The position numbers were made by a program, and so were the translations under genes. From Entophlyctis helioformis (Eukaryota; Chytridiomycota; Chytridiomycetes; Chytridiales; Chytriomycetaceae), in NCBI GenBank assembly GCA_025526915.1, contig JAHLKH010000014.1, forward strand, positions 124,001 through 188,000: a DNA stretch of 64,000 nt. Reading direction: 5' to 3'. The notes beneath the pieces are model-generated. The model was not told the DNA's origin. It did no database searches and saw nothing but the letters and a program-made list of their open reading frames with translations. Positions 1 to 64,000 of the stretch are shown here, piece after piece (position 1 is the first letter of the stretch; the number at the start of each line of letters is the position of its first letter).

Positions 1-543
1 GGGCTAACGAATCTGTCGAGCACGTCCGAGTTCCGCAACCTGATTGGCTTTATCTTTGGCGATCACGGGAGTGGCAGTGGCCACCGGGGGAGCGTAAGCG
101 CAGCCTCTGCGACGGGCGGTGGCGGCGGTAGTGGCGGGATGGCGGACGGTGGCGACGTGTTTGTGAACGGCATCGGTGCCGACGAGATGGTTCCGTTGGG
201 GGCAAACGGGCGGCGACAATCGCTGGCCGTTCCACTGCTGGCCGACGGCGGCAGATCGCGCCGGCAGAGCATGGCCGATCCAGGCCAGCAGCGCGACCAG
301 CCATCCAACGACCAGGAGGAGCACCACCACTTTCAGTCGATGGATGGCGGCGAGGGGTTTGACTACACGTACGAGGAGATCTGGCCGGCCACCGACGATG
401 TGCGGCAGGCGTGTCTCGAGGCAGGCGACTCGTGCTCGTCGTCGGACATGTCGTCGCCGTGCGTGTCCATGGTTGCCGACGACGCGAATGTGGCTCAAGC
501 GCTGGCCGAGGCGGTGGCCACCGAGATGCGCAGACGGCAGTGA
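1..543 (+). CDS. 3' end of an unknown protein (5' part outside the window)
   Basis: An open frame enters from the left edge in frame 1 and stops with TGA at 541-543. About 180 residues are visible. The first ~22 residues look like a folded segment ending in a hydrophobic patch (NLIGFIFGD). The rest is low complexity: a Gly/Ser run, two RRQS-type basic/serine sites that could be phosphorylated, an acidic His-containing stretch and a Cys/Ser-rich tail ending in MRRRQ. I recognise no domain and assign no function. The bases after the stop look non-coding. The minus-strand open frame across the same region is a composition shadow. Confidence 0.55.
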   Translation, partial: GLTNLSSTSEFRNLIGFIFGDHGSGSGHRGSVSAASATGGGGGSGGMADGGDVFVNGIGADEMVPLGANGRRQSLAVPLLADGGRSRRQSMADPGQQRDQPSNDQEEHHHFQSMDGGEGFDYTYEEIWPATDDVRQACLEAGDSCSSSDMSSPCVSMVADDANVAQALAEAVATEMRRRQ

Positions 544-999
544 GTGTGCTGCATCCAATAAACGAGCGCTGATTGCTGCGTGTTGTTTTACAGAAGCAGC
601 GGCCTCGACCGTGTCTGTGCGGCGCAGCCCCATGGCGATACCGATGGCCATGGCGGCCCGTCCGTCACCCGCCGTCACCCGCTGGTGAGTCACGATGATG
701 CAAAGCTGATGCGGGCGGTGCCCGAGAGCATTGGCGGACGGGCAACTGACTCGCGGCTGACTCGCAGGCGGCAGCAGCCAGCGCGCAGCCGCCACATAAG
801 ACGCAGCCAGCCCCGCTGGCGAGCAGGGTCCGCACACGCCGAGCCGCCTCCCTCCCGCACACCTCTGCATGCTTTCTGAACCGACCGCCGAAACTTGGCC
901 CAACCACCACAAGATCACGACCGCAGACGCGGCCTCCCTTGCAACACACACACCACACACACAACCGCACCACTCACACCAGCCCCTGCAGCACCCGCC
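544..999. other. Intergenic region and 5' leader of the CBS gene
   Basis: This 456-bp stretch separates the stop of the left-edge gene from the ATG at 1000. It has scattered CA-rich runs just before the start (roughly 938-990), typical of a fungal leader. I see no conserved coding frame, RNA gene or mobile-element sequence in it. Confidence 0.5.
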
Positions 1000-2320
1000 A
1001 TGTCCAACGACCTGCACCAGCTGCTCACATCCATCACCTGCGGTGCGCTGGTCAGCCAGGCGTCCGACCTGCGCTCGCCGTACACCTCGCCGCTGCATGC
1101 GCCGCCCGAGCACCCCATCTGCCTCGACTCGGAGCTCACCGTGCAAGAGGCCTGCGCGGCGCTCGCCCAGCACAAGATTAGCTCGGCGCCCATCTACAAC
1201 GCCGAGCAGGGCGGCTTCGTGGGGCAGATCGACTACCGAGACGTCGTGGCCTATGTGCTCACCATCATGCACAAGGTTCCGCACGACAAGCAGCAGTCGT
1301 TTGACGCCGACATGGTACGTCTCTCTGTGTGTGTGTGCGTGTGTGTCTGTGTGTGGTGGCATGGCTGGCTGGCATACCCTTGTCTGCACCTATGCCCATG
1401 CCATGCCCGTGCCCATGCCCGTCCTTGCCCATGTCTATGCCTGCCAGGCTGCCAGGCCTTGCACACACCGCCTTCCCTCGCTCCCATTGTCCCACGCCGT
1501 GCAGAGCATCCCCACTAACCGCTGTTCCAACCATGTACACCGTCACGCATTTCAACCCATGCAGGATGTCAAGGACGTGGTCAAGCGCGCGCTGCAGCAG
1601 GGCCACGGCTCGGTCCCTGTGCGGCTGCTGTCCAACATGAGCACCAACAACCCGCTTGTCGTTGTGGATGCGTCGGCCCCTGTGCTGGACGCCGTTGAAG
1701 AGTTTGTGCGCGCCAAGGTGCATCGCGTCGTGGTGCTCGACCGCAGCGTCGAGGGCAAGCCGACGTTCCTGGGCGTCCTGTCGCAGTCGACCGTTGCCGC
1801 GCTCGTGGCCACCAAGCTCGGCAAGCTGTCCCGCCACCGCCCGAGCGAGGCCACCTGGCCCATCGGCGACACGTCGATTGGAGACCTCAACCTGGTGCAG
1901 GGCGACGTCATCTCGATCTCGCCCGACGACTCGGTGCTCGAGGGCCTGTACCAGATGCACGAGCAGCGCATCTCGTCGATTGCCATTCTCAACAAGACGC
2001 CCGACGGCAACGACCTGTGGGGCTCGATCAGCATGACCGACATCAAGGACGTGCTCGGCCGCAAGAGCGGATGGGCCCGCCTCATGCAGCCCGCCAAGAA
2101 GTTCTTTATCGACATTCGCAACAACCAGGTGCTCGAGAACGCAGGCCACGACTCGGTGCCGTCGTTTATTGTGCATCCCACAACGCCGCTCGTCACGGCG
2201 GTCGAGAAGATGGTGGCGACACACGCGCACCGCGTCTGGGTCGTGGAGAATGACGGCACGGGCCGCCGCGTCGTGGGCGTCCTGACGCTGTCCAACGTGA
2301 TGCCTCTGTTGCTCAAGTGA
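1000..2320 (+). CDS. CBS-domain protein (AMPK-gamma / Sds23-like, Bateman modules)
   Basis: Two exons, 1000-1314 and 1565-2320, give 356 residues. The 250-bp intron starts gtacgt, contains a TG repeat and ends gcag; both exons meet in phase 0. Four CBS-type repeats can be followed: SELTVQEACAAL near residue 45, a second around the VRAKVHRVVVLD segment, a third with DSVLEGLYQMHEQRISS, and a fourth with TAVEKMVATHAHRVWVV ending in GVLTLSNVM. Paired CBS domains (Bateman modules) bind adenine nucleotides. The four-repeat layout fits either the gamma subunit of the Snf1/AMPK kinase or the Sds23 phosphatase regulator. I lean to the AMPK-gamma side because of the Hx-RVWVV pattern, but cannot decide. 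The ATG chosen is the first in frame after the CA-rich leader. Confidence 0.8.
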
Positions 2321-2485
2321 CCCTGCGTCCTTGCATCCTGGCTGTGCCCCCCTACCTGGCTGTCCCCCGGTGTCTCACGCTCACACAGCCACCGCCTCAA
2401 ACTGCCTCGTATTTCTCCGCGCTGTTGATTTGTCCGCAATGAACCGCATCGCAGCTTCCCTCAATCCTCTCATACTGTCAAGTCC

Positions 2486-3659
2486 ATGTCGGACATTCCG
2501 TTTGTCGTGCAGCAGTCGCTGCTCTCGTTTACCGTCTACTGCTCGCTCCACATCCTCATATGGGTCGCTGCGCCCCTGCTCGTGGGCAAGCGCAAGTTCA
2601 AGTCGCTGACGTTCGAAGACCAAATCTACGTGCCTGAACGGTGAGCATATGCCTGCCTGCCTGCCTGTCTGTTTACCATGCCATGCAGCCGTCTCACACA
2701 TTACTCCGCTGCCGTGCCTGCGCCTGCGTCTGCGTCTGCGCCTCACGCCGCAACAGCATCATCTCGACCATCAATGCGCTGGGCACCGGCCTGCTCGGCT
2801 TCTGGATGCTGTTTGTCGATGCGCCGTTCCATGGCCCAAACATCCTGCACATCTGGACTCCGCTCATGGACATCTTCTGTGCCTGGTACTTTGGCTACTC
2901 GGCCTACGACCTGCTCACCATGGCATTCCAAGAGCACCACTGGACCATGTGGCTGCACCACATCCTTGTGAGTCCACTGTCTCTCCCTCTGTCTCACTCC
3001 TTGTGTCAGTCGGTCTCTGTCAGTCGGTCACTGCTTGCCTTGTCGCTCGAATCTGCCCATCCACATGATCCGGCACCTCAGACTCCTCCGACACTGATCA
3101 ACGGCCAGCGAGACAGTGCGACGGACACTGACACGAATCACTAAACCGCAACCATCCCGCAGGGCGTCATGGGCATCATCGGACTGGTCGCCTACAACAA
3201 GACGGCCGTGTACCCCGTCTACTTTATGATCACCGAGTTCACGGCCATCCTCAACAACCTGCTCTGGTACATCAAGGCGATCCGCGACTCGGATGTCGAC
3301 GCCAACGAGCGGGCCAAGGCAGCCGGATCCAAACCGCCAGCGCGGGCACCGTCGGCGCTGTATGTGCAGACGATGCACGTGCGTGGATGGGCCTTTGTGC
3401 TGCTGCGCGTGTGGGTCGGCCCCTACGCAACCTATGTCGTGTACAGGGAGATTGGCAGCTGGTCCGGCTTTGCCAGAGACTGGATGGCGCTGCCTGCGCC
3501 GGCCGCCGTGCTGGGCCTGCTCGCTGTCGTTGTGTTACGGCGCTCAATCTCGTGTGGACGCCGGCCATGTTTGTCAAGGCGGCGTCGACGGACAGGAAAT
3601 ACCGTGCCTCTCTCAAGGCGGGCTCGTCTGCAGCGCTCGAACCCAAAAAGACGCGATAG
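2486..3659 (+). CDS. TLC-domain (TRAM/LAG1/CLN8) multi-pass membrane protein, one apparent frameshift
   Basis: Exons 2486-2640, 2757-2967 and 3163-3659 join in phases 2 and 0. The product (287 residues with one base restored) has about six hydrophobic segments and the TLC core: FEDQIYVPER, a Trp/His-rich EHHWTMWLHHIL segment, and EFTAILNNLLWYIKA, as in the TMEM56/TLCD4 branch. TLC proteins act in lipid sensing or sphingolipid metabolism in the ER. The frame is lost near 3530-3540. One missing base there would continue into NLVWTPAMFVKA and end in KKTR, a dilysine ER-retrieval tail, which supports an ER protein and a deletion rather than a true early change of C-terminus. It lies 165 bp downstream of the CBS gene on the same strand. 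Confidence 0.75.
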
Positions 3660-3826
3660 ACAGCCTGCCCTGCCCGACCCTGCTGTGCCGCCTCGTGTGG
3701 CCTCATAATCAATGCCAGCCAACAACAAGTTGCGTGGAAAATGAATGTGTTCAATGGATGGCACAGGCGCTGGGATAGGAAGGGATGCTGGCAGACGCTG
3801 GTGTGGCGAAGAGCGGTACAGAATGT

Positions 3827-5249
3827 TCAAGGGCAGTGGGTGGCGGGAGCATTGTCGAGACGCACGGAGCGATCAAACACATACGATCCAACAAAGATGC
3901 CAACCAGCACGCCAATAACGAGGCCCACGTTGAACGTCATGACAATCAGCATCATCAGGTACGAAACCAGGGCCTCGACCATGGTCAGCAGGGACTTTTC
4001 AAGCTGGTAAACCTCGACGCGGACATCCCACGTCTTGTTCGCAGCCGTGACAAGCGCGGCGGTCGAGGCGGCCTTGGACTTGAGGTCTTGGATGTCGCCA
4101 GACTCGCCCGATGGCTGGCCCGGCTGGCTGAACTCGCTGGCAGGCACGAGCGAGAGACGGTACGCGTGGTGCACATCGAGGCGCGACTTGCGGAACGCGC
4201 CAATGGCAAAGTAGAGGACCGAGAGGCCAAAGGCGAGCAGCCAGGCACCTGCGTACTGGCCAGTCGAGCGAGGCACAAAGGACTTGAAGAGCACATAGTC
4301 TTGGATTCCCGTGTGGAAGTACATTTGCATGAGCTGATGATGTGGATAAATGTGTGTGCGAGTGTGAGCATGCGAGCGTGATCAAGGTCGGAAGTATTGG
4401 ATGCTAAGCAGGCAAGCAGGCAAGCGGGCAAGCACATACCGGAACATCTTCAATGGCACTGCCGAGGCCGTCAGAAGACGACGAGCTGCCGGCGGGGCAG
4501 TACGGAGCGAGGGCAGCAGGCAGCGGCGACTGGGCACAGAACTTGTTGTACGGCGCACAGTTGCTCATCTCTGGCATGGCCTGCACGGCACATGTCGGCA
4601 CAAGCGGGAGTTGCGGCCGAAAGTCAGCACGATCCAAGTCGGCAGAAACAGCGCAAATGACAGCGTGTGGATACAACAGGCTGGGATTCCGGGCATGGAT
4701 GGGCAAGGGACAGACACAGACGGGCAGACAGACCTTGCACAGCTGGGCGTAGACAGCCATGACGTTGCAGTTGCTGACGGTGGTGTTGGAGGCAGGTGCC
4801 GGGCAGGCATCGCAGCCCTCCATGCGCATGGCCTTGCAGACGTTGAAAATGCGCTGCTGCGTCTCGAGCGTCGACGGCAGGCCAGGCACACTGGCACACA
4901 GCGGGCTGGTCGGGGCAGTGCCCGCGGCGCCGCACGTCGCAGCGACGGGCGAGCAGGCAGCGGCACCGCCGGCCACCGCAGCATCGGACTGGCAGGCCGT
5001 GGCGAGCAGGTTGGCGTCGCTGCAGGAAGTGTCGGCCGACGGCGACTTGCATGTCGAGCGAAGCGAGCAAGCGACGAGACGCTGCGTGGTTGGTGCGGCG
5101 CACAGCTGCGACAGTGACGCCTGCGCAGTCGCAGGGTCGGCAAGGCCTGTCTGCTGGGCTGCAACGAGTCCGGCAGGTGGCAGAGCGGCTGCCACGGCAA
5201 CGACAGCGAGAGTTGTGCGGGCGAAGGCGGCGAGAGTTGTGCGGGACAT
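3827..5249 (-). CDS. Ctr-family copper transporter with Cys-rich ectodomain
   Basis: Exons 5249-4734, 4580-4440 and 4333-3827 give 387 residues. The N-terminus is a signal peptide (MSRTTLAAFARTTLAVV, then an Ala-rich core). A ~200-residue extracellular part follows with regularly spaced cysteines and short Met clusters (MPEMSNC, LMQMYFH). The C-terminal half is the Ctr core: MYFHTGIQDYVLF before helix 1, an MxxxM selectivity motif inside SYLMMLIVMTFN in helix 2, and a GxxxG motif (GIFVG) in helix 3. Ctr proteins are trimeric high-affinity Cu(I) importers. The long Cys-rich ectodomain is unlike the short Met-rich tails of yeast Ctr1/Ctr3. The first intron (153 bp) has no stop and is a multiple of three, so its retention would keep the frame. 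An upstream in-frame ATG at 5315 was not chosen because it would bury the signal peptide. Confidence 0.85.
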
Positions 5250-5451
5250 TTCACGGATCATTTGGAAGCAGGCAAGCGCTAGCAAAAAAGGCGCACTTTT
5301 GGCTGTGATCACCAACGAGAGCGACAGAGTGCCAGCAAACGCTGTGCCACTCAGGCGACGACTGTCGGACGCCGAACAAGTCCAGGCGGAGCTGGCTGGT
5401 CGGGTTTAAGATGCCGAATCTGAGATGTAGGGATCTGAGATGCCGGATATG

Positions 5452-5790
5452 GGAGCTATTATTGGGGGCGTCGCAATCACTCGGAGCCGGCACGCAAACA
5501 AGCTGTGTGTGTGCCAGCGGTCGTACCAAGAAGAGATCATTGAAGGGTTTAGCATGACCGGCTCGTCCCCTGTCTCTCTGCCGTACGAATCGTCGCTAGT
5601 CTTGGTCAAGCGTCTCTAGTCGAAGCCTCAAGAGACGGTCTTTGAGTACGCTGCCGCAGTGGGAATGCTCATGTATGCGACGACACATACTCGCCCGGAT
5701 CTCTGCATGGCGGAGGAACAACTGCTGTCGATACACGCACGATTTCCTGCTCTCGGCATGTGCAGGCGGTGCCTCGCCATGACATCTACA
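5452..5790 (+). mobile_element. Decayed Ty1/copia reverse-transcriptase fragment
   Basis: Frame 1 reads a copia-type RT C-terminal signature: GGVAITRSR, then a CQRSYQEEIIEGFSM segment matching the usual 'sQ..Y...il..f.m', an in-frame TAG at 5617-5619, and then YAAAVGMLMYATTHTRPDL, the hallmark of the region between RT and RNase H in Pseudoviridae. Sequence similarity fades after about 5790. No LTRs, integrase or gag were found nearby, and the stop codon shows it is dead. It lies between the copper transporter and the long gene-free stretch. Confidence 0.7.
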
Positions 5791-8339
5791 AATCAATGTC
5801 TGCCGGCCATGGGACATCCGCACAAGGCCGCATGCAGCATTGGCAGACGCGGTGCAAGCCAACGCGTCTGGACAGGCCAGTGGCAGATGGTGGTTGGTGT
5901 CGACAAGTGCGGCATCATGGAGTTCTCCACACGGCCAACCAACAACGCAGGCAACGACCCGCGAGATATTGTCATGCTGCATGTAAGAGCCTGATCATGT
6001 CTGCACGGTGCATGGCTTCCGTCTCAATGCGTTGTATCTCTGGAGGTATTGGGCAGCTTGCTCCGTGCCAGCGATGGGCAATGTACCTGCTGCTGCTTGG
6101 CATTCGACCGTTCGTTTGTTCATTCATCTGCCGCACCAACCATCCCTCTCTCCGGCCATCGTCGGCAGAGGGCATGCAGGAGAACAGCAAGCGGCCAGCC
6201 AGATGCGATCCACCTGGCATCCACTTGACATCCACAAATATCCACTTGACATCCACCGGCATTCGATGCGATCTTGGCTTGCGCGACAGAAACCAGCCGC
6301 AGCAGCAATGCGGCGCAAGGCTCAGATGCAACCAGGACCTGTGCACAGCGCCTGTGCACCGCAGCTGTGCCGGCAGAGCGATGGAGCGAGAGAGCGAGAA
6401 GCGAGGACCCAGCGGCAGTCTGTGCAGCACACACCACCACAGGCAAGTGAGTGCATGCATACCGCCAGCGTCCTTTGGTTGCAGCCACACCAACACAAAC
6501 AAACAGCCCCCGCTGCCGCCGCTGCTGCCAAACGTCTGCCCACGCAAGCAAGTCTGTTGTGCGGCACTCGCTCCTTGTGCACCCAGCCGCTCTGGAACTT
6601 GATGGGCAGCGACCATGCCCAGCCATCCAGCCATCCAGCCGCTCGGCCGTCCGTCTGCTTGCCTGATCGGGATCGCAAACAACACTTTCGCCTTGACCGT
6701 CCCTTGACAGCACCTGCCTCCAGAGCATGCAGCGACTTGCCTCTGCGCCCTCTTTCGGCCTGTCAACCTGTCAGCCTGTCAGCCTGCCAGCCTGTCAGCC
6801 TGTCGCATCCCAGACACCTGCGGCCATACCAAACTCACTCTTGGGGTCACATCCACGGCGAAACGCGCGATTCTGGCCTGTCGACTGCGGGCGGGCTGGT
6901 CGGACGGTCAGTCAGTCGGCCAGTCGGCCAGTCGGTCCGTTGGCTCGCAGCCGTGCAAGTCCCCTTTGGCAGCACCGAGTGCGGCCCCTTGCAATCCGCA
7001 ATGGCAGCCGATCTCAACCCAGACCCGCCCCGCTCCGCGATGGCAGACAGGTGCGCTCCATGGGGCAATCACGACTGCAAACGCGGCCTGGCTATTGGAT
7101 CTCTTGAGCAGCAAGCACCAGCAGCAAACACGAGCACGAGCGAGCCGCGTCGCGTCACGTCGCGCCTTGGGGTTCAGCGGCTCGCTTCGGTCTGCACCGT
7201 CAGCACCTGCTGCACCTGCTGCACCTGCGTCAGTGTGGGCCGAGCGTGGTTAGCGTGCGGATCGACGTCAGTGGCAGGTCGTGGCACACAGCCAGTGTGT
7301 GAACAGCCATTGTGTGAACAGCCGCCCACACGAGCCAGGCTGCCATCAAGAGCCGCTGGCAAGTAGCACATGCTCGAGCCAGTCAGCATCGCACGCAGGA
7401 CAAGAGCATGGACGCGACGACAACAACAACAACAACGACAACGACGGATGCGACGCTCGCTGGCCAGCCTGCTGTGCAGGTGCATGGGGACGGCCCGTGC
7501 ACGCACAGCCCGCTCACAGCTCGCGCACAACCCGCGCACACACGCAAGCATGCGAGCATGCGACGGACGGACCAGCGGCCCTCTGTGCGTCTCACGGGCC
7601 GATCCGCCAGCAGCCGCCCCGTTGTCTGCGAAACCGGCACTGGGCCACACAGGCCAAGCCGGCTCGACTCGCTCACCTGGGCACCGAGCAAGACCGCGGC
7701 CCGCCGCACCCGGGCGAGCTCAAGGCGAGCAGGGCAGTGGCCTCGAGACCCCGCTGGCTGCTGCCCTGCTTCCCTTGGCCTGGGCACGCTATCGATGGCT
7801 GCTGCACGTCGTTTCTGCTGCACGTTGCGGCTGCACCTGAGATCCAAGCTAGATCACGAAGCAAGACGGAAGCAAGACGGAAGCAAGACGGTAGCACGAC
7901 GGTAGCACGGACGACGGTAGCACGGCACGAGCGAAACACGGCACGACAGAAGCACGGCACGAGCACCAACACGAGCACCAACACGAGCACCAACACGAGC
8001 ACCAACACAAGCACCAACACAAGCCACGCACAGCCGCCACCCCTCGTCTTCTCATCTGGGCTGCCCGCCTCGGTGGCCCGCCTCGGTGGCCCTTTTGTCT
8101 TCTCATCTGGATGGCACTTGCGGCGAGTCGCAAAACAGACTGCAGATGCAGATGCGCATCGACAGCACGCCCAGCACGCCCAGCACGCGCCGGAGCAGGC
8201 TTGATAACATAAACCGAGCGGAGCCATCCAGTGGCGCCATCCGCGTGTGTCGCACGCACCGACACACGAGCCACCCCGCTCCTTTTATCAAGGCGGGGCT
8301 CTTGCCTCTCCTCGCCGCCATTCCAACATCGCTGGCGGC
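5791..8339. other. Long gene-free stretch with short repeats
   Basis: About 2.5 kb with long open frames on both strands that look like composition artefacts: they are rich in Ser, Pro, His, Cys and Arg with no domain and overlap one another in several frames. Visible repeats include cctgtcagc units at roughly 6760-6810, CAA-rich DNA near 7420-7445, gcaagacgg units near 7860-7890 and a ccaacacgag/caccaacacgag array at about 7960-8025. The last part must contain the promoter of the cyclin gene. I see no RNA gene or intact element. Confidence 0.5.
7960..8030 (+). repeat. 12-bp tandem array (accaacacgagc-type)
   Basis: Five to six head-to-tail copies of a 12-bp unit (caccaacacgag, the last ones caccaacacaag). 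It is a simple minisatellite in the gene-free region upstream of the cyclin gene. Confidence 0.7.
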
Positions 8340-10479
8340 ATGGTTGCAACCCGCAGCCAGACCCGCCGGCTTGCAGCAGCAGCTGCCGCCCCTACCCGCA
8401 TGCTCCGGGCAAGCACCATCGCCCAGCGCAAGCCCGCCCCCGCTGCCCCCGCTGCCCCCGCTGCCCCCGCTGCCCCCGCTGCCACCACTGCCGCTGTCGC
8501 TGCCGCCACCACCACCGCTGCTGCTCCCGCTGCCCGCGACCCTCCAAGGAGGACTGCGGCCAAGCGTACGGCGGACAAGGACGACGACATTGGCTCAGGT
8601 GCAAGAACAAAACGCGCACGGCGCAACGTTCCTTCAGCGCCCGCAGCGCCTGCAGCGCCTGTCGCACCTGCAGCGCCTGTCGCGTCTATCGCACCTGTCG
8701 CACCTGTAGACTCAGCCGCACCTGCCGAATCAGCCATCCGTGCCGAATCAGCCACTCTTGCCGAACCCGAGTTACATGTCGCACCTGTCAACTCAGCGAC
8801 TCCTGCCGAATCAGCCATCCCTGCTGAATCAGTCACTCTTGCCGAACCCGACGCCGCCACTGCCCGCCAGTCTTGTAAAAGACCTGCGGCCACGTGTGAG
8901 GCGCTCGACGACATCGGATCAGGTGTAGGAACAAAACGCCCACGGCGTCACGCGCCTGCCGAATCTGCCGCGCTTGTCGAATCTGCCGCACCTATCGCTC
9001 CTATCGTCCCTGTCACTCCTGCAGATCCTGCGGATCCTGCTGGACCTTCCGCGCCTACCGCCCCTGCCACTGCCTTTACCGCCACTACCGCCGCTGCCCC
9101 CACTGCTGCCGCTTCGCCTGCTACCTTGGCTGCCTCTGCTGCCCCTGATGCTATCACTAGTATCGCGGCCAAGCATGAGGCGGCCGAGGAGGAGACCGGC
9201 TCGCCTGCATTGGCATGCACGGCCAAGATGGCGGACAAGCTCATGGCGTGGTCGCAGGTATGCATGCTTGACGAGCATGCTGTCCATGCACGCGTTGTTT
9301 TCTATCCATGTATCCTGTTCTGACCACCATGCTGTCGATATGTGTCTTTATCCAACTACTACAGGGCGACCCAGCTTCCATTGTGGGCGACTACATTCAC
9401 AAATGGGAGCTGGAAATCAGGCGCGAGCATCTCATAATGTCAGGGTGTCGAGACCATGAGGCGTTCAACGGCGAGATCGATGGAGACTCCCGCAAGGAAG
9501 TCACCAAGTGGATGCGTGGCGTGTCGTACAATCACGGGTTTCAGTGCAAGACGTTCCATATGGGTGTCAACTTCCTGGATGCGTACATGACGTACTATTC
9601 CGGCCAAGTGAGGCTGGAGGACTTTCAGCTGCTGGCGATATTCTGTCTGTTTACGGCTGCAAAGATCGAGGTGAGAACTTGGTGTCCATCATACTAGGCC
9701 ATCTACTTCTTCATATCCGTCCAATCTGGTGCTGACATGTAGCTGCTGTGCACAGGAAACCGACTTTTCGACCAAGCTGTCTCATTTTGTCAAGTTTGCC
9801 CTCGAAGACCTCACGACGGACGCCGACAGAGCACAGATGCTGAGCAAGATCAAGTATCTGTACAAATGTTTCCAACACGAGCTTTTGAATGTAAGCCATC
9901 CCCTTCTTTGCTCTGCTACCGTCTGATCACTTGAGAGTTGCCTTGTATCGTCAATGACTGACATTGCATGGCGCATCTGGTCAGATTTTTGATTGGAATA
10001 TGCTTATCCCTTCTGCAATTGACTATCTGCTGGGATGCTTCGAGCGGCACAGGATGCTGACCGCCTGCAAGAGTCGAGTCGAGTTTGCCCACTTTGACAT
10101 GGACGGATACCAGTACGACAGCACGGGGTTCTTTTCACAGGCGGCATCGCTCCTCCATCACGCGGTCTGCGAGGTCGAGTCGCTCAAGTTTTCAAACAGC
10201 CAACTGGCCTCGTCTGCATTCTACCGCACGGTGATGACCCATGAATCTGTGTCTGGTATGTCCCAACCTCACAGATCGTGCCTGCTCGTGTTCATGCAGG
10301 CTCTTCTTTGGCTGTTGCAGTAGCTGACCGTGATGTGCACACGCTTAACAGAGGTGCCATTCTACCCGGCCGACGTTGAGCTGGTTACTGGATTCACCTT
10401 GGCCGAGTTGGAAGAGTGTCTCGAGTTCATGAGCAGATTCAACATCTCACGATCCACAGTTCTCTCCTGCGCTCATTGA
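8340..10479 (+). CDS. Cyclin with a long low-complexity N-terminus
   Basis: Exons 8340-9257, 9365-9670, 9756-9890, 9985-10255 and 10352-10479 join in phases 0, 0, 0 and 1 and encode 585 residues. The first ~290 residues are Ala/Pro/Ser-rich with two copies of a DDIGSG...TKR.RR motif that look like duplicated nuclear-localisation segments. The cyclin box begins around GDYIHKWELEIRREHL and includes VTKWMRGVSYNHGF, HMGVNFLDAYMTYY and LLAIFCLFTAAKIE, the expected helices 1-5 with the conserved Lys/Glu pair that contacts a CDK. A cyclin C-terminal domain is hinted at by LPSAIDYLLGCF and by GFTLAELEECLEFM. The class (B-, A- or G1-like) cannot be fixed. The end is the least certain part: a further 3' exon is possible. 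Confidence 0.75.
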
Positions 10480-11177
10480 TGCAGCTCCACTTGACACTTC
10501 TTTTCATTCTCTCTCTATATTGTGCACGTCGACACTACCCACTTCCCCTCCCCTCTATTCCCATCGCCGTTTCTCTTGTGAGATGCCATCTTGGTGACGC
10601 CGATCCGGAATACATATCCATCTACCCAGTGCGTGTTTGAGAAGCGACACAGACGTGTGGAATGGACTGCGACTTGGCTGCCAATCAAGGCACAACAGCA
10701 AGCAGCTCAAGTGCAGTGGCTCGCTGGCAAGTGCCTGGTGGTGGTGTGGCTCATCTGCGCGCATTTGGCGTTCCTGGCGTCGACCACAATGGCGTCGTCA
10801 TCACGAGCGAGATTGAGCGCAGTGTGCAGTGTCGCATGATGGGTACCACTCTGCGGATGAGACGCATCTGCTTTTGGGACCATGCCAAGCGGTCGACGCG
10901 GTCGAAAGGTGCGAGGCACAGACCAACGAGAGCCTGACTCGCCAGGACGAGCTGTCGGTCGAGGAGCACGCGGTGATCGAGCGGACTCTCACATTGACGC
11001 GATGCCCTTTGGTCGGTCGTTGGCAAGGTGCAGCCGCCGCTTCATATGCGTTTAATGGCACCTTTATGTGGTATCCCGTTCATCAAACAACCAAAATGGC
11101 GACTCGGGTTCGTGCCAAGGATCAAGCTTGTTGAACGCAATGGTCCAAATACTGACGCTTGAGGCCCACAGCGACCA
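10480..11177 (+). other. Unresolved stretch between cyclin and SPT3, possible coding exons
   Basis: About 700 bp. Plus-strand fragments such as GDADPEYISIYPV (~10597-10635), VVITSEIERSVQCRMMG (~10790-10850) and LSVEEHAVIERTLTLTR (~10950-11000) look protein-like and lie in different frames. They could be exons of a separate short gene or of the cyclin 3' end, possibly with single-base errors. I could not build a consistent model or recognise a family. The ATG of SPT3 follows at 11178. Confidence 0.3.
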
Positions 11178-12496
11178 ATGTACCAAGTAGAGATACAACA
11201 GGTAGACTCGACGGCATGCCCCGACACCCTATGAGGCTTTCTGACAGCCCGACGACAGATGATGTTTGTGTTTGGCGAGGTGTCTGAGCCGCTGGAGGAG
11301 ACCGCCATCCTCATCGAGGAGATTGTGCGGACGCAGATGATTGAGACGGTGAGAGTGGCCCGGTCTCGAGCCAGGCCAATGTTCCCAGGCTGACCGACAG
11401 AGACGCACACGTTGGCGCATGCACGCTTGGCTGGCGCTGCAGATGTTACAGTCGGTTGCTCAGGCCGCCAAGCGGGGGTCGAAATACCTCGCAGGCGAGG
11501 ATCTCATCTTCCTGATCCGGCACGACCGGGCCAAGGTCAACCGTCTGCGGACGTTTCTGTCGTGGAAGGACGTTCGCAAGAATGTCAAGGACAACCAGAA
11601 GGACTCGGGCGGCATGGAGGAGGACCTGATGGAAGAGCAAGCCAGCGGTGCGTGGGCTGCTACTTCTGTCTGGTCGCTTGGGCCGAGTCTAGTTGGGCGT
11701 GTGGCTTGGCGTTGGCTGGACGAAACGAGGCACATGTTGCTGACACTTTGTATGGACGGCAACGGTGGCTGGATGGCTGATCGACTGGCTGGCTGCATGG
11801 ATGGATGGCTGGCTGGGATCTGCAGCCGACAAAACGGCCAAGATCCGCAAGATGAAAGTCAAGTTCTCATGGGATCCGTTGACGGTGTTCAACAGCATCC
11901 TGGATGATGATGACGACGACGAGGCAGACGATGAGGAGCGGCAGGCGTACGAGGACGAGGCAGCACGTCTGCGAGCTGCAGATGACGTCACCCGCACGAT
12001 GACCAAGGACGAGTACATTTACTATTCCGAGTGTCGGCAGGCGTCATTTACATACAAAAAGGCCAAGCGGTTCCGCGAGTGGTGCGAAATGCAAAAGTGA
12101 GAGCATGCTGTGCGGACGCTGCTGATGTTGGATGGGTATCGCAAGGCTCGGCAGGAGCGACTGACGCCAATGCGCGGCAGGCACTATGATACCAAGGCCA
12201 ACTCGGACGTGATTGACATTATGGGATTCCTGGCGTACGAGATGGTCAGCCGCATCACCGAGACTGCGCTGGCCGTCAAGCGCGACTGGGACGCCGAGGA
12301 AGAAGCTGAGGAGATGATGTTAAACCGCGGCACGAGCGTGCAGATGGAAGGATCTCTGTTTGACAAGCCAAGCGACCGGCAGTCGCCGCTGCAGCCAGCA
12401 CATATCCACGAGGCGTACCGGCGACTGCAAGCTGCGCCGCAGCTGCTGGGCACGTTCCGCGAAGGATTACCGCGTGGACGGCTGTTGCTCATGTGA
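11178..12496 (+). CDS. SPT3: SAGA subunit Spt3
   Basis: Exons 11178-11201, 11259-11348, 11443-11647, 11826-12096 and 12181-12496 join in phases 0, 0, 1 and 2 and encode 301 residues. The first coding exon is only 24 nt (MYQVEIQQ). The N-terminal histone fold is clear: [20 protein letters not shown], then [18 protein letters not shown] and LSWKDVRKN, the most conserved stretch of Spt3. The C-terminal half carries a Asp/Glu-rich linker and a second histone-fold-like part ([19 protein letters not shown]). Spt3 helps SAGA deliver TBP to promoters in the nucleus. It converges with the acyl-CoA dehydrogenase gene, stops 190 bp apart. Confidence 0.93.
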
Positions 12497-12685
12497 GACG
12501 TCCCTGCTGGTCGACGGGCCGCTTGATACCTCTTCCGTTTTCCAATACACTGCACTCGATTGGTTGGCGTTTTGCTTGCCCGTCTGGCTTTATTGCGGGT
12601 GGCAGGCAGCCAACAAAGACTGGATGTACACGCATGCCGCAGACCTGGGCCAATAAAGAAAGCAGAAGGTGCCAGGATGGCATGT

Positions 12686-14490
<1,805 letters not shown>

Positions 14491-14837
14491 GTGTTGGGGA
14501 TCGTGGTGCAAAGGCCGGTCGCAGATCCCGGCCTTTAGATCCACGCTGTGCACGACGAGGGGCAGGCGGCAGGCAGGCCAGCAGATGGACGGTGCGTGCA
14601 CTCGCCAGGCCGCAGCCAGACGGATGTGCACCCGTGGCTCTCCACGCTCAGAACCCGTTGGTAACCCGTCGACAGCCAATCATGGGCGAGGATCCACGAG
14701 GATCCATGCACTGCAGTACCGGCACCTTGCAGCACCAGCGCCAGACCAGCGCCACGACACAAAACGGAACGCTTGAATCCACCCGCCACCTTGCACTCGC
14801 ACTTCACCCAACAGCAACAACAACTCAGACAACCAAG
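14491..14837. promoter_or_regulatory. Divergent intergenic region, ACAD8-like / KHA1-like
   Basis: These 347 bp separate two divergently starting genes and must hold both promoters. I see no clear TATA box; one CCAAT-like sequence (gccaatcatg) lies near 14677 and CAA-rich DNA lies just before the antiporter ATG. Confidence 0.45.
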
Positions 14838-17723
14838 ATGGTCGAAGGCGGCTCGTTTCTCTCGGGCGAAGACCCGCTCAAGGACAACATTGCGCTGTTC
14901 CTCGTGCAGGTGCTCGTCATTCTGGCCGTGTCGCGGCTCATTGCCATCCCGCTGCGGTACCTGAACCAGCCAACGGTCATAGCCGAGGTCATCGGCGGCA
15001 TCCTGCTCGGCCCGTCGCTGCTGTCTCGCTCGGCGACTTTCAAGGAGCATGTGTTTCCAGCGGTGGGTTGCTCAGTGTTCGGTGTGCTGTGCTCTAGTGT
15101 TCGTTTGCCAGTGTTGTGCTGTGTTGAGTGCCGTTCGGTGTGCTCTAGCGTGTGCAGTGTGCCCATCCTTCTTGCACGCACCCACGCACCCACCACCCTT
15201 GCTTGGCATGCCATCCACTTTGCCATCGGCATCCACCCTTATCTGCCAATCCCCTTCAGTGGCCCCTTCAATGCCGCCACCGCTCCACGACCGCCGCTGA
15301 CGTTCGTGTGATTTCCATGTGACTCATCCATGGCGTGATTTGTGCTGCCGGCATCGTCTTGGGCATCCGCCAGTCGTCGCTGCCTCGCCTCAAGCTCGTG
15401 GCCGACTTTGGCCTGATTCTGTTCCTGTTCCTCGTAAGCCTCTCGCTCCTGTCTCACACTTGTTGTGCACCTGCCTCACACCTGCCTCTCCTCTCCAACG
15501 TCCCTCCTTCCAGGTCGGCCTCGAGCTCGACCCTCGCAAGATCGTCAAGGACCTCAAGACTTCTGCGTCCATCTCCATTGCTGGCATCGTCGTGCCCTTT
15601 GCCGCCGGTGTCGGCGTGTCCAAGGTCATCTACGACCATCTCGCCGACACCGCCAAGGTCAGCTTCTCGTCCTTTGTCGTCTTCTGCGGCGTCGCCATGT
15701 CCATCACCGCGTTCCCCGTGCTCGCCCGCATCCTCACCGAGCGCAAGCTCTTCAAGACGCGCGTCGGCCAGGCCACGCTCGCCGCCGCTGCCTCGGACGA
15801 CGCCGTCGCCTGGTGTCTCCTTGTGCTCGTCGTGGCCCTCATCAACAACCCGTCCAACTCGGTGCTCGCCCTCTACGTGTTCCTGACCGTCGTTGCCTGG
15901 GCCGCCTTCCTCTGGATCGCTGTCCGTCCCATGCTCGTGTACCTGGTCAACAAGTCGGAATCCAACGACAGCGTCTCGCAGACGGCTGTTCTTGTCACGT
16001 TTGCTTGCGTCTGCATCTCGTCCTGGTACGTCCTCGCCTTTTTGACACCCCGTGCACCGCGCGGCCGTCTAACACTTGCATTCCACGCCACCTTCCACAG
16101 GTTCACTCAGGCGGTCGGCGTGCACGCCATCTTTGGCGGCTTCCTCATGGGCATGATCACCCCTCACGAACACGGCTTTGCCATCAAAATCACCGAAAAG
16201 GTCGAGGACCTCGTCTCGATCCTGTTCCTGCCTCTGTACTTTGCCTACTCTGGCCTCAACTTCAGCATCGACTCGCTCAACGACGCGTTCTCGTGGGGCA
16301 TGGTTGTCCTTGTCATTGCAGTCGCCTGTGGCGGAAAGATCATTGGATGCACAGGAGCTGCACGCTACGCTGGCCTCACCTGGCGCGAGTCGTTTACCGT
16401 TGGCATCCTCATGAACACCAAGGGGTAAGTTGGGGGCTTTCTGGCCTTGCGTTGCACGTTCCGTCGCGAACTGACACATGCACCCCCCAATGCAGCCTTG
16501 TCGAGCTGATTGTGCTCAACCTCGGTCTCCAGGCGGGTGTCATCACCACCAAGATCTTCACCATCTTTGTCATCATGGCGCTGTTCACCACGTTCATGAC
16601 CACGCCCATCGTCACGGCCATTTTCCCCATGCGTCTCTACATCAAGCAGCAAACCCCGAGTGAGATTGGCACGCGCTCCATCATCCGCCAGCCATCTGGC
16701 GTTACGCTTGGCGACGCCAAGAACGGCCCTGCCATCAAGGTGCTCGTCTGCCTTCCATCCATGCGCACGATGCCCGCCATGATGAACGTCACGCAGCTGC
16801 TCTCCCGTTCGCAGGGCAGTCTCTCCATCATTGCTCTCCGCATTGTCGAGCTGTCCAGCCGCTTATCCCAGATCATGATGGCTGCCGACTCGTCCGAGAC
16901 GCTCCGCTCGGATGCTGTTGTCAATGTGTTCCGCACGTTTGGCCAGCTCAACAAGGTGCGCGTGAGCACGGTCCTCGCCGTGTCCGACGTCAAGGACTTT
17001 GCCCACAACATCATCTCAGCCGCTGTGGACGCGGACGCAGATCTCCTCATCTTCCCGACCGAAGCGGCTGCCGTGGCAGCATCGCGCGGCTCATCGCACA
17101 CGCTCGTGACCGACATCTTTGACCAGTCGCCGTGCTCCGTGGGTGTGTTTGTCGACCGCGGATTCGGCGTGTCCTCGGCCGAGATCACGGATGCCAGCGA
17201 CAAGGCAAACGACGGTGCAGACTCGCCGCTCGTGATGCCCGGCGCCAACCAGCGGATCCTGTTTGCCTTTTTCGGCGGACCCGACGACTGCGAGGCGGCG
17301 TTAGTGGTGCAGCGACTTGCCGCCCATGACGGCGTTTCGCTCACGGTGCTCGTTGTGCCGTCGAGCGACAATGCTGCCACAGCCGACGACAAGGCGAACG
17401 AGGCTGCCGTCATTGAGGCGCTCCGCGCTGTGCCTGGATCGACCATTGAGATGCTCCCGTCTGCGAATGCCAACGAGACGGTGCTTGCGCGCGCTGCCGA
17501 GTTTGGACGCAAGGATCTGATTGTCGTGGGCAAGGCCGCGTACGAAACGGTCACCATGACCAGCCCTGCACCTGCCCAAGACGCCAATGGCAGCAGCAGC
17601 AACATGGTTGCGGTGCAGTCGTTCAAGACGTGGCTGGACACGACCAGTGTGTCGTCTGTCATGATTGTCAAGCTCAAGCAGATGGTCGGCAAGGGCGACA
17701 GCCACGCCGCCAAATCAGTGTGA
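14838..17723 (+). CDS. KHA1: K+/H+ antiporter, Kha1/CPA2 (KefB-like) family
   Basis: Exons 14838-15062, 15374-15433, 15514-16025, 16101-16424 and 16496-17723 join in phases 0, 0, 2 and 2 and give 782 residues. The N-terminal ~420 residues form a Na+/H+-exchanger fold with 10-12 membrane helices, starting at KDNIALFLVQVLVILAVSRL and including PTVIAEVIGGILLGPSLL, LVGLELDP, SITAFPVLARIL and an ASDDAVAW ion-binding motif with the paired Asp. The C-terminal ~340 residues are cytosolic and universal-stress-protein-like (IKVLVCLPS, then RILFAFFGGPDDCEAA). Kha1-type proteins exchange K+ for H+ in Golgi/endosomal membranes. The second exon is only 60 nt, identified because it supplies the conserved LPRLKLVADFGLILFLFL helix. 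The gene converges with cysteine synthase. Confidence 0.92.
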
Positions 17724-17862
17724 ATGTGACCGTGGACTCTATTTGTGTGGACTCTTTGAACATCATCAGCAACAGCAGCAACAGCAGCAGCAGCATTTTT
17801 ATGACATCATTCATTCATGCTGGATATATCGAAATATATTCATCCACTCCCAACACGGCCCA

Positions 17863-19156
17863 TCACTCGAGAGAGACGTACTTGTGGAGGTGCTCGGGGA
17901 TCGCAGCCAGCAGGCCCTTGGACTCGAGCCACGACTTGGAAAAGAGTCGCGACTGGTAGCGGTACGCGCCGTCGCAGATGATGGTGGCAATCGTGTGGCC
18001 CGGGCCCAACTTCTTGGCGACCTGCACCGCAGCCGCGACATTGAGTGCAGAGGACGCGCCGACAAACAGGCCCTCCTCGTCCAGCAGCCTGTACACCATC
18101 GCAATGCTCTCTTCGTCGGGGACGTGCACGGCATCATCCACGAGATCAATGTCCGGCTGCAGGTTGTCCGTGACACGGCCCTGGCCAATGCCTTCGGTGA
18201 TGGATCCGGTGCCGGTGCGCTCAAGGACGCCCGTGCGCTTGTAGTTGTACAGGACGGAGCCGGGCGGGTCGGCCAGGAACACCTTGACGCGGCCGGCCGA
18301 CGTGTCCTTGAGGTAGCGCGTGATGCCGGCCAGCGTGCCGCCGGTGCCGGTCGCGCAGGTAAAGGCATCCACCTTGCCCTGGGTCTGTTCCCAGATCTCG
18401 GGGCCGGTTGTTTCAATGTGTGCCTGTCTGTTTGCTGTCTGTGCACACGGCGCCGGGCGTAAGCAATAAAGGAGAAGGGGAAGGGCAGATCAGGACACAG
18501 CTCAGCAAGGCAGACGCACATTGTCAAACTGGTTGGTCCAGACGGCGTTGTCGAGCGTTGCGGCGTACTCCTTGGCCTGGTGGTTGTAGTTTGCGGGATC
18601 GGTGAACGGGACGGCTGGCACCGGACGCACATCGGCGCCGAGCATGCGCAGGAGATCAATCTTCTCCTTGGACTGGGTGTTGGGCATGTAGATGACGCAC
18701 TTGTAGCCCTTGGAGCGGCAGATGTGCGCCAGGCCGATGCCGGTGTTGCCGGCCGTGCCCTCGACGACGGTGCCGCCGGGCTTGAGCGAACCGCGGCGCT
18801 CGGCGTCCTGCACAAGGAACAGAGCGGCACGGTCCTTGACCGAGCCGCCTGTTCAGCCGTCGATGGCGTGATTGGCGTGCACGCATCACGTCAGTCGTGC
18901 CAGTCGTGCCAGTCGTGTCAGTCGAGTGGGCTTGGAGCAGGTCGGGTTGGCAGACCATAGGCAGGCTGTATGCAGACAGACTGTATGCAGACTATAGGCA
19001 GCCGCACGTGCCTGGGTTCATGAACTCGGCCTTGCCCAGAATCTCGCAGCCGGTCTCCTCGGACAGGCGGTTGAGGCGGATGAGCGGCGTGTTGCCGACG
19101 GCGCCGGTCAGGCCGCGCACGACTCTCTGCGCAGCGACGACGGGCGTGATGGACAT
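17863..19156 (-). CDS. MCY1: Cysteine synthase, fungal mitochondrial (Mcy1-like) type
   Basis: Exons 19156-19012, 18848-18520 and 18438-17863 give 349 residues. [17 protein letters not shown] opens the PLP fold; [17 protein letters not shown] carries the PLP lysine; [13 protein letters not shown] binds substrate; [20 protein letters not shown] and [17 protein letters not shown] follow; and [17 protein letters not shown] is the C-terminal signature of the YGR012W/CysK branch. It makes cysteine from O-acetylserine (or serine) and sulfide. The first intron appears to use a GC donor (g|gcacgt) with a normal AG acceptor: only that junction gives the invariant NPGGSVKD. The second acceptor (cacag at 18439) was chosen because it restores DNTANRQAH. 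Confidence 0.92.
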
Positions 19157-19423
19157 TTGGCTTGCTGGTTGACGCTTGCTGTAGGTTGTCGTAGCTGTAG
19201 GTTGTAGATTGAAGCGAGGGGTGGGCAATAGGGCGAGGGAATGCCGGCAAACCGCCGGCAAATGGCCCGACATTCAAACAATTGCCAAGCGTTTTGGAAT
19301 TGGATTCGACCCGAGAAGCGTCGAATGCAAGCCAGCACATCACACGATGGAAGGTTTGAGTCAGCAACGAGCATGCGACGACAGGTGGGCGATGCACATC
19401 CACATGCATGAGCGGCTTACCTT

Positions 19424-19444
19424 TCATTATTATTGAAATAATGA
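19424..19444 (-). promoter_or_regulatory. Perfect inverted repeat, 8-bp stem, 5-nt loop
   Basis: tcattatt and aataatga flank attga. AT-only stem in an otherwise GC-rich neighbourhood, 43 bp beyond the Fanzor stop. It could be an RNA hairpin at the end of the Fanzor transcript or part of an element terminus. Confidence 0.5.
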
Positions 19445-19468
19445 TGTGATAAGTGACCCTATTGGTCG

Positions 19469-19486
19469 ATCAGGAGGTGCCCTGAT
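19469..19486 (-). promoter_or_regulatory. Perfect stem-loop abutting the Fanzor stop codon
   Basis: atcagg and cctgat flank a 6-nt loop; the hairpin ends at the base next to the stop codon (19489-19487). Together with the inverted repeat at 19424-19444 it gives two structured elements directly 3' of the nuclease gene, the position of omega-RNA scaffolds in TnpB/Fanzor systems. Confidence 0.5.
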
Positions 19487-21444
19487 TCAAAGTTGGTAGT
19501 CAAACAAGTCACTGTGTGGGATGCAGGTCAAGTGACTTGAGGGCAGGCTGTCTGCGTGCTGGTCGCTGCTGGATGACGGATGGACCGTGTCTTGAATGCT
19601 GCTGTACAGCACGTCTTGAATACCACAGGACGGCAGCATGATCTGGTCCCATGAGGCCACATGTGACTTGAAGGGAAATGGAGCATGACTTGCACGCTCC
19701 TGGATGTCAGCCTGCATTCTTGCAATGCCTGCAAGGTACTCTGGTGTGGCTGGATCATCACTGGCTGGCGTGTGCGTCAAGTAGAGCGGCCGGTGTCCAA
19801 AGAGCAGATGCCACAGTGCAACCATCCCGATGTTGGTGGCTCCAAGCACGTCGCGGTGGTAGACGGTCGTGCAGTCTGTGCACTTGTAGTGTCGCAGGTT
19901 GGTGCGGTTCTCATATGGGATCCGCTGCTTGCACTGTGGGCACATCTGGCTGGTCAGGTTCTCGTTGCAGCGGTAGATCTGTGTGTGTGTGTGTGTGTGT
20001 ATGATCGTGTGTCAGTTGGTGCACAGATGGATGGATGGATGGATGGATGGACAGTGTGGAATCAGACGCACATAGGCATATCCAGACGACCGTAGATGCC
20101 TGATGAGAAACCTCTCAAACACAGCGTGCCGGCCACCTTGGCCTGTAAAGTCGATGCCAAATGCCCAGACAACGGGAATGTCCTTCTCTGTTGGCTTGTC
20201 ACAGCGGCCCTGAGACGCAGCAGATGCGCGCTTGCCAGTGGTCGATCCTGCCAGATTCATGATGCCCTCAAGAGCATTTCCGCGAATAGACATGCTGTTG
20301 CTGCGCTTGGTGAACCGCTTGGCCTTGACCTTCTGTGGAATGCCATGCCATGCCATCCAGTGTGATCAGCAGGCGATCAAGCAGCTTGGCGGCCATGTCA
20401 ATGGGCATCCAGAAACAGAGAAAACGTACCCGTGCATTCAGGAATGGCGAGCAGTATGCATGGCAGCGCAGATCCCAAAAGGCTCTCTCGCCTGCTGAAA
20501 CCTTTGGATCGGCATGCTTTGCTGTCTTGAATGCAATGGCCGCCTGGATGTCGGCTGCCTTGGCATATCGATTGTTGAGCCTGGCACAAGAGGCAGGCAC
20601 TGTGAGTTGATCTGGTCAAGAGTGCGCGCGGCAGAGTCATTGCATGCATACCACCGCTGAAAGATGCACTCAGCTTGAACATGCCAGAGGAGAGCACGTA
20701 GTTGGACTCGAGCTTATACGAAAAGTCTCTGAGATTGACCAGCATGCTGGACGCGCCATACAGGTACCGCTGGCCCCAATCAAAGCTGACAACGCGAACA
20801 GTCTGGTAGCCCTTGTTGGTGAACAGGTTGTTGGCTTTGATGATGTCATGCAGTCGCTGCGAGGCGTAAAAGTTGCGCTTGCCCTGTCATGCCATGGCAT
20901 GAGTGAGGAATGTGCAATGCATGTGCACCAATGCGCGAGTTTAGCATGCAAGTGGCTTACAGGATTGGGCGTGTATGGCTTGGCGGCTGACGGGTTGGCT
21001 GGATTGGCGGCTGTGGATGGCATGTCAGTCGGTGTGGACACAAGTGCGCGTCTGGATTGGCACAGCAACTCACATGTGCCATCAAGGCCATCATCCAAGC
21101 CATCATCCAAGCCATCATCCAAGTCATCATCATCATGAGCAACCCCACGGCTGCTCGCCTGAAGACATCAGATTGGAGTATGCAGAGCAAGGCAGCAGTC
21201 AAAATCCATGTGTGCACCAAAGCATTCAAGCATGCCACATACAGCAAGGCGACTCTGGACGGTTTGTGCAAAAGTCCAACACTGTCTGGCAGATGCTGTA
21301 TCCATCAGTCTTGATGCTGCCCAGTCTGACTGCCTTGGTTGGTTGTGCTGGTGGCAGAGCATCAATCGCAGCCTGAATGTGCTTCTTGCGCTGCTCATCA
21401 TCCAGCTTGAGACAATCAGCTTTGAGCATTGCCATGGCTGTGGC
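19487..21444 (-). CDS. C-terminal part of the PIN-Fanzor fusion: Fanzor/TnpB-like RuvC nuclease with zinc ribbon
   Basis: Exons 21444-21283 (continuing exon 28292-28105 across the retroelement), 21158-21074, 21010-20961, 20883-20652, 20599-20430, 20332-20072 and 19978-19487, all in phase. GSIKTDGYSIC is the conserved TDG segment ahead of the nuclease. VRVVSFDWGQRYLYG holds the RuvC-I Asp. VVWAFGIDFTGQGG corresponds to the 'fGd.sf...G' block, and RCNENLTSQMCPQC to the 'vdEyrTs..C..C' block with an alternative catalytic Glu. A four-Cys ribbon (CPQC...CTDC) leads into YHRDVLGATNI with the RuvC-III Asp. This order is that of Fanzor, the eukaryotic relative of the RNA-guided nuclease TnpB. An acidic (DDGL)n tract lies after the TDG segment. 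Separated from its promoter and N-terminus by the chromovirus, it is probably not expressed as a full protein from this allele. Confidence 0.82.
19979..20071 (+). repeat. GT and GATG microsatellites inside the last Fanzor intron
   Basis: A (GT)10 run at 19981-20000 lies next to the acceptor of the last exon, followed by GGAT/GATG units at about 20037-20051. They are in the 93-bp intron between exons 20332-20072 and 19978-19487. Confidence 0.75.
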
Positions 21445-21449
21445 ATCTG
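21445..21449 (-). repeat. Target-site duplication (left copy)
   Basis: ATCTG on the plus strand (CAGAT on the coding strand) is repeated at 28105-28109. The two copies flank the chromovirus. Keeping one copy joins the codons aaa-gca-gat-gcc-aca, an uninterrupted reading frame of the host gene. Confidence 0.8.
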
Positions 21450-21633
21450 TGTAGCACTGGGCCTCCAGGCAGACTTGCCGGCTGGTTGCAGGGGCAGTGA
21501 GTATGCACGCGAGGAAGGGCGGGCAGACGACTGCAAGAACGGGGGCAACCAGAGCGGGGGACGCGGCCGGGCGATGTCTGTCCGGTCACGTGGGTCACGT
21601 GGATCACGTGACCGCGACCGAGCATCCGTTACA
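21450..21633 (-). repeat. 3' LTR of the chromovirus (184 bp)
   Basis: On the coding strand it begins tgtaacggatgc and ends gtgcta(ca). It matches the 5' LTR except that it has one copy rather than two of a ~47-bp block. It contains a run of gtgggtcacgtggatcacgtg-like E-box sequences (cacgtg) that are shared by both LTRs. Confidence 0.88.
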
Positions 21634-21686
21634 CTCCCCCCAGCGTAGACAGCCACTCATAAGAAAGAAGAGTGGATGAACAGCGA

Positions 21687-24600
21687 CTAAGAGGATGCAG
21701 GGGCGTTGCACACACGAGAGGCAGAAGTGCGGGCAACGATGGACGCATAGGACACAGGACGGGGAACCGTGCGCTCAGAGCGGCGAGGTGGGGCGGGATG
21801 GTTGAGAGGGGGGAGAAACGAGAGAGAGAAGGAAGGAGGAGAAGAGGGAGGAGGGAGAGGAGGGAAAGATGGAGAGAGAGAGGGAGATGCGGGTGCAGCA
21901 GGTGCGATCGGCTCGTCAGCCGGAGCAGGTGCCGCGGGCGTGGCTGCCGCTGGAGCAGGGGCCACTGGTGCAGGAGCAGGCGCAGTGCGCTTGCGGCGAG
22001 AGGGCTTGGATGCCTTGGGCTGCGTGGGAGCGGGCGCCGCGGCGGGAGCAGGAGCAGCCGGTGCAGGAGCAGCCGGAGCAGGAGCCGCGCGCGTGGGCTG
22101 AACCGGTTTGGACGCCTTGCCCTTAGGCGCTTTGGTCGGTCGAGCGTGGAACGTCTCGACGAGGTCCTGGGCCTTGCGCATGTCGGCGGCTGGGACCCAT
22201 GTGTTGTCGTCGGCTGGATAACCGACCCACTTGACCAGATACTCGATCTTGCCGCGATAAGTGCGCGAGTCAACGATCCGCTCGACCTCGTAGTTGTCCG
22301 ACGTGCCGTCGTCGGCGTGGTACTCGGGGTCCGGCCGGGAGGGCACATCCTTGCGGCCGGTGGGCGCAGACAGAGGGTCGACATACGGGCAGATCCGGTC
22401 GGCATGGAACACGTTGTGGACGCGGTGCAGCGAGGCAGGCAGCGCGAGCGTGTAGTTGAGGCCAGATTCACCAGAGTCCAGGCTGGTGATGGCAAAGGGG
22501 CCGAGCCACTTGGCGGCCGTGAGCGGCGGGCGGTGCGAGTCCGCCGGCCAGGAGATGCCCTCAGCATTGAGGAGCACCATGTCGCCGACCTTGTACGCAG
22601 GGTGACGGCGGCGACGCTTGTTTGCCTGAACGGCCATGGCTGCCTGGGCTTTGCGCCGATTCAGAATGGCCGAGTCGCGAGCAGCAGCCATGTCCAGCAG
22701 CAGGTCGCGGGCCGCGGCAGATGGTGCCAGGGCTGGCTCGGACGGGAAGGACCGCGGGTGGCGGCCAAACGCCAGGAAGAAGGGTGCAAAGCCAGACGAC
22801 GCAGACGGCGCGCAGTTGAGGCCAAAGCAGGTGGGACCGAGCAGCAGCGGCCAGTCAGAGCCGTGGTAATCGGCCGCCTTGGCGAGCGCATCCTTGATGG
22901 TGCGGATGCTGCGTTCGGCCAAGCCGTCAGTCTGCTGGTGGCGAGCCGTGCTGAGGTTCTGCTTGATCCGGGCAGCGGTGCAGAGGCTCGACCAGAAAGC
23001 CGACAACCAGCGGGCGTCGCGGTCCGAGACGATGTCGACAGGGAAGCCCTTGCCCGAGCAGACCCAGCGAGTCAGGAAGAGCTCGGCCAGCTCCTGGGCC
23101 GACGACGAGCGGCGGCACGGGAACGCGTCGCAGAGACCGGACAGGCGATCGACCACAACCAGAGCAGCATCAAACGCATCGTCTTGTCCGCCCGCGGGCA
23201 GGAACATGACGTCCATGGCGACGCTCGAGAAGCAGTCGTCCGGGATCGCGAGTGGATGCAGCAGGCCGTCAGGCCGGTGGTTGGGCGTGCGGTGGCGCTG
23301 GCACACGTCGCATGAGGCGACATAGGCAGCAATGTCCTCAGACATTCTGGGCCAGAAGTACCGGTTCGACAAGCGGCTGGTGGTCCGCTGACGTCCCTGG
23401 TGCGCACCGAAGGGAGAGTCGTGGTAGTGGGCGAGCAGATCCGCGCGCAGAGACTGCGGCACATACAAGCGGTTGCCCTTGTACCACCACGCACCATCCA
23501 AGCACTCCATGTGCACTACGACCTTGCGGTCGGCCGGCGTGGCTGACGACGGGTCAGCCTTCCAGCCAGGCAGTCTGGAGGCGAATGGGTCGGCCGGCAA
23601 CGCCGCACGCACGTCTTTCGCCCAGTCAGAGTCAGTGCGCAGATTGGCAGCACGGATCGGGACGGGCGAGCGACAGTTTGTGCAGAGAGGGGCCTTTGAG
23701 GGATCGCGGGACAGCAGATCGGCCAGCGAGTTGAGCTCGCCAGGCACGTACTCGATGGATGTATCAAACTCCTGCAGAGACAGGACCCATCGAGCCTGCC
23801 GATCCGACAGGTGGGGCTGCGTGGCCAACCAGACCAGCGCCTTGTGGTCAGTGTGCGTGACAGAGCGCACACTGGACAGCAGATGACGGAAACGCGAGAA
23901 GAACTCCACGATGGCGAGCAACTCGCGTTCGTGGGTTGGATAGTTCATCTCGGCTGGGCTAAGCTTACGTGACCAGCAGGCCACCAGCTTCTCGCCATCT
24001 GGGTGGATCTGCGACAGGTAGCCGGCAATGACGTAGTTGCTGGCATCAGTGTAGACATGCGTTTCCAGAGCCGGGTCAAAGAACCGCAGCTCGGTCGCTT
24101 TCAGCACTGCCTGTCGCAGGTCTTCCACAGCCTGCTTTTGAGCAGGGCCCCACTCCCACTTGGCATTCTTGGCTAGTAGCTTGTAAAGTGGCAGACACAT
24201 GGTGGCGTACGCCTTTGCAGGGTTCGGCCCACCAATGAATGACTTTAACCACACAAGCTTGCCAAGCCAAGTTGCCAGAGTGGTTGTGTTTGAGATGTGT
24301 GGCGCTGCTGCCATGTCCTGCAAGTGCTTTGGCGCAATGGAATAACCAGTGGGCGAAAGCACGTGACCGCAGAACTCAATGTCCTGCTGCAGGATCATGC
24401 ACTTGGACGGCTTAATGTACAATTGAGCCTCCAGTAGCAGCTTGAGAACAGTGCGTAGGTGTTTGATATGCTCCTTGTACGTCGCGCTGTAGATGTAGAT
24501 GTCATCCATGTACACCGAGACGCACGTGCCCAGCAGCTCATTGAGCGTCGACTGGATGGCCTGTGTAAACACAGCCGGAGCATTGGTCAGCCCAAAAGGC

Positions 24601-27600
24601 ATGACCGTGAACTCAAAGTGACCAAACTGGGTGGAGAACGCAGTTTTCCACTGGTCCTCCGCCTTAACACGAATGTTAAGGAAGCCCTCGCGGATGTCAA
24701 GCATCGAGCGGAAGGGTTTGTTTGCCAAGTTATCACGGAGGGTCTCAATCTCCGGGATCGCACTGTGGAACTTCACCGAGATGTTGTTCAAGCCGCGGTA
24801 GTCGATGACCAACCGCAGCGAACCATCCTTTTTGCGGACAAAGAGCGTGCCGGCGCCCAAAGGCGATGACGAGCGGCGGATGTAACCTTTGGTGTACCAC
24901 TCGTCTAGCTGCTTCTTGAGCGCTATGGATGCATCCTGGTTCAGTCTCTTGAGGCCACGACGCGGCGGCAGCTGCGCATCCTTAATGAAAGGGATCGCAA
25001 TCTCGAACTCCGAGTCGTGCGCACGGCCTTGCGGCGGGCAGCAGACCTCGTAGTACTCGATGAATGCCTTCTGCGTCTCCTCGTCCGGGCAGACTGGAAG
25101 GTAGGGGTACTTCTCCTTCAGCTCGTCCGGGGTGAGGCCGTTTGCAGCCGCGACGCGAAGGCGCGCATCAGCAGCTGCCTCACGGTCCTCAGGCAGGTCA
25201 TCCACATAGACCAGCTCCGCATACTCGTCAGGATGGGCGAGGATGTCCGACATGGTAACCACGATGTCAGAGTGCGGCCGGTTGTGGGGTGCAGCAGACG
25301 GCGGAGCGTCTTCGTGCTGCCAGATGTGGTGCACATCGGGGCGCGACTCGGTTGAGAAGCGGAAAACGCCGCGACGGAAGTTGAATGACGCCTTCGCGGT
25401 GGTGCGCAGCCACGGCATGCCCAGGATGACATCATCCACACCGTCATAGACAAGGAACCGCACTCTGCCAACAGCATCTGTTCTGTCAGCGAGCGTGAGG
25501 TAGACCTCTGAATCTAGCCTCTGCAAGTTGCCGTTGGCAAACTCGAGAGTCACCGCCTGCCGGGTGAACGGCCGGGCAGCGGCGAGCAGGCCGTTGGCAT
25601 CCAACCAACGGCGAGCCACTAGATTCGCGCTGCTGCCAGTGTCCACCAGGACGCTGGCGCTGCGATTGTCTAAGAAGACAGGGAAGGTGCACCGGTTCTC
25701 TGTGATGGGCTTCACAGGAGCCAGGTGCCCCTCCTTCAGTCGCGACGGCGGCAACACAGGACAAACAGGGTGATCAGGGGCCACAGAGGGCAACCTTTTA
25801 TTCGCATCAGCCACAACTGGGCTACTCTTCTTCATCTGCGTCGCTGTACTGGGTCCCGTCGTCTGAGAACGACGAGACGGTTTCGAGCGACCGCGAGCCG
25901 GAGCCATTGCTGGTGCGCCGTCGTCACGGGCAGGGACCGATGGAGGTTCGGTGTCAGCATTGGGCTTACGCACGGCCGCAGGCTTAGCCGCCGAAGCGTG
26001 CTTAGCCGCAGGAGCAGGAGGAGCCAGAGGGGGCGAGCGAACGTACCCGGGTGCCTTGGCCTTTGCCGCGATGCGCCCGACCTTAGAGTGGGGCGGGCGC
26101 TGGCTAGGCGATCGGCTGGCATGGTCGGCTGTCGCAGCGGGCGAGGCGGCCTTACGCGTTTCAGATGCGCTGTTGTTGCCAGAGGGCGCAGGAGTGGCCT
26201 TGGGCGATGAGGAGCTCCAAGAACGCGGCGACGCGGCGGCTGTCTTGCCAGAGCTGGGCGTCGACTTGGCGTCTTGGGCCTTGTGAGCGTTGGCGAGGGC
26301 AGTGGCAATTGCAATGTCACGCTCGTGTTCCTCCGCGCCTGAGTGTCGCTTGATGAACGCCTCGCGGAGGGCCGAGTAGGTCGTGAGCGAATCCCACGCC
26401 TCGGGCTTGTCCTTGATGCGCGTGCGGAGGAATGTGAGCCTCTCCGCCTCCGTAAGCTGGGCGTCATCGAACAGCCGCTCGGCTGCATGCAGCCAATCCT
26501 GCGGGACACGGCCATGGCACTCAGTGGGCGCAAAGTCACGCTCCAGCTTCTGGCGAGCCTGGCCTCGGACTCGTTCCGGGGCACTGTGGCGCGACACGAG
26601 GTCCGCAAGGAAGTGGGCGAGCGTCGGGGGCGGATCGTCTGTCTTGAGCGACTTGAACCAGGCGGTGGCGAATACACGGGCATCGCCTGTGAGGAGCGTC
26701 AAGAGGGTTGCGCCAATGTCGCTCAGGGGGATCGCGTCCACGCCGGTCGCCTTGCAGGCGCTCTTGTAGGCCATCTCAATGGCAAGGACGAACGGCTCGA
26801 GGCTCTCGCGAGTGGCGTTCCAGTTGACCGTCAGCTGCGAGCCCTTGACCATGACAAGGCCGTTGAACGGCACCTGTCTGCCAAGCGATTCCGAGAACAC
26901 CTTGGCCAAGTTTGGTGCACGGGCTTCCACGGCTGCTGGCAGGCGAGCATCCACCGAGGATCCCGACGCGTGGGCCGGACGCGAGTCCACCGAGGACCCA
27001 AGCGCCTGGACCGGATGCTCCGCAAGCAGGGTCGCCGTGGCTGAGGCCTGCGCCAACGCAGCGTTTGCCGTTTTGGTGGCCTTGGCGACGGCATCCGAGA
27101 AGACCTGCTCCAGTGCAATCACGGATTCCGACGTGTTGGCGACGCTCTTCTGCAGGCCCCGTATGGCCTCTGAGTTGGCCTCGACAGAGTCAAAGAGTGC
27201 CACCAGGCGTTGATGGTGGAGCTGGGTGGCGTTGGAGTAGGCCTCAGCCTGCCTGGCGGCCATGTCGCGGTCCGACTGCAGCTGAAGCCGCAGATCGTCG
27301 ATGGCAGCGTGGGCGGCGGCCGCAGATGATGTGGTCGCCTTGAGTGCTCGGCTGGTGTCTGACGCCCCCGTGTGGAGGCGCACGAGTTCGTAGAACATGT
27401 GCTCTCCAGTGATGGTGAAGGGCCGCCTGGGGGCACTCCCAGCACCGGGCTGGACGGCCGGCGTGCTGGAGAGGAACGCCTCTTGGCGCCGACCAGCGTC
27501 TGCGTCGTGGCGGCCCAACAGATCGGCCGAGGAGTGGCGGCGCGCTGGTGAGGCGCCAAAAGACGCGCCCAGAGCAGAGTCGGCCATCAAGACGGACGAC

Positions 27601-27758
27601 GTACCCACAGGGTCGGGGCGGTGCTGGGACCTTGGGGGGGTGGCGTCGATGAACGAGCGGGCCGTATCGAACGAGGCCTCGCCGAGGAGGTCCTGGTCAG
27701 TGCCCAAGGGGGCGGCGGCCGAGCGAGCCGCGGGCTGGGGCGAGCGCTCGACGGCCAT
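21687..27758 (-). CDS. Gag-Pol polyprotein of the chromovirus (2,023 aa)
   Basis: ATG at 27758, stop at 21687; one ORF with no frameshift. Order: a Gag region with long coiled-coil-like helices; an aspartic protease (VLVDTGSSANLV); reverse transcriptase (VIDYRGLNN, VMPFGLTNAPAVF, and YMDD in SVYMDDIYIYS); RNase H (HVYTDASNY); integrase with an HHCC zinc finger (H..H...C..C before QRHRTPNHR) and a DDE core (AMDVMFL, IVSDRDARW, LAERSIRTI); and a C-terminal chromodomain (EVERIVDSRTYRGKIEYLVK, WVGYPADDNTWVP) followed by an Ala/Pro tail. The chromodomain places it among chromoviruses, which target chromatin marks on integration. Gag and Pol in one frame mean the protein ratio must be set by processing rather than frameshifting. 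Confidence 0.95.
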   Translation of the reverse strand: MAVERSPQPAARSAAAPLGTDQDLLGEASFDTARSFIDATPPRSQHRPDPVGTSSVLMADSALGASFGASPARRHSSADLLGRHDADAGRRQEAFLSSTPAVQPGAGSAPRRPFTITGEHMFYELVRLHTGASDTSRALKATTSSAAAAHAAIDDLRLQLQSDRDMAARQAEAYSNATQLHHQRLVALFDSVEANSEAIRGLQKSVANTSESVIALEQVFSDAVAKATKTANAALAQASATATLLAEHPVQALGSSVDSRPAHASGSSVDARLPAAVEARAPNLAKVFSESLGRQVPFNGLVMVKGSQLTVNWNATRESLEPFVLAIEMAYKSACKATGVDAIPLSDIGATLLTLLTGDARVFATAWFKSLKTDDPPPTLAHFLADLVSRHSAPERVRGQARQKLERDFAPTECHGRVPQDWLHAAERLFDDAQLTEAERLTFLRTRIKDKPEAWDSLTTYSALREAFIKRHSGAEEHERDIAIATALANAHKAQDAKSTPSSGKTAAASPRSWSSSSPKATPAPSGNNSASETRKAASPAATADHASRSPSQRPPHSKVGRIAAKAKAPGYVRSPPLAPPAPAAKHASAAKPAAVRKPNADTEPPSVPARDDGAPAMAPARGRSKPSRRSQTTGPSTATQMKKSSPVVADANKRLPSVAPDHPVCPVLPPSRLKEGHLAPVKPITENRCTFPVFLDNRSASVLVDTGSSANLVARRWLDANGLLAAARPFTRQAVTLEFANGNLQRLDSEVYLTLADRTDAVGRVRFLVYDGVDDVILGMPWLRTTAKASFNFRRGVFRFSTESRPDVHHIWQHEDAPPSAAPHNRPHSDIVVTMSDILAHPDEYAELVYVDDLPEDREAAADARLRVAAANGLTPDELKEKYPYLPVCPDEETQKAFIEYYEVCCPPQGRAHDSEFEIAIPFIKDAQLPPRRGLKRLNQDASIALKKQLDEWYTKGYIRRSSSPLGAGTLFVRKKDGSLRLVIDYRGLNNISVKFHSAIPEIETLRDNLANKPFRSMLDIREGFLNIRVKAEDQWKTAFSTQFGHFEFTVMPFGLTNAPAVFTQAIQSTLNELLGTCVSVYMDDIYIYSATYKEHIKHLRTVLKLLLEAQLYIKPSKCMILQQDIEFCGHVLSPTGYSIAPKHLQDMAAAPHISNTTTLATWLGKLVWLKSFIGGPNPAKAYATMCLPLYKLLAKNAKWEWGPAQKQAVEDLRQAVLKATELRFFDPALETHVYTDASNYVIAGYLSQIHPDGEKLVACWSRKLSPAEMNYPTHERELLAIVEFFSRFRHLLSSVRSVTHTDHKALVWLATQPHLSDRQARWVLSLQEFDTSIEYVPGELNSLADLLSRDPSKAPLCTNCRSPVPIRAANLRTDSDWAKDVRAALPADPFASRLPGWKADPSSATPADRKVVVHMECLDGAWWYKGNRLYVPQSLRADLLAHYHDSPFGAHQGRQRTTSRLSNRYFWPRMSEDIAAYVASCDVCQRHRTPNHRPDGLLHPLAIPDDCFSSVAMDVMFLPAGGQDDAFDAALVVVDRLSGLCDAFPCRRSSSAQELAELFLTRWVCSGKGFPVDIVSDRDARWLSAFWSSLCTAARIKQNLSTARHQQTDGLAERSIRTIKDALAKAADYHGSDWPLLLGPTCFGLNCAPSASSGFAPFFLAFGRHPRSFPSEPALAPSAAARDLLLDMAAARDSAILNRRKAQAAMAVQANKRRRRHPAYKVGDMVLLNAEGISWPADSHRPPLTAAKWLGPFAITSLDSGESGLNYTLALPASLHRVHNVFHADRICPYVDPLSAPTGRKDVPSRPDPEYHADDGTSDNYEVERIVDSRTYRGKIEYLVKWVGYPADDNTWVPAADMRKAQDLVETFHARPTKAPKGKASKPVQPTRAAPAPAAPAPAAPAPAAAPAPTQPKASKPSRRKRTAPAPAPVAPAPAAATPAAPAPADEPIAPAAPASPSLSPSFPPLPPPSSPPSFSLSFLPPLNHPAPPRRSERTVPRPVSYASIVARTSASRVCNAPASS

Positions 27759-27849
27759 CCAAAGGAAAAAAAACGGAAAAACGACGGAAAAATCGATCGA
27801 CGGCGGCGGGGAACGGCGGCCGACGGCGTCGAGAGGGCGGTTCTTGCTG

Positions 27850-28104
27850 TAGCACTGGGCCTCCAGGCAGACTTGCCGGCTGGTTGCAGGGGCAGTGAGT
27901 ATGCACGCGAGGAAGGGCGGGCAGACGACTTCATTGAGACATAAGCACGGACCTGGTTGCAGGGGCAGTGAGTATGCACGCGAGGAAGGGCGGGCAGACG
28001 ACTGCAAGAACGGGGGCAACCAGAGCGGGGGACGCGGCCGGGCGATGTCTGTCCGGTCACGTGGGTCACGTGGATCACGTGACCGCGACCGAGCATCCGT
28101 TACA
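27850..28104 (-). repeat. 5' LTR of the chromovirus (255 bp, with 71-bp internal duplication)
   Basis: Same ends as the 3' LTR but 71 bp longer. A block beginning ggttgcaggggcagtgag and ending cgggcagacgact is present twice, separated by about 24 bp starting tcattgagac. The 3' LTR has the block once. Confidence 0.88.
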
Positions 28105-28109
28105 ATCTG
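28105..28109 (-). repeat. Target-site duplication (right copy)
   Basis: ATCTG on the plus strand, identical to 21445-21449, directly after the tgtaac end of the 5' LTR (read on the minus strand). Confidence 0.8.
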
Positions 28110-31100
28110 CTTTAGCCTGGGCATTAGCTGTGTCCATCTCTGTCTTGGCCTCAGCTGGCGTTTGGAAGCGACGTGTATCCGAGGCAAGTCCAGGGAGGAG
28201 GATGTCGAGGATGGCCAGCTCCTTGCTTTTGCTGAAGGCCTTCTCAATTGGGTCATTTGGCAACTTAAGGGCCAACTCGGCATCATTGTAGCCTTGGAAC
28301 ACAGTGCAGTGTTAGCATCAAATGGCATTGGCATGGCATAGACAAATGTGACCTACCAAGTGCAGCCAGGAGCTGCTCTCTCAATGCTTGGAGGACAGCA
28401 TTGTCCTTGGTGGGTACACGATCCTTCTTTGTCCCCATCACAGCCCAAAAGAGGGTGGCCTCTGTGATGAGGACAAAGGGGTCACAGCTGGCTGGCTCTG
28501 GGCATAACTTGATGGCTGTGCCACCTGCAAGATCACAGAGCTCCTTGAACTTACAAATGTCTGATGTTGACGTGCTGCGCACAATCGCCTGAATCGGATG
28601 CAGCTCTTGTGGGATCTCGATGGTGTCCCCATCCTGTGTGGCTGGTGGTGTGGCCTGCAAGGCATCTGTGGCAGCAGTCTTGTCCTTTGGCCTCTCGGAT
28701 GTGCTGCCATCAGTGGCCAGCAGCAGCTGTGATGCAGTCCGCTTGAGACTCAGGGCAGGAGGAGCGACATCCTGGGCAGCGTCCTGGGTGGCGTCCACAC
28801 TCTCTTGGTTGTTGATGGGCCCCTTGCACCTTGCTCTCTTGCGTGTCGGTAGGCTGGATGCAGTGTCCATGGCAGCAGTGCGCTTGGCAACCTTGGTGGT
28901 CTTGACTGGCTTGAACATGGCATTGACCCATGCCGCAATCTGCTCGGAAGTTGCAGTGGGCATCGCACGGTGGGCCGCAATCGACACAAGCTTCGACCGG
29001 CTTGAGATAAAGTGTGTAGCAAGTGTGCTGCTCACCTCCCTTGCCAGGTTGCTGAAGATCTGGTCGGTCGCACGCCCGCACAAGGTGTTGACAAGCCTGT
29101 ATGGCACAGCTGCCTGCTGTGTGTCGGCCTGCTGTGCATCGGCTGGGAGCAAGCTTGCCCACCACATGTCTAGATGCCGCGCACGAGTCTGCTGCTTCTT
29201 GGCCGGTCGACGTGCGCCTGCCTTCATCTCGGCCTTCCGTGTGGTGGTCCGCATTGCGCCTGCCTGTTGCGCATCGCCAGTGTCCATGTCAGCCTTGATC
29301 GTGTCGGCTGGTGGTGCAGCTTGGTCGGTCATGCTGGCCGGCGTCCAGCTGCGGTGGATCATGAGCTGCATAACCGTAACAAGCCATGCGTTGAGCTTGA
29401 GCATATCCACCCGTGGCTTGGCCATCTGCTCGCCTGTAAGGACAAATGAGAGGTGCCGCAGGATGCAGGCTACAGATGTCTGGCCAGCAGACTTGCTGGT
29501 GATGAGCATCGACAGCAAGTCATTGGGTGTTGGCACTGCTGGTGCTGCTGGTGCTGCTGGTGCTGCTGGTGCTGCTGGTGCTGCTGGTGCTGCTGGTGCT
29601 GCTGGGGCTGCTGGGGCTGCTGGCTGCTTGGGCATCTTTTGCATCTTTGGCGTCTTGTGCGTCTTTGGCTTGTCAGGCTTCTCAAAGAGACAAAGCTTGA
29701 GTGTCGTTCCCACTGATAGTCGCACTGGTGACCCAAACAAAGGGAGCTTGCCCTTGCAACTGTACTGACTTGGGCCGTACATCGCATGCGCAGTAATGTC
29801 TGTCTTGAGGATGCATGGGCCGGCCATGAGTGCGTCGCCAATGTCATCGAGGTCCTTGAGGCTATCAAGACTCAGAAAGCAATGCCCGCTCTGCTCTCCA
29901 TGGGTCCACTCGTATATGTGGTACATCGGGGGAAGCGGCATGTCTGGGTTCAGATCAAGAAGCTCCTCCAGGATGGCGCCAATTACAATGAGTCCAGCAT
30001 GGCGTATGCCGACAGTGAACGAGTAGATCCGCGCGATGATGTCCTCGATGAGTTGGCAGCGTGTCCAACCCATCGGCAACCTGCTTGCATGAACACCAAA
30101 GACTGGGGCACTCTGCAGGTGACTTGACAACATGTCCTGCACACCATGCCAGCCTGCAAGTCAGTACATGCAAAGCCATGCAGGCAGGCAGGCAGGCAGA
30201 ATGGCAGGCAGGCAGGCAGAATGGCAGGCAGAATGGCAATCCTGCCACTTACCTTCAGAAGCACTCGCATGCCAGGATGGTCAGGCATGTCCTCTCCATG
30301 TTGATCCGGCACATCCTCATTGTGTTGATCAGATGCATTCCCCTTGGCTTGTTGCACTTTGCCATTGATGGCTGCAGCGAGTGTCATGAACCATCCTGTG
30401 ATTGTGCGGCCCAGCTTTTCGAGCTGCAGATGCAGTGCAAATCGACTCCCAGCAACCCATCTGTGGCATAACATGCATGTCAGCAAGCATCTTCAAGTAT
30501 TGCAGTGTGGCATACACAACTTACGTCTTGTCGCTCTCTGATGCAGCTGTTTCAGTCTGGCGGTCTTGCCGGCGTGCACTCTCCTTGTTGTTGTCAATGG
30601 TCTTGTTGATCACAGCATCTGCGGCTTCCTTTTTGCGGTTCTTCTCGTACGTGGCCTTCCTGGTTGCTGAGAGTAGGAGTTGTGCCTGTTGAGGTCCAAT
30701 GCACCATCAGCATTGTGTGCAATATGTCCAAAATCACAAACAGTGCATGTGGACTGACCGTTGTCTTGTTGTCAGCAGATAGATCAACATACAAGACCTT
30801 GCTGGCAGCCACGCGAGCATGCTCATTGTGGGAGGGGCCAACTGGAGTGGATGCATCCAACTCAGCCTGTTGGATGTAAAATCAGTGACTGTGCAAAGTC
30901 AACACATCCATACACAGCAAGCAAAGTTGAAGACATACAGCAGATCGCTTGAGGATTGATTCCAGAATGGCGACTGCATCTTCCCACTTCTTGCCAAGTG
31001 TTGACAGATGGAGATCAGGCAGGCCGTGATCCATGGGATGTGTCAGACGTTCCAGCCACTCCAAAGCCTTGATCTGTATGTCCACAAATTTGGAGAGCTT

Positions 31101-33654
31101 TTTCAAAGAGATGCCTGTCTGGTGGTGGTGTCGACTCTTGCATCCACCTTCCAAAAGAGTGGTGCATTTAGACAAATGTGCTGTGAGTACAGAGTGTGGC
31201 ATCATCCAACAGCAGTCTCAAAGTACCTGGTGTTGCTGTCTTCCTGAATGGTGGATATGCAAGCTTGTTGAACTGTCTGCGCAGCTTTGATGCAACATCC
31301 TGTCCAACAAGCAGTGGATGAGTGGGATGTTTCAAGGCAAGGAATGCACATGCATCCAGTCATGCAACAACATACATGTCCATCACGAATGATCTTATTT
31401 CCTTCGTTGAACTCAGTGTGCATTTCTGCTGCAGGAGACTTCTTGCGTACAATCCCAATGAGCTCTGCACTGGCTGTCTTGCTGATCTCTGCCAGAACAT
31501 CGCGGCCAGTGAATCCGTCGGTGTTGCAGGCGACGCGATCTGCTGCATGTAACAGAACACAGTCAACAGCAACTGGACATCCCTTGACTTGTTCCAGCAA
31601 AGTGTTGAGTCGCTTGGTGTTGATGATGCCTTCGACTTGCTGCTTGACATCTTCCTGGGAGAGATGGACAACATCGGGGCCTTGCTTGCCTTGCCGGGCC
31701 TTGGGGTGAACAAGAACACAGTCGCGATGTAGCTGGCAGCTGCATTGCAATCCAATCAAACACAGAATGCCAAGTTAGTCATACAACACACACCAAGCAA
31801 TGTCATGCATGTGTACCTTGTGGTGGTTGTGCCAACAGCTGTGCTGCTGTCAATGGCATGTAGGGATGGACAGTCAGTAGAGTGTTGTGCATGCAAATGC
31901 ATCTGTGCCACAATGCCATGACCAGTCAAACAAAATCTTGCCTCTGCGCTGGTGCATCACCAGATGGGCTGCTGTGACTGGATGGGGATGTGGTCTCACC
32001 AACAGAGCTTCCTGATTCATCGTGGTGGACAAAAACGCCAAAGGCGTTCAGGAAGCTCTTGGTGAGAGCCACACCACCATCCAGCAACAACAGATCCTTG
32101 CAGTATGCATCCTTGATTGCATTTGCAAATGCAACTGCCTTGTCGCGGTCATGGAGGTGGGCACAGTAGTCAACTGGCTTGATGCCTGCCTTTCTGGCTG
32201 CGGCCTCGACAAACTTGTTGATGAACTTGACAGCGGCAGGTAGACCTTCCATGTCATGGGATTGGCAATGTGCATTAGTCATCATCACAACATGGATGGC
32301 AAGTAAGAGCAGAGTCAAGCAATGAACATACCTCGCCCGTAGCAATCATGATAGTCATTCTTGGCCATGGAGGCGGCCAGCTGACATGCCAGGGGGAAGT
32401 TGTACAACCGTAAGGCTGCTGCAGTAGATGCAGCGCCCCTGTAGTTGTACAATCGGACCTGGCTGACACGTCCCTTCTGCATGCGTGTCAGGATGACAGG
32501 GCAGCATCCAGTACAATGCACAGCCAGGTCCGAGTCCCCCGCAATGACAGCCATCAGCATGCCATTGCTGTGGGATGCAGGTTGTCAGCCATTGATCATA
32601 AACAACAGATACCATGGTGATGAATACCTTGGCTCGCGTGCATAGAGGGCAGCCTTGCGGGCGATGCAGACATCAGACTCGTTGTCACACTGATGGACAG
32701 TGTGTTGCGATGATGGGCCGAGGATTGCCGCGATTGCCTCAGCAATGTTCTTCTTGTCTGACCATGTAAGAGTGAAGGAGCCAAGTAGTGCCTTTCTCTC
32801 CTTCCTGTAGCATCAACTAAAAGTTAGAATCATGTGTATGAAGCACAAAGAGGCAGACATACCAAGACAAACGTCCAGACCGTCCATGCTTGCGGCGCCA
32901 GTAGATGGATCGCTGGATGGCGGCCACTGATTGAAGTACTTGAAGAGCACGGCTGCTATATGCGCGCTTGATTCCCGTCTCGGCAAGCCTGCCATTGACA
33001 TGGAACTGTAGGACCCGCCCGTCACCGACCGACTTGAGAAACGTCTTGAGAACAGGTGCAACGATTGTCACCCACTCATCAACAGACGACGGCCGGTGGA
33101 AAGCGGCCAGCCCACGTAGCGGTCCGTAGAAGATGCTCAGTGCATCAACATGGATGACACTGGATGCACTCATGTGTGGTTGCAGCAGTGGGTGGTGGTC
33201 GTGGCGTTGTGGTGGTGGCGTTGTGGTGGTGGTGGTGGCAGTTGTGGTGGTGGCGGTTGTGGTGGTGGTGGTGGCAGCGGATACAGTCGTCGGAAAGCTG
33301 GTGGCCGCAGAGGTGCTGGTGCTGTCAGAAGCGACGGCAGATGGGGTAGAAGAGGTGGTGGTGGCAGCAGAGGAGGCAGTGGCAACCGTAGGTGTTGAAA
33401 CGGCGATGCTGGCAGCTGTGGCTGCCTTGGATATAAGTCCAGCATGATGGTGGCTGCAGCAGCGACGGTCGAGGAGTTGCACTGGTGTCATCCACAGCGA
33501 TGTCGTCGACGTCCATGTCGTCGATGGCAGGGTCGCCGTGTTGCTTGACCTCTCCAAGTACCGTGGAAAGTGCGTCGGACAAGCTTGCACCATCGCCGAA
33601 CACGATGACGTAGCCAAACTCCTTGAGGAGTCGCAGCCAGTCAGGGACTCCCAT
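28105..33654 (-). CDS. N-terminal part of the PIN-Fanzor fusion: XPG/FEN-like nuclease plus middle region
   Basis: Exons 33654-33550 (alternative donor 33562), 33425-32863, 32804-32628, 32567-32332, 32245-32000, 31943-31817, 31739-31376, 31299-31227, 31180-30939, 30866-30759, 30685-30525, 30460-30253, 30136-28357 and 28292-28105; every internal phase agrees. The start MGVPDWLRLL resembles the XPG/FEN N-terminus. Later blocks carry the PIN/FEN acidic residues: VIHVDALSIFYG, HQCDNESDVCIARKA, VIAGDSDLAVH and AKNDYHDCYGRGLPAA (the helix-hairpin entry of FEN proteins). A Thr-rich linker precedes the PIN core. The middle ~900 residues contain a Lys/Ala-rich (AAP)n tract and the CGRATDQIFSNLAREV and LATHFISSRSKLVS helices that resemble the N-terminal region of Fanzor proteins. 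Translation would now enter the LTR and stop after about nine extra residues, giving a ~1,535-residue protein without the RuvC domain. Confidence 0.75.
29530..29625 (-). repeat. 9-bp coding minisatellite encoding (Ala-Ala-Pro)n
   Basis: About ten copies of gctgctggt (plus strand) read on the coding strand as an uninterrupted (AAP)n tract inside the 1,780-nt exon, following a Lys/Met-rich stretch. Such arrays change length easily and mark a flexible linker. Confidence 0.8.
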
Positions 33655-34231
33655 GCTGCAGCAAGCGGTGTTGAGAGCGTCTGTGTGTGTGTGTGTGTGC
33701 AAGGGTTGGTGGTCAGTATCAGCATGCAGAGCATGCAGGGTGTGCAAGGACATGCAACAGCCAGCAAGCAGAGACTTACGAGCTGGCTTGCTGGGCAAGA
33801 GGGCCGAGCGGTTGTGGGATGGGCAAGGTTCAATGAGCGGCGGCGGTCGTGCTGGCCTGTGTGCACTTGGCTGGCTGGGCGAGTGGTGGTGTCGTTGAAC
33901 GAGAGGGCAGGCAGCGAGCAGCGGCGATGTGCTTGCTGCTGTTGGCTGGCTGGCTGAGCGGCAAGCGAGAGAGGTCGGTGGTGCGACGAGCGACGACGAG
34001 CAGGCCTGTGTGTGTGCACAGGCGGCGTGGATGTCGGTGGTGCCAAGCAGCAAGCAGCGTTGCTGATGCAACAGCAGCTGCAGAACGAGAGCAGCAGAGA
34101 AAACAGGCAAGTTTGAGCAAGTCGCCGTTGCTGGTTTGCTGATGGCGGCGGTGGGCAGCGTCGTACGGCACTCGGTGCCGCCGTTGCTGTGCTTGCATCG
34201 CGCAGTGTCTGAACCTTGCAAGGGCTCTCTC
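33655..34231 (-). promoter_or_regulatory. 5' leader of the PIN-Fanzor gene with a probable leader intron
   Basis: No convincing coding exon precedes the ATG at 33654. A good donor (gtaagt, around 33775 on the minus strand) and the acceptor gcttgctgcag immediately before the ATG suggest an intron in the 5' untranslated region that contains a TG repeat (33681-33700). The long open frames in this stretch are Ser/Cys/His-rich shadows. Confidence 0.5.
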
Positions 34232-34315
34232 GATCGACCAATCACAGTGATCCCACCAAGATTGACCAATCACAGCGATTCCATCAAGATCGACCAATCA
34301 CAGCGATCCCACCAC
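34232..34315. promoter_or_regulatory. Three 28-bp tandem repeats, each with a CCAAT box, between divergent genes
   Basis: Units 34232-34259, 34260-34287 and 34288-34315 share gat(c/t)gaccaatcacag followed by (c/t)gat(c/t)cca(c/t)caa. CCAAT motifs fall at exact 28-bp spacing. They lie between the minus-strand PIN-Fanzor gene and the plus-strand gene starting at 34349. CCAAT boxes are bound by the HAP/NF-Y complex, so this is a likely shared bidirectional promoter. Confidence 0.7.
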
Positions 34316-34348
34316 CAGTGGCAGTGGCGCTCTGGCAACAGAGTTGGA

Positions 34349-36096
34349 ATGGACGAGCAACAGCCACCACATGCCGCTGTGCACCAGCAGGACGACATGG
34401 ACGCAGCAGCCACCACAGAGCCAGCTCCCAGTCAAGCAGACCCACAGGTCATCGACCCAACAGGGAAGTTTCTAGACTACGGCTTGGGCTTCCACTGCGA
34501 CGATGGTTCATTTGAAGCATGACACTGGTGGACAAGAAGAACCAAATACATTCGCTGCTGCCGCTCGTCAAGCTCACAGATGGCCCGCGTAAAGGCGTCA
34601 TATGCGTCCAAGTGTCTCGCCTCCCCTTGGTTCTGACAAGCTTCATGCCAAGACGACTTGACAACAACGTCCCTGCTTTTGCCATCAAGGTGAAACTTGG
34701 CGGCCGTGAAGTATAGGTGGTGCCTCTTGACAGCATCGACAAGCTTCTCGTCATGCTCCCATGCCTCGAAGATCCCAGCAATCCTGACATCGTGATGCAT
34801 GGCATTGCATCCTGATCCCTCGTTCAAGAGCAGCGTCCTCCAACTCCTTGAGCACTATGCAAAGTACCGCGATCATCACAAGGTAAGTCTGATCACCCAC
34901 AACGCACAATAAGCAGTGTAATCACTCACTGACTTCCAAACCTCACACGACAGTTTGGCGAGACAAGCGTCTTTGCAGCAGCCAACAGCCAGAATCTGGG
35001 CATGCTTGCGACACTTGATCCAACAGCAGAGTTTGCAGTCCCAGAAGGAGCGACCTTTACGCACCTGTATGGTCGCGCGCTTACGTCCTATCCCGTAGAG
35101 CAAGTAAGCTTACAAGCATGCAGACACACACTCTCCTTGACAATCAGCACTAACCATTGCATGCAACACAGCTGTTTAACGCGTGGCGAGACAGTTTACG
35201 ACGGACTGGAAAGGGCCGGAATGACAAGTCAGACCTGGAAGAGTTCATGTCAGTCACACGACAGATGCAACTCATCTTCAAGATCAGGTGGATGGACGTT
35301 GAGCAGCGCGGATTCCTTGTTGAGCCATCCTCCAAATGCCGGTAGGATATTCTCATAGGATGTGTATGCACTGATCGCACAGCAGACTGACTGCACAAAC
35401 AGCACATACAAAACCTACAACAAATCCAACAACATCTTTGTGTGGGGATCCATCAGCAATCCCATCCAGAAAGAGTATGCTGTGTATACAAAGGCAGCCA
35501 GGACAGAGGTTGACATGAGTGGGCAGAATTGCCGCAGGCATTCTGTGTGTATCGCCTCGACAGTTCTCAAAGTCAGACCAATCCAAGCGCGATGCCTTAC
35601 AGTAGCTCGATGATACGCAGCAGCTGGACGATACGCCGAGTGATCCATCCACGTCCTTGTTGGTGAGCCGTCTGCCTCTTGTGCGATGGCTGTCAACAGT
35701 TGCGACTCTGTTGACACTGTGTGCCTTGACAATCTCGAGACGGCAGGACCTTGCGGCGAGCCTGGACAGCCAACCGTTGCTGTAGCTGCCACGCCAACAG
35801 CCAGCCGCCAAAGAGCGTCAAGCAAGCGGAAGAGAGCCAGCAGCAGATGCCAGTGCGTCTGTGCGGCTGTGACGACGGTCGTTCGGACATTGCAGCAGGC
35901 CGCCTCAGCAGCACGCACAAGTGCGCCGCCTGGACGCAGAGGGACAGCAGCTGCAACAGGCAATGGCAGGACAGTTCTTCGTGACACTACCAACACGCAG
36001 ACAACTGCTGCCCCTGGGACAGGCTCGGCAGACCACAAGCCAGCGCCAAAGCGTCCACGGCTTGAGAAGGCATCGCCTGCAGGCTGCTCAGAGTGA
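34349..36096 (+). pseudogene. Unknown protein gene divergent to PIN-Fanzor, frame broken in several places
   Basis: I do not recognise the family. Start MDEQQPPHAAV at 34349 leads into an acidic segment. A core can be followed through frame changes: LVDKKNQIHSLLPLVKLTDG, VVPLDSIDKLLVMLPCLEDP, SVLQLLEHYAKYRDHHK, an exon at about 34954-35103 (GETSVFAAANSQNLGMLATL...SYPVEQ), an exon at about 35172-35342 (LFNAWRDSLRRTGKG...VEPSSKC), an exon from about 35402 (TYKTYNKSNNIFVWGSISN) and a basic tail to 36096 (SSKRKRASSR, KPAPKRPRLEK) with NLS-like runs. Introns with gtaagt and gtaagc donors are visible. Breaks: frame changes near 34520, 34820 and 35515, and an in-frame TAG at about 34714. Either a decaying gene or single-base sequence errors. 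Position suggests a partner of the PIN-Fanzor gene. Confidence 0.45.
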
Positions 36097-36354
36097 CTGG
36101 GGAATTCGGACAAGAATATGAAATTGGATTCAAAAAGATTGGAAATTGGATGCCAAATTGAACAAAATTCGAGGCAAACCAGCCGACCAATCAGGTGCCG
36201 GCGCAGGGTTCTCTATGGGAACGAAATCAATTACCCCCTCCGTTGAAGCTTGTTGTTGGTTAAACCGTCGACTTTTGGTTTGACAAAGTCAGACCCGCTC
36301 GGACCACTCGGACCACTCGGACGTGCAGCGACAGATCACGCACAGCAGCAGGCC
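36097..36354. promoter_or_regulatory. AT-rich segment and promoter of the SRC1/HEH gene
   Basis: 258 bp with an abrupt drop in GC. attgg (reverse CCAAT) occurs three times within 36123-36150 and a CCAAT at about 36187. The three ggaccactcg-like repeats (36299-36325) precede the ATG. This is where the AT-richer island ends and GC-rich housekeeping DNA resumes. Confidence 0.5.
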
Positions 36355-39206
36355 ATGAACGACGCACCTGCAACGCCCGGCGCAAGCGGCGGCGAGCTGC
36401 CCGACTACCTGGCGCCAGACTTTGCGCCCGCAAAGGCCACCATCATGCAGCTGGTGCGCATCCTGACCAAGCACGACGTCGAGCTGCCCCCACCCGCCAG
36501 CGCAAGGAAGAGTACGTGCGGCTGTTCGAGTCGGCCATTGCCGCCAACAGGGACGTGCTGCTGCGTGCAAGGGCCCGCCCCACGCCAAAGCCCCCAAAGA
36601 ACTCGGTCTTTGCCGTGCCGTCCAACCCGCCCGCGGTGCCCACGCCTCTGCGCCCAAGCTCGGCCTCCAACGTGCCTGCTCCGTCGTCGGCGTCGTCGTC
36701 GGCGCCGTTTTCTGTCAGCGGTGCCGGTGGGTCTGGTGTCGAGGCAGCGGCCGACACCAAGAAACGCATCCGTGCAACCCCGGCTCGCCAGGCTCCCGGC
36801 GGCTTTGTTGCACCCGACGCTGCAGACAATCCGTTCCTGGTGCCCTCGGTGCACAGCGGCGGCCCGTCGTCAACCGATGCCGATCTCGACACGGACGAGC
36901 ATACCGCCGCAACAGCCGGCACGCCTCGCAAGCGTGTGGCCGTCAAGACGCCGCGTCGCTCGGCATCCCTCGCGGCTGTGTCAGGCTCGGCAAGACCTGC
37001 CGAGACGGACGATGATCAAGTGTTTTCCGACGAGAATCCGTTCCAGGCCGCATCGCCCACCCGTGCGCCAGTGACGCTTGCCTCCGCCGCGTCGTCGTCC
37101 ACGCCGCTCAAGTCGGTGCGCTCCAAGTCGGCCGCCAAGGCAAAGGGCTCGGTCGCCTTTGATCGCTCGGCCCTGTTGCAGCCTGCCATGCCAGAGTTTG
37201 GCGACCCCAACGACGCGACCATCGATCTGTCGTTTGCCGACACGGCCCACGGGTCTCCGTCTGCCTTTTCGCCTGCTGGATCGTCGCGCACGCTCACGGA
37301 GATCATGAACAGCATGGATGCTGCTCGGGAGCAGTCGGCCGTGCCTGTGCCTGAACGCCGTGTTGCTAGTGCGTCTGTCAGGCGTCGTCCGGCAGCCAAG
37401 AGTGCGTCGTCGTCTGCGTCCGACCACGAGACGGCATCGGCATCTGCCCGCAAACCGGCCGTCGTTACCCTTGATCGTGCTGCCACTCTCACGACTGCAC
37501 CTGTTCAGGCTCCAGGATCGCCGCTTCCCGCCCGCTTACAGTCCAGGGCGTCGCAGCGTGCCTCGGCAGCTCCTCGCCGCAAGCTTGTGCGCACCAGCAA
37601 TGGCATCATCACGGCATCGTCGACTATCCAACGCGACCTGTCCCTTGCACTCACGACTCTCGGTCTTGCTGCCACGGCCCTGTTTGTGCACTGGCTTGTG
37701 TTCTTGCACCCGTACCTGACCTACTGTGCGAACGGCTCTGCCTCGCTTGATGGCCAAGATGCAAAGAGTGTCCATGACCCGTACAGCCCCCATGCGTCGA
37801 TCCATGCCAAATGGAACCCGCTTGCGTATGTGCTGCCAACGTGCATCAGCTGCCCAGACTACGCAGTGTGCTCTGCGCGCAACGTGACTGCATGCACGGA
37901 CGAGCACATTCTCAAGCCCAGCCTGCTGGCACCCGTGTTCGGCTATGGCCCCGACGCCTTTTTCCCGCTCGCCCAGCCTCTTTGCGCGCCAGACACCGAA
38001 CGGCTTGAAAAGGAAGCGCGTCGCCAGCAGCGCGTAACGGGTCTCATCAGCGTGCTGGACGACATGGTGCGCAACTGGATTGGACAGGCACAGTGCGGCG
38101 AGGTGCAGACTGGACCCGAGTTATACTGGGCCTGGTCGTCGGCAAGCAATGGACAGAGACGCCTCATTGGCATGCCGCTCTCGCTGGCACGATCGCAGCT
38201 GCGCGCAGCTGTGCCCAAGAAGTGGAGCGACGCGACGTTTGACGAGCTGTGGAGCGCCGTGTTTTCGGTCGTGGCTACCAACCACGAGGGTGCTGGCTAC
38301 GGCGCATGGAAGGCAAGCCAGCATGGATCTGTTGCACCGAGTGGAGACCGTGGCGGCGACATGTCTCAACGCCAAGTGCCCGCGGTGCCTCTGTACACGG
38401 TCTTAGACGAGTCGACCCGCCAGAACCGTCTGCTGGTCTCCATCCACCCGCCAGTCATGTCGGTCTCGTGCCGCGTGCGTCGCGCCGCCTGGCGCTTCAC
38501 TGTCGACTATGCACCCCACCTTGCGCTGAGCTGCGCCGCCATCATTGCTGCAGTCATTGCATACACGTTACGACTCCAGGCCGAGCAGGAGCGGCGCATC
38601 GTGTCCATCATTGTGGGCGACGTTCTCGACATGGTGCATGCCGAATCGGACTCGCACCACACGGACCCTGTGCGGCACCCGGCACCAGGCCTCTCCATCG
38701 CCAACCTGCACGACCATCTCATGCCAAGCTCGGTGAGCTCAGGCAACGCCGCGTCGACCGAGGCCGATGGCACGGACGAAGGCACCGGCACGCCCTACCA
38801 GACGTTTGCGGATGCGGGCGGACACACGGTCTGGGTTATTGGCGACACCGCCACGCGCAAACGCGTCTGGGCGGCCGTTTGCAAGGAGATGGGCAAGACG
38901 AGCACGGTGCGCAAGACGACGATGGAGGTGCGCGGCCAGCCACAGGATCTGTGGATGTGGGTAGCCAGCCATGCGCTGAGCCCGCGGAAACCCAAGGGTG
39001 TCTCTGCTGCGTCTGCTGCTGCCTCTGCTACTCCTGGACGATCGGTGTCTGGTTTGGGCTCGGGTGATGTACCCAAACGGCCCGTGTTTAGCGAGAGCGG
39101 TCCCAGCACTGGCGTTCCTCACGGAATCTTTGCGTTTGATAAGTCGGTCCAAGCCAAGGGCGACAGTGGTAGCAACACGGATCGATCTAAAGCGATCATT
39201 TTCTGA
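36355..39206 (+). CDS. SRC1: Inner nuclear membrane protein, Src1/Heh (MAN1-Src1 C-terminal domain), one apparent frameshift
   Basis: ATG at 36355; the frame changes once near 36492 and then runs to TGA at 39206. With one base restored it is 950 residues. Near residue 25 lies a LEM/HeH-type helix pair (TIMQLVRILTKHDVELPPP then RKEEYVRLFESAI), which is split exactly by the frame break. A long disordered Ser/Pro/Ala-rich nucleoplasmic part follows, then membrane helix 1 (LALTTLGLAATALFVHWLVF), a lumenal loop with CISCPDYAVC, membrane helix 2 (LALSCAAIIAAVIAYTL) and a nucleoplasmic winged-helix-like MSC end (VWAAVCKEMGKTSTVRK...QDLWMWVASHAL). Src1/Heh proteins tether chromatin and recruit ESCRT to the nuclear envelope. 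No intron is seen. Confidence 0.88.
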
Positions 39207-39364
39207 GAGTGTGTTGTCTTGTTCTTTCCAAAGCCCCTTTTCTTCTCATCTTGCAAACCATGAAAGCTTTCTTCATTCCTCCTCTTGTTGAATGTTCCCT
39301 GATGATGCACCACTACCACCACCACCACCACCACCACGACGACGGATCATGCCGATGCGGGCCA

Positions 39365-40131
39365 TCACGGCATCGGAGCGACCTTGCTGTACGTCTCGCG
39401 ACGCTCGATGCCGTACCCGCCATCATCGTCGGCCTCTGAGCTCCCCATGCCACCGCCGCTGTTGGCTCCCACATACAGCATCGCCTCGTCGACACTGGTC
39501 CACATGACGACTCCCTGCATGGCCCACAAGACAATCATGCGTACGGTCGAGCCGGTGAGCACGCTGCAGCCGTACACGGACGTGTAGAGGCCGGCCACGC
39601 AAGATGTCTGGAACGCCCTGTACGTCAGAGCGAACAGGATCGCGACAATGTTGGACAGGAGAATGGTGCCGGCCAGATGCTGTCAATGGACGCGTCAGTT
39701 GGCAATGCGAGGCGAGGCGAGGCGAGGCGAGGCAGGGGTTTGGCCAGCCATCTGCGAGACAGTCAAGGAGAGAGAGAGAGAAGGAGAGAGAGAAGGGAGG
39801 GAGGGGGAGAGCACGCACCACCACCGTGACGATACGCCGCCGCCGCGGTGTGCGCGAGAAGCCAAAGAAAAAGTCGCTGGCGGCGAGGGCGGACAGGGCG
39901 AGTTGAAGGAAACAGGCCCAGAGGGACGAGTAGGCGTCGTAGACACTGGGCTGCGACACGAAGTGGTGGATGATGAGGCCGAAACAGGTCACCTGGACGA
40001 GCCCATGCCCCCGTGCGGTGGTGGGTGAGCAACGCGTAGATGTATGCATGGTGGGGACAGCCCAGGGCAGGACGCACCACTTGGAGGATGAGCGACCACG
40101 CATACAGCGTCGACGTGAGTATCCGGTACAT
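39365..40131 (-). CDS. Four-TM membrane protein of unknown function
   Basis: Exons 40131-40078, 39992-39819 and 39679-39365 (phase 0 throughout) encode 180 residues. Hydrophobic segments: ILTSTLYAWSLILQ, a second around VTCFGLIIHHFV, a third (LWACFLQLALSALAASDFFF), one at AGTILLSNIVAILFALTY and one at GSTVRMIVLWAMQGVVMW. The tail is short, acidic/Gly-rich and cytosolic in style. A TPRRRRIV basic loop separates the two halves, giving a positive-inside cue. I do not recognise a family. It converges with SRC1, with 159 bp between stops. Confidence 0.65.
39769..39812. repeat. GA-rich microsatellite in an intron
   Basis: gagagagaga followed by gggagggagggggag within the second intron of the four-TM gene. 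Several introns here contain such simple repeats. Confidence 0.7.
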
Positions 40132-40269
40132 GGTCGGCCACCAAGACGCGCGCTGCGCTTGTCAAAAACGACGTCAACCGTTTGCGTCCAACAGGTTTCT
40201 TCATTCAAACCTCTTTCAAGCCAGTCAACCCATCGCATCGCGGCAGCGCACGAGGAACAGGACGGTATC

Positions 40270-42692
40270 TCAAAAGTCCATGTCCTCCTCCTCATCGTCA
40301 AGCTCGCCGTCGACAATGCCCTTGGCAAGCTTGCGCTCCTCCTCGAGCAGCTCGTTGGCCTTGGAAAGCTCCTTGCGATGCGCGTCGCTCGGGAACCGCA
40401 GCGCCTTGACCGACTCGTTGTGCAGGTTGAGGCAGAAACTGATGCGCTGGTGGAAGGCTCCCTGCGGCTCGTTGGTCGAGTAGAGATCCACATTTTCCTG
40501 TAAAAGGCGAATTCTATGATGAGCGTCACTGAATGGCATGGCAGTCTGGCTCGCATCAACTCACGTTGGACTTCATGAAGCCCTTCTCGTGGTCAATCGA
40601 GGCATCAATGACACCATCGCGGATAGCCTATGAGAGGACATGGGTCAGTTGGGCAGCCACAGGCAAAGCAAGTAAAGTGGCAGGCTGCAGCAATAATCCA
40701 ACCTTGGCAACAATATATTCGGCATCCTCCTCGCTGTCGAGCTGCAGCTTGATGCAGATGTCGCGGAGCGAGATGCGCGAGTAGGCGAGCGAAATGCGGC
40801 GCACACCGGCCTTGATGACGTTGTGGCGCAGACGCAGAATGAGCGACAGGTTCTTGTCGTTGCGGAACACGGCGCCATACGTCGCCAGAGCCTCTTGGAA
40901 CTTGGCAAGGTCACCAATGCGCACGGCCTGGGTAATGCACAGATACGGCACCAGAGCCTTGCGGAGCGTGGGCTCGCGGAACGTTGAGCGCTCGGGGATC
41001 TCGCCCATCAGCAGCTGCACAATGATCGCAAGCTTGGTGACCTGGATTCAGACAGAAGAGCGTGATTGGGCGGTGCGGGTGTCAGTGGACAGCCCAGATC
41101 GAGTAAAGAGTGGATCAAGTACCCTACCGTCTGTTGAAAGCCAGCAGCAAAGTCGCTCTGGGGAGCCTTGCGGATGGCCTGAAGCAGGTGGCGGTGGGAC
41201 GTGGAGTAGTCGAGCTGGATGGCACGAATCCGGCCTGTGACAATCAGATGAGCCCGATGCGTCAGTGCGAGGCAAAATGTATGGGCGATGGGGGTCAGAA
41301 GGTGCAGCCCACACACCGAGATAGTAGGTGTAGCGGGCAGCCTGGTTGTTGCCGACCGTCTCTGGGAACACGGCCTTGGACACCAGCTTGTCCGCCTGCT
41401 CGATCTGGTTGAGCTGCAGGTAGTTTCTGAGCAGGATGTTGAGGATGGCGGCCTGGGTCTCGTCGTCGTGTCTGAGCGTGGCCGTGCGGTGGGCAGCCAG
41501 CAGCTGTGGGCGGATGTCGGCAAGGTGGCCCGACAGCTCATAGAGACGCGCGTGGTAGAAGAAGAGACGCGCGGTGATGGGGTCGAGCGTGCGACGGTTG
41601 AGCGACTGCACGGCTGCAACGAGCGAGTTTGACAGTTGGGTGGCCTGCGCGATCGCAGCACAGTCAGCCTCGCTGGAGTTTGGGACACGGCGCAGGCATT
41701 CTGGCGCTGCACCTGCTTCGCTTACAATCAAGTGGTGCTGCTGGTCGTGCAGGAAGACGAGCACGAGCAGAGCAAGGAACAGCTCGGTCTCTGGCCCAGC
41801 GGGCTTGGCAGCAGGCTTGGCGTCGTCCGCAGGCTCCATGTCAACATCGACCTTGGCACCGGCCTGTTCAAGCCAGCAGCCCAGCCATCCACGGCAAGCA
41901 GATGCGCAGTGTGCAGTGTTAGATGCATGCATGCAAGCATGCCACGCAGCCGAGTGCCGTGCGCAGGGCAGACGTACCGCCTCGAGGGCCTTGAGAAGAG
42001 AGCCGGCAATGGGCTGGTCTGCAAGGTTGGACGCGGTGCAAGGGCAGTTGAGCGACGCGACGTGAGCATATTGGTGACTGCGACACGGCAGCAGCACAGA
42101 CGAGCAAGCACACGAGCAAGCCAACGAACCGGTGGACAGGTGTGTGGTGATGGCCGTGACGAGCAGGGCCAGCGTGACCCTGTGGCGGACAGCGGCCGAC
42201 GCGCGCACGGCACGCACAATGAAGCGAGACTCGAGCGACGAGGCACCGCGCTCGACGAGGCCGATGCTCTGCTTGATGTCTGCGGCAGGCGGCGTGTGGC
42301 AGGCGAGGGTCAGCACGGCGGGCAGGCAGGCATGTCGAGCCAGGCAGGCACGTCCAGGCACGTCCAGGCAGGCATGCGGCGGTCCGTGTGTCCGTGTGCA
42401 GCGGCCGCCAGTCCAGCATGACAAGGGTGCTGGTCGTGGTGCTGGTCGTGCGTGGTCGTGCGTGGTCGTGGTGGTGGTTCTGCAGCCGGCGGCAGACACG
42501 GCCAGGGTCGTGCGCGGCAGCCACGGCAGCAACTAAGGCAGGACTAGCACGCAGCAGCCACTCACCGGCAAGCACGGCCGCGTTGGCCTCTGCCAGCTTC
42601 TGCTCCTCGGTCTTGGCGGGCGGCTCGTCGACGGCCATGGCCTCGGCGTCCGTCTTGGGCGGTGGTGCTGCGGCTGCTGCGGGGGCGGGCAT
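40270..42692 (-). CDS. RPN3: 26S proteasome regulatory subunit Rpn3 (PSMD3)
   Basis: Nine exons: 42692-42566, 42279-42130, 42018-41978, 41863-41726, 41644-41317, 41234-41128, 41041-40703, 40627-40565 and 40497-40270, all in phase, encode 506 residues. The TPR-like part has [59 protein letters not shown] and [18 protein letters not shown]. The PCI domain follows with [33 protein letters not shown] and [15 protein letters not shown]. The C-terminus has [19 protein letters not shown] and an acidic end. Rpn3 is a scaffold subunit of the proteasome lid. Its start is only 100 bp from the divergent peroxiredoxin gene. Confidence 0.96.
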
Positions 42693-42792
42693 CGTGGTGG
42701 ATCTGCAGTCGAACCGCGTCGCCCGTCTTTGGCTTGGTCTGGGTTTGCTTGGCCTGACTTGGCTTGCCCGCCAGATCGCCATTCCAGCCGCC
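42693..42792. promoter_or_regulatory. Compact bidirectional promoter RPN3 / peroxiredoxin
   Basis: Only 100 bp separate the two divergent start codons. The sequence has repeated cttggc/ttgcttgg motifs (around 42730-42772) but no TATA box that I can see. Proteasome and oxidant-defence genes could be co-regulated from here. Confidence 0.55.
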
Positions 42793-43965
42793 ATGCTTGC
42801 GCTTGCTGCCCGCCGTGCCGCCCCGTCCGTGGCCGCCCGCTGTGCCGTTGCGGCTGCCCGCTCGGCCACTGCCAAGGCCGCCGTGTCGCCCGCCGTGCTG
42901 CCGTCCCTCGTGTCGCCCCTCGCGGCCCGCCTGCCCAGACAGCCGCAGCAGATGCCGTTCTCGTCGACGGCTGCTGCCCGCCACACGTTTGCCCAGGTCC
43001 AGGTGTGTGTGTGTGTGTGTGCCTGCCACATAGGCCTGCGTAGACCTGCCTGCAAAGGCCTGCCTGCGAGTGCCTGCCTGCATACACACGCTTGCTCACA
43101 GCGCTCTTCTCGCCGTGCACCAGAAACCGGCGCCTGGCTGGTCCGCCGACGCTGTGCTCGACGGCGAGTTCATCAAGCTGTCGTCCGCAGACTATACTGG
43201 CAAATGGCTGGTGCTCTTCTTCTACCCGCTCGACTGTGAGTGGGCACCCTGCGCTGCCTCGACTGGCATGCCACTCTGGCCATCCAGCATGCCACACGCT
43301 GACCTCCAGCCACCATCAGTCACGTTCGTGTGCCCGACAGAGATCATCGGCTTCAGCGAGCGTCTGGACGAGTTCAAGAAGCTCAACACAGAGGTCGTCG
43401 GCGTGTCCGTCGACTCCAAGTTCTCGCACCTCGCCTGGCTCAACATGCCGCGCAAGGACGGCGGCATCGCCGGCCTCAAGTACCCGCTGGGTGCGCGATC
43501 TCTCTCTCTCTCTCTCTCTCTCTACCCTTCTGTTCTTGCATTCGCACTCTCACACTCACACTCACACTCACACGCGCATCCCCTGCCAGTCGCCGACATC
43601 ACCAAGAACATCTCGCACTCGTACGGCGTGCTCGCTGACTCGGGCGGCGACATTGGCCTGTCGCTCCGCGGCACCTTCATCATCGATCCCAAGGGCATCG
43701 TGCGCCAGATCACCATCAACGACACGAGCGTGGGCCGCAACATCGACGAGACTCTGCGTCTGGTCGAGGGCTACCAGTTTGCCGACCAGCACGGCGTACG
43801 TCTGCATGTGTATCCTGCCACGCCACATCGTGATCATGGTCCTGATCCTGCCACTGACCCGCCCTTGCATCGCAGGAGGTCTGCCCGGCTGGCTGGCGCA
43901 AGGGCTCCAAGACCATGGTTGCCGACCCGGTCAAGTCCAAGGACTACTTCAAGGACAGCAACTAG
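42793..43965 (+). CDS. 2-Cys peroxiredoxin with mitochondrial presequence
   Basis: Exons 42793-43002, 43124-43235, 43320-43490, 43590-43795 and 43876-43965 join in phases 0, 1, 1 and 0 and encode 262 residues. The first ~70 residues are Ala/Arg-rich with no acidic residue, a mitochondrial targeting peptide. The core has the peroxidatic Cys in [10 protein letters not shown], the resolving Cys in EVCPAGW and a C-terminal YF (KDYFKD) as in the hyperoxidation-sensitive Prx1/Prx3 group, although the GGLG partner reads GGIA here. It reduces H2O2 with thioredoxin electrons. An intron carries a (CT)n and (CA)n run (43499-43578). It shares a ~100-bp promoter with RPN3. Confidence 0.95.
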
Positions 43966-44075
43966 ACGCAGACCGCATGTGGCTGATCCTGCACTCAATG
44001 AACCGTCCACCATTCATTCATATCCAACCGTCCCATCGCTGTCGCTGTTGTCGCCACTCTCTCCCCAACACGCGT

Positions 44076-45575
44076 ATGGAGTCAGATCGCGCTGAGCAGG
44101 TAGTCCCAGTCGCCAAGACTGACGCTGCCAGTGCGGCTCGTGCAGCTGGCACGGCCAGCGCACCGCTACCGTCGCAGTCGCCTGCATCGGCACTCGAAGA
44201 AGACGACGACAACGACGCAACCCCACCGGCTGTCGTACCCGAAGACACATCTGTGCCGTCGGTTGTCCCGCCCGTCGCCAGCAGCAACGGCCCATCCGCC
44301 GTCCCAAAGCCGTCGCCAACTCCGTCGCCCAAGCCTCGGCAACAGGCAAGCTCGTCGCCGTCGACTGGCCGCCAAGGAGGCAGGCCACCGCCCACTGTGC
44401 GGCAGCTGCTCACGCCGCTCGAAGAAAAGGCTGCCAACCCCAAGCTCAACATCCTGCCCAACAACACCATCAAGGCGTTTGTCGACTATCTTGTGCGCAA
44501 CAAGTGCCGCAAGGTGATTGTCATGACCGGTGCTGGCATTTCGACGAGCGCTGGCATCCCAGACTTTCGCAGTCCCGGCACAGGCCTCTACGACAATCTT
44601 CAAAAGTGAGCCCTCTGGCCCACCCCGCCCTCCTGCACCGTCACCTGCATCTCGCATCTGACCCTGTGTGTGTGGCATCCACACAGGTACAATCTGCCCT
44701 ACCCCGAGGCCATCTTTGACATTTCGTACTTCCGACGCAAGCCACAGCCGTTCTACGAGCTGGCCCGCGAGCTGTTCCCTGGCCAGTTCAAGCCGACGCC
44801 GTGCCACGACTTTATACGCGCGCTGGCAGAGGAAGGGATGCTGCTGCGCAACTACACGCAAAACATTGACATGCTGGAGCGGATCGCCGGCGTGCCGGGA
44901 CACTTGATTGTCGAGGCACACGGGTCGTTCCACCAGGCACGGTGCGTGGGCGGGTTACGCGGGGACTTGCCGAGTGTGTTTACGTCGTCGGACTCGGAGA
45001 CGGATGGCGGCGAGGGCGGCGGCGATGGTGGCACTGCGGCCGAGCGAGAGAGAGAGCGAGCGGTGGACGAAGGGATTCCTGGCTGCGACAAGGTGTACAG
45101 TATCGAAGAGTTCAAGACGGCAATGGAGGGCGAGGCGATACCGCGGTGCACCGACTGTGGCGGGCTGGTCAAGCCAGACATTGTGTTTTTCGGAGAGTCG
45201 CTGCCCGCGCGGTTCTACACGCTCGCGCAGACGGATTTCCGCGAGTGCGATGCGCTTGTGGTCATGGGCACGTCGCTCAAGGTGCAGCCGTTTGCTGGGC
45301 TCGTGGATCTTGTCAAGCCGACCGTGCCGCGGCTGCTGGTCAACCGGGAGTCGTGCGGAGACAGCCGGCTCAGCACGCGCGGGTTTGACTTTGTGGGCGA
45401 TGTGCAAAAGTACCGGCGGGACGCATTGTATCTTGGGTCGTGCGACGAAGGAGCGCTGGCCCTCTGCTCTGCTCTTGGGCTGGAGGTTGGGCCTGCATCT
45501 GGGTCTGGCCGCAATGGTGCTCGTGATGAGGATGTGGATGATGTGGCTGATACCTTGCTGCGTGTGGCTCTTTGA
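44076..45575 (+). CDS. HST2: NAD+-dependent deacetylase, sirtuin class I (SIRT2/Hst2-like)
   Basis: Exons 44076-44605 and 44687-45575 (phase 2) encode 472 residues. The first ~130 residues are disordered Pro/Ser-rich. The sirtuin core has [31 protein letters not shown] and the catalytic His in IVEAHGSFH, then [20 protein letters not shown] and [15 protein letters not shown]. The zinc ribbon is unusual: only one Cys (ARC) precedes an ~50-residue Gly/Glu-rich insert, and the next Cys is in IPGCDKVYS. The insert has a gtgcgt donor-like sequence at its start, so it may be an unspliced in-frame intron. SIRT2/Hst2 proteins deacetylate tubulin or H4K16. Confidence 0.92.
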
Positions 45576-45733
45576 ATGGATTTTCATTTTGCTCTCTTGA
45601 CCATTCATGAGCGATGCTGTTGGTCGGTGGCTTCTCTCAGCCCTAGCCAGAGAACAGTGTGTGACGTTGGACAACAGCGACGCCAACACGTCGTGTTTGT
45701 ATTCTTTACTTTTCGAAATTTCCACAAGGAGCT

Positions 45734-45805
45734 GCCTCTTTAGCTCAGTGGTAGAGCGTTGGTCTTGTAAACCAAAGGTCATGTGATCAATCCACATAAG
45801 GGGCA
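45734..45805 (+). tRNA. tRNA-Thr (anticodon TGT)
   Basis: Seven-bp acceptor stem (gcctctt with aaggggc, one G-U pair), D arm agctcagtggtagagc, anticodon stem ttggt/accaa around the loop cttgtaa (anticodon TGT, Thr), T arm atgtg/cacat around atcaatc, and discriminator A at 45805. No intron. T-rich runs follow directly (tttcttttttcttttt), a Pol III terminator. T-loop position 54 is A rather than the usual T, but the B-box pattern GWTCRANNC is kept. Confidence 0.9.
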
Positions 45806-45824
45806 TTTCTTTTTTCTTTTTGGT
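45806..45824 (+). terminator. RNA polymerase III terminator of tRNA-Thr
   Basis: Two T-runs within 20 bp immediately after the discriminator base. Confidence 0.8.
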
Positions 45825-46019
45825 TCTATCCTGCTGCATTGGGCAGCCTGACTCGCCCTGCAGATATCGCAGACGCCGTAATCCATCAGCCCGCACACAC
45901 CGGCGCTCTCAGGCTGCCGATCGCAGTTCGATCCGGTGCCGCACTGTGGTCATATTAGGTTGAGAGTGATGATTGTGGCATTTATGTCTTTGGGGCATTG
46001 GCATCATCTCAACACAGCA

Positions 46020-47297
46020 ATGAAACAGCCACCAGCCACCGCAACAGATGCCCACACGGGACGCCTTGTGCAATCCCATGTTGTGCCGCTTGTGGCGTCG
46101 CTGGCTGTCCGCGGTCGCTTCGATGTAATCGCGGCCCTGCTCGATGCCTTTGGACTTGCCGTCGATGATCCTTGCATCCTGTCGTCTCTCGAGCTCCCTC
46201 TGCGGCCAGGCACTGCACTGTCTCTTGCTCGCGTCTCATCCAAGTCCGTGTCTCGCGTGTCTCACGCCATCCGACCGACCAATCGCTGGGACCTTCTGGA
46301 TGAAGCAACCCAAATCCGCATCCTCGGCCACGCGGGCCATCTCACGCAGCTCCTGTGCGGCAAGATCAGCGTTGACCACGGTGCCAGCAGCAACAACGCT
46401 CTGTTGCAGGCTGTATGGCACGATACTCTCTTGCAAGACTGGCAGGGCGATCTTGCCCTGGTTCCGTATCCTGCTGGCGCCAGCAAGCTGGATATCTCGA
46501 CGCTCCTGCTGGTCCGGTCGCGGCCGCTGTATGCTCGCCTTGTGAAGCGATTCTCCCAGTCTCCGTCGGCCCATGAACAGCTGCTCCGCGACATTCAGAC
46601 CATCATCCCACTGCACAATGAGTGGCTCGATATCGTCGACATGAACGTCAGGTCGTGTGTGCCGGCACCGGACATGGCCATGGTCGCGCTGCGGCACGGC
46701 TACGAGGCTGCGTTTGTGCATGTCGCCCAGACGCACCATCTTCAAGCGTGCAGCATCGGCAACGATGAGATCGCCGTGCCGGCTGCGAATGCCAAGGGCG
46801 GCGGCTCGGGCAAGCCCATGACGCTGATCGAGTTTGCCGCTGGCCGTGGCTACCTGCGCATCATCAAGCAGCTGCACGCGGCTGGCAAAGCGCTGTGCGG
46901 CACGCGTGCCATGGACAACGCCGCTGCCAAGGGCCATCTGGACGTGGTGGTGTACCTGGACAAGCACCGCAGAGAGGGGTGTACCGTCAAGGCGATGGAC
47001 AGAGCAGCAGCCGGCGGCCATCTGCACGTTGTCAAGTGGCTGCATGCGAACAGATCCGAGGGATGCACCACGGCCGCCATTGATCGCGCGTGCCAGAACG
47101 GACACGTTGCGGTTGTCAAGTGGCTGCTGCAGTCGCGCAACGAGGGATTCACTCTGGAAGCGGTCAGCAAGGGCTCGCTCGCTGCTGTCACGCTGCTTGT
47201 CAAGAGCCTGAATGAGAAGGACCGGCTCCGTCTGCTTGTGCACGCCAAGGCGAGCGAGTGTGCGCGTGCCATTGAGCTTCTGAAGAGCATCGTGTGA
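46020..47297 (+). CDS. Ankyrin-repeat protein (possible F-box-like N-terminus)
   Basis: Single exon. ATG at 46020 (425 residues); an in-frame ATG at 45969 would add 17 residues. The C-terminal half has ankyrin-like repeats of a type expanded in early fungi and protists: MDNAAAKGHLDVVVYLDKHR, MDRAAAGGHLHVVKWLHANR and IDRACQNGHVAVVKWLLQSR, each followed by EGCT or EGFT. The N-terminal part has an LLDEATQIRILGHAGHL segment that could be a divergent F-box, unproven. Probably a substrate-recognition or scaffold protein. Confidence 0.8.
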   Translation: MKQPPATATDAHTGRLVQSHVVPLVASLAVRGRFDVIAALLDAFGLAVDDPCILSSLELPLRPGTALSLARVSSKSVSRVSHAIRPTNRWDLLDEATQIRILGHAGHLTQLLCGKISVDHGASSNNALLQAVWHDTLLQDWQGDLALVPYPAGASKLDISTLLLVRSRPLYARLVKRFSQSPSAHEQLLRDIQTIIPLHNEWLDIVDMNVRSCVPAPDMAMVALRHGYEAAFVHVAQTHHLQACSIGNDEIAVPAANAKGGGSGKPMTLIEFAAGRGYLRIIKQLHAAGKALCGTRAMDNAAAKGHLDVVVYLDKHRREGCTVKAMDRAAAGGHLHVVKWLHANRSEGCTTAAIDRACQNGHVAVVKWLLQSRNEGFTLEAVSKGSLAAVTLLVKSLNEKDRLRLLVHAKASECARAIELLKSIV

Positions 47298-47470
47298 TGT
47301 GTGCCTGCCGCCCGCGAGGTGTCGTTGAATGAACCAAAAGCAGCCTGCTCTGCATCCGATCTTCAGGTTTTAGCAAAGACCAAAACCCAAGGCACTGGCA
47401 ATCTCACTTTCACCATTCACTGCAACAACCAATCTGCCCCCGCAACAAATAGTGATCGTACCACAGCAGC

Positions 47471-47925
47471 ATGCGCGACAAGGACAAGCAGCTGCGATCG
47501 TCCTGCACCACATGCGAGTGCCCCGAGTACACTTTCAATGCATCGTCGAGCAAGTGTGACGAGTGCGGCTGTGCCGTGACACGGCATCGGATCGTGCAGG
47601 AGCTGCGTGTGCCGGGAGAGTTCTACAGCGATGCATCCGCCAGCGATAAGGGTGAGTGTTTCTGTTGGTCACCAGAGCCCATTTCCGTCTGTTATCAGCA
47701 CTCGGACAGAACCAGCAGCAGGAGCACCAGTACCAGCAGCAGGCTCAGATCGCGGCGGGTGGGTCCCATGCGACCGATCAGCTGCGCCGGTTGAGGAAAA
47801 TGTACAGGCAGACACAGCAGCAGCAGCAGCAGCATGCCCTCGGACCCACCACCAAAGAAGTAGCAGCAGCAGCAGCAGCAGCAGTACCGATCGCAGTCGC
47901 CCACGCTTATCCGACTGTACACTGA
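47471..47925 (+). CDS. Small Cys-rich, Gln-rich protein (putative zinc-binding)
   Basis: Exons 47471-47651 and 47699-47925 join in phase 1 and encode 135 residues. Residues 12-36 hold a cluster of six Cys and a nearby His (CTTCECPEYTFN, CDECGCAVTRH) that could bind zinc. The second half is Gln-rich with a coiled-coil-like LRRLRKMYRQTQQ and a poly-Ala tract, partly encoded by CAG repeats. The 47-bp intron is the shortest in the window. The family is not recognised. A splice into the 7TM gene downstream was considered but the phases do not fit. Confidence 0.55.
47813..47885 (+). repeat. CAG trinucleotide repeats
   Basis: Two CAG blocks (about 47813-47834 and 47863-47884) inside the Gln/Ala-rich second exon. 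The first is read as poly-Gln and the second as poly-Ala because the phase changes. Confidence 0.75.
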
Positions 47926-48139
47926 CCAGCTTTCATTGTCTTGGCGCTAATCTGATTCTGATCAACATCCACCCATTCGGTTCGCATCGCATTGGCCCAC
48001 AGTGCCGACACCGACACCGACAGCAGCCTCGACTCAGAGCCGCCAACAGCAACCCAAACAGCAGTTCCGTCTCTTGCCCGGCCGCAGCCAACCGTCCACC
48101 ACACCACCAGCCAAACACGAAACCGTGTCGTATGACGAG

Positions 48140-49364
48140 ATGATATCTTGGGTCTTTGCCGTCGCATTGCTCGACATCAAGGAGCTGCTCGGATTCAGAT
48201 TGATCGAGTCCCTGACGCTCGACGTATGCCAGCGGCAGCTGCATCTGTGGTTCCCGTGCATGATCATCCTGTCGTTTATGGCGCTCCTTGGCAGGGACTA
48301 CTCGGAACATCCACCCGTTCTCAGCCGGCTCTACATGAGTGAGTGACTGGCGGATGGTGGCGGCCTTGTCCACACTTGCCGCGGCTGACCGGATCCCATG
48401 AATGGCAGATTCGACGTTTGTGTTCGTCATGAGCTCGTTTGTCGCGTACATGACCTGTAAGTCCCTGTCCACAGAGTCCAATGCGCAGCAGGGAAAAGTG
48501 CCAGCAACTCATGGACGTGGTGCGACAGACAACAACAGCAAGATCCAAACCAAGCGCGTGCTTGCCGGCGCGCTCATCATGGTGAATGGCATCATGGCAG
48601 CCACCTATCTGTTGCTTCTGCTCCGGCTGCTTCCATCGCTGCCCGGCAAGCAAGTGGACCAGACACTCGAGCCAGGCCGCTACCTGACATGGCTTGCAAG
48701 TGTCCCAGCACTCATCCACGTCATCGGCGACACCACAACCAACGCGGATAATCTGGACATGTAAGTCGTGCTGGACAATCCAGTCTGGCAACGCGCCTGA
48801 CGCATGCAATGGCCATGACAGGTATAGCAAGCTGTCGTATGTGCAGCTGCTGTCCATGTTTGCCTGCAGCTTTTATCCGCCCAAAGACTCGAGCTTGCCA
48901 ACACTGGCTTGGATCGCGTCCACGTTCCTCATTGGACGCAAGGTGCACGGTCTCTACAACGACGCAGTTGCCAACCCAGACACAGCCATGATGGACCGCC
49001 GCTCTCTCACACTTTGCAAAGTCTTTGCTGGCGTCGGACTAGGTCTCGGTAAGTCTCAGCCTCGCGTGTCCACGCACTCTGTGGCCATCCGCGGTGACTG
49101 ACACGCTCCATGTGATGCTAACGACGCTTCTGAGCACAGTCTCGCTGACATGGTGTACGTTTGAGCGATTGCATGCATTGATGCTATGAGTGGCCTCGCG
49201 ACTGACACGCAATACATGCATGCATGAATGCAGTCCTCAAGCGCGGGGCCGTGCTGGACCACGTTGTGGCCGAGAGTCTTTACAGTCTGGGCGACACGGC
49301 GTCGGTCGCGGGGCTGACGGCCATTCTGGCATTCAGCGACATCAGAGAGCTCGAAGAGCTCTAG
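48140..49364 (+). CDS. Seven-TM protein resembling microbial rhodopsins but without the retinal lysine
   Basis: Exons 48140-48338, 48409-48760, 48822-49048 and 49234-49364 join in phases 1, 2 and 1 and encode 302 residues. An upstream extension in frame exists, so the start is uncertain. Hydrophobic helices include MISWVFAVALLDIKELL, WFPCMIILSFMALL, STFVFVMSSFVAYM, VLAGALIMVNGIMAATYLLL and SYVQLLSMFACSF. The segment GRYLTWLASVPALI matches helix C of microbial rhodopsins (RYxxWxxxxP). The last helix reads ESLYSLGDTASVAGLTAIL, which fits helix G (DxxxK) with Ser where the Schiff-base Lys should be. It would therefore not bind retinal covalently. Similar modules occur as sensory domains; no attached output domain is visible here. 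Confidence 0.65.
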
Positions 49365-49493
49365 ATCCACGCTGCCGTCTCGCATCTTCCTTCTTGTCTT
49401 TGCAACTCCATCCATCGCCGCCACAGGCGAGCCTGGCTCTCCGCTCGTCCATCATTAAACGCTTAGTCCGACACTCGCGATTGTTGACCATTC

Positions 49494-53366
<3,873 letters not shown>

Positions 53367-53439
53367 TAGCCACAGGCAGCGTCCTGTCTTGGAATGAAGG
53401 GGTTGGCGCCACAAACCAAACTCGAACACGAGCACGAGC

Positions 53440-55101
53440 ATGGCAGATCGCACGGCAGAGTTTGTGGGCATGGTGCAGACGCTGCACAGGCTGTCGGCAC
53501 GGGCAGGCGCTATGCACGACGGCGCTGCAGGCAGCACGGCGAGTGCGGGTGCGAGCGGCGCCAGTCTGGTTCTGCGGCCGCACAGGGCCAGGCCGCCACG
53601 CAGCCCGTTCCTGGTCGAGGCAGACAAGATTGTGCGTTCATGCCGCTGCCGTTGCCGCCACACACAGACAGCGAGACGACTGACTGGCGTGCGTGCGTGC
53701 GATGGGCATGCGGTGGCTGTCGTAGGCACACAACATGAGCGACCTGAGGCGCTACCTGCTGCGCATCCGCCGGGCGTACCTCGGCCTTGGCGCGCCGACG
53801 CCAGACGAGCAGCAGCAGCATGACGATGCAAGCGGACGTGGCCAAGGTGCAAGTGGCGCGGCGCCGAGCCTGGTGCCGAGCGCCGGCCCAGCCGACATCC
53901 ACGGCATGGACGAGGACCAAAAGGGCCTGCTGGACGCGCAGATCCAGACGCTGATCAAGGGCTTCCTCGCCATGATCCAGGCTCTCGCGCGGCATGTCGG
54001 TTCGTCGCATCTGTCCATGCAAGTCTGTCCTCTGTCCATCCACCAGGCTCACTCGCTTGCATCCCACCATGCACTACAGACGCACAGATCCCGCAGCAGT
54101 CGCAGGGGCCTGCATCGCTGCTCGGCCGCTTTGCCGAGTCGATCGCGCAGCCTGGATCGGCTACGGCACAGGCGCCGCAGCACGACCAGGTCAAACGCAT
54201 GCGCGAGGCCGTCATCGCGATCCTGGAAACGCGGCTGATGGATCTGTCCAACGTGCAGCGCGGGCTGCAGGAGCACCGGCTCCAGCGTCGCATGGACCGC
54301 CAGGAGCGGTACGTCTTTGTGTCCGTCTGTCCGTCTGCCACCACACCCTGACGCCTGACGCGTGATGTGGTCTGCAGGTTGCACAAGTCTGTCGTGTCGC
54401 CCACCTTGTCGGCACGGCCACATCCGACGACATCACACGCGGCATCAGGAGAGGCAGAGGGAGAGGACAAGGGCCAGGCATCCATATCGCTGAGCCGGCT
54501 GATCCCCACGGCGGTCAAGTCGCGCGTACAAGCAGCAATCGCGATACCGGCATCCATGCGGCCGCCGTCGCCAACAAAAGGCAGCGGGTGGACAGTGAGC
54601 GTGCCGGGCATCGACGACACGGACGATGAGGCTGGTGAGACGATGACGATGATGATGACGACGGTGGAGCGGAAATGTCTGCATCGAGACGGCTGATGCT
54701 GGAATCCGAGAACGAGACGTTGTTGACCGAGATGCAGGGCACGCTGGATCTTGTGCGGTGAGTCGCGTATCTCGAGTGCTGTGTGCTGTGTGCTGTCCAT
54801 GCCAGGGGATGGCCGCGCGATGACCGCAAGCTGACCATATCACAACACGATGGACAGGACGGCGACACAGTCGATCAACGAGATTGCACAGCTGCAGTCG
54901 ACGCTCGCGCACCACGTGCAGGCACAGAACGAGACGATTGCAGCGATCCACGACGACGCGGTCGTGGCCGTCTTGAATGTCACGAAAGGCAACGAGCTGC
55001 TGCGGAAAACCAAGGACATTATGGGCGGCCCGCGGTTGTGGGTGCTGTGGTTCATGCTCATTGCGAGCGCGCTGTTGTTGCTGCTGGACTATTTTTCATA
55101 A
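53440..55101 (+). CDS. UFE1: Syntaxin-18 / Ufe1 ER t-SNARE, one apparent frameshift
   Basis: Exons 53440-53631, 53726-53995, 54088-54308, 54378-54757 and 54858-55101. With one base restored in the fourth exon (near 54673, in an AAA run) they encode 435 residues. MADRTAEFVGMVQTL is the conserved syntaxin-18 N-terminus. The SNARE helix runs from RLMLESENETLL through TATQSINEIAQLQSTL, VQAQNETI and NVTKGNELLRK, and a C-terminal anchor (LWVLWFMLIASALLLLLDYF) ends the protein. Ufe1/STX18 mediates Golgi-to-ER retrograde fusion. Without the extra base the frame would close before the SNARE motif. It converges with glycogenin, 245 bp apart. Confidence 0.88.
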
Positions 55102-55346
55102 ACAGACGTGGGGGAGTGATGGCGACGGGACACGATGGCGATGGCGATGGCGATGGTGGGATCGGGGTTTATTTGGAGAGTGGAATGCACGAAAGGTCGG
55201 GGGTAGACCAAGCCTGGCTGGTATGGATGAGATGAGATCAGGATGACATCAGACGAATGAGAGACGTGATGAGGGCACAGACGCGGACACGTGGAAACAG
55301 GATCCGGCGAGAACAAAAAGGGGAGGGGAGTGGAGGGTGGCGGAGA

Positions 55347-57890
55347 TCAGGCTGGCTTGGTGTGGTACGAAATGACACCCGAGGGCGAGATGGTAAAGTT
55401 TTGGTTGCCAGTCGTGCCGGCCGACTTGGCCGACGCGTCGAGGGCCGACGACAGCACCGACACGCCGCCGCTCGTCGAGGAAGAGGACGTGACGGTGGTG
55501 GTAGTCGATTCGAGAGCAGCCAGTCCGCGCTGGGCCGAGCTGTTGGAGCTCGACGACAGCCGCTTGGTCTTGGTGGTCGTGGTGGTGGTTGTCACAAATG
55601 TTTTGGAGTTGATGACCGTGGTGGCACCGCCCTGTCACGTGCACAGCATCAGCCCACCCAAGCCCAACCCAGCCACGACAAAGACAACAGAAAAGTGGTG
55701 CACTAAACCAACCTCGCGGATAACCTCTTGCGTAAACTGCTTGGCGACCTCGACCCTGGATTCGTCAAGCTGTGCAGAGCGAGCCAGGAGAGCGGCCGTG
55801 GCACTGGAAACAGCCTCGGAGCTCACACGACCAACAGAGTCCTGCTCGGTATTGGAAGCCTGCGTCTGGACAGCCACGCTGTCCTGGGCATACGTCTCCT
55901 GCGAGGGGATGGTTGGCGACGAAAAGGTGCCTGTCACGGGCGACGGCTTCTTGACGCTCTTGTTCTGGCCACGCAGCTCCTTGGGGTCCCATCCGACACG
56001 ATAGTTTCCGAGATCCGAGCTGGACGAGTTGGTGCTCTCCATGCGCGACACCTGGCTGCTATCTTGGGTGGTGACCGAGACGCGAGTGGAAGTCTGTTGT
56101 TGCTGGTACTGTTGCTGGCTCTGCTGTTGCTGGCTCTGTGACGATGCTGCCTTTGTGGGAGACGGCGGCCGCTGCAGGGTTGTAGTTAGCAAACCAGCCG
56201 TGGCCGTGACGGGCGAGACGGATGCACTGCTGGGTCTGCTCGCAAACTCCTTGTCGGGCGAACGCACGCGCGGCTGGCCCTTTGTTGGCGACACCGACCG
56301 CGATCGCGAGCCGTTGCCGTTGCCAGGCGGACGGATCTCGCGTTCATCCCAGTTGGCGCGGTACGTGGCAAACTCTGGCTGCGGGCTTCCGTTGGCATGG
56401 TGGCCGTTGTGATTGCTGTAGCCTTGTGAGGACTGGCCCTGTCCCTGGCCCTGCGCGGTGTTTGGCGGGGTGTACTGGCCAAAGCCAACAGGATGACAAG
56501 TAAGCAGCGTGTGCGATACAGCGTACAAGCTCTCAATCCAGATGCGGTGTGATGGGACCCGACTCACATTTGCCCAGTTTCTATCCAGGTTGAATACAGC
56601 CAGGTCGGTGTGAACGCGAAAGTCGTCAAACACAGCCCACCACTCGCGAATAAGCGAAAGTGTATGGGAGGGCGTCGATCCCCTGTGCACATCCAACCGC
56701 ATGTCAGCCCTGTGTGTGGGAACGATGCCAGCCGTGATGGGCCACTTGCCTGGCAATGATGGAGCCGTCTGGGAAGCGCGACCATCGCCACGGCTTCGAG
56801 TCGCCAATGAAATGCACAATGGCAATGTCGCTCGAGAACCGTGCGAAGGCGGGCAGGTATGTGTAGTAGGCCGACGGCGTCACGTTGAAGATGAAGGGCA
56901 GGCGGGCCGTGCGCGGGTTGTAGGCGGGCTCCGACGACCACGATGAGAAGAACCCGTTGAGGACGCCCTGATCGCCACCTGGCGGTCCCGATGGCGTGAT
57001 GGGGGAGTGGGTGGTGATGCGAGGTGATTCATGGCGATTCATGGCGTGGCGTCCCAAGAAGGCCGGGTGATGGCCACGGAGGCGTGCACGGCCAGACGAG
57101 CAGACGAGCGCGCGGCGATAAGGAGAAGCGCCGCCACATCCGGCGGGAATCGGAGCAGCATCGCAGGCAGCGAGATGGCAGCAAGATGGCAGCGAGATAA
57201 CGACAGACGACGCAGTCGGCGTGTTAGCAGAGCCAGATAGGGCAGGGAAGGCAGAGCAGGGCCAGATAGGACGGGGAAGAGCAAGAAGGGGCAGGACAGG
57301 ACAGGACAGGACAGGACAGGGCACGCACCGTCAAAGCTGCCGTAGGTGGCGGCATAGGCACGCAGATCCTGGTACAGCTGGGCACCGGGCCGGGCAACAA
57401 AGACGCCCGAATTGAAGCAGTCGGGCCAGCCGACGTCTGGCGCGGCAGCAAACACGATGGTGCTGCCGGTGGTGGTGGTGCTGGTGGTGCTGGTGGTGCT
57501 GCCATCGGAGCCAAGTGTGGTGGAGGGGCCGTCGAGGCTCGCAAACAGGCCGTCGACGTTGCGGCGCACGAGCGTGTCTGCGTCGAGAAACACAATGCGG
57601 TCGTACGGCACGACGGCGGGATCAAAGACGTGCAGCTTGGTGAACGTGGCGCCCAGGTCCGGACGGCCGAGGAGCGCCAGGTTGGCGGCCGAGGTGGTGT
57701 GGAGGGCGTCGACGGGCGTGACGACGTCGTAGACGCGGGCGAGGACGGCCGAGGCGGCCGCGCCGACGTCGGGCGTGACGAGCACCACGAGCGGGTGCGG
57801 CGTGCTGGTGCGGCGCAGCGAGCGGGCCAGCACGAGCGCACCGGGAAGGTACGACTCGGATGTGAGCAGCGTCACGTACGCAAACGTCAT
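55347..57890 (-). CDS. GLG1: Glycogenin (self-glucosylating glycogen primer)
   Basis: Exons 57890-57329, 56978-56750, 56709-56568, 56474-55713 and 55631-55347 encode 659 residues. The GT8 glycosyltransferase domain opens with MTFAYVTLLTSESYLPGALV and has FLDADTLVRRNVD (the DxD metal site), CFNSGVFV, GVLNGFF and VHFIGDSKPW. The C-terminal half is disordered and Gln/Ser-rich with WDEREIR and VGWDPKELRG motifs, of the kind that recruit glycogen synthase (WxxxxLR-like). The second intron uses a GC donor (ag|gcaagt) with AG acceptor, the usual form of GC-AG introns. Start chosen at the first ATG of the GT8 fold. Confidence 0.93.
57284..57322 (-). repeat. ggaca pentamer array in a glycogenin intron
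   Basis: About six copies of ggaca just inside the donor of the first glycogenin intron; degenerate gggca/ggcag units continue to about 57240. Confidence 0.7.
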
Positions 57891-58143
57891 GGCGCGGAGA
57901 TGGCGACTTTGTGGCAAAGCGCGCTGGGTCCGTGTTCCCTTACTGGGCTCGGATGCACGCGGTTGGAGGTGGTGGTGGTAGACGAAGGTGGTGGTGGTTG
58001 TGGTAGACGTAGGTGGACATGCGAGGCTGCGATGCCATGCGATGCCATGCCATGCACGGCACGCTCGGGCTTTATTCCAAAGGATCGAGCAGACAGGCAG
58101 ACCCACAGGCAGACTGACTGACTGACAGACAGATCCCGCCCGC

Positions 58144-59013
58144 CTACAGCTCCTTGTCGTCAACAACCACCTCGCGGCAGTCGGCAATGACCGTCTCGGC
58201 CTTGGGCCGATCGCCGTACGACGTCGGGGACGCCTCGATGGCCTTGACGACTTTCATGCCGTCAACGACCTTGCCAAACACCACGTGGCGGCCGTCGAGC
58301 CACGACGTCGTGACGGTCGTGATGAAGAACTGCGAGCCGTTGGTGTCCTTGCCGGCGTTGGCCATGGACAGCACGCCCGGCTCGGTGTGGCGGAGCTTGA
58401 AGTTCTCGTCGGCGAACTTGGCGCCGTAGATGGACTTGCCGCCCGTGCCGTCGCCGCGGGTGAAGTCGCCGCCCTGGATCATAAAGTTCTGTTGGCCGTG
58501 GTCGTCGTCGTTGGTGTCGTTGGTGTCGTCGTGGTCGTCGTGGTCGTGGTTAGCGCCACTCGACGTCCAGCTCAAGCAAGCAAAGCCAGCAAGCCAAGGC
58601 AGGACAAGACCAGCAAGCCAAGGCCAGCCAGCCTACGCACCTTGATGACACGGTGGAACTTGGAGCCCTTGTAGCCAAAGCCCTTCTGCTCACCCGACCA
58701 CGCCAGCAGCCCGTCAGCACACGCACACACACGCACACGCACGCCAGCACGCCTCTCGCCCACGAGCCACTCCACTCCACTCCACGACAACAACAGACCA
58801 ACGCACCTCGCCCGTGCAGAGTGCACGGAAGTTCTCGGCCGTCTTGGGCACCGTCGCTCCGTAGAGGCCGATGGTGATGTCGCCAAGGTCCTTGTCGCCC
58901 TGCTTGATGCTCATGACCACCTTGTGCGTGACCTTGGGGCCCTTGGCCTCGACCACCGGCAGCACGGCAACAGCGAGCGCCGCAAGCGCAACGAAAGCGT
59001 TTTGGAAGATCAT
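58144..59013 (-). CDS. CPR5: ER peptidyl-prolyl isomerase, cyclophilin B type
   Basis: Exons 59013-58807, 58685-58641 and 58488-58144 (phase 0) encode 198 residues. The N-terminus is a signal peptide ([20 protein letters not shown]). The cyclophilin fold is complete: FHRVI (catalytic Arg), [32 protein letters not shown] and [11 protein letters not shown] with the Trp that binds cyclosporin. The C-terminus ends DKEL, a KDEL-like retrieval signal, placing it in the ER lumen as a folding helper. The middle exon is 45 nt. Confidence 0.95.
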
Positions 59014-59141
59014 GTTTGGGTTGGCCGGCAACCCTCGCGTGCCTGCCAACACAGACACGACAACAACAGACTCGACAACACAGGCGAGACGCTGCCCCTT
59101 CATTGACACAAGCACCAGTCCAGTGCCAGTCCAGCACCAGC

Positions 59142-61351
59142 TCAGCGCTTGCTCTTCTTGTTGGCATCGCCCTCGTCGCCTTCCCGCCCACGCTTGGCCG
59201 ACGACATAAAGTCCTGGAACCCAAAGAGATCCGCCTCCTTCTCAAACGCTACCGGCCCGTCGCGCACCGCCGCATCCCTGCTACTGCCGCTGCCGTCGGC
59301 TCCCTGGAACCCGCGGTGCGGCGCCCGGTCGCCCACGAGCCGCTCAATCTTTTCCGTATGCACACCGGCCGTCACCTCGGCCTCGACGCGCTTGGGCCGG
59401 TAGATGGCATTGCCCGCCGTGCCCTGGAACAGCGGCTTGTCATAGATGCCGTACGAGTCCTCGGCGCCGAACCCAGACGACAGGCCCTCGGACTGGTTGA
59501 ACAGCCGCTGGTCAAACAACGACTCTTTGGACACGGTCGGCTGCGCGAGGCCGAGCGCAATCTTTTCCGAAATGTCGCGCTCCGTCGACTGAGCGAGCAC
59601 CCGCGCCCGCGTCTCCGTGCCCATGTGCGACATGCGGAGCTCGCGCTCGCGCTGCATCGCCTTTTCGCGCCGCATCCGGTCGCGCTCGCGCATCTGCTGC
59701 TTCTGCTCCTCGCTCATCTCCTCGTCGTCTTCGTCGTCCTGGTCACCGCCACGGCGAGCACCGCCCGAGGCAGCGGCCGGCCGTCCATCATCGCCGTCCT
59801 CGTCATCCGATCCGCCGGCAAGGGCATTGGCAATAAACGCATCAACCGACGGCGCCTCGCCCGTTCCAGACACGAGACCCGCGCGCTCCTCACGCGCCTT
59901 TTGCGCCAGCATCCGCAGCTTCTCCTCCTTCTCGCGCTTCTCCTTGGCCGCCAGCTTGCCCTGCATCTCGGCACGCAGCTTGACCTCGTCGCGCGCATGG
60001 CGGTCGGCAATAAACAGCGCCTCGGACAGCTTGGCGAAATTGTCATTGATCGTGACTTGCGTGAGGCCGCGGCCGTCGTTGGCGAGTCGCTTGTCGAGCG
60101 GGATCGTGTAGCCCTTGGCGTTCTTCCAGTTGGAGATGCACGGCGGGATGACCCAGTTGCGCTGCTCCTCGGCCGACACCTTGCGCGGCGGCGAGTGCAT
60201 GACGGGCGGCGGCGGGGACGGCGGGCCGCGCGGTGTCTTTTTGTGCTTGAACATGGACGGCTCCATGGGATCGATGGGTGCCTCGACCATTTTGATGATG
60301 CGCGACTGTGCACCCGAGACGGACGATCCCTGGTCGGCCGGCGTGTACCGCACAAACACGGGCTCGTTGGTCTTGGTCTGGATGTTCTTGGGGTTCTTGG
60401 CACCCATCTTGGCTGCAATTCAATGCAGCGCAACGCAGAGCCATTGCATGGACGCTTCGTGTCAGCTGTATGCTTCTCCCATGCTGCTCCCATGCGGGTT
60501 CCATGCTGGTTCCATGCTGGTTCCATGCCAGTCCATCAACCGCCTCAAGACTCACTTCCAACCAGCTTCTCGAGAGCAAGGCGCGTCTTGTCGGTCGTTT
60601 CCTGAACAGCCTCTTGGTCCGGCCGCTCAAACGAGGCATCGCCGGCAACGATATCCTTGGCACGCATCGCCTGCAGGCTCGAGTGGATGATCTTCTTGTC
60701 GTTCTGCTTCTGGCCCTCGTGGAGCACCAGATCGTACCGGATCTGCCCGCTCTCATCTGTCTGCAGCGGCAGCAGCGCAGCCGACGCGGCCGACGACCCT
60801 GTGCCGGTGCCGGCGCCGGCGCCGCGCTGGCGGCCCATGTCCAGTGGGTACTGCACCTTGGGGATCTCGGGGAACGCTCCGCCGTCGCCAAAGTCCTGTC
60901 GTGGCAGCCAGCATCGAAGCCGGCCGAGTCAGCACAGGCGAGTGTGTTGGCCACACACACACACACACACACACACACGCCGACTCACCTCGAGCGTCAC
61001 AGGCATGAACCCGGCGCGCTGGCCATAGGGCGGCACCTTGCGGGCCGGAGCACCGCTGCCACCACCGGCCTTCTTGGCCGCCTTGGCCGCCGCCTTGGCC
61101 GCAGCCTTGGCCTTGCGCAGCCGGTCGCTGTCGTCGTCGTCGTCCGAGTCGGCGTCCCAGCGCGAGGGAGCCGGAGCCGCCTTGGGCTTGGGCAGCAGAC
61201 TGTCGCCACGCAGGGGCACGTCAGCTGCCTATGGTCTGCCTATGGTCTGTCTATGGTCTGCCTATGGTCTGCTGCATGCCACATGGCCCTTGTAGGCAGG
61301 CACTCTGCCAGCCAGCCCACACGCACGCACGCACCTTGCAAGCGAAGCCAT
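59142..61351 (-). CDS. SNW1: SNW/SKIP-domain splicing factor (Prp45)
   Basis: Exons 61351-61335, 61199-60989, 60895-60556 and 60412-59142 encode 612 residues. The first coding exon is 17 nt (MASLA plus two bases); it was chosen because splicing to tctgctgccc gives MASLASLLPKP, the expected SNW start, whereas the longer frame has no ATG. The SNW core has [69 protein letters not shown] and [14 protein letters not shown]. Later come [13 protein letters not shown] and [15 protein letters not shown]. It is part of the activated spliceosome. The intron at 61200-61334 contains tatggtctgcc repeats. Confidence 0.95.
60953..60978. repeat. CA dinucleotide repeat
   Basis: A (CA)12-13 run in the second SNW1 intron. 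Confidence 0.85.
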
Positions 61352-61472
61352 TTCCAATCGTCGCGCAAAGCACAATTCGCAAATCCACAATTCGAAATCC
61401 CAAATTCCCAAATTTCCCACAATTTCCACAATTCCCCAAAACAACTACATTGGGACAGGGTCACGTGACTCT

Positions 61473-64000
61473 CTACTTCAAAAAGTGCTGGTACACGGGG
61501 TTGTCCGTCTCCTCGACAAACGGGTAGCGGAGGTCGCCCAGAAAGTCGGCAAAGTCGGCGACCGTCTCGGGCGGCACCTGGATGCCCACCATGACCTTGC
61601 CCACGTCGCCGCCGTAGTTGCGGTAGTGGAAGAGCGAGATGTTCCAGCGCGGGTGGCGCAGCGAGTCGAGAAAGTGCTGCAGCGCGCCGGGCCGCTCCGG
61701 GAACGAGAAGCGGTACAGCCGCTCGTGGGGCACCTGGCGAGCGGGGTTGGATCCAGAGAGTGAGGATTTGGTGCCAGAGTGTGTGGGGTTGGTGCAGTTG
61801 GGGGACGGGTGAGTCAGCTGGGAGGCATGCGGTAGATAGCGCCAGATCTGTAGGGACGCCGCGTTGCAATGCGATCGTGACAGAGAGTGACAGCGGGTGA
61901 CGTGCCATGACGGCGGGTCGTCACGCGTGCGCTGGCGCAGTTGGCGCAGTTGCCCGTATCGCGTCACCCCGCGCAGCCACAGCTCAGGCACGGCTCAGGC
62001 ACGCGCATCATCGTGACTGACAATGAGTCCTGATCGGGCGTCGCGCAGCGGCAGCGTCCATCTGCACGTGCTGCACGCACAGACAGCACGCTGCACGCTG
62101 AGCATCGCCGATGGCGCTGTCCACACGCGGCCATGCGTATCGCAGTATCACAGCATCGCAGCAGTACACAGACAGCCTCTGACTCACGTTCTTTCGGCCG
62201 CCAATGAGGTACCGCGCATGCGCCTTGGCAACCTCGTTCGTGCTCACGTCCATGGCCGTCATGTTGGCCGCCTCGAGATCCGCGAGGATGCTGTCCATCT
62301 CCACGTCGCGGTTCGTCTCGACCTTGAACGACAAAAAGATGTGTGCCTCGACCGCGTCCCCGAAGCGGTACGAGAACTCGGTCACGGGCCGAGGATGGAT
62401 GCATTGGTACAGCTTGAGGAAGCTGCGTGCGTGCGTGTTGTCCGCCACGTGTGGTGCATGCGGTGATCAGCAACCCTGCCACCGCCACAAATACAATACA
62501 GCGACAATGAAAGCAGCCATGTCCACGTCCAGACACACAAACACACACACACATACGCCTACCTGCCAGGCTGCTCAGGGATGACGACGCTAATGAGTGC
62601 TTCGCGGTTTTCGCCGAGATCCGCCCGCTCGGCCACGAACCGCAGACGGTCAAAGTTCATATTCGCGCCGCTCGTGACAGCAATGTACGTGCCACCGGTG
62701 ATGCCCTTTTCCATCACATACTTTTTGGCGCCAGCAAGGCCGAGCGCACCGGCCGGCTCGACAATGCCGCGCGTGTCCTCGAACACGTCCTTGATGGCCG
62801 CGCAGATCTCGTCCGTCGATACCATGACCATCTCGTCAATGAGCGAGCGGCACAGCCGGAAGTTTTCGACGCCGACCGAGCGCACCGCCGCGCCGTCGGC
62901 AAACAGCCCGACCTCGGGCAGAATGACCCGCTCGCCCTTGAGCAGCGAGAGCGTCATGGCGTTGGCGTCGTACGTCTCGACTCCAATGATCTTGATGTCT
63001 GGACGCAGCCGTTTGGCGTAGCTGGCAATGCCGGCAGCGAGACCGCCGCCGCCCACACACACAAAGATGGCATCGATCTTGGTAAAGTCGTGCTGGCGGA
63101 AGATCTCGACACCGATCGTGCCCTGGCCTGCAATGACGTACGGGTCATCGTATGGCGGGATGCTGACAAATCCCATTTCCTATCCACGTCCAAGACGGCA
63201 GGGATGTGTGTAGGTGTCAGTCGGCTGGGACAGAGTGCTCGTCACAGGCGTGCGGGCGAGACCATACTTCAGAGAGACGCGCGGCTTCGGTCTTGGCTTC
63301 GTCAAAGTCGTTGCCAAACAGCCGCACCGTCGCACCGAGCCGCTCCACGTTCTTCCATTTGATGGGCGGCGTGGCAATCGGCATGACAATGGTCGCCTTG
63401 ACGCCCATGTGCTTGGCAGCCAGCGCGACACCTGTATCCCAGCGGACCCGACAGTCAGTCAGTCGATCAGTCGGTCAGTCGGTCAGTCGATCAGTCGATC
63501 AGTCAGTCAGGCAATCAAACCCGATCGTCGCAACCCAACGCGATGCAACACACCCTGAGCATGGTTGCCAGCCGAACACGCCACGACACCCGCACGCCGC
63601 TCGCTCTCGGACAGCTGCACCATGCGGTTGAACGCGCCACGCAGCTTGAACGAGAACACGGGCTGCAGATCCTCGCGCTTGAGCAAGATGCGGTTGCCGA
63701 GCCGCGCCGACAGGTTGCGGGCCTCCTGCAGCGGCGTCTCGAGCGCCACGTCGTACACGCGCGCCGTGAGGATGAGCTTGAGGTAGTCGGGGTCGTTGGG
63801 GCCAGTCGATGCAACGGGCGTGCCGGCGTTGGGGTTGGCGACAATGGACGGCGACGAGGCGAGGGAAGGGTCAATGGCAATGCCGCCCGTGCCCATGTTC
63901 AAGCCCGTGTTCAAGCCCGTGCCGGTGCCGGCGTCGGTGTCGGCGATGGTGTCGGCGATGGGCGACAGCGGCAAGGTGGCCGATGCGGGGAAGCCCGGGA
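61473..64000 (-). CDS. ILV1: Threonine dehydratase, biosynthetic (5' end beyond the window)
   Basis: Exons from the right edge to 63554, then 63431-63268, 63179-62563, 62422-62188 and 61733-61473; phases agree. A Gly/Thr-rich leader precedes [20 protein letters not shown]. The PLP lysine lies in [19 protein letters not shown] is the substrate loop, and [15 protein letters not shown] is the phosphate-binding Gly loop. Two ACT-like regulatory domains follow ([20 protein letters not shown] and [20 protein letters not shown]), as in isoleucine-sensitive enzymes. It converts threonine to 2-oxobutanoate in isoleucine synthesis. The mitochondrial presequence is presumably beyond position 64000. Confidence 0.95.
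63446..63513. repeat. gtcagtcg/gatcagtc tandem repeats in an ILV1 intron
   Basis: About eight degenerate copies of an 8-bp unit (cagtcagt, cagtcggt, cagtcgat) inside the intron between exons ending 63554 and starting 63431. Similar gtcagtcagtcggccagtcgg units occur near 6905-6940 in the gene-free stretch. Confidence 0.75.

Follow-up and report, generated by a model that had tools for sequence, protein, structure and literature searches.

The genome of the chytrid Entophlyctis helioformis raises the question of whether a FEN/XPG-like 5'-nuclease and a RuvC nuclease of the TnpB/Fanzor kind, encoded one behind the other, are parts of a single protein, and what sort of genetic unit carries them. 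The locus lies in a stretch of 64,000 nucleotides of contig JAHLKH010000014.1 (the window), from whose first letter all coordinates are counted. A sequence-only reading had proposed one fused gene there, and the FEN and Fanzor motif blocks that it quoted do lie on the minus strand in the order that it gave. Below we delimit the carrier, consider the junction between the halves and then take up each nuclease in turn.

Both nuclease halves are cargo of a multi-copy transposable element

Sister copies in the genome of E. helioformis cease to match the window at 19216 and 36240, which delimit a transposable element on the minus strand, larger than the interval 19487-33654 originally proposed and about 10 kb long once a later LTR retrotransposon enclosed in it is discounted. 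Both nuclease halves are cargo of this multi-copy element, on one strand and with the FEN half first. Its termini are the inverted repeats CCCCTC (left, 36235-36240) and GAGGGG (right, 19216-19221), and the adjoining candidate target-site duplications, CGTTGAAGC at 36241-36249 and GATTGAAGC at 19207-19215, agree at seven of nine positions. In the seven flank pairs compared, the 9-bp duplication is exact around the C178 copy (GCTTACTCT), matches at 7/9 positions in the window and in C331 (the same site), and is absent in C1, C2, C130 and, by eye, C98.

The order of the two halves recurs across the genome. FEN pieces lie upstream of the first Fanzor-half exon in 20/20 fetched copies, which had been picked by their match to a query made of these very segments; since the loci were chosen in this way, the more independent test is the presence of RuvC and zinc-ribbon pieces downstream, found in 16 of the 20. 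Likewise, 80 of the 147 FEN places listed are followed on their own strand, at a distance of 3.5-14 kb, by a zinc ribbon, as against three on the opposite strand and none upstream. The zinc-ribbon exon itself is listed in 150 copies, 147 of which have no internal stop, and 70 of its places have no listed FEN; of two such places, L057 shows no FEN motif by pattern in the 1.5 kb examined, and L058 shows retroelement-like sequence over the same length.

Towards the 5' end of the element (34290-36234, minus strand), pieces are 90-98% identical between subfamilies. In the two parts of this region that were tested for a second protein (7/9 and 3/4 copies being long enough), no frame was both open and constrained, and no transposase family scored over the cut-off in five translated pieces of the element. 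As no second protein-coding gene is recognised in the parts tested, mobility would have to come either from the fusion protein as well or from a transposase supplied in trans. At the opposite end, the segment 19216-19475 (minus strand) is conserved in sequence with almost no covariation (z -1.0), and we regard it as a candidate guide-RNA region.

The junction between the two halves

The final exon of the FEN half (31942-32245, minus strand) ends in AG, and is followed by a predicted 202-nt intron, GCAAGA...TGCAG (31740-31941, minus strand; 202-224 nt across the copies), that leads into the first exon of the Fanzor half (31376-31739, minus strand). This intron is common to all 21 aligned sequences, its donor occupying the same alignment column as AG/GCAAG in 19 and AG/GTATG in two (L038 and L043), and the TGCAG acceptor is present in 20/21. 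Spliced in this way, the phase stays free of stops over 60 codons before and 110 codons after the junction in 18/21 sequences. The intron formerly placed here (31999-31944, with a GTGAGA donor) was set aside because just 5/21 aligned sequences have it, all of the window's own subfamily. An in-phase micro-exon of 30 nt may lie inside the common intron, at 31817-31846.

A rival reading has two neighbouring genes within the transposon, one for a FEN-like protein that terminates at 31926 after some 350 residues and one for a distinct protein of the Fanzor-like kind. In its favour, GC donors are rare in general, the unspliced frame meets an in-frame stop directly after the donor in 18/21 sequences, and the NCBI protein P0001 ends there (..KKRQVLA). 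Against this, the donor position shows an exact GC-to-GT exchange in L038 and L043, the acceptor and phase are shared as described, and a second NCBI protein, P0002, reads across the junction in a manner that fits splicing at the same place. A start codon for a separate downstream gene is likewise hard to find: when the Fanzor half is extended straight upstream, no in-frame ATG turns up in any of the 21 sequences, and extension via the micro-exon gives one in 7/21 and none in 14/21. The 42 codons at the start of the Fanzor half have a dN/dS of 0.48 with no in-frame stops, as compared with 1.19 and 1.11, and 18 and 15 stops, in the two shifted frames; by this pattern of substitution they are evolving as coding sequence. 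Moreover, a comparative gene finder, with splice sites left free, joined the FEN half to the Fanzor half through the common GC donor in 8/10 copies. We therefore consider two separate genes unlikely, though alternative splicing may yield both products.

The best-supported reading, to which we assign a probability of about 60%, is that the family encodes a single FEN-to-TnpB/Fanzor-like fusion protein, of which the window holds a dead copy. The fused gene of the sequence-only reading thus survives, with a different splice junction, as transposon cargo, and on the evidence of the family instead of the damaged window copy. In the approximate gene models the predicted protein has roughly 1,600-1,930 residues, and comparison of the copies supports the following layout: a FEN/XPG-like 5'-nuclease at the N-terminus, then several hundred residues in which no domain is recognised, and at the C-terminus a TnpB/Fanzor-like RuvC nuclease with a zinc ribbon.

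The middle region and the TnpB/Fanzor-like half

The gene models are approximate, most of all at the RuvC exons. Downstream of the first Fanzor-half exon they continue on the minus strand with a gene-finder exon mapped from the L032 model (31227-31299) and an approximate stretch (30253-30979) of four short ones (30939-30979, 30759-30797, 30525-30685 and 30253-30460). The long middle exon that follows (28357-30136, minus strand) matches no Pfam family over the cut-off, CDC48_2 (E 0.0087) falling below it. Next on this strand come the exon with the TDGYSIC motif, split by the retrotransposon into a 5' part (28106-28292) and a 3' part (21243-21448), the RuvC-I exon with SFDWG (20652-20883), a gene-finder exon that may hold an unspliced intron (20072-20580), and the exon with the NENLTS glutamate, the C4 zinc ribbon and the HRD motif (19740-19978).

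The last of these matches PF07282 (Cas12f1-like_TNB) in 4/4 members (2e-11, 44.2 bits against a cut-off of 26.3; 38.5 bits for the window exon), a domain of the TnpB/Cas12f superfamily. The D, E and HRD residues are spaced as in Fanzor in all four models measured. The Fanzor motif published in 2013, D-X(125,275)-[TS][TS]XX-C4 zinc finger-X(5,50)-RD (Bao and Jurka 2013, PMC3627910, in excerpt), is found in 4/4 approximate models, with 209-245 residues from D to TS and RD five residues past the last Cys. A 2023 fingerprint combines DPG at RuvC-I with an alternative glutamate that precedes the zinc finger by six residues (PMC10711439, in excerpt): the glutamate is present in 4/4 models (NENLTSQMC, E to C 7 positions), but all four rows of alignment A2 have DWG in place of DPG. 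The name Fanzor that was first given to this half hence agrees with the older motif and not with the DPG fingerprint, and we therefore term it TnpB/Fanzor-like and not a canonical Fanzor. PDB sequence and profile searches with the RuvC half returned no nuclease, and a search with the full-length protein gave no match at E <= 0.001.

The FEN-like half

The probable first exon is an open frame from the ATG at 33654 (MGVPDWLRLLKEFG..; 33325-33654, coordinates of the frame and not of splice sites), and in the L027 copy the corresponding MGITGFGQ.. continues without an intron. It is followed, also on the minus strand, by exons with HVDALS and FHVNG (32863-33159, 5' splice site assumed), with NESDVCIA (32628-32804), and with AGDSDLAVH and KNDYHDCYGRG (32332-32567). 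Over 11 pairs of 10 copies this half has a dN/dS of 0.07-0.33 and zero in-frame stops; within subfamilies the range is 0.07-0.23 at a dS of 0.04-0.12, some copies being little diverged. Judged by these ratios, it is under purifying selection.

Its acidic motifs follow the FEN order (HVD, HVDG, E-x-D, D-S-D, N/T-D-Y/F in alignment A7), are kept in nearly all rows, and presumably have the corresponding active-site roles. Similarity to the FEN superfamily is only sub-threshold: neither XPG_N/XPG_I nor their relatives in Pfam exceed the cut-off, XPG_I_2 (3/6 members, best 0.033; 0.012 in P0002), 5_3_exonuc_N and NYN_YacP falling below it, and an initial profile comparison with FEN1 aligned the motifs in register over 246 columns but was not significant (E 0.24). 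Against a FEN1/XPG set the profile scored 20.4, a value reached by 0/60 shuffles, with the last three acidic motifs in register over 132 columns. PDB sequence and profile searches found no FEN relative, the FEN profile had no match in viral contigs, and the sole NCBIfam match was weak and unrelated. A low-confidence predicted structure gave a weak match to FEN-type 5'-nucleases. The FEN assignment thus rests on motif order, sub-threshold profile matches and this model.

What such a module would act on admits two further readings. It may mature a guide RNA instead of processing DNA, as PIN-like domains often cut RNA and both activities would share one chain; the guide RNA is itself a candidate, and we think this option improbable. 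We give still less credence to a catalytically idle FEN-fold module that binds and does not cut, like the idle modules of Asteroid/Mkt1-type proteins. The sub-threshold match of 3/6 members to XPG_I_2, a family that we take to be linked to Asteroid, would fit such a module, but the conserved acidic positions and low dN/dS argue against it.

A dead copy in a constrained family

The window copy does not hold the intact in-phase exon chain once read from it. A retrotransposon (about 21449-28105, minus strand), which we take from its motifs to be of the Gypsy type with a chromodomain, interrupts its TDGYSIC exon; the insertion is missing from L030 and L032, duplicated ATCTG, and has an identical 152-nt stretch in its two LTRs. 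Compared with the four sisters covering it (L032, L030, L027 and L033), the RuvC exon has lost one base, and one FEN acidic motif reads FHVNG, a D-to-N change from the FHVDG of the five other rows of alignment A1 and 7/8 rows of A7 (the eighth has FQVNG). To judge from these three lesions, this copy is dead. A relic family whose common frame is history alone, as might be suggested by the dead window copy and by L030, L036, L039, L040, L041 and L043, in which stops or gaps of one base occur close to the junction, is very improbable given the within-subfamily dN/dS of the FEN half and the scarcity of stops among the listed zinc-ribbon copies.

A possible role in mobility

We propose that an RNA made from the conserved 3' end together with the flank next to it would direct the RuvC half to cut sites that lack the element, and that the FEN-like half might trim 5' ends or flaps and so prevent simple re-joining of the break. 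Repair by copying from the element-bearing sister could then keep and spread the element. It is a tentative and somewhat doubtful extension that one polypeptide, as the sole mobility enzyme, both makes RNA-guided breaks and processes their ends, in a self-contained element whose catalytic module and ends stay constant while the N-terminal part of the protein diversifies.

The role of Fanzors for transposons has been termed unknown or mysterious (PMC10432273 and PMC3627910, in excerpt). If such a protein is naturally joined to a nuclease that processes ends, this would hint at what follows guided cleavage and would offer a two-nuclease tool ready for use. E. helioformis was sequenced from culture, and with many copies, some little diverged, in a cultured fungus, expression, guide RNAs and mobility are directly testable.

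Comparison with known systems

The order of acidic motifs is like that of the FEN1/EXO1/XPG/XRN 5'-nucleases, with weak profile and structure matches; unlike them, the E. helioformis half has no match over a curated cut-off and is fused to a TnpB-like nuclease. No FEN-Fanzor fusion appeared in PMC listings on Fanzor (also with FEN1, flap endonucleases, PIN domains and chytrids), TnpB fusions, XPG-type transposon genes or E. helioformis; 'Fanzor flap endonuclease homologs' is a wording used for viral genes in an excerpt of PMC11071296. Members of the TnpB family with the alternative glutamate and D-hydrophobic-G (PMC10711439, in excerpt) resemble our protein in its D-W-G at RuvC-I and its E six residues ahead of the first CxxC, the window's zinc ribbon reading CxxC x16 CxxC x6 D. 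Our protein differs from them in being eukaryotic and intron-rich and in a D-to-E distance exceeding the 120-160 pattern of that paper. SpuFz1 of Spizellomyces punctatus is likewise fungal and multi-copy, with no transposase found between the element repeats; unlike the E. helioformis element, its locus is about 2.1 kb with a single ORF, and the excerpted account mentions no FEN-like part (PMC10432273). Duplications of 9 bp, the length of the candidate ones here, are reported for Fanzor1 elements of the MuDR-like type in Rhizopus, Phycomyces and Mucor (PMC3627910, in excerpt). Fanzor1 of eukaryotic transposons, as excerpted from the same source, shares with our protein both its motif and its status as transposon cargo, from which the E. 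helioformis protein differs by the FEN-like nuclease and the long middle without a recognised domain placed in front.

Genome-wide distribution and order of the two halves

Protein searches with either half of the minus-strand gene carried by the element at 19216-36240 of the window (C14:124001-188000; assembly size 29.6 Mb) returned only Entophlyctis helioformis proteins, in 6/6 matches for the FEN half and 8/8 for the RuvC half. A query built on the FEN half plus the first part of the Fanzor half has at least 199 genome matches (85 of 492 candidates scored), and the zinc ribbon, the C-terminal part of the RuvC half, occurs at 150 or more places (150 of 256 candidates scored), 147 of the 150 listed being devoid of internal stops. 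At one locus (L003, 1904-3010), a Fanzor-like zinc-ribbon copy adjoins the host's own FEN1-like gene.

Twenty of the matched regions were retrieved and each probed with ten query pieces. FEN pieces lie upstream of the first Fanzor-half exon (31376-31739 in the window) in all 20, with the first FEN piece missing in L039 and the second giving only a weak, out-of-order match in L043. The RuvC and zinc-ribbon pieces, a more independent test because the loci were selected by the FEN/Fanzor-start query, follow downstream in 16 (missing in L031, L035, L037, and L044). At least 147 FEN places were listed, at least 80 of which have a same-strand zinc ribbon 3.5-14 kb downstream, with a spacing of 5.4-6.1 kb in at least 59 of these pairs; among the 147 listed, three have the zinc ribbon on the other strand and none has it upstream. 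Conversely, 70 of the 150 listed zinc-ribbon places are without a partner among the FEN places listed.

The junction between the halves

The blocks quoted in the sequence-only reading are found in the window on the minus strand, and the single fused gene that it proposed is favored. Its GTGAGA-donor junction intron (31999-31944) did not hold as the common splice, this donor being present in just 5 of the 21 aligned sequences. The shared donor lies at 31941, where AG is followed by GC or GT in all 21 (GCAAG in 19, GTATG in L038 and L043), and the acceptor TGCAG is seen in 20. The introns range from 202 to 224 in length, with all three remainders modulo 3 represented. By a stop test, the spliced phase is open for 60 codons before and 110 after the junction in 18 of the 21 (exceptions: L039, L040, and L041); gaps of a single base also occur within the final FEN exon of L030 (two), L036, L041, and L043.

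Direct upstream extension yields an in-frame ATG for the Fanzor half in none of the 21; via a possible in-phase 30-nt micro-exon (31817-31846) inside the shared intron, seven have one and 14 do not. Two products from alternative splicing at the junction are possible. Across five representatives, the constraint typical of coding sequence is confined to the correct frame in the first 42 Fanzor-half codons. Of two NCBI proteins matching the family, P0002 continues past the FEN half into Fanzor-half sequence, in keeping with splicing at this junction as judged from the protein sequence, and P0001 ends at the conserved stop. A comparative gene finder, which rules out stops by construction, produced models of ~1,600-1,930 residues in 10 copies: eight use the shared GC donor, and L038 and L041 a GT. 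All ten contain the zinc ribbon, and the RuvC-I block is not intact in L025, L026, and L038. The middle regions of the L038 and L041 models carry long KRAAAKAARDAERAAAK-type repeats, which we take to resemble histone H1 tails. Fusion of the FEN and Fanzor halves in one protein is thus the reading we consider most likely, with a probability of about 0.75 for this architecture, a figure that gives limited weight to the gene-finder models.

The element, its ends, and the state of the window copy

Matching to sister copies ends at 19216 and 36240, where the termini read GAGGGG...CCCCTC. Among seven flank pairs compared, an exact 9-bp duplication was found in the contig C178 copy and 7/9 agreement in the window and C331; it is absent in C1, C2, and C130, and, judged by eye, in C98. 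C331 (L030/L054) is 96-98% identical to the window, flanks on both sides included; as the match extends outside the element, it is not an independent insertion and may represent the other haplotype or a segmental duplication. The element adjoins a 980-codon plus-strand open frame (36264-39206), perhaps a host gene.

The window copy is interrupted by an LTR retrotransposon (21449-28105) that is missing from sister loci L030 and L032, is associated with a 5-bp ATCTG duplication, and is young, since a 152-nt stretch of its two LTRs is identical; from its motifs, it presumably carries a chromodomain. The RuvC exon of the same copy has lost one base compared with the four sisters that span the position, and N replaces D in one FEN motif. 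Sister copies free of these defects exist, in the parts compared.

Mosaic divergence between subfamilies

Between subfamilies, dS is ~1.0-1.9 in FEN and 0.09-0.18 in the RuvC-II/zinc exon, where distances are low and dN/dS is widely spread (0.05-0.70); identity is 90-98% at the 5' end and 76-92% at the right end. The catalytic end and termini thus appear fairly constant, with the N-terminal part diverging. Similar ends and zinc exon (19216-21329, 34290-36240) versus a divergent FEN half suggest that a constant module has undergone recombination or gene conversion.

Proposed mechanism and affinities of the RuvC half

The N-terminal half is very probably a FEN-like nuclease. We tentatively propose, at somewhat less than even odds for the scheme as a whole, that the RuvC half would make a guided cut, the FEN-like half would trim the ends thereafter, and the break would be repaired from an element-bearing copy. 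PF07282 matches all four rows of A2, the alignment of RuvC-half members. In its alternative glutamate, its zinc ribbon, and its HRD, this half agrees with Fanzor, whereas its RuvC-I motif is DWG rather than the fingerprint DPG; hence, we label it TnpB/Fanzor-like.
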